From Panorpa germanica (lineage: Eukaryota; Arthropoda; Insecta; Mecoptera; Panorpidae), in NCBI GenBank assembly GCA_963678705.1, contig OY783223.1:8030721-8094720 (forward strand): a stretch of 64,000 bases of DNA, in the 5' to 3' direction. Under the pieces are notes generated by a model, which saw only the letters and a list, made by a program, of their open reading frames with translations, was not told the origin of the DNA and did not search any database. Positions 1 through 64,000 of this stretch are shown piece by piece (the stretch's first letter is position 1; every line of letters begins with the position of its first letter). A program made the position numbers and the translations under genes.

Positions 1-240
1 ATATAGCAGAGATTTATGAGCTGTAAGGTTGGCAGCGGTTGTGATGTCACATGCATTTGTAATGTGTACAACGTTGAATCCCTTTAATAATTAAAGAGAC
101 AAAATGACTTTTTAATTTGTTAATATCTCCTAACATATAAGGAGTTATTAAAAAATAATTGAACATTTGAGGTTCTAGTAACCCACTTTATCAATATATA
201 GTACACTTTTATAGAAATTAAGACATACGACACAACCCAT
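1..240 (-). mobile_element. MITE-A copy A1 (cut by window edge)
   Basis: Reverse-oriented copy of the window's commonest repeat. It contains the family block with CAACGTTGAATCCC, the TAATTAAAGAGACAAAATGA stretch and the terminal block ending GACACAACCCAT at 240, a decayed form of the GGACACAAGCCCAT terminus. The other end lies left of the window. No coding capacity is visible. It matches positions 22630-22866 of copy A4 closely. Confidence 0.85.
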
Positions 241-780
241 TGTGTTAAAATGAATGGAATGTTAATTGGAAGAAGTTAATTTGAGCAACTGTTTAGTTTT
301 AACCATAAATGTAAGTTTCAGCTTGTGAAACAAGGAAATAAAAAGAATTATAGTTAATATAAGTACTACTATAAATATATTACTGGCGCACGAAGCATGT
401 ACACTAATAAATTGAAAATAAAACAGTATGGCGATAATATTTTTAAGTTTTGCTCCGTTTGTATCACCATTGCAGAAAGAAAATAAAAACTTTGGTATTT
501 TGGATAGAGCGTGAAGAGGTCAAATATTTTAACCCAGAAATTAGTAGTTCGGGAAAGAAACCCAACATTAAGAAAAGTATTACGAATCTGTAATAACGTT
601 TAACACTCAGCAATACTACCAGTCCTACCATCTGTTGTTCAAATAATTTACTAATGAATAAAACTTTAATTAATAACAGCTCTCTACATTACCGATTCAT
701 ATAATGGAATATGTTATAGAAAAAATAAGCTCGTTGAAATTGCTTAGTTAATTTTATTACTTAATTACAAATAATTTAAA
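241..780. other. AT-rich 3' flank of MED18, no gene seen
   Basis: No reading frame, RNA gene or clear repeat recognised. A reverse-strand AATAAA (TTTATT on the plus strand at 753-758), 23 bp past the MED18 stop codon, is the likely MED18 polyadenylation signal. Confidence 0.5.
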
Positions 781-2113
781 TTAATGTGGTAGTCTTTTAT
801 AATCAATTTTTTCAAGTTGTACCAAAGGTCGCAACTGCTCTGCAAAAATTCTAATGTCTTCAGCAATAGCGTCTTGTCCTGATGGAGCTAACACCTAAAA
901 TTATTTATCTTAAATATATATCGCTTTTATATCTATATGCGTGGTATTATAGGAATGACTGAGCCGAATACACAAGCTCTGATGCTCTATAGTTCAAATT
1001 ACGAGAGTTCGGCGGCGACTCATACTTAAAACAAGTTGTGGGGTATAAACTGCCGATATAACTAAAAAGCACTGACCCACTTATTTTTCTATAATGTCTA
1101 TAGAAACGAATAAGATAAAATTCATTATCGTATTATAGATTTATACCGCTCTTATAACCTCTTTTAAGTATAAGTCGCCGCCGAACTATCGTGATTTGGA
1201 CTACATTCGCTTCAGTCATTCGTATATGAACAAGCATGCGTGCTAATAATCCATGAATATTTGATAAATACCGATAATTCAACCAAATAACTTTGAGATA
1301 TTGGTTCATATCCTTCATTAGGTTTTGTGGAAGTTGGTCCCATTTTGAACACTTTAGATACCGTAATTTTCATACGACCTTTCCGAAACATGTATCCTAG
1401 AACATTCATTTTAAATTTAACACGATTCTTTCATTTAATAATTAAAAATCATAATATTATAAAAACCTCGAACTGTGTATTCGAAATCAATTCTGCAACC
1501 GAGCTCTGTTAAAAATTCAACGACTGTTGCACTACAAGCAATATCTATGGAAGATCTAACAACAGCAGGTCTATTCCTATCTCCAAGTTCTGAAACTCCA
1601 ATATACCGCAGCTGATAAGGAGCTTCTTGGTCTAAAGCTTTACGGACCCGTAGAACTAGAGGTTGCTGCTTGAAAAAAATAATAAATTTGTTCCTTAGAT
1701 ATTTTTATATGCATTTCCCGTTTTATGACAAGCGATTCATATGATTATTTTCAGTTATATAACTAATGCCAAGGCAAATTTGTATATAATAAATATTATT
1801 TTTATTCCTACCACTTGCGTTGGTCCCCTTAAACTGAAGCAAACTTCTTGATCATGAAATGTTTCTGGACCAGTATCTACATTATCACACAACCCCCTTA
1901 ATCTGAAAATAGTACGACTATGTTGATATTTTATGATATACAATATTTATGTTGTCAAAAAAAGCACCTGTGTAGCAGTGCCTCAACAGCAGAGTCAAGA
2001 ACAGAGCCTTGAAGAAGATATTCTTGATTTGGTATAATATTACTTTTAAGTGCTTGACTTAAACTATCCATTGCTGTTCCTAATGGAGCACTAGATGAAG
2101 ACCCCGATGCCAT
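781..2113 (-). CDS. MED18: Mediator complex subunit 18
   Basis: Head-module subunit of the nuclear Mediator complex, which links activators to RNA polymerase II (family knowledge). Five exons: 2113-1968, 1902-1812, 1665-1467, 1396-1272, 894-781, giving 224 residues, close to the usual ~210. Diagnostic stretches are IIPNQEYLLQGSVLDSAVE near the N terminus, LRGLCDNVDTGPETFHDQE, GYMFRKGRMKITVSKVFK, and the C-terminal SYLVELSV then FAEQLRPLVQLEKIDYKR. All four introns have GT-AG ends. The exon 2/3 junction is ambiguous: donors at 1812 or 1815, acceptors at 1665 or 1668. A MITE-B copy sits in the last intron. The start codon at 2113 opens a short Ser-rich leader before the conserved block. Confidence 0.93.
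992..1201 (+). mobile_element. MITE-B copy B1
   Basis: About 210 bp element in the last MED18 intron. Its termini are inverted repeats of 30-40 bp: the left reads AATTACGAGAGTTCGGCGGC and the right ends CGCCGCCGAACTATCGTGAT. A TA dinucleotide flanks each side, suggesting a TA target duplication as in Tc1/mariner-type elements. Non-coding; related copies at 22867, 24783 and about 4440. Confidence 0.85.
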
Positions 2114-3722
2114 TTTTATAAACGTTCCACAATATTTCTAAAAATCAGCTTTGTTTTGAAAACATATGAAAGTTAGGTTATGTTATAAATATTTTGACAA
2201 AAACATATTTTGAGGTTATGTTTTATAAAATTTGTAATATAGTTACGGTACCTTTAATATTAATTAGATTAATTATGTTTGATAGTAATATTTATATAAG
2301 ATTGTTCTATTTCGTACTTCTTTTCGTGAGTGTATTTAAAACAAATTTAATATAAAAATATGGTGAAAGTGTGAATCAGTTTTATGTCATTTTGACGCTA
2401 CAACCTCACTTGACAGATGTAAATTGCAGTATGCTCATGCCAAGCTACCTACTTGCTGCGAGAGCGAAGTGTATTATTGCTTTCAGTTTCAATATTACCT
2501 ACACCAAGGCAATCATGTATTTGGTTTACTAACGCTGAAGAAAATTTTGATATTGTTATCTATATATTTACAATTACCTGGTAAGTGATATTTCAAATTA
2601 ATATTATTCATTAAGTTTTTAGTGTTATATTTTATTTATTATTGTTTCTTTTGGTGTGTAGCACGTGATGTTACCACACATGGGTCTGTTCTGTTGAATA
2701 ATTACAATCTGTTAACAAGCGTAGCGTAATAATTAATTGAATTAATTTATAATTACAATGTTTATAATTAAAAATAGTGTCCTACGAGGTCCTTTTAATA
2801 ATAGACAACATATTATTAAGTATATTGTTTATTTAATGATTATTAACAACCTGTTCTACTTGTATAACATTCAGATACATATTTTTCTATTATTGTTTTT
2901 AAATCTGTACAAGTTTACGGACCTATAGGCGCCGCTTTCTAAAATTGCAAAATGTTAATTGCGTAAGTTTAACAGGAATATATAAAATAGCTTTTCATAA
3001 ATAATAGAAATATTAAGCTTCATTAGATATTTTGTTATATATCTTGCATTTAAAGTACGATAATTATTTTAATATTTCTGAGAACACCTTTAAAATATAA
3101 TGATGTAATGCAAAAAACCAGAAGAGAAATCGTGTTAACTTGCAGAAATAGAGATTCTCAAAATTTCTAGCAGTTAAAAAAGTTTTATATAGTGCATCGC
3201 ATGTAATTTTCAGCCATCGTTTGATAAACTATTATTTATATGTCGTTGAGAATTTGTACGAATTGTTGCTGCATTTTTCGATCGTCTGCAGTTATTCATA
3301 CGATAACAAAACAGCTATAACAGAGGCGGACTTATCAGGGTGTCCGATTTGCTCTATGGAAAATGGGCCCCTTGTAGTGTATTCTATTATGTTCCTTTTC
3401 TGACCTATGTCCTTAGTCCGTAATATAGTCATTGATAACATGTACAAGTAACAAAATATGTTTGAGATAGTCAACACAGTATGAGATAAAAATAATCCAT
3501 GACTAATACTAATCCATTAGTATTAGTATTAGTTGTTGTTTCTCTTGTTTATCAAATAATAGAATGATTAGCTGACACAAAGCGCAGTTTCTTTCAGGGT
3601 TTAGCAACTTCTATGCCACGTAACGACATTCCTTTTATAACGCTTCTGTATACGTAAATATGAGATAAATGTTATGTTTCTGTTGGCTTAGATTTAATAA
3701 TAACAGTTCTAAGAATTTTCGA

Positions 3723-4350
3723 ATGGGCTTGTGTCCTATGTCTTAATTTCTATAAAAGTGTACTATATATTGATAAAGTGGGTTACTAGAACCTCAAATG
3801 ACCAAATATTTGTTAATAACTCCTTATATGTTAGGAGATATTAACAATTAAAAAAGTCATTTTGTCTCTTTAATTATTAAAGGGATTCAACGTTGTACAT
3901 ATTCCAAATGCATGTGACATCACAATCACTGCCAACCTTACAGCTCATAAATCTCTGCTATATGTATTTATATATCAAAATATCAAATATTATTTACAGC
4001 TATTTCAAGGAACACTCAAATTTCAATATTATGTCTGCCGAAACAGGGTTAAATAAAATAAAAACTTATTATTCTTTGATTTGACTTGATTATTTGACTA
4101 CCAACAGCTACAGAACCTTACTCAACAAATAATTGACGTTAAAATTCATTTCACGTCATACAAATATGCCGACATCTCTAGCGCTAAAACTACATTTCAA
4201 ATTTCTAATATCTAAATTTCTTCTAATATGCTATATCTCCGTCAATATTTAGATATTTAATAAAATAGACACGCCAATACACATTTATTAACATCAATTT
4301 CAATTAACAATTGATAAATCGACCACTAAAAAATGAGGACACAAGCCCAT
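3723..4350 (+). mobile_element. MITE-A copy A2, near full length
   Basis: About 628 bp, starting ATGGGCTTGTGTCCTATGTC and ending GAGGACACAAGCCCAT, so the outer 14-15 bp are inverted repeats. Internal blocks are shared with all other copies: TATATTGATAAAGTGGGTTA, the CAACGTTGTAC motif, and TTAATAAAATAGACACGCCA near the right end. Short frames inside are not conserved between copies, so it looks non-autonomous. Confidence 0.92.
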
Positions 4351-4439
4351 TGCGAACTATAATTGAAGTGAAATAGTGAAAGAAACGTCACAAAACAGGA
4401 CACTTCACCAAATTGTTTACTGTGAAATCTACGATATGG

Positions 4440-4577
4440 TGAATTTTATCTTGTTTGTTCCTATATACATTATAGTAAAATTAGAGAGACAGTGCTTTTT
4501 AGATGATTTTAGATGCTCGTAGATTTATACGGCACAACTTGCTTTAAGCATAAGTCACTGCCAAACTCTCGTAATTA
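4440..4577 (-). mobile_element. MITE-B copy B4, one end only
   Basis: The right-hand end (CAAGTTGT-like block, then AAGCATAAGTCACTGCCAAA and CTCGTAATTAGAACTA) is the reverse complement of the MITE-B left terminus. The opposite end is eroded. The left boundary is approximate. Confidence 0.6.
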
Positions 4578-5661
4578 GAACTATACCACATCTGTTTACA
4601 AGAAATATTTAAATTTTTATTTCTGATGATTCCTGAGCTTGGATGCTACGTTAGCGGCAGTCGGCGGGCATCTTTAAAAATGTGTTTTTTTAAATGGATT
4701 TTTATGTAAATTTATTCACAAATGTTGCTATATTTAATAAGCATAAATACATATATATTTCGAGATTGCGTCAAAAAAAATGAATTTTTTGTGCTAGTTA
4801 CATCGCCAGGGTAGTTTAACCTCTTAAATACGTATTATAAATAATTGCCCAGCCCTGTTTATAACATATCTGATTTTGCATAGCGTGCTTATCAGTAAAC
4901 TATTAAATATTATGGTTAAAATATTATTTGATAAGCAAGGTTTGATTTAATTACGATTTTCATAAATTTAATCAAATAAATTTTTGTGTAATGTAACCAT
5001 GTAACATAACTTAACAATTGTAAGTTATTCAAAATTAATTTCTTTGTGCTTGAGCTTGTGTAATGCACTAACTAAGGAAGCGTCTTCAATGGTGCATCTT
5101 TTTTCTACAACATCTTTATACGCTTCAATCTAAAAGTTCTGTACACAGCTCTGATATTTTACTCGCGATTTCCAACCTAAGTTTTAGTAAAAGTGTTAGT
5201 GTCAAACAGTAGTTAATTTTTTAACTATTTCGTTGATACAAAATGTTAACAACTTTTATTTAAACTTCCAAACGTCACTTTTTACATCAAAATCGTTCCG
5301 TCTATATATAATTTTCCAAAAACCAGTTTCCAGTTTAAAAAATTTATTGTTCTACAGACCACAAATATGTAATATTTTCATATCAGTCATGGAGACAATA
5401 GAATTATAAAATTATTGTTATTTTTTTGCTATTGTTAAGTATTTGCGTGATTCGAGTTACTGCCTATTGTTAAAAACACTTTTGTATAAAAATTATAATA
5501 TGTTGCCGTATTATTGAAATATGAGGGTCAAGTAAAAAAATGTTAGTAATTTTTATTATGAGCTGACCTTGTCATGTAATTGTCTTTGGACGTATAAAGC
5601 GTGTTAGAACGTGCTGTTTTTAATCATAATTTTAATTCTAAAGAGTAGTGCACTATAACTA

Positions 5662-5990
5662 ATGGGATTGTGAACCATGGCTTAATTTCTATAAAACTAA
5701 AGTACATATTCATAAATTTGATTATCAGGACCTCAAATGTTTAATTATTTTTAATAACGCGCTGTATTTTATGAGATATTAACAATTAAAAAGCTGGGTT
5801 TACCTTGCAATCATTAAGAGACCAACCATTATGAATTGCCATCCCTTTTATACAATCGAGTGTAAAAGAGATGCATAATGTTTTGATATTATGAATGTTG
5901 TAAACAGAAGAATATAAAATAAATTACTTATTAGTAGCCAATTATTTTGAGACATTAAAATACGTTTGAAAATTAACCCCCTCTCAAATT
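5662..5990 (+). mobile_element. Decayed MITE-A relative
   Basis: Begins AATGGGATTGTGAACCATGG and continues with diverged but collinear MITE-A blocks: CTTAATTTCTATAAAA, GGACCTCAAATGTTTAATTA, GAGATATTAACAATTAAAAA. The 3' part (GTTTTGATATTATGAATGTTGTA...ATTACTTATTAGT) resembles 31800-31890, so an older subfamily seems present. Boundaries are approximate. Confidence 0.6.
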
Positions 5991-6962
5991 TTAGATATTA
6001 AAAATATACTTATATTTAAACCAAAAATTAAAAAAGCATCCCCAAAAAATAAATTCACAATTCCATTGCATAAAGATTTAAATAGAATAAAATATCATAC
6101 TTTTGCGATGAGATAAAAGTTTGAGCATTTTATCTGCATACTCAAAATGAAGTCATTGACCTCTTAAAATAAATATTACTTGTTCAATAATATTCTCATA
6201 ACTGTTCTTGCTTTATAAAGAAATGTTTGCCAAAATAAAAAAAAACATCATTGTGATATTTTGCTAATAAAGAGAAGCATAGCTGTACGAAAATCTTTTT
6301 TATAAGTAAAAAGACTGCGTATCACAAACACTCATCGATAATAAATTTTTGTTGGGTTATGTTTAAATTCTATTATTTAAATATTACGGTAGTATAACTT
6401 ATTTCAAATGTAGAACCAACGCTGCAGCGTACGCCTTTTGTAACATTTAATAAAATAACCGTTTATATTTAAACTATTTTTTCTCTTTAATGTAAACTTG
6501 TTTACTTTTATGTTCCTCTTAGAAAAGCCCACTAGCTCCTCAGCTAATATGGAGGGCGGTGCAACACAGCGACGGTTTCTTATCACATACATATGCGTGT
6601 GTTTATCACAAATAGTTGATTGACAAACCGTGGTAGTGTGGCAACTACTTACATATATTACCATAGTAAATATTTAACAAGACTTGTTATTGCAACTTAA
6701 ACTACGGAGACAATTACAATGGAAACAATCATTTGTAAAGCATATCATTAAAACTTTATAGTTGCAATTATTTATTTAAATTTTTATGAATAAATTTCAA
6801 TAGGGGAACATTTTACAAAAGTAATTAGTGAACTACTAATAATAAATTGTTTTAAGTTTAACAATAAATAAAGTTTAAAATAAAATTCAGTTTTGCCTGA
6901 AACATCGGCAACACTTTTAACACTTGACAAGTATAATACAATTTTATTTGTTTCAGATCAAA

Positions 6963-9076
6963 ATGCGTATGTCATTTTGGTGGGGCTCAGATGTCGGAGA
7001 TTACATATTTAAGGGCTTCACGATAAATAACACAGCTACGCTTGTTTGTATATGTATTGGACTTACTGCCTTGGGAATTGTTTACGAAGCTATGAAAGTA
7101 AATAATCATTATTCTCAATTATTACTTAGATTATATGTGAACAATATAGCTAGGAATTAGGTCTTCTGGTAATATAATCAAATTTAAAAAAAAAATGAAT
7201 TTATTGTCTTGCTTTTACAAATTAAATTCTTAATTGGACCCCCATGGTTTATCCTGCACTGATAGTTGTTATGTACTTTTATATACTTTTGCCTGTAATA
7301 ATGTATTGTTAAAAGGTTTTATTACAAATGCTAGAGAACAAGACTTTTAGGAACATATTTATGAAGTTATTTGTGTATAAAATACAAATATAACAATAAA
7401 ATAAGAAAATGTACTGGCTAATGGGACGCAAATCCACATTATCTATACATAACAAGCTAATGCTTTATAAGCAAATATTGAAACCAGTTTGGACATATGG
7501 AATCCAGCTATGGGACTGTACTAATAAATGCAACATCATATGCATTCAGACTTTCCAAAATAAAGTTCTGAGGAACATAGTGAATGCACCATGGTATGTC
7601 CGCAATAGCGATATACATAGGGATCTCAAAGTAACTACAGTAGAAGAAATTATGAAAATAGCAAGAAAGCAGGAGCAACGTCTCCAACACCATGTCAACG
7701 TGGAAGGACTGACAAGAAGATTAAAGAGAACTAAGCCATTTGAGCTAGTATGATGACCGACAGAAAAAGAGTTGAAAACAATGGTTAATACTCTGACTTC
7801 AAAATATTTCCATTATTAAATTAACTAGAAAAAATATTATTAGATAATTTATATTAACTAGTTATTTATCAATATAATAGGTATAAAAAAAATAAAAAAA
7901 TTGTTAACATTTAACGTATTTTTAGGTTTTGAAAACCAAACTTCGACAAAAAGCAGCGCGTGAAGCCACATTGCCAGGTCTTCCAGTTGGAAGATGCCAT
8001 AGTGTTATAGAACCTCCACCAGCTCCTGTGTATAATAGATGTTGGCCTGCAGGAATGTCGTAAGCAACACATATTTTTAAAAAAATTTCTACTTTATGTT
8101 AATTTAAGTACATATTCATAAAATTTATTATAAAATTTCAGATGCTCGAATGCGCTAGGCGATTTATTATTTTACATAATGGACAGCTGTGTTAGTTATT
8201 TTATAATGCTAACAGTAATGTTATATAATGGCCCCATGTTTTTAGCAGTCATTATTGGTACAGCTATTGGTTATTTCATATTCGGACATCTGTCAAGAAA
8301 AATAAATATGGAAAATGTTCAAGCGAAAACAACAACTGTATTATGTGTTTCTACATGTCCGGGTAATAATACATATTATTTGATTATGTCTGTGCTTGTT
8401 ATTGTCCTTTTAATTTAAAATAGAAGTTTATATATAGAAGTTTATATGTGCGCCTGGAACATAGTTGTTTATTAATACAAGAACTATCAAAGATTCAAAC
8501 CTAGAATACACTAAGCTTTTCTGTAGTATGGATTACTAGAATTTATTATTTATTTGTCCTTTTAGACGTCGCTTCAAAGAGAACAGAAGATAGTTGTTAT
8601 ACCAATCCTTGCTCACTTCCTTCTACTGTATGTATATAATTTCATTTAATCAAAATAGGTTTATTCTTACCCGCTAAACACAATTACATACATTTACGTT
8701 TTCTAACGTTAATAATACGTTTACTTGATGGCAATGTAACAGAATTATGTTAAACTTCAGTAAATTATCAAACATTCTTGATAATCGTCCGGAAAAAACC
8801 ACATTACGGTCTTACGAATAAGTACTTTCTTAAAAAATGGCTATTTTAGAATTGAGATAAAGAGACCTAAATACATACACGTAAAATTTAATGTTTTATG
8901 ATTGATTTACAAAATAAAAACTGGTTAAGAATTATTAAAATTAATGAAATATATTTCTTATAGAGTCGAGCACCCCCGCGATAACGTCATCTCCAAGTAC
9001 TAGTAGTACTTCCCCGATCATGAGAAACGAAGAAGATGTAGCATCTGACGATCTTATACATTGTGAAAGATTATAA
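6963..9076 (+). CDS. Ctr1: High-affinity copper transporter, Ctr family
   Basis: Membrane trimer importing Cu(I) (family knowledge). Exons 6963-7097, 7926-8059, 8142-8362, 8566-8627, 8966-9076, giving 220 residues. The first membrane segment follows MRMSFWWGSDVGDYIFKGF (residues 1-19). The second carries the pore motif MxxxM (MLTVM) and the third the packing motif GxxxG (GTAIG). The start lies 7 bases into an exon whose acceptor is at 6956, so a 5' UTR exon must lie upstream. The N terminus is short and has little of the Met-rich copper-collecting region. The tail is uncertain: reading through the donor at 8363 gives a hydrophobic ending with stop at 8418. Splicing to 8964 instead of 8966 gives a stop at 8984. 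The longest spliced form ends LIHCERL. A jockey-like fragment lies in the first coding intron. Confidence 0.85.
7409..7753 (+). mobile_element. Jockey-like non-LTR retrotransposon, 5'-truncated 3' fragment
   Basis: An open frame of about 114 codons matches the C-terminal part of jockey-clade reverse transcriptases after the polymerase core. Recognisable stretches are KSTLSIHNKLMLYKQILKPV, WTYGIQLWDCT and NAPWYVRNSDIHRDL. The catalytic part of the RT and the endonuclease are missing. It ends at TGATGA. It lies in the intron 7098-7925 of the Ctr1 gene in sense orientation. The intact frame suggests a fairly recent insertion. Confidence 0.88.
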
Positions 9077-9619
9077 ATTATCATTTGTTGTATTCGATAA
9101 TTTATTAAAATGTGAAAATTGAAGTTAAATTGTTCACCAAGTTTCATAATTACATCACATAATTTTCTTGTGAATTAGAAAGAAATTAAAAGCAACAATC
9201 AATTTTTGTAACGTAAGATTAGATCTGCAAGTAGTTATATGAGCTAATATAGTAAATAAAACTCATTAGATCCATGTAATTATAAACAAAATACGTATAA
9301 TTATTATTAAATATATACTCCATTTTTTTATAGAAGTATTTAAATATGTTATATGATTGTTAAATAATTAATAGTTTTCTTATTTTTATTAGAAAAATAT
9401 CAAAAGAAAATTATTGTAAATATTGTTTTTATGTATATTTATCTTTAATAAAATGTATATTATATTAAAATATATCTTTTTATAATAAAAGTTTTGAACG
9501 AAAAGATTTTTGTTTTTTTTATTTAAAAATTCCGCGCAGTGATTTATTGCATTAATTTTATATGAACGTTTATACAATCCAAAATTATAAATTTTTGAAT
9601 AATATATTTTACATTTAGA
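9077..9619. other. Very AT-rich spacer between Ctr1 and XPNPEP3
   Basis: No coding exon, repeat or RNA gene recognised. A reverse-strand frame of about 105 codons at 9389-9706 is Asn/Lys/Ile/Tyr/Phe-rich and overlaps the XPNPEP3 leader exon, so it looks like an AT-composition artefact. The XPNPEP3 promoter should lie here. Confidence 0.5.
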
Positions 9620-11920
9620 ATGTATCGTTTTACTAAAAAAATTATAAAACGTAATATATTCAAAAATAAAGGTAATATAAATTTGAAGAAAGTAAGAAAT
9701 TAACAATTATCCTATATTTAAAATAAAATATTTTATAGGTTATGTCAGATGTTTTTCCAATACAATAAATGAACCAGGAAATTTAGCACAAATAGAAGAT
9801 GTAAATCAAAGCAAAAGAATATTTAATGGTTCTTTTGGGCAACCAACCTTTTACACTCATCCTCATTTAATGCAAGAAGGAGAAGTCCTTCCAGGAATAA
9901 AACTTTCTGAGTTTGCAGTTCGTAGGAACAGACTGATAGAAACAATAAAACAATTTATATATAAAACAGAAAAATTACAACAAAATTTTGTGGTAGGATT
10001 ATGCACCAGCTTTATCAATGATGTGATATTGAATTATACAACGAAATAAAATTACGTTTTCTGTCTAGGTAATAATTCCCTCCGCAGTAAAGAAATATAT
10101 GAGCGACAAGATCCCATATACTTTCAGACAAAATACCGATTTTCTTTATTTAACAGGATGTCTAGAGCCAGATTGTTGTTTGGTGATGAGTGTTATTAAT
10201 GGAATTGCCGATCAAATGGTTTTATTTTTGCGTCCTAAAGATAGACATGCAGAACTTTGGGAAGGTCCTAGAACAGGAGTCGAAAATGCAAGTTATCTTT
10301 TCGGAATACCAGAAGCAAAACCTTTGAACAACTTAGCACCATTTTTACATAGGTAAGAGGTAAGAATATTTAACTAGATATAAGTGCATGAACTTCTTGA
10401 ATACTAATCCATGCACAGAAATAAAAGTAATGGAATGAATGAATAAACAAAATAATTAATTTCAGTTTTGCAAGTATGGGAAAATCGTTTGCTGTTTGGT
10501 TTGATAAAGAACAATGCGATAATTACCAAATAAGGGTGGTTATGGATGAAATTATGAGACATAGAGGTGTTATTAATGTCCATTCACCTACAGTGTTTGT
10601 CCATAAATTGAGAGTCATTAAATCGAAAGCCGAAATAAAATTAATGAAAGAATCTTGTAGAATAGCGTCCAAAGCAGTGAACGACACGATGATTGCTTCT
10701 AAACCAGGTAAGTTCTCTGGGTCTTCGAGGATATTAAATCGTAGGCTCTTAATTAACCCAAACATTAAATACATCTACAAAATATACAATTAATGCGAGA
10801 TATAATCTAGCTAAGGAAGGAGAGGAATCTTTTCAGACCCTTATCACCCTCGTATCAGAAAATAATTTGAAAATAATTATCATATAGGTATATCAGAGCA
10901 GTTTTTATACGCGAAGGTGGATGCAATGTGTCGAGAATTGGGGGCACAACGATTGGCTTATCCACCTGTTATAGCTGGAGGAGAGCGAGCTAACATAATT
11001 CATTACATAGAAAACAATCAAATTGTTAAACCTGGAGAAATGGTTCTGATGGACGCCGGTAAGTAAAATAAATAATCAACTTTACATTATGTAAATAGTA
11101 TTGTTGTAAATAAAATGATTTTTTAGGTTGTGAATATAATTCATTTTCAAGTGATATCACTAGAACGTGGCCAGTGGATGGAAGATTTACAGAAGCTCAA
11201 AAAATATTGTATCATATAATACTTATGGTGCAAAATGATTTAATTGTAAATTTAATGAAACAGGGATATCCTTCCTTAGATGTTTTGTTTCAAAGAATGT
11301 GTTTGTTGTTGGGAACGTCATTACAAAAAATGGGAGTCATAGATCAAAGCATATCTGAGAATAATTTAGGTCAAGTAAGTGCTCTTTTGTGTGAATTATA
11401 GCTATTTGAATTATATAATATATTCACAAATGTGAATTGCGTTTAATGATAACGAAAGAAAAAAGAATCCTCGAGCGCTAAGGTGATCTAATTCCTTAAA
11501 TTTTATAAATTAACTATTTCATTTATCTGTTTCAGATTGGGTACAGCTTCTGTCCCCATCATGTGTCTCATTATTTGGGCATGGATGTTCATGACACTCC
11601 TTCTATTTCACGCAGCATACCTATTCAACCGGGCATGATTATTACTATAGAACCAGGTATTGATTGTATTTGACGTTTCTTTAAAACTGATTACAACTAT
11701 ATCTCATTAATGTTCCCTTTTTTTAGGGGTATATATACCACATAATAGGAATGATGTTCCTGAGGAATTTAGAGGTCTCGCGGTTAGAATAGAAGATGAT
11801 ATTTTAATAACAGAAAATAAAGCTGAAGTTTTAACAGATACATGCATTAAGAAAATGGATGATTTGGAGAAATTGTTAGACCAGCGAGCGCTGACAGCAA
11901 CAACTAAAATAGAGTCGTGA
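9620..11920 (+). CDS. XPNPEP3: Xaa-Pro aminopeptidase 3, catalytic copy (mitochondrial)
   Basis: Dinuclear-metal M24B peptidase removing N-terminal residues that precede proline, including on processed mitochondrial proteins (family knowledge). Eight exons: 9620-9671, 9739-9992, 10069-10352, 10466-10707, 10888-11058, 11127-11374, 11536-11656, 11727-11920; 521 residues, human about 507. Exon 1 encodes a Lys/Arg-rich leader ([17 protein letters not shown]) fitting a mitochondrial presequence, and joins in phase to the N domain. All five metal ligands are present: two Asp in [18 protein letters not shown], His in the [13 protein letters not shown] block, Glu in TIEPG, Glu in RIEDD. The catalytic histidines around the metal site are also kept. 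An AATAAA lies at 11976-11981. A tandem, probably inactive copy follows. Confidence 0.93.
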
Positions 11921-13499
11921 ACGAAAAGAATTGTTCATTATTATTAATACTAATATATGTAAGGTTATTATTCAAAATAAAAAAATTTCTATAATTGTAA
12001 AGTCGTCTTTTATATGATTTATTATCACCAAACATATGTCATTACCGTTTTCAGTAATCTGTTGTAAATGATTTTAAATTTAGGGTTTGAGAAAGATTAT
12101 ATTAAGGGGAATATTAGGTTTTTGATCGGTCGGTGTGTGATCAAAAATTTGCATGCAAAAATATAAAATAAGACATACCCTTGGCAGCGGTAAAAGTATC
12201 CATAGTTAAAACACAAAATCACACACAACCACAAAACACTTGTTAAAGCTTAAAGCATAAAGCAAAAAACCTACTTATTTTATATAAACACTGTACACTG
12301 TTTAAATATCGAACATATTGACATGTCATTTTTAGAAACACATTTTCCCGCTCAATACAATATCTTACAAGTAACACTTCTTTTACAAAATATCAGTTTA
12401 CAAATAAAACTAGCAACCTTTTTCTAAATATATGAAATAGAAAAGCTAATGAAATAGTATGTTAATATTCTGATAGGATCTAAAGCATAAATAATATGTT
12501 TTGTTATTGACAATGTACTATGTAGTTAAGTAAAAAAGGTATGAACAAATATTTGTTTGACTGCTAGTTTTAAATGACTGAATCTTACACGTATTGTTAT
12601 ACTTTATATTCATCACTGCATATAATTAAAACATCACAATTGATTGATTTATTTTATGAACTATCACTAAAATTATACATATTAATTAAAAACGGTTTAA
12701 GCATCACCACTTGTACTGCACTGAAATTTATTTGATATTTAAATGCCAAACGGAAGTGGAAAATTGTTCACAGTGAAGCTCGTAAATTTTAGATATTAAT
12801 AGCTGAAAATAAATTAGTTTAAAATATATTTGAAATATTTAATCACAAGTAAAAGGTATTCAAACATTTTTTCAGCCAATTAACATCCAATTATTATCTA
12901 TTGTATTTTTGAAACATATATATTGTTCCTGGACAGCTGCTTTGACTAGCGCAGAACAAAATCTTGAACTATATTTGAATATTAAGTATATAATGTTAAA
13001 TTGTTCTTTTATGTTTATTTTTATTGCAATAAAAAGTTATATTATTTATAAATGTGATGCAGAAGCAATGTATTTTAGACTCAAGTTACAAGAATACAAA
13101 CAATTTAGAAAATGCCGCTCCACTATAGTTTCAAAGTTAGTTGAGCGGTAAATTTAAACCCACTACATAAAACTTAAAGATTACTTTTTTCATTAGGTAA
13201 TGAAATTAAGCTTTTTAATAATCGAAATTTATCATCTTTCGGGTAAATTAAATTACTCCAACTCTTTAAGCAAAAACAATTTGGTATATAAGTCAAGTTG
13301 GCAATATTGAAGATGTATATCAGCTGTATACCACAGACCTACCAAGAAATTAAATAATTAAAAACAAATGAACAAATAAAATCACAATAACAAATTAAAA
13401 ACGTATTACATATATATAAAAATTATAAGAGTATAAAAATTCAAAAAGTTATGATAAATTTAATTTAAAAACAGATTTTTAGAAAAAAACACTTTCAAA
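11921..13499. other. Spacer between the tandem XPNPEP3 copies
   Basis: AT-rich. No convincing exon, RNA gene or known repeat. An 80-codon frame at 12909-13151 has no recognisable family and sits beside a TTTTTTCAG that could be a chance acceptor; it is left uncalled. Confidence 0.5.
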
Positions 13500-16400
13500 A
13501 TGTTATCAAAATTTTTAATATTTAAAAAATCATCGCTTATTATACCTTCAACTACCGTTAGGAATATAGGTATTTTATTGTGTTATAATATTCGTTTCAC
13601 CATACACTAGAAGTTGTAATTCAGAATAATGTCTCTTGATTTTAATGCTAGAAGAATTAAAAAAATTGGCATTAAATTAGTTTTGCGTCTTAGCCAAGAA
13701 AAAGTTGTCTTATAATTCCACAAGTAGAGGTAATCTCTTGGAACGCAGCGCCACATGCGGTTCCAGAACTAACTATCAAAACCGCCTCACTTAAAAGAAC
13801 ATATTTCCATTCTGTACCATGAAAAGAATTATTTATGTCTCCAGTTCTCTTCATAAGACTAAAACACTAAATAAAAATAAAAATATGTTGAAATATAATT
13901 AATATTCTATGATTTTAGGTCGAGCTCGACTACAGAAACCAAAAACTAAACCGTTTGATAGATTTAAAGTACACAGGAATATTGCAGAACCAATTCCATT
14001 ATTAACAGGAGATGACCCCGTTCCGGGAATAAGCGCATTTGAATTTATTGACAGAAGACAAAAATTATTAGAAATGTTAATAATGACGGACACAAAACCG
14101 AAACAAAATCATATGGTGAATTCAATGTGAATTCTTTGAAATTATTACCAAACGGAGTTCGTTTTAGCTATATGTCAGAGATGGCAAATATCATGGTTTA
14201 CAACCTCATTCTCATTTCTTTGTACAGTTCTTCTATCTCCCTTACTCTTACGCAAAAGTATTTTTTCCTAACGTTTAATTTTTACAACAGATGGTGCTGC
14301 CCTCTACAGCAACGACAACACACAATTCTATAAAACAAAACGTGAATATGTTATATCTAACCGGAATTGACGACAAAAAGGCGTGTTTAGTTATCCTCTA
14401 TATATCTGGAGGAGCCATGAAGACTATTCTCTTCCATGATACTCTAAACGTAAAGCATGTAGGTGGATTTATGAAAGCAGAAGACTTAGGAAAGTTTGGG
14501 TTCGATGAACTGTATCCTTACTCACAAATGCCAGCGTTCTTGCATGGGTAAGCTTCTAACGAAGTGCAGTTCGTCTTAATGAGACATTTTCTTTAGACAA
14601 ACGAAGTGCAAGTGAATAATTACATCTTTGTACTTAGTTTACTGTATATTAGCCTAGTTAAATAAGGTGAATAAAAATTGTTTTCATTCTTTCCAGGCTG
14701 TTCAAAACTGTACGACAATTCAGGTTATGGTATCATGATAACGGTGGCATGCATGAACTTGAAACAGCCATGGTCTCCATATTAAAGCACCCCGGAGTTG
14801 TAGGGCTCCAATCACCAGTTAGGTTCATTCATCGACTAAGGCTTATAAAATCACCATCGGAAATATCTTTAATAAAAAGGTCTTCTAATATTATAACTAC
14901 AGGTTTTAATAAAGCTATGGAAGCTACGAAGCCAGGTATGTATTATAAACATATGTTAAAACTGTATTAAAATATTAAGCAATAGCTTAAGAAAAACGCC
15001 TACCTATTCCTAAGCTGTGACCAAACATACATGCTTTATTATTTATATAATTTACTTTTTTAAGTCATCGAGTTATTTAAGTTCTATTATTCATATTATA
15101 GGTGTGAGTTCTTACACGTTAGAAACATTAATTCATACCCACTGTGAACAAATGGGTGGTTCTCGTCCTGGGAATGGGATAGCGGGTGAAGATCCTAATA
15201 AGATTCGTATGAGTGAGCAGATGAACTCGCCAACCAAGAAAGGAGAACTTGTTCTTATTGATACTGGTAAGAAATACTGTCAAACAGTGTCAGAACCCTG
15301 TAATAAATGCTATGCTAAAATTAAAAGAAAATCCGATGAGTAAATTAATTCGTTAAATTTGAATTTAGGGTGTGAGTACAATACCTACACGACTTTCCTC
15401 ACGAGGACTTGGCCAGTTAGCGGGGAATTCAAACCACTACAGAAGCTGATGTATAGCGCGCTTTACAAAGTACAACAATATTTAATTGATAGTTTGAGAC
15501 GTGGTGGAAATGTTACACTTGACCAATTATACAACAAAATGTGTATTCAATTTGGGAAGGAACTTAGGTCCATTTCTTTCATGAAATCAGCTACTGCTTC
15601 GGAAATTTCAAAGGTAAAAGTATCTTCAAATATTCGCTTTAGTAGGCTATGAATGGGCTTGTGTCCTATCTGTTAATTTCTATAAAAGTGTACTATATAT
15701 TGATAAAGTGGGTTACTAGAACCTCAAATGTTCAATTATTTTTTAATAACTCCTTATATGTTAAGAGATATTAACAATTAAAAAAGGCATTTTGTCTCTT
15801 TAATTATAAAAGGGATTCAACGTTGTACACATTCCAAGTGCATGTGATATCACAATCCTTGTGTAAGGTTACCAACCTTACAGCTCATAAATCTCTGCTA
15901 TATGTATTTATATATCAAATATTATTTACAGCTATTTCAAGGAACAATCAAATTTCAATATTATGTCTGCCGTAACAGGGTTAAATGGAATAAAAACTTA
16001 TTATTCTTTGACTTGACTTGATTATTTGACTATCAACAGCTACAAAACATTACCACAGCACTGACCTACTCAACAAATAACTGACGTTAAAATGCATTTC
16101 ATGTCATACAAATGGCCGACCATTTCTAGCGCTAAAACTACAATTCAAACTTTAAATTACTATATCTCCGTCAACATTTAGATATTTAATAAAATAGACA
16201 CGCCAATACACATTTATTAACATCAATTTCAATCAACAATTGAAAAATCGACCACTAAAAAATGAGGACACAAGCCCATTGAACATTTGAGGTTCATGAT
16301 TCATACGCTCATTATTTAGTAACTTCAGTAACTTTAAAATAATCAAAACATCTTCGATTTCATGTACATATTTTTCAGATGTTACCAGCTTTGTGCCCAG

Positions 16401-16751
16401 GAAATGTTGCTCATTTTGCTGGCATGGAAATAAATGATTGTTATGGAGTTCCAAAAAATACGCCGCTTGTTCCTGGAATGGTATTCACATTAAAACCAGG
16501 TAACACATGAAAAGATAATTGTATACTCGCTTAAAGAAAGACGAATATTTTAACTTTAGCTAATGTGTTGATTAATTACAGGTATCGTTATACCACAGAC
16601 TAGAACAGATGTGTCTGAAAACTACAGAGGATTTTGTATGCAGCTACAGGACAACATCCTAGTTACTCCAACAGGAATTGAAGTTTTGACTATTAATTGT
16701 AAATCGTCACCCATTGACATACAAAAAGTAGTAGGTTCGATTGATTTATAA
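13500..16751 (+). CDS. XPNPEP3-like paralog lacking metal ligands (probable pseudoenzyme)
   Basis: Tandem duplicate of the preceding gene. Eight exons: 13500-13569, 13919-14115, 14291-14547, 14697-14935, 15102-15266, 15369-15613, 16379-16499, 16582-16751; 487 residues. Exon number and almost all intron positions and phases match copy 1. Exon 1 (MLSKFLIFKKSSLIIPS...) looks like a mitochondrial presequence. The M24 fold is recognisable (MLYLTG, FIHRLRLIKSPSEISLIKRS, LTRTWPVSG), but of five metal ligands only the first Asp (LIDTGCEY) and the His (NVAHFAGME) remain. The second Asp is Phe (TTFLTRTWP), the EPG Glu is Lys (TLKPG) and the last Glu is Gln (QLQDN). Two nearby catalytic histidines are Gly and Asn. 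The frame and splice sites are intact, which argues against a dead gene. MITE-A copy A3 sits in intron 6. Expression is unknown. Confidence 0.88.
13690..13854 (-). CDS. Possible small ORF or exon in intron 1 of the XPNPEP3 paralog
   Basis: A 54-codon open frame on the strand opposite the host gene, in a block less AT-rich than its surroundings. It starts MKRTGDINNSFHGTEWKYV, continues with a hydrophobic stretch (LLSEAVLIVSSGTACGAAF) and ends LFLG. An acceptor-like TTTTAG lies just before it in the minus direction. No family recognised. It could be a tiny membrane protein, an exon of a nested gene, or chance. Confidence 0.2.
   Translation of the reverse strand: MKRTGDINNSFHGTEWKYVLLSEAVLIVSSGTACGAAFQEITSTCGIIRQLFLG
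15653..16279 (+). mobile_element. MITE-A copy A3 in an intron
   Basis: About 627 bp, ATGGGCTTGTGTCCTATCTG to GAGGACACAAGCCCAT, inserted in intron 6 of the XPNPEP3 paralog (15614-16378) in sense orientation. It makes up most of the intron. The bases immediately after it (TGAACATTTGAGGTTC, 16280-16295) repeat an internal MITE-A motif in reverse, suggesting insertion into or beside an older fragment. Confidence 0.92.
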
Positions 16752-17843
16752 TTTGGGTTCATGTAAATTTTATGTATTATTTATGATAAAAAAAGTTTTT
16801 GAACGTGATTAGTGTACTAGAAGCTAAAAAAGAAAACAAATTTAATAAAAATATTATGTAATTGTGAAGACAACTGTTTTTATATATATTTTTTAATAGT
16901 TTAAATGACTTTCTGGATTCACAGACCTTTTTTAACGTTTTAACGTAATTGTGGGATATCATTTTATTTTTTCGCACATTAAAGACAATCACTCTGTTGA
17001 AAAATATGGTAATGTTTAACTGTAGTAGAGTATCACACTACATTATGATGCCTATCCCCATTACGGTGCCTATGATGTTTTAAAAAAATATCAACTTTAA
17101 ACCTGCATTTTTTCTTATTTGCTGGAACCATCTAAAAAGAAACAGTAAAAACTGTCGTAATTTTTCGTTCTACTGTTCTCGATATATTCGTTAAAATTAT
17201 ACCTCTTTTATCCACCATGTTAAATATATACGCACTTTACGTTATTAATATCTCCTTTCACAGCTGGTCAAACCATTTGATTTTACCAACATTTTTATAT
17301 ATTTTGCGCATTGTACCAAAAAAAAAATGAAAAGGATATATTTTTGTAACAAAAATTCCATACATTTTTGTAATAATTTATTCACCCATTATAAAACTTA
17401 TAAATTCTAGAGACGAATCCGCTAAACACGAAATGTAAAAAAAATACATTATAAAAATTACTTCTATTATGCGAGATTTGTCATGTATCACCTAAGCTTT
17501 AGCTCTCCATTCATCAATATTTGCACTAGATAGAAAAGAATTTACAAGTGAGACTAAATTAAAAAGATAGGAGTTATACAAATTTATAAATTGAATTGGA
17601 AGTCTGTTGAGTGTGGCTCAATTAATAACTATTTCCCGAGGCAACGCAAAACCTCGACCCAATTCTGGTCCCATGTCTTATAATGGATTCTATAATTTCT
17701 AGCTACGTTAAGTAACTATTAGATAAATCTCTAAAAATATTATAAATGCGTTCTTGTTGTTTATATCTTATTTGTCATATTTAAAAAAAATATATATAAA
17801 ATAAAATCTATAAAGTATAATAAAAAATTGGTGAATTTCCGTT
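16752..17843. other. Convergent 3' intergenic region (XPNPEP3 paralog / PPAT)
   Basis: AT-rich, no gene, RNA or clear repeat recognised. It must contain the 3' ends of both flanking transcripts, which converge here. Confidence 0.5.
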
Positions 17844-20207
17844 TCACCACGATAAGTCGTCCGGTATACCTCCAGGATAATCACCGGTTAAGCAAGCTGT
17901 GCAATGTCCAACTTTATCTGGTACTGGAGAAACCATTTTATGCCGTACTGCATCATTCAAACCTTTAAGACTTAAGTAGGCTAAGCTATCAGCACCTAAA
18001 ATAAAATAAGTATGTTATAAGTATATTAATAAAAATAAAAAACAAAGATTGCTATAAGTAGTTTTCAATGCTCACCAACAAAGTTAGCAAGTTGTTCAGG
18101 ATTTAATCTATTGGCGACAAGTTCTTCCCTCGTTGGTATATTAATCCCCATGTAACAAGGATACTTTAGTGGAGGACTTGCAATTCTAACATGTACTTCC
18201 TTCGCCCCAGCATCCCTCAACAACTTAATAATCGGACCAATTGTATTTCCTCTTACAATACTATCATCGATTAATACTAATCTTTTTCCTGCAACATTAT
18301 CAGACAACGCACCAAACTTTTTAGCAACCCCTAATTGTCTTAATTGCGTTGAGGGTTGAATAAATGTGCGGCCAACATATCGATTTTTGCACAAAACTTC
18401 TACAAACTTAATTTTTGATTCTTCGGAGTAGCCTAGTGCTGCAGCTGTACCTGATTCTGGCACGGAGCTAACAATATCTGCATCCGTTGGTGCTTCCCTT
18501 GCCAAAACACGTCCACATTGAAGACGGACTGAATATACCCCATGACCTTCGAAAATGCTGTCAGGTCTTGCGAAGTAGACGTACTCGAATATACAAAACG
18601 CGGCTTTTTTGCCCGGGATTTCAACAACGTCGATGGTTCTGATTCCTTCTTTTGTCATTTCCACGATCTCTCCAGGTTTGACTTCGCGGACGTATCTTGC
18701 ACCGATGGACAAAAAGCCACACGATTCACTTGAAATAACCCAGCCTGTAGCTTCTGTGATTTCAAAATCTGAGTGCTTGACAGATGTTCCAATTGGAACT
18801 ATTTTACCAATGCAGAGGGGTCTGTTGCCGTAGGGATCTCGAACGCCGTATATTTTATTCTTTAACATTATTACCAGAGAGTAGGATAAAGGTGCAAGTT
18901 GCATGAGATGTTTAATTCGACCAGGCCAGTCTGGACCATTAATTTCTCCTTCTGGGGGATTCAAACACAGGGCCTGGGTGATCAACTCGGAATCTGAATG
19001 AGTAGATAATCCCACACCTCGTTGGAGCACCTAAAACATTAATTGCATATCTTAGAAAAACAACTTTTCACATCTTTGTTTCTTTTAAAAAATATTACTT
19101 ATGAGAATTTATAAAAAGTAGCAGAAAAATAAGTTATTCAAGAAACACACCAATGTCTGCATCTTTTCGTTTTAACTTTTATATCTGGACAGATATAAGA
19201 GGCTAAAATATCGATACAATATATTGCAATATACAAAATTCTCGAGTTATGCCTTACCATTTTTCGCAAACTTTCGCAATTGACCAGCTCTCCATTATGA
19301 GCGACAGCAACGGCACCATGAGAAGTATGGACCACAAATGGTTGACAATTCACTTCTTCAGAAGATGCACTTGTGGAATACCTATAAAATTCACCAATCA
19401 AAGTCATCAGAAAATATGTAGAAAGGGCAACATATTTAGAAGGCGGAAGATAATTCAAGAAACAAACCTTGTATGACCAATTCCTAGATTGCCTTTTAAT
19501 TTTTTAACGCTATCATCATTAAATATGTTATTAATCATTCCCATTCCTTTGTGCACGTTAAAATTTTTCGCGCATGTTCCTTCGCTTGTAACAATACCCG
19601 CAGATTCTTGTCCTCTGTGTTGCAGTGCAACTAATCCCAAACATACGACCTGAGCGATATCTACCTGCAAGTAGAAATATTACATAATATAGAGAAAACC
19701 GGCTTCGTGTAGAGGTATTACAAAACATGCAAATATGATTTAGTTTAGGAGTATGTTATAGAGAAACTTGTTTTTAGTTTTTTATTGTGCGAAATTAGGT
19801 TGCAAAAGTAGATATACCTGCGTGGGCCATTCACCGCAGGCGATGGCTCCGAACACGCCACACTCGTGAGTCAGACCAGAACCTACGGCTCCTCGTCCCA
19901 ATCTAGGAGTAAAAGTAAATTCAATAAATCATAGTATTTTAAATGACATAATTGATTATACATTAAATCAGTCGTTATATACGATAATTAAAATCGAGTT
20001 TAGTATCTTATTTATTATTTCCATTCACTGATTTTAGTTTTAATCTCTTTCTGTGCAATAAAAAAATACAAAGAGACAGAGTGCATACCTTTTCCCCCAT
20101 AATTTGACTTCCATTTTTTCGCTTTTTTCATCATTTTTATTTATATTCTTAGATTCATCTTTGCAGCAACCATTTGAACATGAATTACTAGCTTTCGCTT
20201 CAGCCAT
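17844..20207 (-). CDS. Prat: Amidophosphoribosyltransferase (PPAT / Prat)
   Basis: First committed step of de novo purine synthesis: PRPP plus glutamine to 5-phosphoribosylamine, in the cytosol. Six exons: 20207-20089, 19902-19818, 19664-19468, 19381-19258, 19030-18076, 17995-17844; 543 residues. After a ~50-residue N-terminal leader (propeptide region) comes [12 protein letters not shown], whose Cys is the N-terminal nucleophile of the glutaminase domain after maturation. Further motifs are [36 protein letters not shown], the PRPP loop [13 protein letters not shown], and cysteines likely to bind the 4Fe-4S cluster ([29 protein letters not shown]). The start codon lies a few bases after a TTTTAG acceptor, so a 5' UTR exon lies upstream. 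Head-to-head with PAICS. Confidence 0.96.
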
Positions 20208-21444
20208 ATTGCACCTAAAAATAAAATTTAAAATTCAGTAATTTGTTAAAGGAATTATCATTTATGTACAATTTCCTAGTAGTACTTAGAGCTTAAGTAA
20301 TAAGGATTACTAAGTAATAAGGATTATAATTATGTTTAAGCCGGATTAGTAATAACATTTAAAATTGAATATCAATATAACGATATAACGATTTCTAGTA
20401 TCGTTCTCTCTTGTATTTTGTCAGCACACATTTTTGTAGCTGCTAAATATTATAATTTAATATCTTCTATAATATTACGCTTTATTTGATTAAAACAATT
20501 GAGTATTTAAGGTCCTGAGTGCCAGTTTTATAGGACTTAAAAAAAGGATCACAATCCCATTACTACTAAGACGACCAAATGCCCTATTTGTCCCCAGAGA
20601 TTTATAAATCTATTTGATTTGCAACAAAAACAACATAGATAACTTTTTTATTGTTTTGTTATTTGTTGACTATTTACAGAAATATATTTATCAGATGATA
20701 TTTATCAACATCTGCGTGACCTAGTGCTGCTGTTTAACGTAAAGATGATCTCCAGAGTGACATCTTCCTCGGATACAGTGCTTCTATGATGTAATACTCC
20801 CTCAATGACGACAACATTGACGTTAATACAAATTGTTTATTAACTACATATGATTTATTACGGATTTCAAATATCTGTGTCAGTTTTTATTGTTTTTTCA
20901 TTTTATTTTTTAATCTCTGTTGCGTCAGCGTATAAACATCAATTTCTTAAAAGTTCAACTAACTCATATATTAAAGTAATTAAAAATGATTATCGCGGAA
21001 ATGCTTACAGGGTATACAGCTATGTGCTTTAAGAACAATAACTAATTTATAATGGAGTGAATTAAATCTGGAATGAATTGACTGGGGTGCAATAGTAACA
21101 CAACTTAAAAAATTCGTAATTTTGATTTTTCTCGAGAATTGTGTACTAAATTGATTGCATTTTATTACATATTTTTCAGGCTAATTTTTAAAATATCCAC
21201 AAATAAACAGAGATATAACTGTTCAAATTTTTAATTTCCTTTTACCACTTTATTTTTAGTCATATTTTTAACATCACAGAATTAATATTATAATGACTAG
21301 AATACTAGAAGCAACATTATTAGGGGTGATAAAAGGCTACGTGCCTAGGAAACCCGAGAAATCATAAATAAAAAAAAAGAATAATAAGTAATCGATTTTG
21401 AATTTCTTCTCGAAACAGACAGAGGATTAAAAAGGAGAATATTC

Positions 21445-21625
21445 ATTATGGGCTAGGACACGTGTCTGAGAAACAAGTCTTGGACACGTGGACCATTTAA
21501 TTGAAAAATTTGCTAACACATGGCCAGTTTAAACGTTAATAACTTCTCTAATGTCACGACTAATTACAAAATATTTAGACATTTGAGATCCTGATAATCA
21601 TCTGTAACAGTTTTATAAAAATCCA
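21445..21625 (+). mobile_element. Highly decayed MITE-A relative
   Basis: Fragments such as TGGGCTAGGACACGTGTC, TTAATAACTTCTCTAATGTC, ACATTTGAGATCCTGATAAT and CAGTTTTATAAAAATCC keep the order of MITE-A blocks in reverse, but identity is low. Boundaries are approximate. Confidence 0.35.
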
Positions 21626-22117
21626 GTTATGGTAATAATATTTGCAACAGGGGCGGGTAAGACATCATCGTGACGTATTCTAACCTAGTTCTTAATATAA
21701 ATTCCGATAACGATAAGAATTGTTTATGTTAATTAATTCCACAAGATGAGTGGAATCTCCCCTCTCAGTTTCTATGCAAATCTAATTTCAATTTCGTAGT
21801 ATATCATCACTCGGATATTAGATAACTAAACTAATCAGTGATTCTAACCTACAAATCAACATCGTACTATAACATTTATTATCTGCAAAATTTTTATTTT
21901 TATTTTATGTACTAGCATATATTTCGTCATGGTAATTTTTGTAATTTGATTTTTCATTGACTTTTGACTTTTTGTTCATATTTGCTGACATTCAAACAAT
22001 TTTTTTTTTAAATTGTCAGCCTTGACCATTTGTAATATTACGCGCACGCTTTTATGGAAAACTTGAAGTATGTACTAACAGTAAACGCAATTATTTTAAT
22101 TATTGCACAAGCTATTT

Positions 22118-22233
22118 ATGTCAAATTGTGAACATATTTCTAGAGCAAAAACTATTGCTAGATTAGTTAATCGTATAGACAATCATCGTGAAGGGAAAGG
22201 ACGAAGGCGCGGCGTTAGGAGAGCGTATAATGG
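22118..22233 (+). other. Short coding-like frame interrupted by a MITE
   Basis: ATG at 22118 opens 37 codons (MSNCEHISRAKTIARLVNRI, then an Arg/Gly-rich end GKGRRRGVRRAY) before running into MITE-A copy A4 at 22230. The block is richer in CpG and GC than its surroundings. No family recognised. It may be an exon remnant cut by the insertion, or chance. Confidence 0.2.
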
Positions 22234-22866
22234 GCTTGTGTCCTCATTTGTTAGTGGTCGATTTTTCAATTATTGATTGAAATTAATGTTAATAAATGTG
22301 TATTGGCGTGTCTATTTTATTAAATATCTAAATATTGACGGAGATGTAGCAATTAATAGTTTGAATTGTAGTTTTAGCGCTAGAAATGGTCGGCCATATT
22401 TGTATGACGTGAAATGCATTTTAACGTCAGTTATTTGTTGAGTAGGTCAGTGCTGTGGTAATGTTTTGTAGCTGTTGGTAGTCAAATAATCAAGTCAAGT
22501 CAAAGAATAATAAGTTTTTATTTCATTTAACCCTGTTACGGCAGACATAATATTGAAATTTTATTGTTCCTTGAAATAACTGTAAATAATATTTGATATT
22601 TTGATATATAAATACATATAGCAGAGATTTATGAGCTGTAAGGTTGGTAACCTTACACAAGGATTGTGATGTCACATGCACTTGGAATGTGTACAACGTT
22701 GAATCCCTTTAATAATTAAAGAGACAAAATGACTTTTTTAATTGTTAATATCTGTTAACATATAAGGAGTTATTAAAAAATAATTGAACATTTGAGGTTC
22801 TAGTAACCCACTGTATCAATATATAGTACACTTTTATAGAAATTAAGACATAGGACACAAGCCCAT
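22230..22866 (-). mobile_element. MITE-A copy A4
   Basis: Full-length reverse copy of about 637 bp, with ATGGGCTTGTGTCCTCATTT at its left and GACACAAGCCCAT at its right. Its right end abuts MITE-B copy B2 with no intervening base (CCCAT then TACGAGAG), so one element inserted at the edge of the other. Confidence 0.93.
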
Positions 22867-23046
22867 TACGAGAGTTCAGCGGCGACTCATACTTAAAACA
22901 AGTTGTGGGGTATAAACTGCCGATATAACTAAAAAGCACTGACTCGACTTATTTTTCTATAATGTATATAAAAACGAATAAGATAAAATTCATTATCGTA
23001 TTATAGATTTGTACCGCTTTTATAACCTCTATCGTGATTTGAACTA
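22867..23046 (+). mobile_element. MITE-B copy B2, right terminus deleted
   Basis: Begins TACGAGAGTTCAGCGGCGAC and matches B1 until TTATAACCTCT at about 23030. It then jumps to ATCGTGATTTGAACTA, so about 26 bp of the right inverted repeat is lost. The outermost left bases are missing where copy A4 joins. Confidence 0.75.
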
Positions 23047-24782
23047 TATTTTGTCTTTGCTGCGGGTAAATGTTAATATAAAGAAATATGTCTATGTACT
23101 GCAGCATGCGCCTAGAAAATTGTGTCTCTTCGTAGTCTGTATTAAATTTTGAAGGGTAGGCTGTTGTGTATAAAGATTAATTTAAATTTTGATGTAGTAT
23201 AATATAGATTGATAATACTGTACTATCACGTTTTCTATTTTAGTTTCAGAAAGATACATCGATACATCCATAAAACTAAAACATATACAGTTGTTTTTCA
23301 TTCGTCTTTTCAACTAAAATATTTACTAAATCGTTATTTCTTAATTTTACTTCCTGTTATTATTTGCTGGATATTAATACGAAATATACAAATGCTAATA
23401 TATTTACTGTACTAACAAAAATATTCTGATAAAGATAACCAAGTGCTTATCTTCAATTTGCTGACGTAGCTGAAGAATCTTTGAATGAATAAAAAATATG
23501 AAATTTAAATGCTTCTTTTGTTGAAATATGATACCAGTAGATATTGGATACTGAATTATCTATGACTGAAATATTCTGACGAGTTGAAATATGATTCTAA
23601 ATTTAATTTCTCCCCACAATCTGAGGCAAGTATGCAGACAGGGCCGGTTCTAGCGGAAGGAGAACAATTTAAATTTACTGGAGTTTACCCCCGTAGCAAG
23701 CGACGTCTGTCTTTTGTGTGTAAATTGAATTTCATTTCAAATTTTAATTCCATTTTAACTCTTACTTCCATTTTAACTCGTTCTAAATTAATTTTAATTA
23801 AATAAAAAAAAAATTTCAACTTTCTAGCACAATTTTTTCTCTCAGCAAAAACCGTCCACGTGCCCCCAAATAAAATTTTTGAAATTTCAATATTTTTTTT
23901 AATATGATATTCAATTATTACACAATCCAAAATTTGAGCTTTCTCTAAAGTTTCCTACCGGACCCCCTAACTTTCTTGGTGCCCCTTTTATATAATTTTG
24001 AATTAATAAATTTTGAAATATTTTCGCATTCAATACCGTAAACACTGGCAAAATTCAAATTTCTATCTTTTACGAATAACAAGTTATACACTAAAAAAGA
24101 GCCCACTGTTACGGGTTTCCAGGAAATTCAGGGAAAAATCCCGGGGTACCAAAAGTCTTAGAATTTTTTTCTCTACGAAATAGGCAATTTGCAAAAACAT
24201 TGACGGAGCCGTTTTCGAGCTACCATACAAAATTCAGTACCAAACATATAAACAAGTCAAATACACCTGGAACATTATAATATAAGAAGAAGGTATATAT
24301 TAAATAGAAATATTTTTCTAATTATAAATCGTCATTAGGTTTGTTTTCATCTAATGATAATTTAATGTCATTTGAAAAGCGGTTAAAATTTGGCATCCAG
24401 CAGCGGTAACCGGGCGCCGGATATATTTTGGTTTCTAGACAAACCTATGTTAAGTTAAATATAGCAGGTAAAAATTTAAATAAAGAAATATAGAAATATA
24501 TATAGAGTCATCAGTCTATGTCGTTAACATACCAACTATAGAATTTGGGTATACCACTATCTTAAAAATAAGGGTGCAATCAGTTTCTTTTATTTATCTC
24601 GAAAACCATAACTTTCACAAAAATTATGTGAAGTGCTTTTTTGTAGATAATACCATTACCTACAACTTTCATCAATAACTTTTTGTTGTAACTTTTACAA
24701 TAAAGAAGTTATAAGCAAAAATAAAAAGATTTATTTTATAAAGTTGTAGATATTATTATGCTTGACAAAAAATATTACTATA

Positions 24783-24995
24783 AGTGCAAATTACGAGAGT
24801 TTGGCGGCGACTCATACTTAAAACAAGTTGTGTGGTATAAACTGCCGATACAACTAAAAAGCACTGACCCGCTTATTTTTCTATAATGTATATAGAAACG
24901 AATAAGATAAAATTCATTCTTGTATAATAGATTTATACTGCTCTTATAACCTCTTTTAAGTATAAGTCGCCGCCGAACTATCGTAATTTGGATTA
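24783..24995 (+). mobile_element. MITE-B copy B3
   Basis: Full copy, with AATTACGAGAGTTTGGCGGC at left and GCCGCCGAACTATCGTAATT at right. It is inserted in the middle of an older repeat (24540-25090) whose two halves read through if it is removed. Confidence 0.85.
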
Positions 24996-25849
24996 TATAA
25001 AATTTGTGTAGGAGTTTTCAAGATGAAACTGATTAAATTTTTGTTTTCAAGATGGCGGACGAATGAGGGTGCTCTCCACCCTGTAATTTTTAATTTTTTG
25101 TTTTATTTGTATGTTTTAACCTAAATGCCATGCGTCAGTGATATACTTTATTTAATATTATTAATTTTTTTTCTCTATATTTCACAAGCTGAACTTACAT
25201 TTAAAGTTAAAACTTTATTTTTAATTTTGACTAAATTATAATGTGGTTTTTTTTATAACCGATATTTTGTAAAATAATGGTTTTTACCACTCAAAATTTT
25301 GCTACACGGTAAATTCAATTCTATCCAGTCAGAAACTAACCTTTAACACTAAAACCTACCTTGTCTATCTTCAACCTAAGTCTAGCCCTGATTTTATAAT
25401 ATTTACTAAATAAATTACAAGTAATTCAAAAATATTACGGCTATTTTTCGTTTTTAATTTAAGTAAATAATATAAACTAAAAAAAACATATCGTACCTTT
25501 CTATATCTTCAATATTGAAAACTTCAATACTTTAGAAATATATTTTCACTGATAATTTGTATTTTTAAAATCGAAATAAAATCACTTGTATTTCAAAATC
25601 AACAGGCAGAACTAAACACGCGTTGAGTCCACAACAATATACTACTGTAGTTTAATTTGTTGACTGGCACGTTAAACCACGTGTTAGGGGTGGGGGTAAC
25701 AGGTTACTTCATATACCATCAACCATGGCAACTGCAAGAACTTCATACGATGTAGCCTTGTACATCCGTTACCAAATATGTGACTTTAAAATATGTATTA
25801 TATTTAAAGATAATATTACTACAAACAATTTGGATTCGAAGCGTATAAA

Positions 25850-26404
25850 ATGGGCTTCTGTCCTACGTCTTTAAAGTGGGTTACTAAAACCTCAAATGTT
25901 CAATTATTTTTTAAGAGATATGAACAATTAAAAAAGTCATTTTGTCTCTTTAATAATTAAAGGAATTCAACGTTGTATAACATTCCAAATGCATGTGACA
26001 TCACAACCGCTGCCAACCTTACAGCTCATAAATCTCTGCCATATGTATTTATATATCAAAATATCAAATATTATTTACAACTATTTCAAGGAACAATAAA
26101 ATTCCAATATTATGTCTGCCTTAGCAGGGTTAAATAAAATAAAAACTTATTATTCTTTGATTTGACTTGATTATTTCGACTACCAACAGCTACAAAACAT
26201 TACCACAGCACTGACCTACTCAACAAATAGCTGACGTATACAATGCATTTATATAACTAAAACTACAATTCAAATTTTTAATTGCTATATCTTCGTCAAC
26301 ATTTAGATATTTAATAAAATAGACTCGCCAATACACATTTATTAACATCAATTTCAATCAACAATTGAAAAATCAACCACTAAAAAATGAGGGCACAATC
26401 CCAT
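25850..26404 (+). mobile_element. MITE-A copy A5 with long flanking direct repeat
   Basis: Shortened copy (about 555 bp) starting ATGGGCTTCTGTCCTACGTC and ending GGGCACAATCCCAT. The block with TATAAAAGTGTACTATATAT near the left end is absent. The 24 bp at 25828-25851 (ATTTGGATTCGAAGCGTA...) recur at 26403-26426 with one mismatch (T to C), overlapping the terminal AT of the element. No other copy here shows such a long duplication. Confidence 0.88.
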
Positions 26405-26668
26405 TTGGATCCGAAGCGTATAAAATTTGTTCAGAAAGTTTATTTCTTAATTATAAGGAATTCAAATTAGAGACGGTACATTTTTCTGCCCCTTCTGACC
26501 ATAAATTCTTTCAACTCAACAGCCTTGGTCAGTGGTTCTTATAACACAAACAATGGAAAATTTTTGCTTTATATTTTGAAGATTGAAACATTCTTTAAAT
26601 ATTTTAGGAAACGCGCGTATTTATTCAGCTGAATTATTTATGAAAGAGTCACCAGAGATAATAAGAGT

Positions 26669-26711
26669 CACGTGACAGCCCAAGGAGGAGTCAGTTCTAA
26701 TACGTATATAT
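26669..26711 (+). promoter_or_regulatory. PAICS promoter: CACGTG E-box and TATA-like box
   Basis: A palindromic GTCACGTGAC with core CACGTG at 26669-26674 is followed about 30 bp later by TATATATA (from 26705). The PAICS start codon is at 26814. Vertebrate purine genes are Myc/USF-type E-box targets; a role here is inferred from position only. Confidence 0.45.
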
Positions 26712-26813
26712 AGTGATAAAATATTCCGTTGCCTTCAGCAGCGTTTTTGATATTGTCTGCATTCCATTTTTAGTTAATACTCTCACAAAGTTAAACTTAT
26801 AATCCACTTCAAA

Positions 26814-29800
26814 ATGGCAACCCCTACTCAAGGTACGTAAAAAAACAGATATTTACCTTATAATTATATTTTAAATTCACATAAAACAATGAAACACAAA
26901 TTAAACTTATAGGTTATGTTGAATAAAAGCACGTTTTATCTTGTATTAATCTAACAGTTGTTTACAATTAACTTTTACATATATTTTTTAATAACTATAG
27001 AAATATATATATAAAGAATAAGTTTTAATAGATTCTGTATAGGCTTATTTAGGAACTACTAGTAAAATAAAGAACTTTCTTTTATTCTGTCTGAATAACA
27101 GATTTATTTAAAGACTATTAAAGCCATTGTCGGCTAATCAAGTATTAAATGATCATCAGACAAGAGACCTTGAGTTAAGCGTGTTACTTCCTTAACTGCT
27201 GTGTTGCCAGACTTCAAAATATATAGTTAAATCCAAAAGTTAAATAACATGGGGTATCTTATTTTAATTACTTGTATTTAGATTCGATAATATAAAAAAG
27301 AAAAACTTGTTATAGACTATAGCAATTAGGTGTTTAAAATTTGAATCTTTACTTAACCAGCTTGGCGTCAGTAAGTTTTTATTATTATTATAAACAAGTT
27401 AAAACTATATTTACGGAAATTTTGAACACCTAACATATCAACAGGTCATTTCAGCAAACTTTAAAAATGACGCAAGAACGTGCCCTTTAATTTTTGAGCT
27501 CAAATTTAATAACCAATTTAATTTCTTTTATAATACCGTGACTAATAAAAAATATTTACATAATTAAACGTAAAAGTAAACATAAACTTATGTATTATTT
27601 TACGTAATATTTTTTGCCTAACGTTACGTTTTATTATTATAAAACCCAATATAATTGTGCTGAAAATCTGTTATTAATATATTAATTATTTAATAAGTAA
27701 AATTATAAAATTTGGCACAAAATTTTTTATTACCATCAAAAAACGTAAATGTATGTCGAATGATAACTTTTGTTATGTAATCTTACATAATATTAACTCT
27801 AAACAATGTTGCATAACATGTAAACTTTTTTATGTTAAACTGTTTTTAGCGAAGTAGTAGATAATTTTTTAAAAACGTAGAATATTTAAATTTTGACCAA
27901 GCAAGAGTGTTAGAATTAGATATTGCTACTGCAAGTCTTTCTAATTCTTTCTAATTCTTATTCCCATGCCTAATTCAATTTGATCCAGACAGAACTAAGT
28001 GTTTTCTCGAGTCGCTGGTTTACAGACTATGTCGTCTAAACGAATAAGAATGGCAAATAGGTTTAACACGCAAATAATTTTATATTTCTTAAATATTTAC
28101 AGTTGCTGGACTTACTTTAGGGTCCCTTATCATTGAGGGAAAAACCAAACAAGTGTTTGACCTACCTTCCCTACCTGGCCATTGTTTGCTGCTAAATAAA
28201 GACCGAATAACAGCAGGAGATGGCGTCAAAGCCCATGATTTAGCAGGAAAGGCTGCAATTAGCAACCAAACCAATGCCAAAGTTTTTGAAATTTTAAATT
28301 CTGTTGGTGAGTATTATCCTAATTACTATAGTTACTGTCCTATTCTAACAAATATGTATTTTGTATTTAAATATACTTCCATCTCCTTCTAACATCGTAA
28401 ATGTATATTTTTAGACTAAAAATATTTAAAAGAGACATGTCAATTATCAAATAAATGCAAAAAGAACAATGGCATTTTAACTTTTACAAACCAAAATGTC
28501 TTATTTAAAAAGAAAAGTTATTTTTGTATTTTATTGCAAAATAACTACTGCCACGTGTACTGACAGATCAAAAAAAGAGCACATTTTTCAAAATAGATTA
28601 TTATTTGTTACTAATTACAGGTCTAAAAACTGCATTTGTTAAAATTGCATCTGAAACTTCATTTATTTCTAAAAAATGCGCCATGGTTCCCATTGAATGG
28701 GTGACAAGGAGATTAGCAACAGGATCATTTTTGAAGCGTCATCCAGGAGTAACTGAGGGAACACGATTTGCCCCAGTAAAATTTGAAACATTCTACAAGG
28801 ATGATGCAAACCATGATCCTCAGTGGTCCGAGGAACAAATTATTGCTGCCAAATTCAATGTGAATGGAAAAATTATTGGTAAGTCAATATCAAAAAGCGT
28901 TGTGTTGTGTAATTCTTCTTTAAGAATATAAGCGGTCGAATATAAGGCTATTGTGTTTGTCGATTAAACCTTAATCGAATTCTAAAACATTTTTGAATGC
29001 TCTTGTTTTTGTAAAAAGGCCTAACGTTGAAGGCAATTGTATCCGGATACAATTAAATTCTTTGAAACGCAATTTTGGCTAGATACAATTGACTTTGACA
29101 AAAGGCAATTGAGACTCGATAGAAAACAAGGTCATTTCAGATTTCGCATATAATTTTTTCTTCTTTTTATTAGTGCCAGGCCTCTAAAAACTTAACCCAG
29201 CACTGAACGTACAAAACTCAATTGACAGAATCATATATTTTTTTGATATGTATAAAGAGTTTGTTTACCAGAATGAATTTTGTTATTGAACCTCGCGCTT
29301 AGTTACAGAAAACAAATCGTACGTTTATTAATTTTGACCTTTTTATCTTTTCTTATCTCTAAGTTCATATTACAAACACATTAATTGCAGTAAATATATT
29401 CTTTAAGTTAACGTGACCTTTGTTTTTATAAATGGAATAATTTCAATCAAAAATATTTGTTATTTGATAATGATATTAGTAATTATTTTACTCAAAGAGT
29501 TTACCATAATACAAACCGATGCCTAGGGTTCAAAGTTCAAGAATTATACAGAAAAACAACATTTGTTTATTTATTCAGCTACATACTTTAGAAAAGTTTA
29601 GGTAGATGGGGTTTCAATGATATTTCAAATTGCTTAATCAAAGTTTCTCTTAATTTTAAGTAAATAATTACTCATAACATTCATGTGTTAATAATTAATT
29701 CCAATCAAATTACATACCATAAGAATCTTAGAAGTCCGTCGTCCTTGTTTCTTATTCTCAGGACCTCAGGACCCAATGCGCAACCTATGTCATAAATCTG

Positions 29801-31411
29801 CAACAATGGACTCTTTATAGTTCAAGATAATATCAATTTCTAGCCTTATTTAAAGACACAGGGACGTACTAAGGGTCTTTATAGATCTAAACATCTCTGA
29901 CATTCCCATTCCCAGCTAATGTTTTATTTTGTATGTACTAAGTGTGCATGCATTGTACTTTAGTAATACACTTCATCTAATATTAATAATTATCTTTAGT
30001 TAATATAAATTCTTACCTTTCATATAATTTTGTGAAGTTTGTAAGCCTCCCTTAATGTTCGATTTATCCGCATGGTGCTCTGGCATCGGTTTTGTTCCAC
30101 CCTCTATGAGAACTCCGCAAGGTCTCAATATAAATATTTAAAGACGAATATTTTAGCAGAATTGCAGTACATACTTCTTTAATTACTTTTATAGTAATGA
30201 TACTCGTAATTTGCATTATTGGGTAAAATAAGTATAAATCTTTAAATACGTATTTTAAAACATTAATTTCAAGTATAAATGTAATTTAAAAAGAAAGCAT
30301 CAGTGCCATCTATTCGAATTTTATCTAACTAAACGTTTTTAAATCTTTAAAATATGTATATAGTCGTCTGGTTCGATTCTTATACCGACACTGTATTGTA
30401 ATTGTGTTTAGTTTAAATGATTATCAGTAAAATGTTATTACTTCATGAAAACTGCATCAGTGATAATAATTGCTCGTTCTATCTAAGTATGTTGTTATTT
30501 TTGTTAACTATGTATTAATAATTTATCCTTTTTTCAGACCGCGCAGAAGTTGACATAATGCGTCAAACAAGTATCTTGGTTTTCGAGATTCTTGAAAAGG
30601 CATGGGCACACCGCGATTGTGCTCTCATTGATATGAAAATTGAATTTGGTGTTGACGAACAAGGTATTCTATACAATTCTACATATCTGAAATATGTTTT
30701 CGTAATTATTTCGTAACAAAGAATTATATTGTAGGTCAACTTCTCCTTGCTGATATAATTGACTCAGATAGCTGGCGACTATGGCCCTCTGGAGATAAAC
30801 GCCTGATGGTAGATAAACAAGTCTACAGAAATCTTGCTTCTGTTACTCAATCCGATTTAGAAACTGTCAAACGTAATTTCTCATGGGTGCGTGATCAATT
30901 AGATCATTTAATCCCAAAAAATGACCATCTCGTTGTTATATTAATGGGAAGCCCGTCAGACAAAGAACACTGTTCAAAAATTAAGAAAACCTGTGAAAGA
31001 TTAGGATTAAATGTGGCTACAAGAATTACTTCAGCCCACAAGGGTACAAGGAAAACTCTGGAAATTGTTGCAGAGTATGAAGCTATCTGCAGCAAATTGG
31101 TTTTTATTGCTGTTGCTGGTAGATCAAATGGATTGGGTCCAGTTATTTCTGCAAATACAAGCTATCCTGTCATTAATTGTCCCCCGTTGAAACCAGAAAA
31201 TATGAACCTAGATATTTGGTCTAGTTTAAATGTTCCTTCTGGATTAGGTTGTGGAACTGTTTTATACCCAGAAGCCGCTGCTTTTAATGCAGCTTCCATT
31301 ATTGGTATTACAAATTATTTAATTTGGTCGAGATTGCGTGTAAAGCAGTTTGATAACTTTTCGAGTTTAGTATTGGCAGATAAAGCATTGTGTGCATTAG
31401 AAATCGCATAA
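26814..31411 (+). CDS. Paics: Bifunctional AIR carboxylase / SAICAR synthetase
   Basis: Cytosolic enzyme for two consecutive de novo purine steps: AIR to CAIR, then CAIR plus aspartate and ATP to SAICAR. Exons 26814-26832, 28103-28306, 28621-28878, 30538-30663, 30735-31411; 427 residues, human 425. The SAICAR synthetase domain is N-terminal ([60 protein letters not shown]). The class II PurE domain is C-terminal ([53 protein letters not shown]). Exon 1 encodes only MATPTQ and a split codon. Two introns exceed 1 kb and hold no recognised gene. Head-to-head with PPAT. Confidence 0.96.
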
Positions 31412-32128
31412 AACTATTTAACTAAGATATACATATAATAACAATAGATTTATAGATAATATATAGTTAAAAAAGACCAAAAACTTTGCAATTCCACGAA
31501 TATTAAACTTAAATCATAAACTGTGTTCATTTGCCAAGATATGGATATGAATCCATCTCATCAATTTTATATTAAATATACATCATTACATATTACTCAA
31601 AATTGTGTTTTTATATTTTCGCTTGCTAATTGCAACTCACAACTATTTTGATTTCTATTGTATTAGAAACAAGGTGTTACTGATATTAAAATTAATAACC
31701 TTAATAATTAAAAGGATGCAAAATTGTAAAAAAAAACAGTGGTTCTGTGGCGTCACATTCAATTCCTATCCTCTCCAATAAAACAGATTATTAAATATCA
31801 TCAAACTTACTTGTAGTATATAAAGTTTTGATATTATTAACGTTGTACACAGAGAAAATAATATCTGATTACTTATTAGTCTACAGTTGTTCCGTGACGT
31901 CAAAGGGTGGTTGAAAATTAAGTAAAAACAACTTTTGAATAGACTGATCTATATTTCAATCAAAACTGAGTTCAGAAGTCCATTAATTAGTTTCTTAAGT
32001 CTCCCGAAACATTTGTCGAGAACTATCTATTTTGTACGGCTCATATAAACTAATGATAGTAAATAATGTATTAAATTTAATATTGTAAAGTTAAGTAAGT
32101 TATCAGTTTAAAAAAAATAGAATTCATA
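31412..32128. other. Convergent 3' region of PAICS and the zinc-finger gene
   Basis: No gene. Segment 31690-31930 shares short collinear motifs with the decayed MITE-A relative at 5662-5990 (TAATAATTAAAAGGAT, GTTTTGATATTATTAACGTT, ATTACTTATTAGT), so an old element is likely. The remainder is unassigned AT-rich DNA. Confidence 0.45.
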
Positions 32129-33626
32129 TTATCTTCCAGAACTGCTATCTGCAAATTCAGCATGCCTGAAAATTAATAGAACACATACAAGAAAATATAC
32201 ATGCAATTAAAATTACTCATTGTGCTCTACAAGTTCGTATGATGATCAATGACGCTACTTCACGAGTAACTGTGAATTTAATAACGCTACTTTTGTAATT
32301 TTCATCGTACGAACTTACTGAGTTATGTTTTAACTAACCCTTTCGCATGATTTTTCAAAGTAGCTTTATTTCCAAATTGAATGCCACACACTTTGCACTC
32401 CAAGACTTTTATAACTGTGTGCAAAATTTTATGGGTATGGAAGTGTTTCTCTTCATGTTTACGCAATTCATCTAAAAGTTGTTATCATATAATTAGTAAA
32501 AAGATTTCAAGAAAACTAATCATTGATTTTATTTATGTAAATTACCTGTAGTAATAAAACACATACTGCATTCGTCACATATGAAAACGTTAATCTTTTT
32601 CACGGTGAACGCCTTTTTAAGATATGCCGATTTCTCATTAGTAATAGTTGTTAAGCCATTACCATTATCCGCAGAATTTGATTTACTGAAACAAAATCAG
32701 TATATTAAAAAAAAAATCATAGTTTATTGTCTGTTGTATCCAAATCTCTGCATACATTAAATTTGATCGCTTTGTATTGTTTTCTTCATTGATTTCAGTG
32801 CCTTTTTCAATACAATTATCTAAACTATTAGAATGTGAATTCCTTTCTTCACACAGCAACAAGTCTTCATCTATTGTAGTTTCATTAACAATTAAATTCT
32901 TATTTGTGTGTAGTACCATCTCATTTAAATGGACATTCTCCTCTGTATCTGATGAAAGCATACTATCGTCGTAAGCCCCACATTCAAGTTCGAAATTACT
33001 AGATTTTGCATCTTTAATTTTGGGATCGTTAAGTAACTTTTCTTGCAGTATTTCTTGATTTTGCGTATATTCTTCTATTAGTATAAAAGCGTTTAAAATT
33101 CGATGAACACAATCCGCACATACATTTGTTGGAAACTGATTATTTACATTGACCTGTAAAATAATTAAATATAGCTTATTGAATTGCAATTACAGTATTC
33201 AGCTGTTTACCTTTTTTCGAAAAACTGTCTCCATACATTCAACAATAAGAATATTTCGGTTCTCAATGTTAACTGAAGATATTAATGGATACAGTGAATC
33301 TGAGATTTTGAAAACATTTAAACAGACGAGGCAAGCCTTTTCATTTGTTTTTAAATCATCCTCCAAGTCTTCATCCACAATGCAATCCAATGTTAAAGGT
33401 GTTTCCATTTCATCATCATTTGCTTTATGATGTTTTGCAGATTCTGTTGATAGTAATGAAGCAATACGTTTATGACCTTTTGTTTTAGAAGTTGCAGTTT
33501 CCATTTCATTTCTTTTCTAAAAACAGAAACTTGTATATAGGTTAATCTATAAATATATGTGTAACAAATATAAGTTTTTGGTTGTAAACTAACTAGTTCT
33601 GTAGTTCCTTTAGAAGCAGCTTTCAT
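32129..33626 (-). CDS. ZAD-type C2H2 zinc-finger protein
   Basis: Probable nuclear DNA-binding regulator. Six exons: 33626-33594, 33516-33211, 33153-32756, 32685-32546, 32471-32339, 32165-32129; 348 residues. The ZAD-like N-terminal domain has two Cys pairs, CLVC (about residue 60) and CADC (about residue 120), separated by a hydrophobic core. An acidic Ser/Glu/Asn-rich linker follows. Two C2H2 fingers lie at the C terminus: CDECSMCFITTDELRKHEEK followed by H, and CKVCGIQFGNKATLKNHAKG followed by H. The last finger's second His is supplied by the small final exon, which supports the splicing. ZAD proteins are greatly expanded in insects and often dimerise through this domain. Two fingers is few. 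Head-to-head with INTS14. Confidence 0.8.
32231..32316. repeat. 86 bp palindromic mini-element in an intron
   Basis: Outer ends are inverted: AAGTTCGTATGATG at left and CATCGTACGAACTT at right, with inner GACGCTACTT and AACGCTACTT continuing the symmetry less exactly. It lies in the last intron of the zinc-finger gene. It may be a very short MITE or a hairpin-forming intronic element. Confidence 0.5.
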
Positions 33627-33898
33627 GTCTTTACTTATAATCTTTACTAAAACGATAATAATTACTAAATCTTTGTTTGATGTGTTTAATATTGAATTTA
33701 AATGAAAGTTTGTTATTCGCTGTGCGCTCCAGAGACCAAGTATTGTTCTGTGTTTTTGTTATTGTTGGTAAGAGTGATTGACACGATAACTCAAATTACA
33801 GTTGTCAGAATAAGAGGTTATGTTTACTTTACTGTAACTAAAATTATTAATTAACGCTAAAATTAGTCATATAAATTTTGAAAAGGTACATATAAACA
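33627..33898. promoter_or_regulatory. Likely bidirectional promoter, zinc-finger gene / INTS14
   Basis: Only 272 bp separate the two divergent start codons (33626 minus, 33899 plus). No TATA box is obvious. The segment is free of recognisable transposons, unlike much of the window. Shared promoter function is inferred from spacing. Confidence 0.5.
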
Positions 33899-36800
33899 AT
33901 GCCTACATTATTAGTATTAGATGTATCCTATTCTATGGGTAGAATAGTTTCCAGCCCAAATAATTCTTCGGAACAACAAACTTTATTACAACTGGCAATT
34001 CAGGGCATAAACAGTTTTTTAGATTATTTGACAATTCATTCTAAACTGGAATTTGTAGCACTGGTAAGTAATTAATTATTTTCTTAATTTAATATAGTTT
34101 TTAATTTTTAAGTATAGCAAATATCAAATTACAAGAAGAAGGGTTTAAGTTATTTTCAGATGTGCTAATTATTTTTAGTTGGTACCACAGGTTGGTACTA
34201 CAACAAGCCGCAGTCGTTGCGCCATCTTGATTATTTTTCGCACCATTTTTCCATTAATATTGAAGGTTGCTTTCCATTTGCTTTCTTGCTTTATGGAGAA
34301 TCATCAGAGCTGTTACGATATTTTATCTATCTAATTTTGACAGATTTAGTAAAAAAGTTATAATAATAGTAAATTTACATATTTATTTTAGAAATTTCTA
34401 TTTTACAATATGTAATTTAATACTGAAATCAATAGTGTTGGTTAGTGAGTCAAATACAGACAATACTCTTAATTTGGTGCACCACGTGTCTAGGTTATGT
34501 TACTTAAATAATTTTTTAAATAAATAAGTGAACTTATAATGGAGGGACAAATTGACAATGATAGTGCTATTCAAAGTGTACCAATAACGATACAGTTTTC
34601 GAAACGGTCTATTGAATGTGTTGGGCCGTATTTCTTTCAATACTTGGCTGAAAGTAAGGAGCATGATTCCGCTCACACATATAAAAATGAAGAGGAGGAA
34701 GAAAAACTAGAAGAGGATTCCGTGGTGTTTGAGGATGACGTAGAATATCTTCGAAGCCTGGACCCTAAAGAATGGAAAGAACAGGATCATTATGCTGTGT
34801 TAGGTATAAAGAAACTTAGATACAAGGCTACAGATGACATTATCAAGCGTGCTTATAGACAAAAGGTTCTTCGACACCATCCTGATAAACGTAAAGGTCA
34901 AGGTGAAGAAGTTCGTTCTGATGATGATTACTTTACATGCATTACAAAAGCTTATGAGATACTTGGTACCCCATTAAAGCGAAGGTCTTATGATTCTGTT
35001 GATCCAGAATTTGATGATGCATTACCAAGCGCGAATGATTTAAAAAGAGATTTTTATAAATACTGTAATAAATATTTTGATTTAAATGCTCGTTGGTCTG
35101 ATAAGAAACACGTGCCAAAAATTGGTAATGACGAAACATCCAGACAGCAGGTAGAAAAGTTTTACTCGTTTTGGTACAATTTTGATTCATGGAGAGAATA
35201 TTCATATAATGACGAAGAAGAAAAGGAGAAAGGCCAAGATCGTGAAGAACGCAGGTGGATTGAGAAGCAAAACAAAGCAGTGCGTGCCAAGAGAAAGAAG
35301 GAAGAAATGACTAGGATCAGAACTTTAGTTGATTTAGCATACAACAATGATCCAAGAATAGCCCGTTTTAAGCAGGAAGAAAAGGATAGAAAATTGGCAG
35401 CAAAACGTGCAAAGCAGGTATGTCTCTAAAACTTACAAACGTTTTGTTTATAAAATTAGTTTCGGCAAATATGGTATTAATTCTGTTTTTTTTAGGATGC
35501 CGTTCAAGCCCGCAAAGACGAAGAGGAAAGAGTTCTTAAAGAAGCACAACTTGCAAAGGAGAAAGCTGAGGCCGCAGAGCGTTCCAGAATTGATGCCATA
35601 CGTAGTGAGAGGGAAGCTCAGAAGCGAGCTCTGAAAAAGGAACGTAAAACTCTGAGAGACACGTGCAAATCCAATGAATACTACACTAAATCAGCAGATG
35701 AATTAGTTGAGCATATGTCAGCGGTCGAAAAAATTTGTGAAATGTTAAAAGTAACTGAAATCGCTGAACTAAATAAAGATTTGAAATCTGGAGGCCGCGG
35801 TGTGTTCTTGAAGACAATGAAAGAAACTAATGAAAAACTAGAAGCTGAGCGAAGGGCCATGTTCGAACCAAATGTTAAAGCAACTATTCAAGTGAAGCCA
35901 ACCATAAGCTCCGGACAAATCGATTGGACCCCTGATAATATACAGCTACTAATTAAAGCAGTAAATCTGTTTCCGGCTGGAACAGTTCAACGCTGGGAAG
36001 TTATAGCCAATTTTATAAATCAACATGCAGTTTCTGAAACTCCTACAAAAGTATCTGCTAAAGATGTTTTAAATAAAGCTAAATCTTTACAAAATGCAGA
36101 TTTCAGTAAAAGCGTATTAAAAACAGCTGCTAATGAAGCTGCGTTCGACAGTTTTGAAAAAGATAAGAAAAATGCTAGAGTTGTGGACAATACTTCAATA
36201 TCTGTTGCCAGCGATTCAAAGGCGCAAGTAAATGGAGTACCCAAACAAAATGGTACTGCGCCTAAAAAATCAAATTCAAAAACAGATGTAACTAAAAATA
36301 AGTCACGCAATAATAATGCAACAGAAGTATCAGAAAATAACGTTAAAAACAAGAAAAAAGATCAAGTCAAAAAGGAAGATAGCCCAGAAAAAACTATTGA
36401 AAAAGAAGTTGTTCAAAATGGAACTAGTGAAAATCATAATTCGAAAAATGAATCTGAAAAAAAATCTGATAAAGTAGAAGCCGGCGTTCCATGGTCAAAA
36501 ACAGAACAGGCATTATTGGAGCAAGCGATCAAAACTTATCCCGTCAATACTCCAGAGAGATGGGAACGTATTTCAGAGTGCATACCGAACAGAAGCAAAA
36601 AGGATTGCATGAGAAGATTTAAAGAGCTAGTCGATATGGTTAAAGCTAAAAAACAAGCAAGACAATTAGATTCAAACTAATTATTACTTATTAAATTACT
36701 TAGGAGCAATAAATTTAGTATTTTAATTGAATTTTGAACGAGTTGTGTTTTAACTGTTATACTCTTATTTTTAAAAATTAATTTAACTGGAATAAACATA

Positions 36801-39357
36801 TTGTATTCTGAAATCATTGTTTTCTTATTGATCTTTGTATTCTTATGCCTCTCTTTCTGATTAATTTATTCGTTTTCTTTAAATAATTTTATTTAGGTGA
36901 CCTTTTCGTCACTCTATGACGTAGTATGCAGCTTCACGAGAGATTATAGTCTAATCCGGGAAAAAATACAACGTTTAGAAGAGTTTGATAAAACGTGTAT
37001 TGAAAATGCTTACAAGGGAATTAATTCTGTAGTCACAGCCGAATGGGGAAATAATTCGCCATGTCAAGTAAATTTCATATCATTTGTAATAAATGAAGAT
37101 CAATATTAGATATTCCAAATAATGTGTTTTTCTCTTAAGGTTATTTTAATAACTGATGGATGCATTGGCCAGGATTACATAATAGACCCCTCTACGAGGA
37201 AATCACAACTCTTTGAATTTCCTGGAAAACTTCATGTAGTTTGCATAAGTAAAAATGATGATCAAATGTTTGTTGAAGGTAATTATTCATTACAATGGGC
37301 TTGTGTCTTAATTTCTATAAAAGTGTACTATATATTGATAAAGTGGGTTACTAGAACCTCAAATATTCAATTATTTTTTAATAACTCCTTATATGTTAAG
37401 AGATATTAACAATTAAAAAAGTTATTTTGTCTCTTTAATTATTAAAGGGATTCAACGTTGTACACATTCCAAGTGCCTGTGACATCACAATCCTTGTGTA
37501 AGGTTACCAACCTTACAGATCATAAATCTCTGCTATATGTATTTGTTATTAAAATATCAAATATTATTTACATCTATATCAAGGAACAATCAAATTTCAA
37601 TATTATGTCTGCCTTAGCAGGGTTAAATAAAATAAAAACTTATTATTCTTTGATTTGACTTGATTATTTGACTACTAACAGCTGCAAAACATTACTACAG
37701 CACTGACCTACTCAACAAATAACTGACGTTAAAATGCATTTCACGTCATGCAAATATGGTCGACCATTTCTAGTGCTAAAACTACAATTCAAACTTTTAA
37801 ATGCTATGTCTCCGTCAATATTTAGATATTTAATAAAATAGCACGCCAATATACATTTATTAACATCAATTTTAATCATCAATTGAAAAATCGACCTCTA
37901 AAAAATGAGGACACAAGTCCATTCAATTTTATACGAAATATTAATCTATTTAAAATTTATTCTTCATTGTGCAGCTCGTCCTCTATATCAACAACTTCTC
38001 GAAATGTCGGGTCCTTTACCAGGTTCCCTCTATTATCCAGAATTTTCTTTGGATGTTTCTAGCGTGAGAACTATATTTAAAAAATTAGCTGAAGATAATT
38101 ATCGTGAATTTAAAGCTACATTAAGATGTGGTAAACTAGAAAATAAAGTTTTAGTGTCACCACCTCCAGAAGTAAGATGCGTTGTATTAAATAATATATA
38201 TATATTTTATACATATACACATAATAAATAATATAACTCATTGTAGACACATGTGGAAGTAACAGAATATGAGACTACAAGGCACAATATTACTAATATT
38301 ATTGAAATATGTGGATTTATTTCCGTGCAAGACATAGGTTCGCCAATGGCTATAAGTCGACATCTTCTTTTACCAGCTCCTGTTAATTTATCTACAATTA
38401 ATAATGAAGGCGTTATTAAAAGTAAATATATACTGCTTCTATTTTAACTTTACGTTAAAAGTTATATAATATGCATATGCATTTTAGGTACAGCCGATAA
38501 TGCATCTAAAATGGATGACTCACACTCTGATGACGATTCTACAGACGAAGGAAAAATACCGTCGCTTTGTGTCATATTACACGGTGCCCTTAAGGTTTGA
38601 TTATAGTAAAACAATACTCGATTAATATTTATCTATTGTTACTAAAAATAAATTACTCCAGGTTGAAAATATGGCAGCGCTTGTTCTCTTGGGGGATAAC
38701 TGGTATGGATTCGTCTACTCATGGGCTGACAATCGAAAGAAGAGTAACTTAATGTTGATGATATTAGAACCAGGGCATAATGTTTTACCATGGCTAGGAG
38801 ATTTACGTTCCTTAGGCACTATAGATATGGCAACAAGCGAAGATACTCCAGTGTTTCCAGTAAGTTATTATTATTTCACGTCTTTCGTAGAATTGTTCAT
38901 TATTGATTACATTACAGGTTCGACCTTCGGAAAAGCGGAGCTACTCGCAGAGTAGTGTTACATGGATTAAACATGCTGGACTTCAATCAGATATTCAAAA
39001 AATTTTGCGACATGCTCGCAAGCTACCTGACAAGACCTCTCATTTTTACAAAGTAAGACCGGAAAAGATATTTTATTTATATATATTTATAATTTTAATA
39101 ATTTTTTTCTGTAATAGGAATTGAATCGCATCAGACGAGCAGCCATTTCTTTGGGATTTTTGGAGCTTTTAGATGGCTTAGCTTGTATTTTTGAAAGAGA
39201 ATGTACGTTACTTCCAGCAAATGCAAATCCAGATTGTGCTCTTCAGTTGTCGTACGCAGCTAACGAACTCAAGAAGCTGAATAATAGAGATATAAGCATT
39301 AATGTTAATGTTTTGAGTACGAAATTCAATAGTTATTTTCCTACCGGTCAACCTTAA
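33899..39357 (+). CDS. IntS14: Integrator complex subunit 14 (VWA9)
   Basis: Subunit of the nuclear Integrator complex (3'-end cleavage of snRNAs and attenuation of nascent mRNAs), working with INTS10/INTS13. Nine exons: 33899-34063, 36897-37067, 37140-37278, 37975-38171, 38247-38421, 38488-38594, 38662-38859, 38918-39052, 39118-39357; 508 residues, human about 518. The N-terminal VWA domain has an intact MIDAS motif (DVSYS in LLVLDVSYSMG) and VILITDGCIG. The C-terminal half has SYSQSSVTWIKHAGLQSDIQ and ERECTLLPANANPDCALQL. Intron 1 (2.8 kb) contains the complete DNAJC2 gene on the same strand, and intron 3 contains MITE-A copy A6. The last A of the stop codon starts an AATAAA (39357-39362). 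Confidence 0.94.
34539..36680 (+). CDS. Dnajc2: DnaJ homolog DNAJC2 (zuotin/MPP11), nested in an INTS14 intron
   Basis: Ribosome-associated J-protein that recruits Hsp70 to nascent chains and also has chromatin roles through SANT domains (family knowledge). Two exons, 34539-35417 and 35496-36680; 687 residues. The J domain is at about 85-155, with the HPD motif in LRHHPDKRKGQGEE. The zuotin-homology region follows (VEKFYSFWYNFDSWREYSY), then a charged helical region (RRWIEKQNKAVRAKRKKEE). Two SANT/Myb-like domains lie in the C-terminal half (IDWTPDNIQLLIKAVNLFPA and VPWSKTEQALLEQAIKTYPV), separated by a Lys/Asn/Ser-rich linker longer than usual. An AATAAA at 36791-36796 lies before the next INTS14 exon, so it can end its own transcript. 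Confidence 0.96.
37295..37922 (+). mobile_element. MITE-A copy A6 in INTS14 intron 3
   Basis: Near full-length, 628 bp. It starts ATGGGCTTGTGTCTTAATTT, with a short deletion right after the terminus, and ends GAGGACACAAGTCCAT. It starts 16 bp after the exon donor and ends about 50 bp before the next acceptor, so it forms nearly the whole intron. No long target duplication is visible. Confidence 0.92.
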
Positions 39358-40374
39358 ATAAAATAATTATTTTGTTAATATTCACTCTGTATCGTATTCC
39401 TCAATAATATGAATGCATTAAAAATTAATTCAAGGTTTTTTTTATTGAGATAAAGTAATGAAGAATAAAAAATAGTAAAAATTTTATCTTCGACATACTT
39501 AAAACAAATTTATTCAATATGAATATATAAAAATTAGTGCACAAACATTAGAACACATTCTTAAAATCAGTAGATGCTTTATAAAATATGTTTTTTTTAT
39601 ATATTAAGATTTAAAAATTCTATAATCTTTTTAAATTTCTATTCACACACTGTGATTTAAAACGGTGTATCTATATAACAAATTAATAATTTATGAACAA
39701 ATAGTCTTTTGCTATACTAAATGCGATAAATATATATTATACTTATAAATATACTAAAGTAATTAATTGGCTTTTTGTTTTAAAGTAACATATACTATTG
39801 GAAAATGATAAAGTCTACTTGAAACATCAAAATATAATCATTTTAAGTTTGTAATCCTTATGCATCAACACAAGAGATCACTTCATTTACTTTAAATACT
39901 GATTTAATTTTTCAGAAAGGTTTCCTTCAATTTTATATAAGGAGTTCTTATAGGTTTTGCTGATAAAATATAATATAATAACTAAATTAATACTGTGTAG
40001 TATTAAAATGTGTAAAAATTCAGAGAACTGCAGCTTGTACTCTTTTTCATTATAAACAAGAAGTCTGATGGAAACAAAAATACATTTCTCGCGTCTCAAG
40101 TCATGGATAATGGATAACTAAAAACAACAAAACTATCGTTCTTTAATATTTTAACACCAAATTTGCTTATTGTTATGGCAAATGCTTCATGTAAGTTAAG
40201 TAGATATTTAAAACAACTGTTGTCCTAATTTAAAAATACAAAAACGTACCGTTCGATTTCGAAAATAGGTTTATCAAACATCGAATATTGACTATGTAAA
40301 ACACAACTTCCTTTTATTGCACTTTTCATCGCGTGAGATACTTTTCTAATTCTTTGAAATAATTAAATCTTCCC
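39358..40374. other. Convergent 3' region of INTS14 and ATF6
   Basis: AT-rich. No exon, RNA gene or clear repeat. A reverse AATAAA (TTTATT at 40313-40318), about 57 bp past the ATF6 stop, is the likely ATF6 poly(A) signal. A 70-codon minus frame at 39887-40099 is not recognisable. Confidence 0.5.
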
Positions 40375-43300
40375 TTATGGTTTACGCTTTTGAGGCGTTA
40401 ATAAATGTTTATATATTACATTATTACTATCTACAGATTTATTTATAAAGTATGGCCTGTACTCTGGATTTAAGCTGTTGTTAATATTTTGATTGAATTC
40501 CGTATAATTTGGGATATTGTTGTATTCCTGTGGTATCCTTTTGGCTGGATTATCTGTACGTTCACTAGTTGTTGTGTTTCCTTGACTCCTACGTAAATGA
40601 TTTGGAATTATATTCTGCTTTACTTGAATTAAAGATGTATTGATCACTTCACAATCAATTTGCATCATTGTAATATGATCAGTCGAAAATGAATCTGCAA
40701 TATTCAATAAATAATCAACTTGATTCTTTTGAATGTAGTAAACTATCTTTTTTATAAGTTAATAAACTTACCATTTACATCCAATGTAGGTAACATGAGA
40801 GACATTTTTGGACGTAGTGTCTTATTATGAGCAAGTGCTGGCAGCAATAAATGATCATAGCTGAATGATACTACATAAAAAGTATCGTCCCTTCTATTAA
40901 TCGCTTCAAAAAATTCCATATATTTTAAATTTTGTGCTTTAGGTTGAAAAACATCTAATTCATTTCTAGATTCAACTAAATTTGAATTCTTATTTACGTT
41001 TCTTAATAAATTAATTTTACGTTTTGACAATTTATACTTTGGTTTAGTTTTATCAATTTTATTATCAAATTTATTATAAACTGGTAATAAATTTGTATGT
41101 AATTTAACTTTAAAATCATCAACATTTTGTTTAGATTTTTCTGTGAAACTCCAATTTAGGAACTGTGGTTCACGGATCCATTTTCTCAGCTCTGTATCCA
41201 GTCGTATGCTTTCCGTAACGTTAATGAACATAGGACATATCGGTTGTTGCATTTCATTCATTGTTGTATAATTGTGCAAGTTATAATCGCTTGAATCCTC
41301 TTTACTGGTTGTTGAATTTGGTAATTGTAATATTGGATTGGTATCATCACTCCCAAGCCACAGAAGATGTCTTCCATGAACTGGCTCTTGTATTGCAGAA
41401 TCTAAAGCAGTCATTTCAGGAGTTTTATGGAAGAAATTGCTGAAAAATCGATTTTAATGTTATAAAAGTTTTACATGTTTAATTTAACAATACAAAAATC
41501 AATCAATTTTACTTACCCAATGGAACCAATGTTGAATGAAATCATAAACATCATGGCGAGTAAAATGGCTGTGTTTTTACGGATGTTTTTATTTCCTGTA
41601 AGTGAGAAGAAAGAACTTCGTTTCGTAGTTGAATTAGCCGACGTTGAAACTGTTTCACCGTAAGATAACAAGCGTTCCTTTAACAACGAATTTTCCTGTA
41701 AATAAAAGTTTATTGTAATTATAGCATCCATAAAAATATTTATGATCTAAATTGATTCCGCATATAGAATTATAGGCAAACATATAGTCGGATATTAAGC
41801 ACAAACATTATATACACTGCATTTATTCCCAATTTATTCCTCTGGAATATATCAATATTCTATTTTAAAATGTGTAGAACTGTTCTGGAAATATACGTTA
41901 AATCCGTTTTTATTTAATTTATTTAACGTCGGAGTATTCCTATAACCGACGACCTCCTATGTTAGCAGTATTTATGGATTCGTGGCCTCATATACGTTTA
42001 CTACACCGCTGTCTAATAAGTTTATGATTATGTATAATTAATTTAATTTAATAACAAGCAAACTCAGAAAATATAGTCTAGCAGTCGCCCACTGCGTCAT
42101 CAGATTAGCACATTTATATTTTATTAAAATTACCACAATATCAAGAAACTGCAATCTTGCTTAAAATTGCATTTACTGAATAATTTCAATATGTATTTGT
42201 TCAGGATATTATTTTCTATTTCACACAGTAGCTTTTCAATAAGTTATCTAAAATCAATTTAATAATTACTTTTACAAAAGTATGATTGAGGTTTCTATAA
42301 TCTTCAAGAAATAAATTTACTTAAAGTTCTATTCCAATATATAGGGTGTTTGTAAGAACTACAAGCTGTCAATAAATTAATTGATGTTATACAATATTTC
42401 CTGTTATATAAATTCAACAATATCAAATATTACAGCATCTATATTAAATCGATCATTAAAGTAAACGTACTAAAATTTCAGTTCTGACGATATAATATAG
42501 AATCATTTCTAAAATAAAAAATTCTTACCAATTTTAGTGTATTGTTTTCTAAGGATAGATCATTAATTTGATTCTCCAGCGCTGTGACATATTCTTTTTT
42601 CTTCTTTCTGGATAGACAGGCAGATTCCCGATTTTTAATCATCCTCTGCTGTTTCTTAATAGCTTTAACTTCTAATTCATTAGTGGGCATGGGTCTAATA
42701 AAAACATTTCCTGTTCCACTTGGTTTAATAATGGGTTTCGTATCTACCTCACTTTTAGGCAAAGTCATAAATAGATTTTTTTGTAAACTAGTATTTACAT
42801 TTTTTTGTTTTTCAGGTTTTATCATAATTTTTGGTTGTGTTTGAATATTATTTAACAAAATGACTTCCTTTTTGGGTTCTGTATCAGAACTTTGTAATTT
42901 TACTTTTTGCGTGAAAGCTGCAAAATGTTCTGCTGATAAAACAATTGTTTTTTTGTTAATATTTTTAGAAATTGGTGATAAACTTTTCGCTATTGGTTTT
43001 GGTTGTATTTTTACTTTCCTAGGTAATTGTTGTACTGGTATTAGGCTGCCATTAGCTGCGATTTGTACCAGTTTCACAGTTGGCGCATTATTTTTAATAA
43101 TATTTAATGTGTGTTCACCTCTGGGTGAAGTTGGTGGTGATAATGCACTGGGAGGTGATATAGGAGGGGTATCTAAACTATATTTTCTAGGTAAAATTGG
43201 TCTTTCTGTTTTAGTTACTAGAAATTCTGACATGTTATAATGACTCGGGTAATAATCGGAGCTTGAATTAGAGTCCGATGGCGAAGGTGTATTTCTTAAC

Positions 43301-46300
43301 GGGTTTGGAGAATACGGTTCAAATTTGATGTCTAGTTCTTGTTTAACAGGCGTATTAAAATAATCAGGGTTTAAAGCTCTCAGATCTTCTATCGTGAGAG
43401 AGACACTATCTGAATCCTTTATATGTTGTAGATTTGTATTGCTTTCAACATCAGCAGACTGTAAATTAGGAAACGCTTCCGGACCCCACTCCATGGGGTC
43501 TACATTTCTCAATTCATCTATACATTCAAATATTGCAGAATCTGGCAAAGGTTCCTCATACTCATTGGTATAAGTTTTAATTTCATTTTGGTACTTGTAA
43601 CTTGTATTGTTTTTCTTAGGGGTATCGTCATTCAATATTGGTAACTTGTCTACGGCAACATTTGCCATTATCTGATCTGGACTGTCATCCCGTAAACCGA
43701 ATGGTTCCGAAGGGCTGGTGTCCAGGAGCATTGGAATTTCCAACTCATTTGATAGTTGAGCTATGAAGTCATCGTCCATGAAATCAAAATTAGGGTCAGA
43801 TGATGTGTCTGAAATATTAGAAAAAAGTTTAATAACAGTCTTACAATTGTGCTAAAAGTTTTTATGAATATGATGCACTAATGATATAAAACTTAACAAT
43901 CACTAGAATTTTACTATTTCCTTGCAAATTTCTGAGCGGGATTTCATAGGAAATTACATTGATCTTTAGCTTCCCAACTGTAGTTCTATATTATAATTAT
44001 TGTATGTTGTTCTGAAATGTATATCAGTTTTCTTCAAGTCTTATACATTTCACAAGCTCGGAAATAAAAAATATCTCTTTTCCTATCATAAGGTTCATAG
44101 ATTTATTGAAACTAGAAATATTAACCGTGTTATCTCGACATGTATTGCAATTTTAACTTTCTTATATTTTAATTTTGTGCCCATTGAAAATCATAATCAT
44201 CCGCCAATATTTTAAGAAATATTTTTTAATAAAAATTACTTTCTAATTCTGAAAAATATACTGGAGAATAAGCACATTCTGCAAACAATAATGAATCACC
44301 TTTAAATATAGAACACCACCTAATTTTACAGATTTAAGATTTCTAAGCTCTTGGCTATCAGGTAGGTCAATGACTTCTGTCGACTCGCGAACATTCACGC
44401 GGCAAATTACTAATAAAACAAAATAGCAAACTCTACTACGTAGTACATCATGTAGGTTAATAACATCGACCGGACCACGTGGTATTTGTAGTATTTTTCA
44501 TATTAATTCTGTAGTTCAGGATACACACTTGTTGCGTACAATTGTTGTGAAAGAGAAAATACATATTGCATTTGCAACTGCATCTGCAAAATAGTTAAAT
44601 TACGCAGTGCAATTACCTTAAGAATGTTATAAAATCTTGTAAATCGATTGGTTTGTAAATATCAATACTTTCTATTAAATTCTGCATTGAATTTAATTTC
44701 CAAATTCTTTAAGAAATCCACGTGCAACAATTAGTCCACAAAACCATTAAAAAAAAAATTGCCACAAATTTATGCATAGTTATTATCACCAAATAAATAA
44801 AAAGGCGAGCATAATTTGTTTCACTCTTCATATTCTGTATAAAACGAAAGTTTTTTGACTTCTTGGCTTCACTATCAATAAGCAACACGAAAAGTCAATG
44901 GTCGGGCCAAGGTCAAGTTCTTCACGCAGTAAGACTTCACCGACGCGAAGACAGAATACTCGCGGAAGAATACATAAAAACTTATCATCACAAAGAATAA
45001 TCTAAACACGTTCTATAATTATATCATTTAGAATAAATAATTATGTTAATTTTATAACAGTCGCTTTGTATTTTAAGTAAGTTTGTGACAATTTATCTAA
45101 TATTTAAACCCTCTCGCTTTCTGCCATCTATGATAGTGTTAACAAATAATATGTTTAAAAAAAAGCGGTATCGAGTAATGTCTAACATGCGCCATGGGCT
45201 TATCACACAGATATCTGTAAAAATAGAGATGAACCAATAATTTACTTAAGACCACACATTATTCATATATACACAGCTGAAGTTAACATTGTGAAACAAA
45301 ATTTACTTCGCATTTAGTAATTTATATATTGGGGCGGTAGTACGGTAACCATTGACAAAATGGGCTTGTGTCCTATGTCTTAATTTCTATAAAACTGTAC
45401 TATATATTGATAATGTGGGTTACTAGAACCTCAAATGCCCAATAATGTTTTAATAACTCCTTGTATTTCAGGAGATATTAACAATTAAAAAAGTCATTTT
45501 TTCCCTTTAATTATTAAAGGGATTCAACGTTGTACACATTCCAAATGCATGTGAGATCACAACCGCTGCCAACCTTACAGCTCATACATCTCTGCTATAT
45601 GTATTTATATATCAAATATTATTTACAGCTATTTCAAGGAACAGGTACAAAACATTATCACAGCACTGACCTAATCAACAAATAACTGACGTTAAAATGC
45701 ATTTCACGTCTTACAAATATGGCCGACCATTTCTAGCGCTAAAACTACTATTCAAACTTTTAATTGCTATATCTCCGTCAACATTTAGATATTTAATAAA
45801 AAAGACACGCCAATACACATTTATTAACATCAATTTCAATCAACAATTGAAAAATCGACCACTGAAAAATGAGGACACAAGCCTATTGTCCCGTCAATTT
45901 TGTTACGTTATAGGTAAACATTGGCAAAATTATCTAGTTGGTATTTCAGGGCATAACAGGTAAAATTACAGTTAGAATTCCTGGATTTCTAAATCTATTT
46001 CTAATAATTCTGGATTCTTTTCTAAATTCCGGAATAATTTTAATAAATGTTAGGTCGTTTGAAGATCGTTATCATATAATAGAAACGTTCGAGTGGGAAC
46101 ATTGCTCGCAAAATTCAGGAATAGATTTGTATAAAATACTAAATATTGTGAACCGGAAGTGGTAGTTAATTGCGTATTTAACAAATTACTTAAAACTCTT
46201 CAACATATTTCATAGCTTGATGACTAATATTAGAAATATTCTAATTAAAATATGGTTAAAAATATTTTAAAAACATGCTAAGTAAATTTTAAACGCAGGT

Positions 46301-47521
46301 GATTTTTATGCAAATTTAAAAATATAACAATTTTTATTTTTAACATTGAACTTAATAGTGAAGTATTAAACATAAATTTAAAATATATACACGTGGTATA
46401 ATTCATAAATCTGATAAAAATGTACAGTGGGGGAGTCACTTGTCCACAACTGGACATGGGTTTGCAATAGAATCTTTGGCAAATTTATACCGGACATTTG
46501 GAGTCTAATTATTGTGCACCACCAATAATAAATAACAATACATTTACAAATGATACATTTTTAAATATAGCTAATGTTACAAATGAAAGTTAAAAGTAAA
46601 CTTAATTGCTACTACAATTTGTATGTCCAGAGCAACTGCAATAAAAGTTGCCGGTAAAATAATAATATTTAAACTAACATACCGGTTTTAAAATAATCCG
46701 AGATATTAACAACACAATCATTATTAGATCCCATTTAATTAATAGATAAAATATTGTTTATTTAATAATAATAAAATTCTAAAAATATTCCTTGTATAAT
46801 ATATTGTATTTCAACTTGCAAAACACTTGGCATATAAGGTATACAGATACTGAAAAAACCTGTGCATGCTTATAAGAAAGAGATAAAAATAAAAAAAGGT
46901 AGGGGTAATAAATATTGTAAAATGTAAGCTTTAAAAGATTAAAAATATTATAAACAATGGTTCATTTTACTATAGTTTTAAATTAAGTAAATGGTTCAAA
47001 GATTAGGATTTAAGTACATTATTGTTATTAAAGAATATAATTTACTTAAAGCTTTTACTTTTTGTAGTATGAACAAATAATTTCTTAACATTTCAAATGA
47101 AACGATATGTTAATTAGGCCAACAGGAAAACCAACTGCTTCTTATCAGTTTTGTTTATCCCTAATTAGTAGATATTTCTAAGAATATGTAAGATATAAGT
47201 AAAAGGAAATAAAACAAGTTGTTTTCAATAAAATTCCAATGAAAATGAATTTTATAAATAGGAAAACGATGACAATGATGTTTTTAAAAACAAAGGATGT
47301 TATTGAATATGACTTTGACATAAACAAAAAATATTTGACATATAACTGACTGCAATTGTTTTAATAATTATGTTACAAATATGCAAAACGTGCTAAATGT
47401 AATAATAATCAATATATCTTATCAATTTTATGATTGAATTGCATAAAAACAGTAAATGACTCATATAAAATGCATTTAGCTTACCGTAAATCAATGAGTC
47501 TTGAACATTGTTATAATCCAT
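40375..47521 (-). CDS. Atf6: ATF6, membrane-tethered bZIP ER-stress sensor
   Basis: ER membrane protein cut by site-1 and site-2 proteases in the Golgi under ER stress; the freed N-terminal bZIP fragment activates chaperone genes. Five exons: 47521-47485, 43808-42529, 41695-41517, 41439-40772, 40694-40375; 827 residues. The N-terminal part is acidic and Ser/Pro-rich. The basic region [15 protein letters not shown] and a leucine zipper lie at about 400-450. A membrane segment ([20 protein letters not shown]) is at about 480-500. The luminal site-1 protease motif RHLL follows about 22 residues later, with several NxS/T sites further on. Exon 1 encodes only [12 protein letters not shown]. Intron 1 is 3.7 kb and holds MITE-A copy A7. 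Confidence 0.94.
43809..47484 (-). other. ATF6 intron 1
   Basis: A long intron with no second gene recognised. It contains MITE-A copy A7 (45360-45886). Near 46430-46520 a block starting CAGTGGGGGAGTCACTTGTC may be an old transposon end. The remainder is unassigned AT-rich sequence. Confidence 0.5.
45360..45886 (+). mobile_element. MITE-A copy A7, internally deleted
   Basis: About 527 bp in ATF6 intron 1, antisense to the gene. It starts ATGGGCTTGTGTCCTATGTC and ends GAGGACACAAGCCTAT. About 100 bp of the middle, from the ATTTCAATATTATGTCTGCC block to the ACTTGATTATTTGAC block, is missing relative to A2. Confidence 0.9.
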
Positions 47522-47855
47522 ACTATTTTCATTACTTAAAACATCAATATTATTATTAATTAACATAACTTAAAGTAATACTAAATCACCACGTTTTTAA
47601 TTAATTTTATCACTAATTACGTATTAACAATATATGACACGTCAAAATATAAAAGGAGGCGTACATAAATCTCGTTCACGATCAAGGTTATGAAGATTTT
47701 TAATCGCCATTTTGTAAAGATGTAGTTAGTAAATAATAGATGTCAGTAATTTATTTGATGGAATTACAGGAAACTTATTTATCTTTAAGAGAACTGTCAA
47801 AAGTCAAATTAAAGTTTAACTAATAAATAAAGTTATAGAACAGTATTTGTTTACA
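47522..47855. promoter_or_regulatory. Likely bidirectional promoter ATF6 / Sin1 with UPRE-like site
   Basis: Divergent start codons lie 334 bp apart. The palindrome-like TGACACGTCA at 47635-47644 includes CACGTCA, the reverse complement of TGACGTG, which is the core of the unfolded-protein response element bound by ATF6/XBP1. It sits about 115 bp upstream of the ATF6 start. Function is inferred from motif and position. Confidence 0.5.
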
Positions 47856-49307
47856 ATGGCAACTTATAATAATAAACACTGGTTATTATCACATATAAGA
47901 AATTCATTTATATCTACAGATGATACAGGAATGTGTGAAATTGTTATGCTAGGAGAAGATTTTCCACGTCAGCTTCATGCAAAACATAAAGAACAACTAG
48001 GAGGTAAGCCTGACGATGCTGATTTTTTTTGTTATCCTGGTTTAGAAGAGAGCGATGATGAAGAAGCAGATATGTTATCACAGTCTTATGATTTACAACT
48101 TGACATGGATTTTGGACATCGTCGCAGATCTGATACAGCACAGAGGTTAGAGAAAATGGACCTTGCAAAAAGAAAAGCAGCTAAAATAAAAACAATAACC
48201 TGTGATGACAAACACGCTGTACCCTTAACTGAAGAAGAAAAAGCCCAATTATTTGAAAAGAAAGTCGTAAAGAAGAAAGAAAGTAAGAAAGTAAAATCAT
48301 TATTGGCAGAACAATTACTTAAGGCTCCTAGTTTACCTCAAAACCAATTTATTCAGTATGCCAAGTTTGATGGGACCGCTCAAATTAGTACACCAACTCG
48401 TAAATTTAGAATATTTTTAACAATGTTACCAGAAGAAATTAGAAACTATCCCATGCCTATCGTAGTTATGGGTACTGCAACAATTAGGGAATTGATTGGT
48501 TTAATTTGTTACAAATGCTGCATTGCAAATCCTTTGATAAATTTGAAACCAGCTCGACATTATGGTTTGTATATCACTGAAGAGGATGGTGAAGTCGATT
48601 CAGATTTTCCAGAACTAGATCCTAGAGAGCCATGCTCAAAATTTGGATTCACACATCTTGGTCTAGTGGAAAACAGTACCGTTGATTTAGAATCTGAATT
48701 TGAGGGCATAGCTCTCGGTGATAGTTTAGAAAAACTTTCAATTGGATCCGATAAACCAGAAATTGCAAGCAAACCGCAGCTTGATGTCCAACAAAGCGAA
48801 GACCTGGCACGAATGAAGGGCCACACCATTGCCATGGAAGCGCCGCTGTATCAATCATTCAGATTACAAATAATCAGCAAAGTAAGAGCAAAAATTGAAG
48901 TTCAATTAGGAATATCCGGTGAAAAAATAGAAATAGATCCGGTGTTACAGAAAAATAATAAGTTTTGGATGCGACAAAAAGCTGTTAGTTACAGCATGGA
49001 CGCAATCGCCTGGTGCGAACTAATAGAAAATAAATCGACTAAGTCAGTGTTTAGATTGGTTTATAGTTTGTCACATAATTTTGTCAGCAATAGTAATGAT
49101 ATGAGCCCAAATCAATTGCAAACTTCTGCGAGTTTTAAACACCATGACTTTGAAACTGATCCACAAATGGCGAAGGAAATTGTACAAAAAATAAATAATA
49201 TCTTGGAAGTTAGGTCTAGCATAAGTAGGAAAGAATACATTGCATCTAAAGAAAGACGGAAGATGCAAACGCGAAAATCTTTTAACTTAAGTAGTAGTTT
49301 TAAGTAA
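47856..49307 (+). CDS. Sin1: Sin1 / MAPKAP1, TORC2 subunit (intronless)
   Basis: TORC2 scaffold that presents AKT-type substrates. A single uninterrupted frame of 483 residues. The start at 47856 (MATYNNKHWLLSHIRNSFIS) aligns with the family N terminus and its SFISTDDTGMCE motif; the in-frame TTG 9 bases upstream is not a real start. Next come the FGHRRRSDTAQRLEKMDLAK motif and the CRIM substrate-binding domain at about 165-275 (YAKFDGTAQ, LIGLICYKC, EEDGEVDSDFPELD). The PH domain is at about 330-470 (VQLGISGEKIEIDP, AKEIVQKINNILEVRSS). Between CRIM and PH there are only about 58 residues of polar linker, so the Ras-binding domain usual at this place in the family is not evident. An AATAAA lies at 49344-49349. 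Confidence 0.93.
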   Translation: MATYNNKHWLLSHIRNSFISTDDTGMCEIVMLGEDFPRQLHAKHKEQLGGKPDDADFFCYPGLEESDDEEADMLSQSYDLQLDMDFGHRRRSDTAQRLEKMDLAKRKAAKIKTITCDDKHAVPLTEEEKAQLFEKKVVKKKESKKVKSLLAEQLLKAPSLPQNQFIQYAKFDGTAQISTPTRKFRIFLTMLPEEIRNYPMPIVVMGTATIRELIGLICYKCCIANPLINLKPARHYGLYITEEDGEVDSDFPELDPREPCSKFGFTHLGLVENSTVDLESEFEGIALGDSLEKLSIGSDKPEIASKPQLDVQQSEDLARMKGHTIAMEAPLYQSFRLQIISKVRAKIEVQLGISGEKIEIDPVLQKNNKFWMRQKAVSYSMDAIAWCELIENKSTKSVFRLVYSLSHNFVSNSNDMSPNQLQTSASFKHHDFETDPQMAKEIVQKINNILEVRSSISRKEYIASKERRKMQTRKSFNLSSSFK

Positions 49308-49572
49308 ATGTTAAACACGGTTATGTACATATTATTTTATTTCAATAAACTATATTTAACAAGTAAATTTTTCTTTTATTTTAATTACAATTGCATTTCT
49401 TTATTGCAAGACCCACGGGTATTTTATAATGTAGGATATTATTTCATGTGTGGCAAGGTACCACTAAATAAAAGACAAAAACCAACAAGTAATTCAAAAT
49501 AACTTTATTCATAAGAAAGCTAAGCAAAAACCATATAATTTATTTTAAATAGAGATTTACTACTCTTACAAT
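49308..49572. terminator. Shared 3' region of Sin1 and SMYD4
   Basis: Converging genes 265 bp apart. The Sin1 poly(A) signal AATAAA lies at 49344-49349. A reverse AATAAA for SMYD4 (TTTATT at 49504-49509) lies 64 bp past its stop. The 3' UTRs could overlap if either transcript extends. Confidence 0.55.
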
Positions 49573-52551
49573 TTACTCTAGAATATTGACATTTCCTAAA
49601 GTCAACATGCAAACTCTGATCCCTTGTTGACAAAGATGAAAATCTTTAAAAGGAGGCGCAAGAGTTTCATCTAAAAGTTTTAGAATTTCTTTATATTTCT
49701 CTAAAGCTTTCTTATAGTCCGCAGAATCTTGAAGGAGGCGAGCAACTTTGAACAAACCGTCGATGTCTTGTAGAGCTTTCAAACCTTTTAAGATGTTGGT
49801 GATTTTTCCACAGCTGGAACATTTGATCATGAACTCAGCCGACTCGTGGTTTATTGCTATAACGTTTTTGCATTCTAACCCGGAACCGCATCTGGAATAA
49901 ATAACACAATAAATAAGTTGTGCTGCCTTGAGTATATGCAACCTAATCAACACGCCTAAGCAGATGCAACCGGTTATACACTTTCTTTACCTGAATCTTA
50001 TAATTGATTCATCCATTTCTTTTAGCGTGGGCCAGTTATCGATGCAGGCAATACATTGGCAATGGAACCAATATTGGCCTTGTAATGTGTTTTGTCGTTC
50101 CGTTCTTGCAACTTGCGTAAATATTGGACCATAATTCTCACATACTTGTTGACCTTTTGGAATATTTTTGACTGCTCTTGCAACTACAGCAGTACCTTTG
50201 AAGTATCTGAAAAATTAATTACAATTAGTACCGTTAAAGATTAATTAAAATATTGAAAGTGAATTTGATATTACCGGACAATTCCCGGATCGCATGAATG
50301 ATTTAAAAGAGCTAATGTTGGGAATAAGCCACCGCCTACAAATACAGATTCTCCAAGATGTTTTGCATCTTTTTTCTGGAGCTCAGCAATCTCGTGGCAA
50401 TTAAATTGCATCAGTTGCAAGTTGTGAAGAATTAATCCTCCAATATAATGTTCATTCTCCAAAGATTCAAACCCTTTAAAATAACCAGCTTGCTTCATGC
50501 AATTCATGAAGAAAACTGCCATATTTGTTCTGTGAAAGAAATCTTCAAAATTTCTTGCGTTATCGTGACAAACCATGTTATAAGCTGTTCGATAATCACA
50601 GCTTACGTACTCTCCTTTTATAGCTGATTTTAATTCATCTTTTATATCAAGAAAATACTTAATTTCTTTTTGAGAAATCGCTCTCAGCGCCATATGGCAA
50701 GTTACTGAAGCTCCAGACGCCCAGATTAGTGGCAACACTTTACACTCCCATTTATGATAAGAATTATTGGCTATATTTCTGCAATTCAAACTACAAAACA
50801 CAACATTTATACAATTTGGGCATGACACTGGAGCAACTACTTTCAAGAAACAATTTTGACAATGCGACTGACTAAATTCTTGGAGTAAAGCGAAGCAATG
50901 TGGTTGCTCAACAAATAAAAAGTCTCCAACTTTGATATCTCTCGAAGCTACTCCAAATCTTCCTTCAACTTCATTTGATTGAATATCTATAACATCACTA
51001 GCGCCGACATAAATCTTATTTTTCGTTATAGAAGGCAAATCCAATTCCGAGGTTTGTTTCTCAGCTACTTCATTCGGGTTCTTTGCTATATTTTTCATTA
51101 ATATTCCGATCATTATTTGTACGTCACTCTGTAGTTTTTGGCGCTTGTCCAGAGGCAGTTTGGAGTTGTCTAGATGAGTTAAAGTATCCCTACATACGGA
51201 AAACATTTCTTTATAAAATATAATAAACAGTGACAATATTTTACCCACACTTTCTTTTACCTAAATGCATCCAGAGCAGCTATGGGTGATTTTAGGACTA
51301 AATAACATTTGGCCCTTCTGTCCATTAGCTTGTGGATCATGTCAGCAGGATAATGAAGCTCCAAAGACATTTCAATGTCCTTCAGAGCATTGGTCGCATC
51401 CTGTAGATGGAATAACGCCGCGGAACGGTTGGCAAGAATGATGGACAGCTCCTTTTCTGAAAATAATCATTAAAATCATTTCTAAAATGATAATGTTTAA
51501 CAAAAATAAAATACTGAAAGTAGGTAGCCAATTTGAGGTGAAACGATACTTGGCTATTTTTGATCGCGAAATATAGATGGCGATACTATACAGCAAGTTA
51601 AATATTATCAAAAAAAACCATGTTTTTTTTATGTTTAAATCGTTTTATGTAAGTAACTATAAACGCGAATCAAAATCTAAAGCTGCAATTAGTTAGATGA
51701 ATAACGTATCTACATTTTAAGCTTTCTTCCACTGACTTTTAATGAGCTGGAACCGCAAAAATAACTTTTGAAAATGAATATTGCTATATTTTCTAGTTAT
51801 ATTCCAATTTTTATATGACTGGTAACATTTCTAAGGGTTTGTCATAAATTTTATAACCTTTATTTATGACAAGCCCTTAGAAATGTTATCAGTCATGTAA
51901 AAATTGGAATTTAAGTAGAAAATATAGCAGTGGAAGAAAGCCTAATTGAACTGAAAGAACTAATTGCAGCTTTAGATTTTGATTCGCGTTTATAGTTACT
52001 TACATAAAACGATTTAAACATAAAAAAACGTGTATTTTTTTTTGCATTTTTTTTTTAAATAAATTTCTTGGTCGATTTGTATAAGTACTCCTGCCTGAGT
52101 ACGTCTCTGTTCATTGAGTAATTAGAGAATGAATTAAACAGCGTGTCCAATACAGTGTACTTGTCTTTTTGCCAAAGACCACGTGTCAAAACAACAGAGC
52201 AATTATTTAAGACATGCTCAAGACAAATTGCCTTTATTCGTACTAACCATTTTCCGGCGGTGTGTACATATAGCTCTTCGTATACAATTGCAGAGCCACT
52301 GTCCAGTTTCCACTTTGGAAAGCCTTGTTACCTAAATTCTTCAACTCCAACGCTTTCTCAATAGTTTTTCCACTAGGTTTATCACAATTTATTTCAATAT
52401 CCAACGCCCCCTCACATTCCAAAAGAAATTGTATCCGTTTCTCATCATTTTCTAAATTTGAGAAATTTTTAAATTTCTCATCTGTAACTTTCTCGCGCAC
52501 TTTCTGATTGTGCGTTGGAAAGAATCCTTGCACTGCACCTAACTTTGACAT
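49573..52551 (-). CDS. Smyd4: SMYD4-like SET and MYND domain protein
   Basis: Probable protein lysine methyltransferase of the SMYD family; substrates are unknown here. Five exons: 52551-52248, 51456-51261, 51189-50275, 50206-49991, 49891-49573; 649 residues. An N-terminal TPR-like region (LKNLGNKAFQSGNWTVALQL, LANRSAALFHL) precedes the split SET domain. The MYND zinc finger is at CQNCFLK...CPNC...CSLNC...HKWEC. SET core motifs are LFPTLALLNHSCDPG and VCENYGPIF, followed by post-SET cysteines (FHCQCIAC). The C terminus has further TPR-like helices (YKKALEKYKEILKLLDETLA). The N-terminal TPR plus MYND-SET order points to SMYD4. Intron 1 contains a long imperfect inverted repeat. Confidence 0.92.
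51612..52042. repeat. Long imperfect inverted repeat in SMYD4 intron 1
   Basis: The left arm (51612-51849) and right arm (from 51862) are reverse complements over most of their length. Matching pairs include ATGTTTAAATCGTTTTATGT with ACATAAAACGATTTAAACAT, and GACAAACCC-type with GACAAGCCC-type sequence at the tip. The left arm has an extra ~60 bp around 51735-51790. The loop is about 12 bp. It fills over half of the intron and would fold into a long hairpin in the pre-mRNA. Confidence 0.85.
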
Positions 52552-53206
52552 AGTTGTTATTTATCGAACCGACGACTTAGCAGGATGTTAATTTGAAACT
52601 GATTTTAATTCCACGAGCATTTCTCGATGTGAATACACACACACACAACAAAATGTGCGGAGGTATTTATAGTTGTTTTATTTTAAGAATCTAAAACGTT
52701 TCTGTTCTCTGTTCTCTGTGTGTAGTGTTCTCTGTTTGCGTCGCGGCGTCTGCAACAATGGGGCGCGGACAATAATACGACGACGCTCGGCGCCGAGTTC
52801 CGTGTTTGCGGGCGTTGCTCTGCGCACCCCGCACAGAATTATGTTTATATTATGTAAAAATACATTTGTATAAAAATATATTGAAAGATAAAACGAAAAA
52901 AACAGGTGTTCAATAAATTTCTATTAGTATTTTTGTGCCAGGAAATAAAACCCAGTATTCTTTGTGTTGGATCCAAAAGATATATTAATGCATTAATATC
53001 TTCGGGTTCGATTCTCAGACTAGTGGGTTTTGTTGTTATCAAAATTAATTTGTTTATGTCTCGAATAGAAAATTCTCTTGCAGTTCTAGTTTCATTCTTG
53101 TTTGTTTGTTACAAGCTAATCCCAAGATTCATTTTTCATTTATTATATGGAAATGATGTTGCAGTGCAAGACTCATGCTTGTTAGCTTGCTCTATTTCTA
53201 TCTGGG
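52552..53206. other. SMYD4 upstream region with GC-rich block
   Basis: Holds the presumed SMYD4 promoter. A short CA repeat lies at about 52636-52650. A CpG-dense GC-rich block (about 52730-52850, with GCGTCGCGGCGTCTGC and CGACGACGCTCGGCGCCGAG) stands out from the AT-rich surroundings; it could be a promoter island, an exon of an unseen gene or transposon 5' sequence. The rest is unassigned. Confidence 0.4.
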
Positions 53207-53834
53207 GCGTGCTTGTATCCTCATTTTTTAGTGGTCGATTTTTCAATTGTTGATTGAAATTGATGTTAATAAATGTGTATTGGCGTGTCTATTTTATTAA
53301 ATATCTAAATGTTGACGGAGATATAGCAACTAAAAGTTTGAATTATAGTTTTAGCGCCAGAAATGGTCGACCATATTTGTATGACGTGAAATGCATTTTA
53401 ACGTCAGTTATTTGTTGAGTAGGTCAGTGCTGTGGTAATGTTTTGTAGCTGTTGATAGTCGAAATAATCAAGTCAAGTCAAAGAAACATAAGTTTTTATT
53501 TTATTTACCCTTGTTACGGCATAATATACTAAAATTTTATTGTTCCTTGAAATAGCTGTAAATAATATTTGATATTTTGATATATAAATACATATAGAAG
53601 AGATTTATGAGCTGTAACGTTGGTAACCTGTAAACTTGTCAGGGATATAAAAGAGATAGCAACTAGTTGTACAACGTTGAATCCCTTTAATAATTAAAGA
53701 GACAAAATGACTTTTTTAATTGTTAATATCTCTTAACATATAAGGAGTTATTAAAAAATAATTGAACATTTGAGGTTCTAGTAACCCACTTTATCAATAT
53801 ATAGTACACTTTTATAAAAATTAAGACATAGGAC
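53207..53834 (-). mobile_element. MITE-A copy A8, eroded ends
   Basis: Reverse copy of about 628 bp. The left terminus is degenerate (GGGGCGTGCTTGTATCCTCA) and the right one stops at TTAAGACATAGGAC, so both outer repeats are damaged. About 40 bp of internal sequence near 53625-53665 differs from other copies. Confidence 0.88.
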
Positions 53835-54828
53835 TTTTACATTTACATTTTTACTCCATTTGAGGTAAGTTGTACCATCTTGCAGCGCATTAAAACTGCA
53901 TTATATAACAAATATATTTGAATGATCTATATTTATGAAACATACTCCAGTTCGCTAGAATATCGCTGTGAATCATGCCAGTTGCCAGTTGCCAGTTGCC
54001 AGTCACCATTAGGCTAAATTATGAGCAATCTATTGAGATAATATTTTGGCAGGATTGTAGTTGATATATTTCTGTAGTATCTGGGTTAATAACCTAGAAT
54101 TTGGCACTGCAATGAGCTCGGTACATTAAAGCATAAACCTACATTTCATTTTTAGGCGTGTCTGTCAACTTTTTGAGGAATACCGCTGCTTTAAATGATC
54201 TCAAGCATTAATGACGCTAAATTAATATTAAATTACATAATATTTATAAAATATCTGTAACGATCAACAGATTTTACAGCGACTGTACACACGTGCATTG
54301 CATTATTAATATTGTAAATGTTTTATATTCTGTTTTATTTTCATTTTGCCACTCATATCGCCTGCAGCCACTTTTGCTTGTGAGATAATGATAGAAATAA
54401 AAGGTATTTACGAAATATATATATCGTTGGCTCCGAATTTATCTTTATATTTAGGTCATCACTTATTGAGTGTCGATAACTTCTTATTTATCGGGTATTT
54501 GAAACCACTACAGATGTACAAATCGGTCGGTCTTTTATTTTAATTAGGAATCAAAAATTTGACAGAGATATTACTATTTAAAGTTTCCATTTGGTTTTCT
54601 GGTTAATTGTTGGCTGCCATATTGTGACCAATAGTATGTTGACTATAATTATGGTTCCTACTTCTTCGTGATTTTATTTCTGCACAACTTAGCCATCCAG
54701 TACAAAAGCGTTAGTTTCATTTTTAATTTTACAATTATTTTTCTTTACTACGTATTTTTGTGAGTGAGTGAATAGATTTTTAAGATAAACAAAAAGGTAA
54801 TTCTTTAATTGAGCTATATCCACTGCAC
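53835..54828. other. Unassigned intergenic sequence
   Basis: No gene recognised. It contains a short tandem of TTGCCAG (about four units, 53976-54003). A 65-codon frame at 54346-54543 has no recognisable family. Confidence 0.45.
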
Positions 54829-56628
54829 GGTCTGGCTTTTATGCGACCTTTCTTAAATTCATGGACTTTTCTTTTCTAAAAATTTTTTTTGGATTCTTTA
54901 AATTTTTTTGATGCAGTTATGTTCGTTACGCTCTAAAATAAAAAACTGCATCATTAGATTTTAAATACCTAGGCGTGCCTGGCTTTTATGCGACCTTTTT
55001 TAAATTCATGGACTTTTTTTTCTAAAAATTTTTTTTGGATTCTTTAAAATTTTTTGATGCAGTTATGTTCGTTATGGTCTAAAATAAAAAACTGCTTCAT
55101 TACATTTTAAATAACTAGGCGTGCCTGGCTTTTATGCGACCTTTTTTAAATTCATGGACATTTTTTTTCTAAATTTTTTCTTTTGATTCTTTAAAAATTT
55201 TTGATGCAGTTATGTTCGTTATGGTCTAAAATAAAAAACTGCATCATTACATTTTAAATAACTAGGCGGGTCTGGTTTTTATGCGACCTGTTTTAAATTC
55301 ATGGACTTTTTTTTTCTAAAATTTTTTTTTGGATTCTTTGAAATTTTTTGATGCAGTTATGTTCGTTACGCTCTAAAATAAAGAACTGCTTCATTACATT
55401 TTAAATAACTAGGCGTGCCTGGCTTTTATGCGACCTTTTTTAAATTCATGGACTTTTTTTTTCTAAAATTTTTTTTTGGATTCTTTAAAATTTTTTGATG
55501 CAGTTATGTTCGTTATGGTCTAAAATAAAAAACTGCTTCATTACATTTTAAATAACTAGGCGTGCCTGGCTTTTATGCGACCTTTTTTAAATTCATGGAC
55601 ATTTTTTTTCTAAATTTTTTCTTTTGATTCTTTAAAAATTTTTGATGCAGTTATGTTCGTTATGGTCTAAAATAAAAAACTGCATCATTACATTTTAAAT
55701 AACTAGGCGGGTCTGGTTTTTATGCGACCTGTTTTAAATTCATGGACTTTTTTTTTCTAAAATTTTTTTTTGGATTCTTTGAAATTTTTTGATGCAGTTA
55801 TGTTCGTTACGCTCTAAAATAAAGAACTGCTTCATTACATTTTAAATAACTAGGCGTGCCTGGCTTTTATGCGACCTTTTTTAAATTCATGGACATTTTT
55901 TTTCTAAATTTTTTCTTTTGATTCTTTTAAAATTTTTGATGCAGTTATGTTCGTTACGGTCTAAGATAATAAACTGCATAATTACATTTTAAATAACTAC
56001 GCGTGCCTGGCTTTTATGCGACCTTTTTTAAATTAATAGACTTTTTTTTTCTAAAATTTTTTTTTGGATTCTTTAAAAAATTTTGATGCAGTTATGTTCG
56101 TTATGATCTAAAATAAAAAACTGCATCATTACATTTTAAATAACTAGGCGGGTCTGGTTTTTATGCGACCTGTTTTAAATTCATGGACTTTTTTTTTCTA
56201 AAATTTTTTTTTGGATTCTTTGAAATTTTTTGATGCAGTTATGTTCGTTACGCTCTAAAATAAAGAACTGCTTCATTACATTTTAAATAACTAGGCGTGT
56301 CTGGCTTTTATGCGACCTTTTTTAAATTCATGGACATTTTTTTTTCAAAATTTTTTTTGGATTCTTTAAATTTTTTTGATGCAGTTATGTTCGTTACGCT
56401 CTAAAATAAAGAACTGCTTCATTACATTTTAAATAACTAGGCGTGCCTCACTTTTATGCGACCTTTTTTAAATTCATGGACTTTTTTTTTCTAAAATTTT
56501 TTTTTGGATTCTTTAAATTTTTTTGATGCAGTTATGTTCGTTATGGTCTAAAATAATAAACTGCATCATTACATTTTAAATAATTACGCTTTTATAGCTT
56601 TTATGCGACCTTTTTTAAATTCATGGAC
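54829..56628 (+). repeat. ~148 bp tandem satellite, forward block (12-13 units)
   Basis: Direct tandem repeat. Each unit runs from GTGCCTGGCTTTTATGCGAC through TTAAATTCATGGACTTTTTT, GATGCAGTTATGTTCGTTA, TCTAAAATAAAAAACTGC and ATTACATTTTAAATAACTA. Unit starts are near 54829, 54973, 55121, 55265, 55413, 55560, 55708, 55855, 56001, 56149, 56295, 56440 and a partial unit at 56588. Every third unit carries GGGTCTGGTTTTTATGCGAC and CGACCTGTTTTAAATTC, giving a ~444 bp trimeric higher-order period. No coding potential. Confidence 0.95.
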
Positions 56629-56673
56629 TATAAAAAAATATGAATTAAAGCAAAAAAAGGGCAGATATATGAA

Positions 56674-57738
56674 ATGTAATGATGCAGTTTTTTATTTTAG
56701 AGCATAACGAATATAATTGCATCAAAAAAATTCAAAGAATCCAAAAAAAATTTTTAGAAAATAAAGTCCATGAATTTAAAAAAGGTCGCATAAAAACCAG
56801 GAACGCCTACTTATTTAAAATGTAATGAAGCAGTTTTTTATTTTAGAGCATAACGAACATAATTGCATCAAAAAATTTCAAAGAATCCAAAAAAAATTTT
56901 TAGAAAAAAAAGTCCATGAATTTAAAAAAGGTCGCATAAAAGCCAGGAACGCCTACTTATTTAAAATGTAATGAAGCAGTTTTTTATTTTAGAGCATAAC
57001 GAACATAACTGCATCAAAATATTTCAATGAATCCAAAAAAAATTTTTAGAAATAAAAGTCCATGAATTTAAAAAAGGTCGCATAAAAGCCAGGAACGCCT
57101 ACTTATTTAAAATGTAATGAAGCAGTTTTTTATTTTAGAGCATAACGAACATAACTGCATCAAAATATTTCAAAGAATCCAAAAAAAAATTTTAGAAATA
57201 AAAGTCCATGAATTTAAAAAAGGTCGCATAAAAGCCAGGAACGCCTACTTATTTAAAATGTAATAAAGCAGTTTTTTATTTTAGAGCATAACAAACATAA
57301 CTGCATCAAAATATTTCAAAGAATCCAAAAAAAATTTTTAGAAATAAAAGTCCATGAATTTAAAAAAGGTCGCATAAGAGCCAGACACGCCTAGTTATTT
57401 AAAATGTGATGAAGCAGTTTTTTATTTTAGACCATAACGAACATAACTGCATCAAATTTTTTTAAAGAATCAAAAAAAAATTTCTAGAAAGAAAAGTTCA
57501 TGAATTTAAAAATGGTCGTATAAAAGCCAGGAACGCCTACTTATTTAAAATGTAATGAAGCAGTTTTTTATTTTAAAGCATAACGAACATAATTGCATCA
57601 AAAAATTTCAAAGAATCCAAAAAAAATTTAAATAAAAAAAGTCCATGGATTTAGAAAAGTTCGCATAAAAGCCAGGCACGCGTAGTTATTTAAAATGTAA
57701 TGAAGTAGTTTTTTATTTTAGACTATAACAAACATAAC
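56674..57738 (-). repeat. ~148 bp tandem satellite, inverted block (7-8 units)
   Basis: The same unit in reverse orientation: TGTAATGAAGCAGTTTTTTA, AGCATAACGAACATAA, TGCATCAAAA, AAAGTCCATGAATTTAAAAA, AGGTCGCATAAAAGCCAGG. About 45 bp of AT-rich spacer (56629-56673) separates it from the forward block, so the two arrays form a giant inverted repeat. Units here share variants (CAGGAACGCCTACTTATTT) not seen in the forward block, so the arms have evolved separately. Confidence 0.95.
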
Positions 57739-59793
57739 AGCGTAATAATATATGATATTAGTTTTGTAGAAATCAAGTTATGATTCATAATCAAATTATC
57801 ATTTCCAGGTTTTATAAGTTAGTTAACATTCGTGTATTTTGGTAAACGCCTTTAACACCCCATTTGGGCTCAGCAAGCTGATCGCCTTGTGACAGATTCA
57901 TTGGTGTTCTGTTACTATCTTTTACTATACGCTGGTCTCTTTTGTATACTTACGTTCAAAAAGCTCTCACGATCCAAAAATCAAATGTCTTAAAAATAAA
58001 ACAAATTAAAAAAATCTCAAAAATTTCATCATCTCCACAAAGCTTGTTTCGAAATTAGAAAAATTTATTACGGTCAAGCAGCATATATTTTGAGTATACT
58101 TGTTACAAAATTTAGTTCATCTTCTGAAAGCAATGGACTAAAAACGAATAAGGGAATTAAGTTTAAATTCTCACTGATTCCATTCTTTCTAGTGTAAAGA
58201 TCATACAATTAATGAGTAGGAAACTACCTTATTATTAAATGTGTATTTCTTTCATCATAGATTGTATTGCTGTCAGTACCGGATTAAGGAATTTGTTGGT
58301 ATACACTAACTTTGCGACCGTTTCTACTCTTTAAAAACGTAAAATGTTTTTATTTTTTGCAACCACATCAAATTCAATTTCATCTAGTGATAATTTGCAT
58401 CTTCTTGAAGCTCTATCAGCTGGTAGAATCCTGTTTATACAGACTTTTAAGTCAAGAGGTCCGCCAACTTCTTTTTAGCATTAACCCAAATCTGTTTACA
58501 ACGATATTACCCTCTCCAATCCAAAAGGAATATGAATCAGTTTTAAATTCTGCTTTAAGACATGAATCTTCATCAAACTCTTAAAAAAATTGTTCCGATT
58601 TTTCGGTGCTAGTTATGCCAAAGCTGATATTTGATGAACGTCGTCGTCGTCGCTTAATTTAGAACAGGTTTGGGTATGGTAAATAACCCTCGCTAGACAC
58701 CGTAAAAAACAAACGCACCCGACGACGCATTATTCGTTGCCATCATGCTAGAAGTTATTATAAACAAACAAAATAAGATATAAAAGAAATTGGCATGTAG
58801 TTGCACACACTAGCTAGATTACAGACTTTTCTAACCCACAGAAAAATGAATAAACATGTCATAGTGGAACTAAAGAGATTCTTATTTAAAATTGCGGAAT
58901 ATCGAGGTAAGACTAATTGTTACAGGAGTATACTTGATGTAATACAAAATGCTGTACACTGAAGTCGCAGATCAGCACCAGCAACAAACCAGCGCAGGTC
59001 TTAGTACGCCCGAGGCTGTGGTCCAGGCCAGGTACACTACAGATGCAGGTCCAGGTCCATTCATACGTGTACCTATAACCAGTACGAGCAGACGCGATGT
59101 CTGTCCGACTTGTAACTGTAGTCCGTTCATCTCGTGAATTAACAGTTAACTTGATTTTGAATGATCGATGGTATTTGGATCCCAGCATCTCATTAGAGAT
59201 AGGCTCTGCGGTGTGGTCCACCTTGCCTGATCCGATAATAAATTTAGACATTAATAAAATAACTAATATTCATTTGGAACAAGTATTTTAGTTCAGTGGG
59301 TTTTTATTGTAGCATGAGTAATGTCGAATAGCCTGATTACAATTTGAGTAAGATATTTCGAAGCACGTTCTAAGCCATAGATAGAAAATATATTTGAGTA
59401 CGTTCAGGAAAAGAAATTTCGTATTTAAAGATTAAGTTTATGGAGTGAGGTAATGCATTTTTGCTTCTGAAACGGTTGCTTCCGTTTTTGATCCAAAATG
59501 CCTTCGAAACGGATACTCCTTTTTTGCCCAAATATCGCCCAAATGTCGATTCCTATTCTAGGTCGAGTTCTAGAATATCGTATTCGAATTTTATACGTTT
59601 CGGATCCAAATTATTTGCAGGGAAGAAAGCGGAGGCAAGCATAAGCACGATCGTTGCGAATCTAATGCAAAAAGTGACTTCAGCTATCTGAGATAGAATT
59701 ACTCCTAGTTGAAAATATCTAGAATAACACATTTATACGAGGAAGAATACGTCTACCCCTTTAGATTGGTAAATAAAGAAAAGAAGAAAAATT
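57739..59793. other. Unassigned intergenic region with two less AT-rich patches
   Basis: No gene recognised. A CGTCGTCGTCGTCG microsatellite lies near 58640. The patch 58950-59230 is less AT-rich and open in two directions (62 codons forward from 58949, about 112 codons reverse from 59251), and 59461-59691 is open for 76 codons. None matches a family I know. They may be exons of unidentified genes or decayed transposon sequence. Confidence 0.35.
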
Positions 59794-60073
59794 ACCCAGT
59801 AAACATTTGGTGAAATAGAATGGCAAAGTGAAGTTTTAGTCACTCGTACATTTCAATTCTAATATTTTACAAGTTGGACACAGAAAATCAATTTTAGTTC
59901 AAATTGATTCCCTACCTGTCACAGGAGTCGCTTTTATTCAACAGTGAGAAGTCGTTGCACCGTCTGTAGCTCATAAAAGAGACATTCCCTATGAACGACA
60001 ACGCGTTCATGACAAAAAACTCATGAAAAGTAATAGAAATGAAATAGAATTTACTCCAAAATGTTTACTGGGT
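59794..60073. mobile_element. MITE-C, 280 bp with CCCAGTAAACATTT ends
   Basis: Inverted termini ACCCAGTAAACATTTGG at left and CCAAAATGTTTACTGGGT at right, flanked on both sides by ATT (59791-59793 and 60074-60076), a probable 3 bp target duplication. Non-coding. It is inserted in an A-rich stretch just upstream of a decayed non-LTR fragment. Confidence 0.8.
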
Positions 60074-60076
60074 ATT

Positions 60077-60420
60077 AGAAAGAAGAGAAGGATCAAAAAC
60101 GTTGAACCACATAATAATTGAGTGTATCACAAAGTAGAAAGCAGAATGGGTAGACGAAAAGTGTTAAAAGAGTAGAATGAGTGATAGAGTAGTAGAGAAA
60201 GGCTGAGAAAAAGGTAGAACAACCGAACAAATTAACAGAGGTGGCGGAAAAAGCAGTTAGAGAGAGTAATAAGATATAGTGAAGTAAACAGGAATGAAAG
60301 AGAAGACAAAGAAGTGTCAAGATCGAAAGGAGAGATCATGGAAAGAAGTAGTAATCAAAGAAAAAGGAAACAAGGAAAAAAACTGTAAAATCCAGAACAA
60401 AAATCGTTCTTTTACGCCAA
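60077..60420 (+). pseudogene. Decayed R1-like non-LTR ORF2 C-terminal fragment
   Basis: A purine-rich sequence whose translation gives a recognisable ETLNHIIIEC-like stretch (KTLNHIIIECITK), the Cys/His motif near the end of R1-type ORF2, followed by Lys/Glu/Arg-rich sequence with several stops and frame changes. No intact frame remains. Confidence 0.5.
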
Positions 60421-61629
60421 CAAGATGGCTGCCGTCTATAGTGACACATCAGTTTTAAAATAAAAGCCTTCTATGACACATAACCCTATAAGATTTTTAA
60501 ATAATGCTTTCCTTAGCTCTCTGTAAACGTATAATTCAAATACAATATGTAATATCGTTGTCACAAAAAGAAACATACTTTTCTAAGACAGTTTACTTTC
60601 ATTTAAAGTTGATAAATGCGTTCAAAATACTAGCGCAATATAACAAAGCATGTACAATTCACATTCATAGAAATTATATACAGTATATAATTTTATTTAA
60701 ATGAATAATTTGTAACCTAAATATTTCATACTTATACAATAACATTTTGTCTGCATTTTCAATTAGACATATTAATGGTAATGCTAATGCTAATGTTATT
60801 CATGTATTATTATATAATAAAACATGCTTCAAGACAAGACAATACACTCTACAAGTTCTATCTATACTATACAATTATACAACAAGAGTATAGTAATATA
60901 GTTTTACTGGTTTTGTCTGCCTTAAGTCAAGTACATATATACTACAAGTCGTTGGTGGGTTCAGAGGCTGTCAACCTAAACTATTAATTGCAAATGTAAT
61001 AAATAAATGATGTATAAACTATTATCTTTATTAAAATTTAGAGCAATACTTTCTTGTTCCATTTTGTACGATTTTACTTTTGAACTGTCCACGGAGCTGC
61101 AACATAGACGTAATATTCTTTTAAAAATAGTCAATTTTGTTCGGTATACTGATTAAAATAGTGAATCATCCTCTGATAACTCTCTTGCAGCAACAAACCA
61201 TCTGCGGTTAATGTTCTTTTCGATGTATGGATGAAGCCAATACATTCCTACGTCTGATTTGTCGTCTTCTATGCTATAATCACATCTTCCTCATCACTTG
61301 ACATTTTCCAATGAAATAACGTGCTTTCTCAATGCTAAACTGCAAAGAAATGACCCTATTTGCTTGTATGATGTTACGTGGACAGAACTGAGATGCAGAA
61401 TACGTCTGGTGGACAGTAGTCCTTCTTCACTAGCCTGGCGGACGTTGCAGTGCAGTCTTTTATAGATTTAAGGATCGTTTCCACTGATGAAATTTTTTTC
61501 TACTACAAAACATATTATGAGTACCTACATATGAAATAAAGACTTATTCGGCACAGTGGTGTTAAACATTAAGGTAGAAACTTTCTCTGGATCACATGCG
61601 CCTACACCCTATTGAAAAAGTAAGATGTT
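60421..61629. other. Unassigned intergenic region
   Basis: AT-rich, no gene, RNA or clear repeat recognised. Short frames at 60504-60704 and 60775-60987 have no recognisable family. Confidence 0.4.
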
Positions 61630-62060
61630 TTTGCCATTTGGCACTACATTCTTGTGCCTTAACTCATTTATGTACATATCATTGTGTTTAATTCAATTTT
61701 GATCCTTATTATATATAAATATTCTCACTCCTTCCAAAAGAAAGAAAAATACCACTATAAAAAGAAAAACAAAACCGCTACTGCTACTGCTTCGCTTCCC
61801 CTGACACTCTTTCTCCTGTTTCTACTCTGCAATTTCTTCTATTTTCTAGTTTCTTTTCTTTATGTCCGCCATCCACCTCTTCCCTTCACTGCCTCCCTTT
61901 AATAACTACCCAATATTCTTTTCGCTTATTACCTGTTTCTCACATGAAAACTTAATGTGCTCCAATGTTTCTATCTTCGTTCCGCACCCCTTTCCTCGCT
62001 ATTTGCCCAGTATCTGTTTCCTTTCTCCTCGTTTCCCAATCTAAATCTTGCAATCCTTCT
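61630..62060 (-). pseudogene. R1-like non-LTR retrotransposon, 3' end copy 1
   Basis: Read on the minus strand, it encodes IARFRLGNEEKGNRYWANSE, typical of the end of R1-clade ORF2. After a frameshift comes CGTKIETLEHIKFSCE, the CCHC-type motif. Downstream lie stops and a 3' UTR with GTAGTGCCAAATGGCAAAAA (reverse complement of 61631-61650). Heavily truncated at the 5' side. The last ~240 bp recur at 63808-64000. Confidence 0.75.
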
Positions 62061-63807
62061 CATGTTTTTTGTTTCTTTTTCTCTTAAGTCGCTAATGGTA
62101 TTTTTTATTATTAAATGAACCTTAAACAGACGTAACTAAATAAAAATAAAGACTGCAACGTGGTACAAAACGTTGGAGCATTGAATACAGTTAATTTTTA
62201 ACTAATAAGAAACCCAATAGACAACGCAGATCTTTTTGCTATTCCAGAGCTGACATCAGCACGCTAGAAGCAAGTTTACCATCTCTGTTTTATGAAGAAT
62301 GGATTTGGTAATCTGTATACACAACGAACGACCTAACAGATTGTCGTTCTGTCGTTTTGTCGTTGCGGTTGTCTCCCAACATATATTTTGCGATTGTTAC
62401 AATTGACATCTCAATAAGATTTGAATATTACATGAGCGTTTTACAAGGGTGTTACATTCAAATCATTTACATACATTTATATTTTTATATTTTATTGAAT
62501 CACTATAGATTTTATCAGTTATGACAATATACCACTACATTCACAGATAGATTTACACACTGATTTGTTCTATTGTCTATGAGGAACTTGGGTGTTTAAT
62601 TATTTATGGTACCACAATTTTTCATATATATCTGTTTTGTAGTTTGTACCATTTGTTTTAATTCATTCAACTATAAAAAACCTATTTTGGGTATTGTAAA
62701 AGTGATAACAATCATCAACAACAATTTATGAAATTTGGTTCTTGTTTAGAAATAGTATGCATAATTTTTTTTTATTGCTAGTTTTCCTGGAGTATTATAC
62801 CATTTAGGAATCCTGAAGAATTGCGCCAATTTTTAAAAAAACTTGCCATAGTAGTGTTCATACTTTTTTTTTACACCACGATGAGTTAAAGTTGACTGAA
62901 AATAAAAATCTTAAAAAATTTTAGGGAAAAAAATAATTTCTATTGATTTTTGTGTAAAAACTACTAGCATTCTGGGAGTTTTAATAGTTGTGGTGGATAG
63001 CAGTGCTATTTAGGTTGCCGATACAAAAAAGAAATCAGAAATATTTGAAAAATTGTGGTCATGGTAGTTAAAAACATCTTAAAGTGTTTCAAATTTCGAA
63101 TTTTTTTTATTTTTTTCTCATGTAGTCATAAGCAGGACCACCCTCTGGTGCCCGCTTATCGTTGAATATTGGGACACCCTGTATATGGAAACACTACTAC
63201 AGGGCTATTATTATTAAAATGGTCCTAAACGCACGATAGATGTCACTGAACTTCTTCTACTAGACCTTTACACTTAGCGTTGTCTCTGTTTGTTCAATAT
63301 GTCCGTATGGTGTTGTCCCACTTCTGACACAAACAAAATCTTCATTCCTACCACAATTGACTGGTAAACATATGAAGTCATGTTATGCAATTTCTTGTTC
63401 TTCATGTGGGTGGGTGGATGGTTTCACCAGGCTCTGGCTTCACGTACCATTGCGATGATAGGAGATCGTGATGATTTCATGTTGTTGTAGATGATCCCGT
63501 GATGAACAGCTCGTGCCGGTGAAGAACAGTATCCGATGAACGACGGACCATAAATCTGATATGCATCTTGTATTAACACGAATTAGATGAAAACTAGAAA
63601 CGAATTACACCATATGAATAATCGCAACATATTAATTAAAGTCATCTTTATCTTTGTTCGTTACTTGATTCAACATGCACACTATTTACATCGTTGGTAG
63701 ATGGGACAACTTCATTATGATGTTGGTAAGAAAGTATTTGATTTTCACAAAGGTATTTGACATTGACTATTAAGTTATTATTATTATTATTATTTTTATT
63801 TAATGTT
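62061..63807. other. Unassigned region between two non-LTR ends
   Basis: No gene. Near 63120-63190 is a block with TGGGACACCCTGTATATGG, a motif common at insect transposon ends. A TTA microsatellite lies at 63775-63800. Confidence 0.4.
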
Positions 63808-64000
63808 TTTTACCATTTGGCACTACATCACTGTGCCTTAACTCATTTATATACATGCCATTGTGCTTAATTAATATATATATACATAAAATTCCTTATA
63901 AAAATAAAAACAAAACTGCTACTGCTACTGCTTCGTTCCTCCTGCTACAGTCCCTCCTGTTTCTACTCTGCCATTCCTTCTCTTTCCTAGTTTTTTTCTC
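63808..64000 (-). pseudogene. R1-like non-LTR retrotransposon, 3' end copy 2 (runs off the window)
   Basis: Direct repeat of 61630-61870: shared blocks include CATTTGGCACTACAT, GTGCCTTAACTCATTTAT, CTGCTACTGCTACTGCTTCG and TCCTGTTTCTACTCTGC. Same orientation as copy 1. The coding part would continue past the right edge. Confidence 0.7.

Follow-up and report, generated by a model that had tools for sequence, protein, structure and literature searches.

To our knowledge, the M17 S-LAPs are the only family of mitochondrial aminopeptidases known to have lost catalysis and then expanded. In Drosophila, the largest group of these proteins is reported to have lost its catalytic residues before it expanded (PMC3078892), and S-LAP1 and S-LAP6, which were inactive when purified as recombinant proteins, belong to a set described as structural constituents of the paracrystal in sperm mitochondria (PMC6388916). 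Culex sperm contain abundant S-LAP orthologs (PMC9934393), and the silkworm's single S-LAP homolog is described as testis-specific and required for male fertility (PMC13115824). Within the Mecoptera, paracrystalline material is described in the mitochondrial derivative of sperm of the hangingfly Bittacus, and extra axonemal rods of sperm were first found in Panorpa germanica (PMC4204384). The family that we describe here from Panorpa germanica is M24B, whereas the S-LAPs are M17.

EBP1/PA2G4 and Spt16, which have the M24 fold, are cytosolic or nuclear proteins of MetAP-like or FACT lineage, and the N-terminal domain of Spt16 is inactive as a peptidase. One PA2G4 protein has been called a non-peptidase pseudoenzyme (PMC3888471), and histone binding is described for the Spt16 N-terminal domain (PMC4741192). 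A 2024 review of inactive metallopeptidase homologs mentions neither XPNPEP nor aminopeptidase P, and its table gives EBP1 for M24 (PMC11266112). We found no published dead XPNPEP3 or aminopeptidase P family of insects in the openly licensed literature, which is weak evidence of absence. A preliminary description of the locus had stated that no insect case was described; for M24B the openly licensed literature searched does not contradict this, but insect M17 S-LAPs with lost activity have been reported (PMC3078892, PMC6388916).

The window analysed here, a stretch of 64,000 nucleotides of Panorpa germanica DNA, holds two XPNPEP3-type genes, copy 1 (active type) and copy 2.

9620..11920, + strand: copy 1, active-type XPNPEP3, eight exons, 521 aa, 5/5 metal ligands present
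9620-9671, 9739-9992, 10069-10352, 10466-10707, 10888-11058, 11127-11374, 11536-11656, 11727-11920, + strand: exons of copy 1
13500..13569, + strand: copy 2 exon 1, basic presequence-like N-terminus MLSKFLIFKKSSLIIPSTTVRNIG
13919..14115, + strand: copy 2 exon 2
14291..14547, + strand: copy 2 exon 3, inside the AMP_N match
14697..14935, + strand: copy 2 exon 4
15102..15266, + strand: copy 2 exon 5; ligand D308 kept, catalytic-loop His lost
15369..15613, + strand: copy 2 exon 6; F319 in place of copy 1 ligand D344
16379..16499, + strand: copy 2 exon 7; HH replaced by GN (399-400), ligand H403 kept, EPG Glu replaced by K430
16582..16751, + strand: copy 2 exon 8; RIED replaced by QLQD (Q452, Q454), stop TAA

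Copy 2 (window 13500-16751, + strand) runs from an ATG at 13500 to a TAA at 16751 in eight exons, with a coding sequence of 1464 nt that encodes 487 aa without internal stops. All seven introns are GT-AG, so that the full eight-exon frame with clean splice sites of the preliminary description is confirmed. A purpose-written spliced aligner that was fed the copy 2 protein reproduced the same exons, which is a self-test; the gene models of copy 2 and its paralogs come from homology alone. Intron phases agree with those of copy 1 at 7/7 introns and, because the introns are shared with copy 1, we infer that copy 2 arose by DNA-level tandem duplication and not by retroposition.

Both Pfam domains of the family score above the gathering cut-off in copy 2 (Peptidase_M24, E 1.1e-29; AMP_N, E 3.5e-7), and copy 1 likewise scores as AMP_N plus Peptidase_M24. 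An M17 domain is absent from copy 2, in which M24 and AMP_N were the only Pfam matches at E up to 0.001. Among solved structures, 5x49 ('Probable Xaa-Pro aminopeptidase 3') is the best match (E 1.8e-46, 161.9 bits); we take it to be the human protein, and the Icp55 structure 6a9v scores 84.3 bits. Because 5x49 ranks first among the structures, we place copy 2 nearer to XPNPEP3 than to the rest of M24; the XPNPEP3 trees took in XPNPEP3-type rows only and test its place within XPNPEP3, not against other M24 families. The two Pfam domains and a presequence-like N-terminus are common to copy 2 and to XPNPEP3/Icp55, from which copy 2 differs in lacking three of the five metal ligands and most of the catalytic His/Arg positions. 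EBP1/PA2G4 and the Spt16 N-terminal domain resemble copy 2 as M24 relatives without a peptidase role, but XPNPEP3 is the best-scoring match of copy 2, which moreover belongs to a set of several copies.

PPAT lies near the XPNPEP3 copies at window 17844-20207 on the - strand (neighbourhood 9620-20207), and part of PAICS is found at 30656-31411. Locus tags in Ignelater (05141/05140), Trichogramma (0003722/0003720) and Microctonus (008092/008090) point to an old XPNPEP3-PPAT neighbourhood. In two trees, copy 1 is placed next to Diptera. In the PPAT tree, from which a fused Clunio row (P0238) was left out, the window row falls with Diptera-like rows, a placement that lacks starred support. Intron 6 of copy 2 contains a repeat of about 630 bp, which recurs at eight further whole or partial places in the window, with 80-95% identity, and many more times in the fetched loci. 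An open frame at 7400-7753 presumably resembles the C-terminal part of a non-LTR retrotransposon protein; it has no Pfam match.

15652-16280: repeat of about 630 bp inside intron 6 of copy 2
22229-22867, 37294-37926, 53211-53834, 3721-4352, 25872-26405, 45359-45888, 1-241, 5661-5792: other places of this repeat in the window

Copy 2 is changed at eight of the 11 active-site positions that we examined, three of the five metal ligands among them; the assignment of these positions as ligands or catalytic is one that we take from knowledge of M24B. The ligands D333 and H429 of copy 1 are kept in copy 2 (D308 and H403), and D344, E456 and E480 have become F319, K430 and Q454, so that copy 2 reads D, F, H, K, Q where an active M24B aminopeptidase has D, D, H, E, E. 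Elsewhere in the active site, H425 and H426 are replaced by G399 and N400, H436 by N410 and R478 by Q452, and R347 is kept as R322. H316 is matched by a residue other than His (R290 or M, depending on the alignment) in a poorly aligned loop that contains no His. All five ligands are intact in 132 of 132 aligned relatives, namely 118 of the 119 new proteins listed (best 120 of 3501) and 14 of the 118 database matches to copy 2, a fused artefact (P0119) having been dropped from the alignment.

It is thus almost certain, as judged from the changed ligand and catalytic residues, that copy 2 has lost metal binding and hydrolysis. The preliminary description had reached the same reading of hydrolysis from the second Asp replaced by Phe, the EPG Glu by Lys, the last Glu by Gln, and two adjacent catalytic His by Gly and Asn; these are the residues F319, K430, Q454, G399 and N400. 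The search of the protein database with copy 2 gave 118 matches, none above 34% identity, and since it needs shared 5-residue words, diverged dead insect relatives may escape it. Five of these matches were read individually, and each has the five ligands. None of the three ligand substitutions of copy 2, which the preliminary description had proposed to look for in related insect genomes, occurs in the 14 aligned proteins from these 118 matches.

Within the Panorpa germanica genome (464,208,970 bases in 249 contigs), a search with the M24 model and then with the protein of paralog C9, with tblastn on the fetched loci, revealed six further dead XPNPEP3 paralogs and one truncated relic. The dead family has at least seven members including copy 2, a lower bound. 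That copy 2 belongs to such a family was missing from the preliminary description; with six more dead paralogs in the genome, we reject the idea of a single odd copy.

From 7736169: paralog C14, eight exons
C9:3401209-3402660: paralog C9, one exon, 484 aa
From 9614492: paralog C8, eight exons
From 20531842: paralog C4, model incomplete at the tail
C2:26265268-26268088: paralog C2, eight exons
C20, about 2234472-2240775: paralog C20far, intron 6 absent, model incomplete at the 5' end
C20:2227363-2233368 (L016): relic of a dead XPNPEP3 copy, truncated to about exons 2-4, upstream of C20far

Because it has a single exon, C9 is probably a retrocopy. The repeat of about 630 bp noted above also occurs within intron 3 of C20far (L012 489-1075). 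The modelled frames of the seven dead paralogs contain no frameshifts and no internal stops; the one stop counted in two of three models of C20far is its C-terminal stop. For C4 and C2, the first exons were picked by a pattern scan and placed in the query, with the stretch cut just upstream; alignment of the C9 protein arrived at these first exons too, but at another second exon for C4. C4, C2 and C20far entered the alignment and the tree, column, substitution and segment comparisons without their first exons. Identity among the dead paralogs is 29-45%, and between them and copy 1 it is 27-31%. Their residues at six active-site positions of copy 1 are as follows, in the order copy 2, C14, C9, C8, C4, C2, C20far.

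D333: D, D, D, E, D, D, N
D344: F, G, G, S, G, G, D
H429: H, T, D, N, H, Q, N
E456: K, K, K, Q, K, K, C
E480: Q, Q, Q, R, Q, Q, K
R478: Q, Q, Q, Q, Q, Q, V

No dead paralog has more than two of the five metal ligands left, and several replacements are common to most of them (E456K in 5/7, E480Q in 5/7, R478Q in 6/7). In the tree, the seven form one clade (100/100) on a stem of 2.69 changes per column, within which the other six are grouped apart from copy 2 (95/90), which makes copy 2 the first branch. A sister relationship between the clade and copy 1 is weakly supported (86/76), and C8 and C20far are flagged as long branches whose placement is unsure. Given that copy 2 splits first, it is the likely founder of the dead family. 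By parsimony, E456, E480 and R478 would have been lost in the common ancestor, before the family spread, and D344 (still present in C20far) and H429 (still present in copy 2 and C4) would have been lost later and unevenly.

Regarding the state of these genes, the preliminary description had named a fresh pseudogene and an assembly error as outcomes that would overturn its reading. Decay of copies does occur, as the truncated relic upstream of C20far shows. Against both outcomes, however, like replacements recur at separate loci, and the assembly, based on PacBio and Hi-C data, was built from PacBio Sequel IIe reads (PMC11464959). In 200 neutral simulations started from copy 1 and continued until at least eight of the 11 residues had been lost, stops averaged 24.8 (minimum 6), and no run was free of them. 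Frames disrupted at a neutral rate are not what the dead paralogs show: seven intact frames persist at 29-45% mutual identity, set against the roughly 25 stops that accompanied neutral loss of 8/11 residues. On these stop counts and the intact frames of the paralogs, we reject copy 2 as a fresh pseudogene, and decay or misassembly together would be a very improbable account of the family.

Substitutions point in the same direction, with pS above pN in 28 of 28 pairs (z 4.9-12.9); no dN/dS ratio is given because dS is saturated. In the alignment, 90 columns are fixed to at least 97% across 123 active-type proteins and copy 1. All seven dead paralogs have lost 28 of these columns and all seven keep 20 (gaps were scored as losses, and three of the 28 fall in the N-terminal stretch missing from the C4, C2 and C20far rows); copy 2 retains 49 of the 90. 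When the alignment is divided into segments of 20 residues and compared with a sample of 25 of the 123 active-type rows, the dead paralogs are in 12 of 23 segments as alike as the active-type proteins to within 7 points, or more alike. Well-kept examples are 61-80 (48% in dead vs 49% in active), 361-380 (48 vs 47%) and 481-500 (52 vs 56%). These segments and the excess of pS agree with the earlier suggestion that the fold may be kept under selection. We are highly confident, from these comparisons, that the dead paralogs are both catalytically dead and under selection.

In the remaining 11 of 23 segments, dead-dead identity lies 14 to 68 points below active-active identity. The deepest falls are in the catalytic loops, at 301-320 (12% in dead vs 80% in active) and 421-440 (21 vs 85%), followed by 281-300 (22 vs 65%) and 161-180 (22 vs 62%). 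The low segments 101-140, 161-180, 261-300 and 381-400 hold none of the 11 active-site positions (in 101-140, 261-280 and 381-400 dead-dead identity is down by 14-34 points), and these falls imply that relaxation is not confined to the catalytic residues. Segment 461-480, which holds two of the 11 positions, is yet only 6 points lower in the dead paralogs.

This pattern bears on the possibility that the former active-site pocket, with its present lining of Lys and Gln, is a binding site for a peptide or small molecule that is left uncut. Lys at 456 and Gln at 480 in five of seven paralogs, and Gln at 478 in six, may be kept for their own sake, and segment 461-500 is conserved among the dead proteins (47 and 52%); but other loops that once formed the pocket rank near the bottom in conservation (12% at 301-320, 21% at 421-440), and we consider a new-ligand pocket unlikely.

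The N-termini of the dead proteins suggest where they act. The product of exon 1 of copy 2 is basic and has no D/E in its first 30 residues, and all six modelled dead N-termini (that of C20far is missing from its model) lack D/E and have at least four K/R in 30 residues, a charge pattern seen in 33 of 3058 internal 30-mers of the eight proteins. Their hydrophobic moment is modest (0.21-0.42, vs 0.44 in copy 1), and the presequence call is a charge and moment heuristic rather than a trained predictor. The presequence-like exon 1 of the preliminary description is supported by this charge pattern, within the limits of the heuristic and with a modest helical moment. From their N-termini, the dead paralogs are probably mitochondrial.

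Dead proteins that retain some of the fold residues and an N-terminus resembling a presequence could also bind the active XPNPEP3 (copy 1), or its matrix substrates, as inactive subunits that tune N-terminal trimming, and pseudoenzymes are described as sometimes regulating their active enzyme cousins (PMC11266112). However, seven diverged copies (29-45% identity) per one active gene would seem to exceed the needs of a partner subunit, and a spread to several chromosomes would fit a function of their own better. We found no specific link to the active neighbour, for which the preliminary description had proposed a binding partner or regulator, and regard that role as improbable.

The comparison with the S-LAPs would favour a function by mass. 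As in the largest group among S-LAP1-8 of Drosophila, an aminopeptidase appears to have expanded after loss of its metal and catalytic residues, with its frames kept by selection; a sperm role is shown for the S-LAPs, whereas for the dead XPNPEP3 family we infer it. We suspect that a tandem duplication of XPNPEP3 placed copy 2 beside the active gene, and that catalysis was lost in the ancestor of the dead clade (E456, E480, R478). The fold would then have been multiplied, with dead copies spreading to several chromosomes. The proteins would go to mitochondria and act there by mass, most likely in the paracrystalline material of the mitochondrial derivatives of sperm. Such a dead XPNPEP3 family, with copy 2 as its first branch, acting as a mitochondrial structural protein and including the sperm step, is the likeliest of several explanations, and we give it an even chance. 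The narrower claim by analogy with the S-LAPs, that the dead paralogs are a structural protein of sperm mitochondria, may hold, with a probability somewhat short of even.

It is also of interest to consider the M17 family in the same genome. Eleven loci on contigs C20, C14, C15, C21 and C19 carry the M17 leucyl aminopeptidase domain in one unbroken frame, ten of them whole and the eleventh partial. The ten whole copies were read, for which we assume the M17 residue roles and bovine numbering: one keeps all seven active-site residues, and nine have one to three of the seven changed. Five of these nine have an altered metal ligand, and the other four are changed at a single position, the one aligned to Lys262. 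This expansion is possibly an S-LAP-type family in Mecoptera, as far as the changed residues indicate. A dead M24B family standing in for missing M17 S-LAPs was considered and rejected, because M17 itself is expanded.

We tentatively suggest that a second mitochondrial aminopeptidase family, M24B XPNPEP3, which is unrelated to M17, has been turned into a dead structural protein of scorpionfly sperm mitochondria alongside an expanded M17 family, a convergence of two aminopeptidase folds within one lineage that we put forward as a possibility rather than an expectation. If true, a second, unrelated fold would have taken the same path, and the route would be one that evolution can repeat rather than a chance event peculiar to M17. 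Such a case would also raise the question of which property common to both folds (oligomers, matrix import or abundance) suits them to building. Seven candidate genes also make it directly testable what mecopteran sperm structures, the extra axonemal rods among them, are made of.
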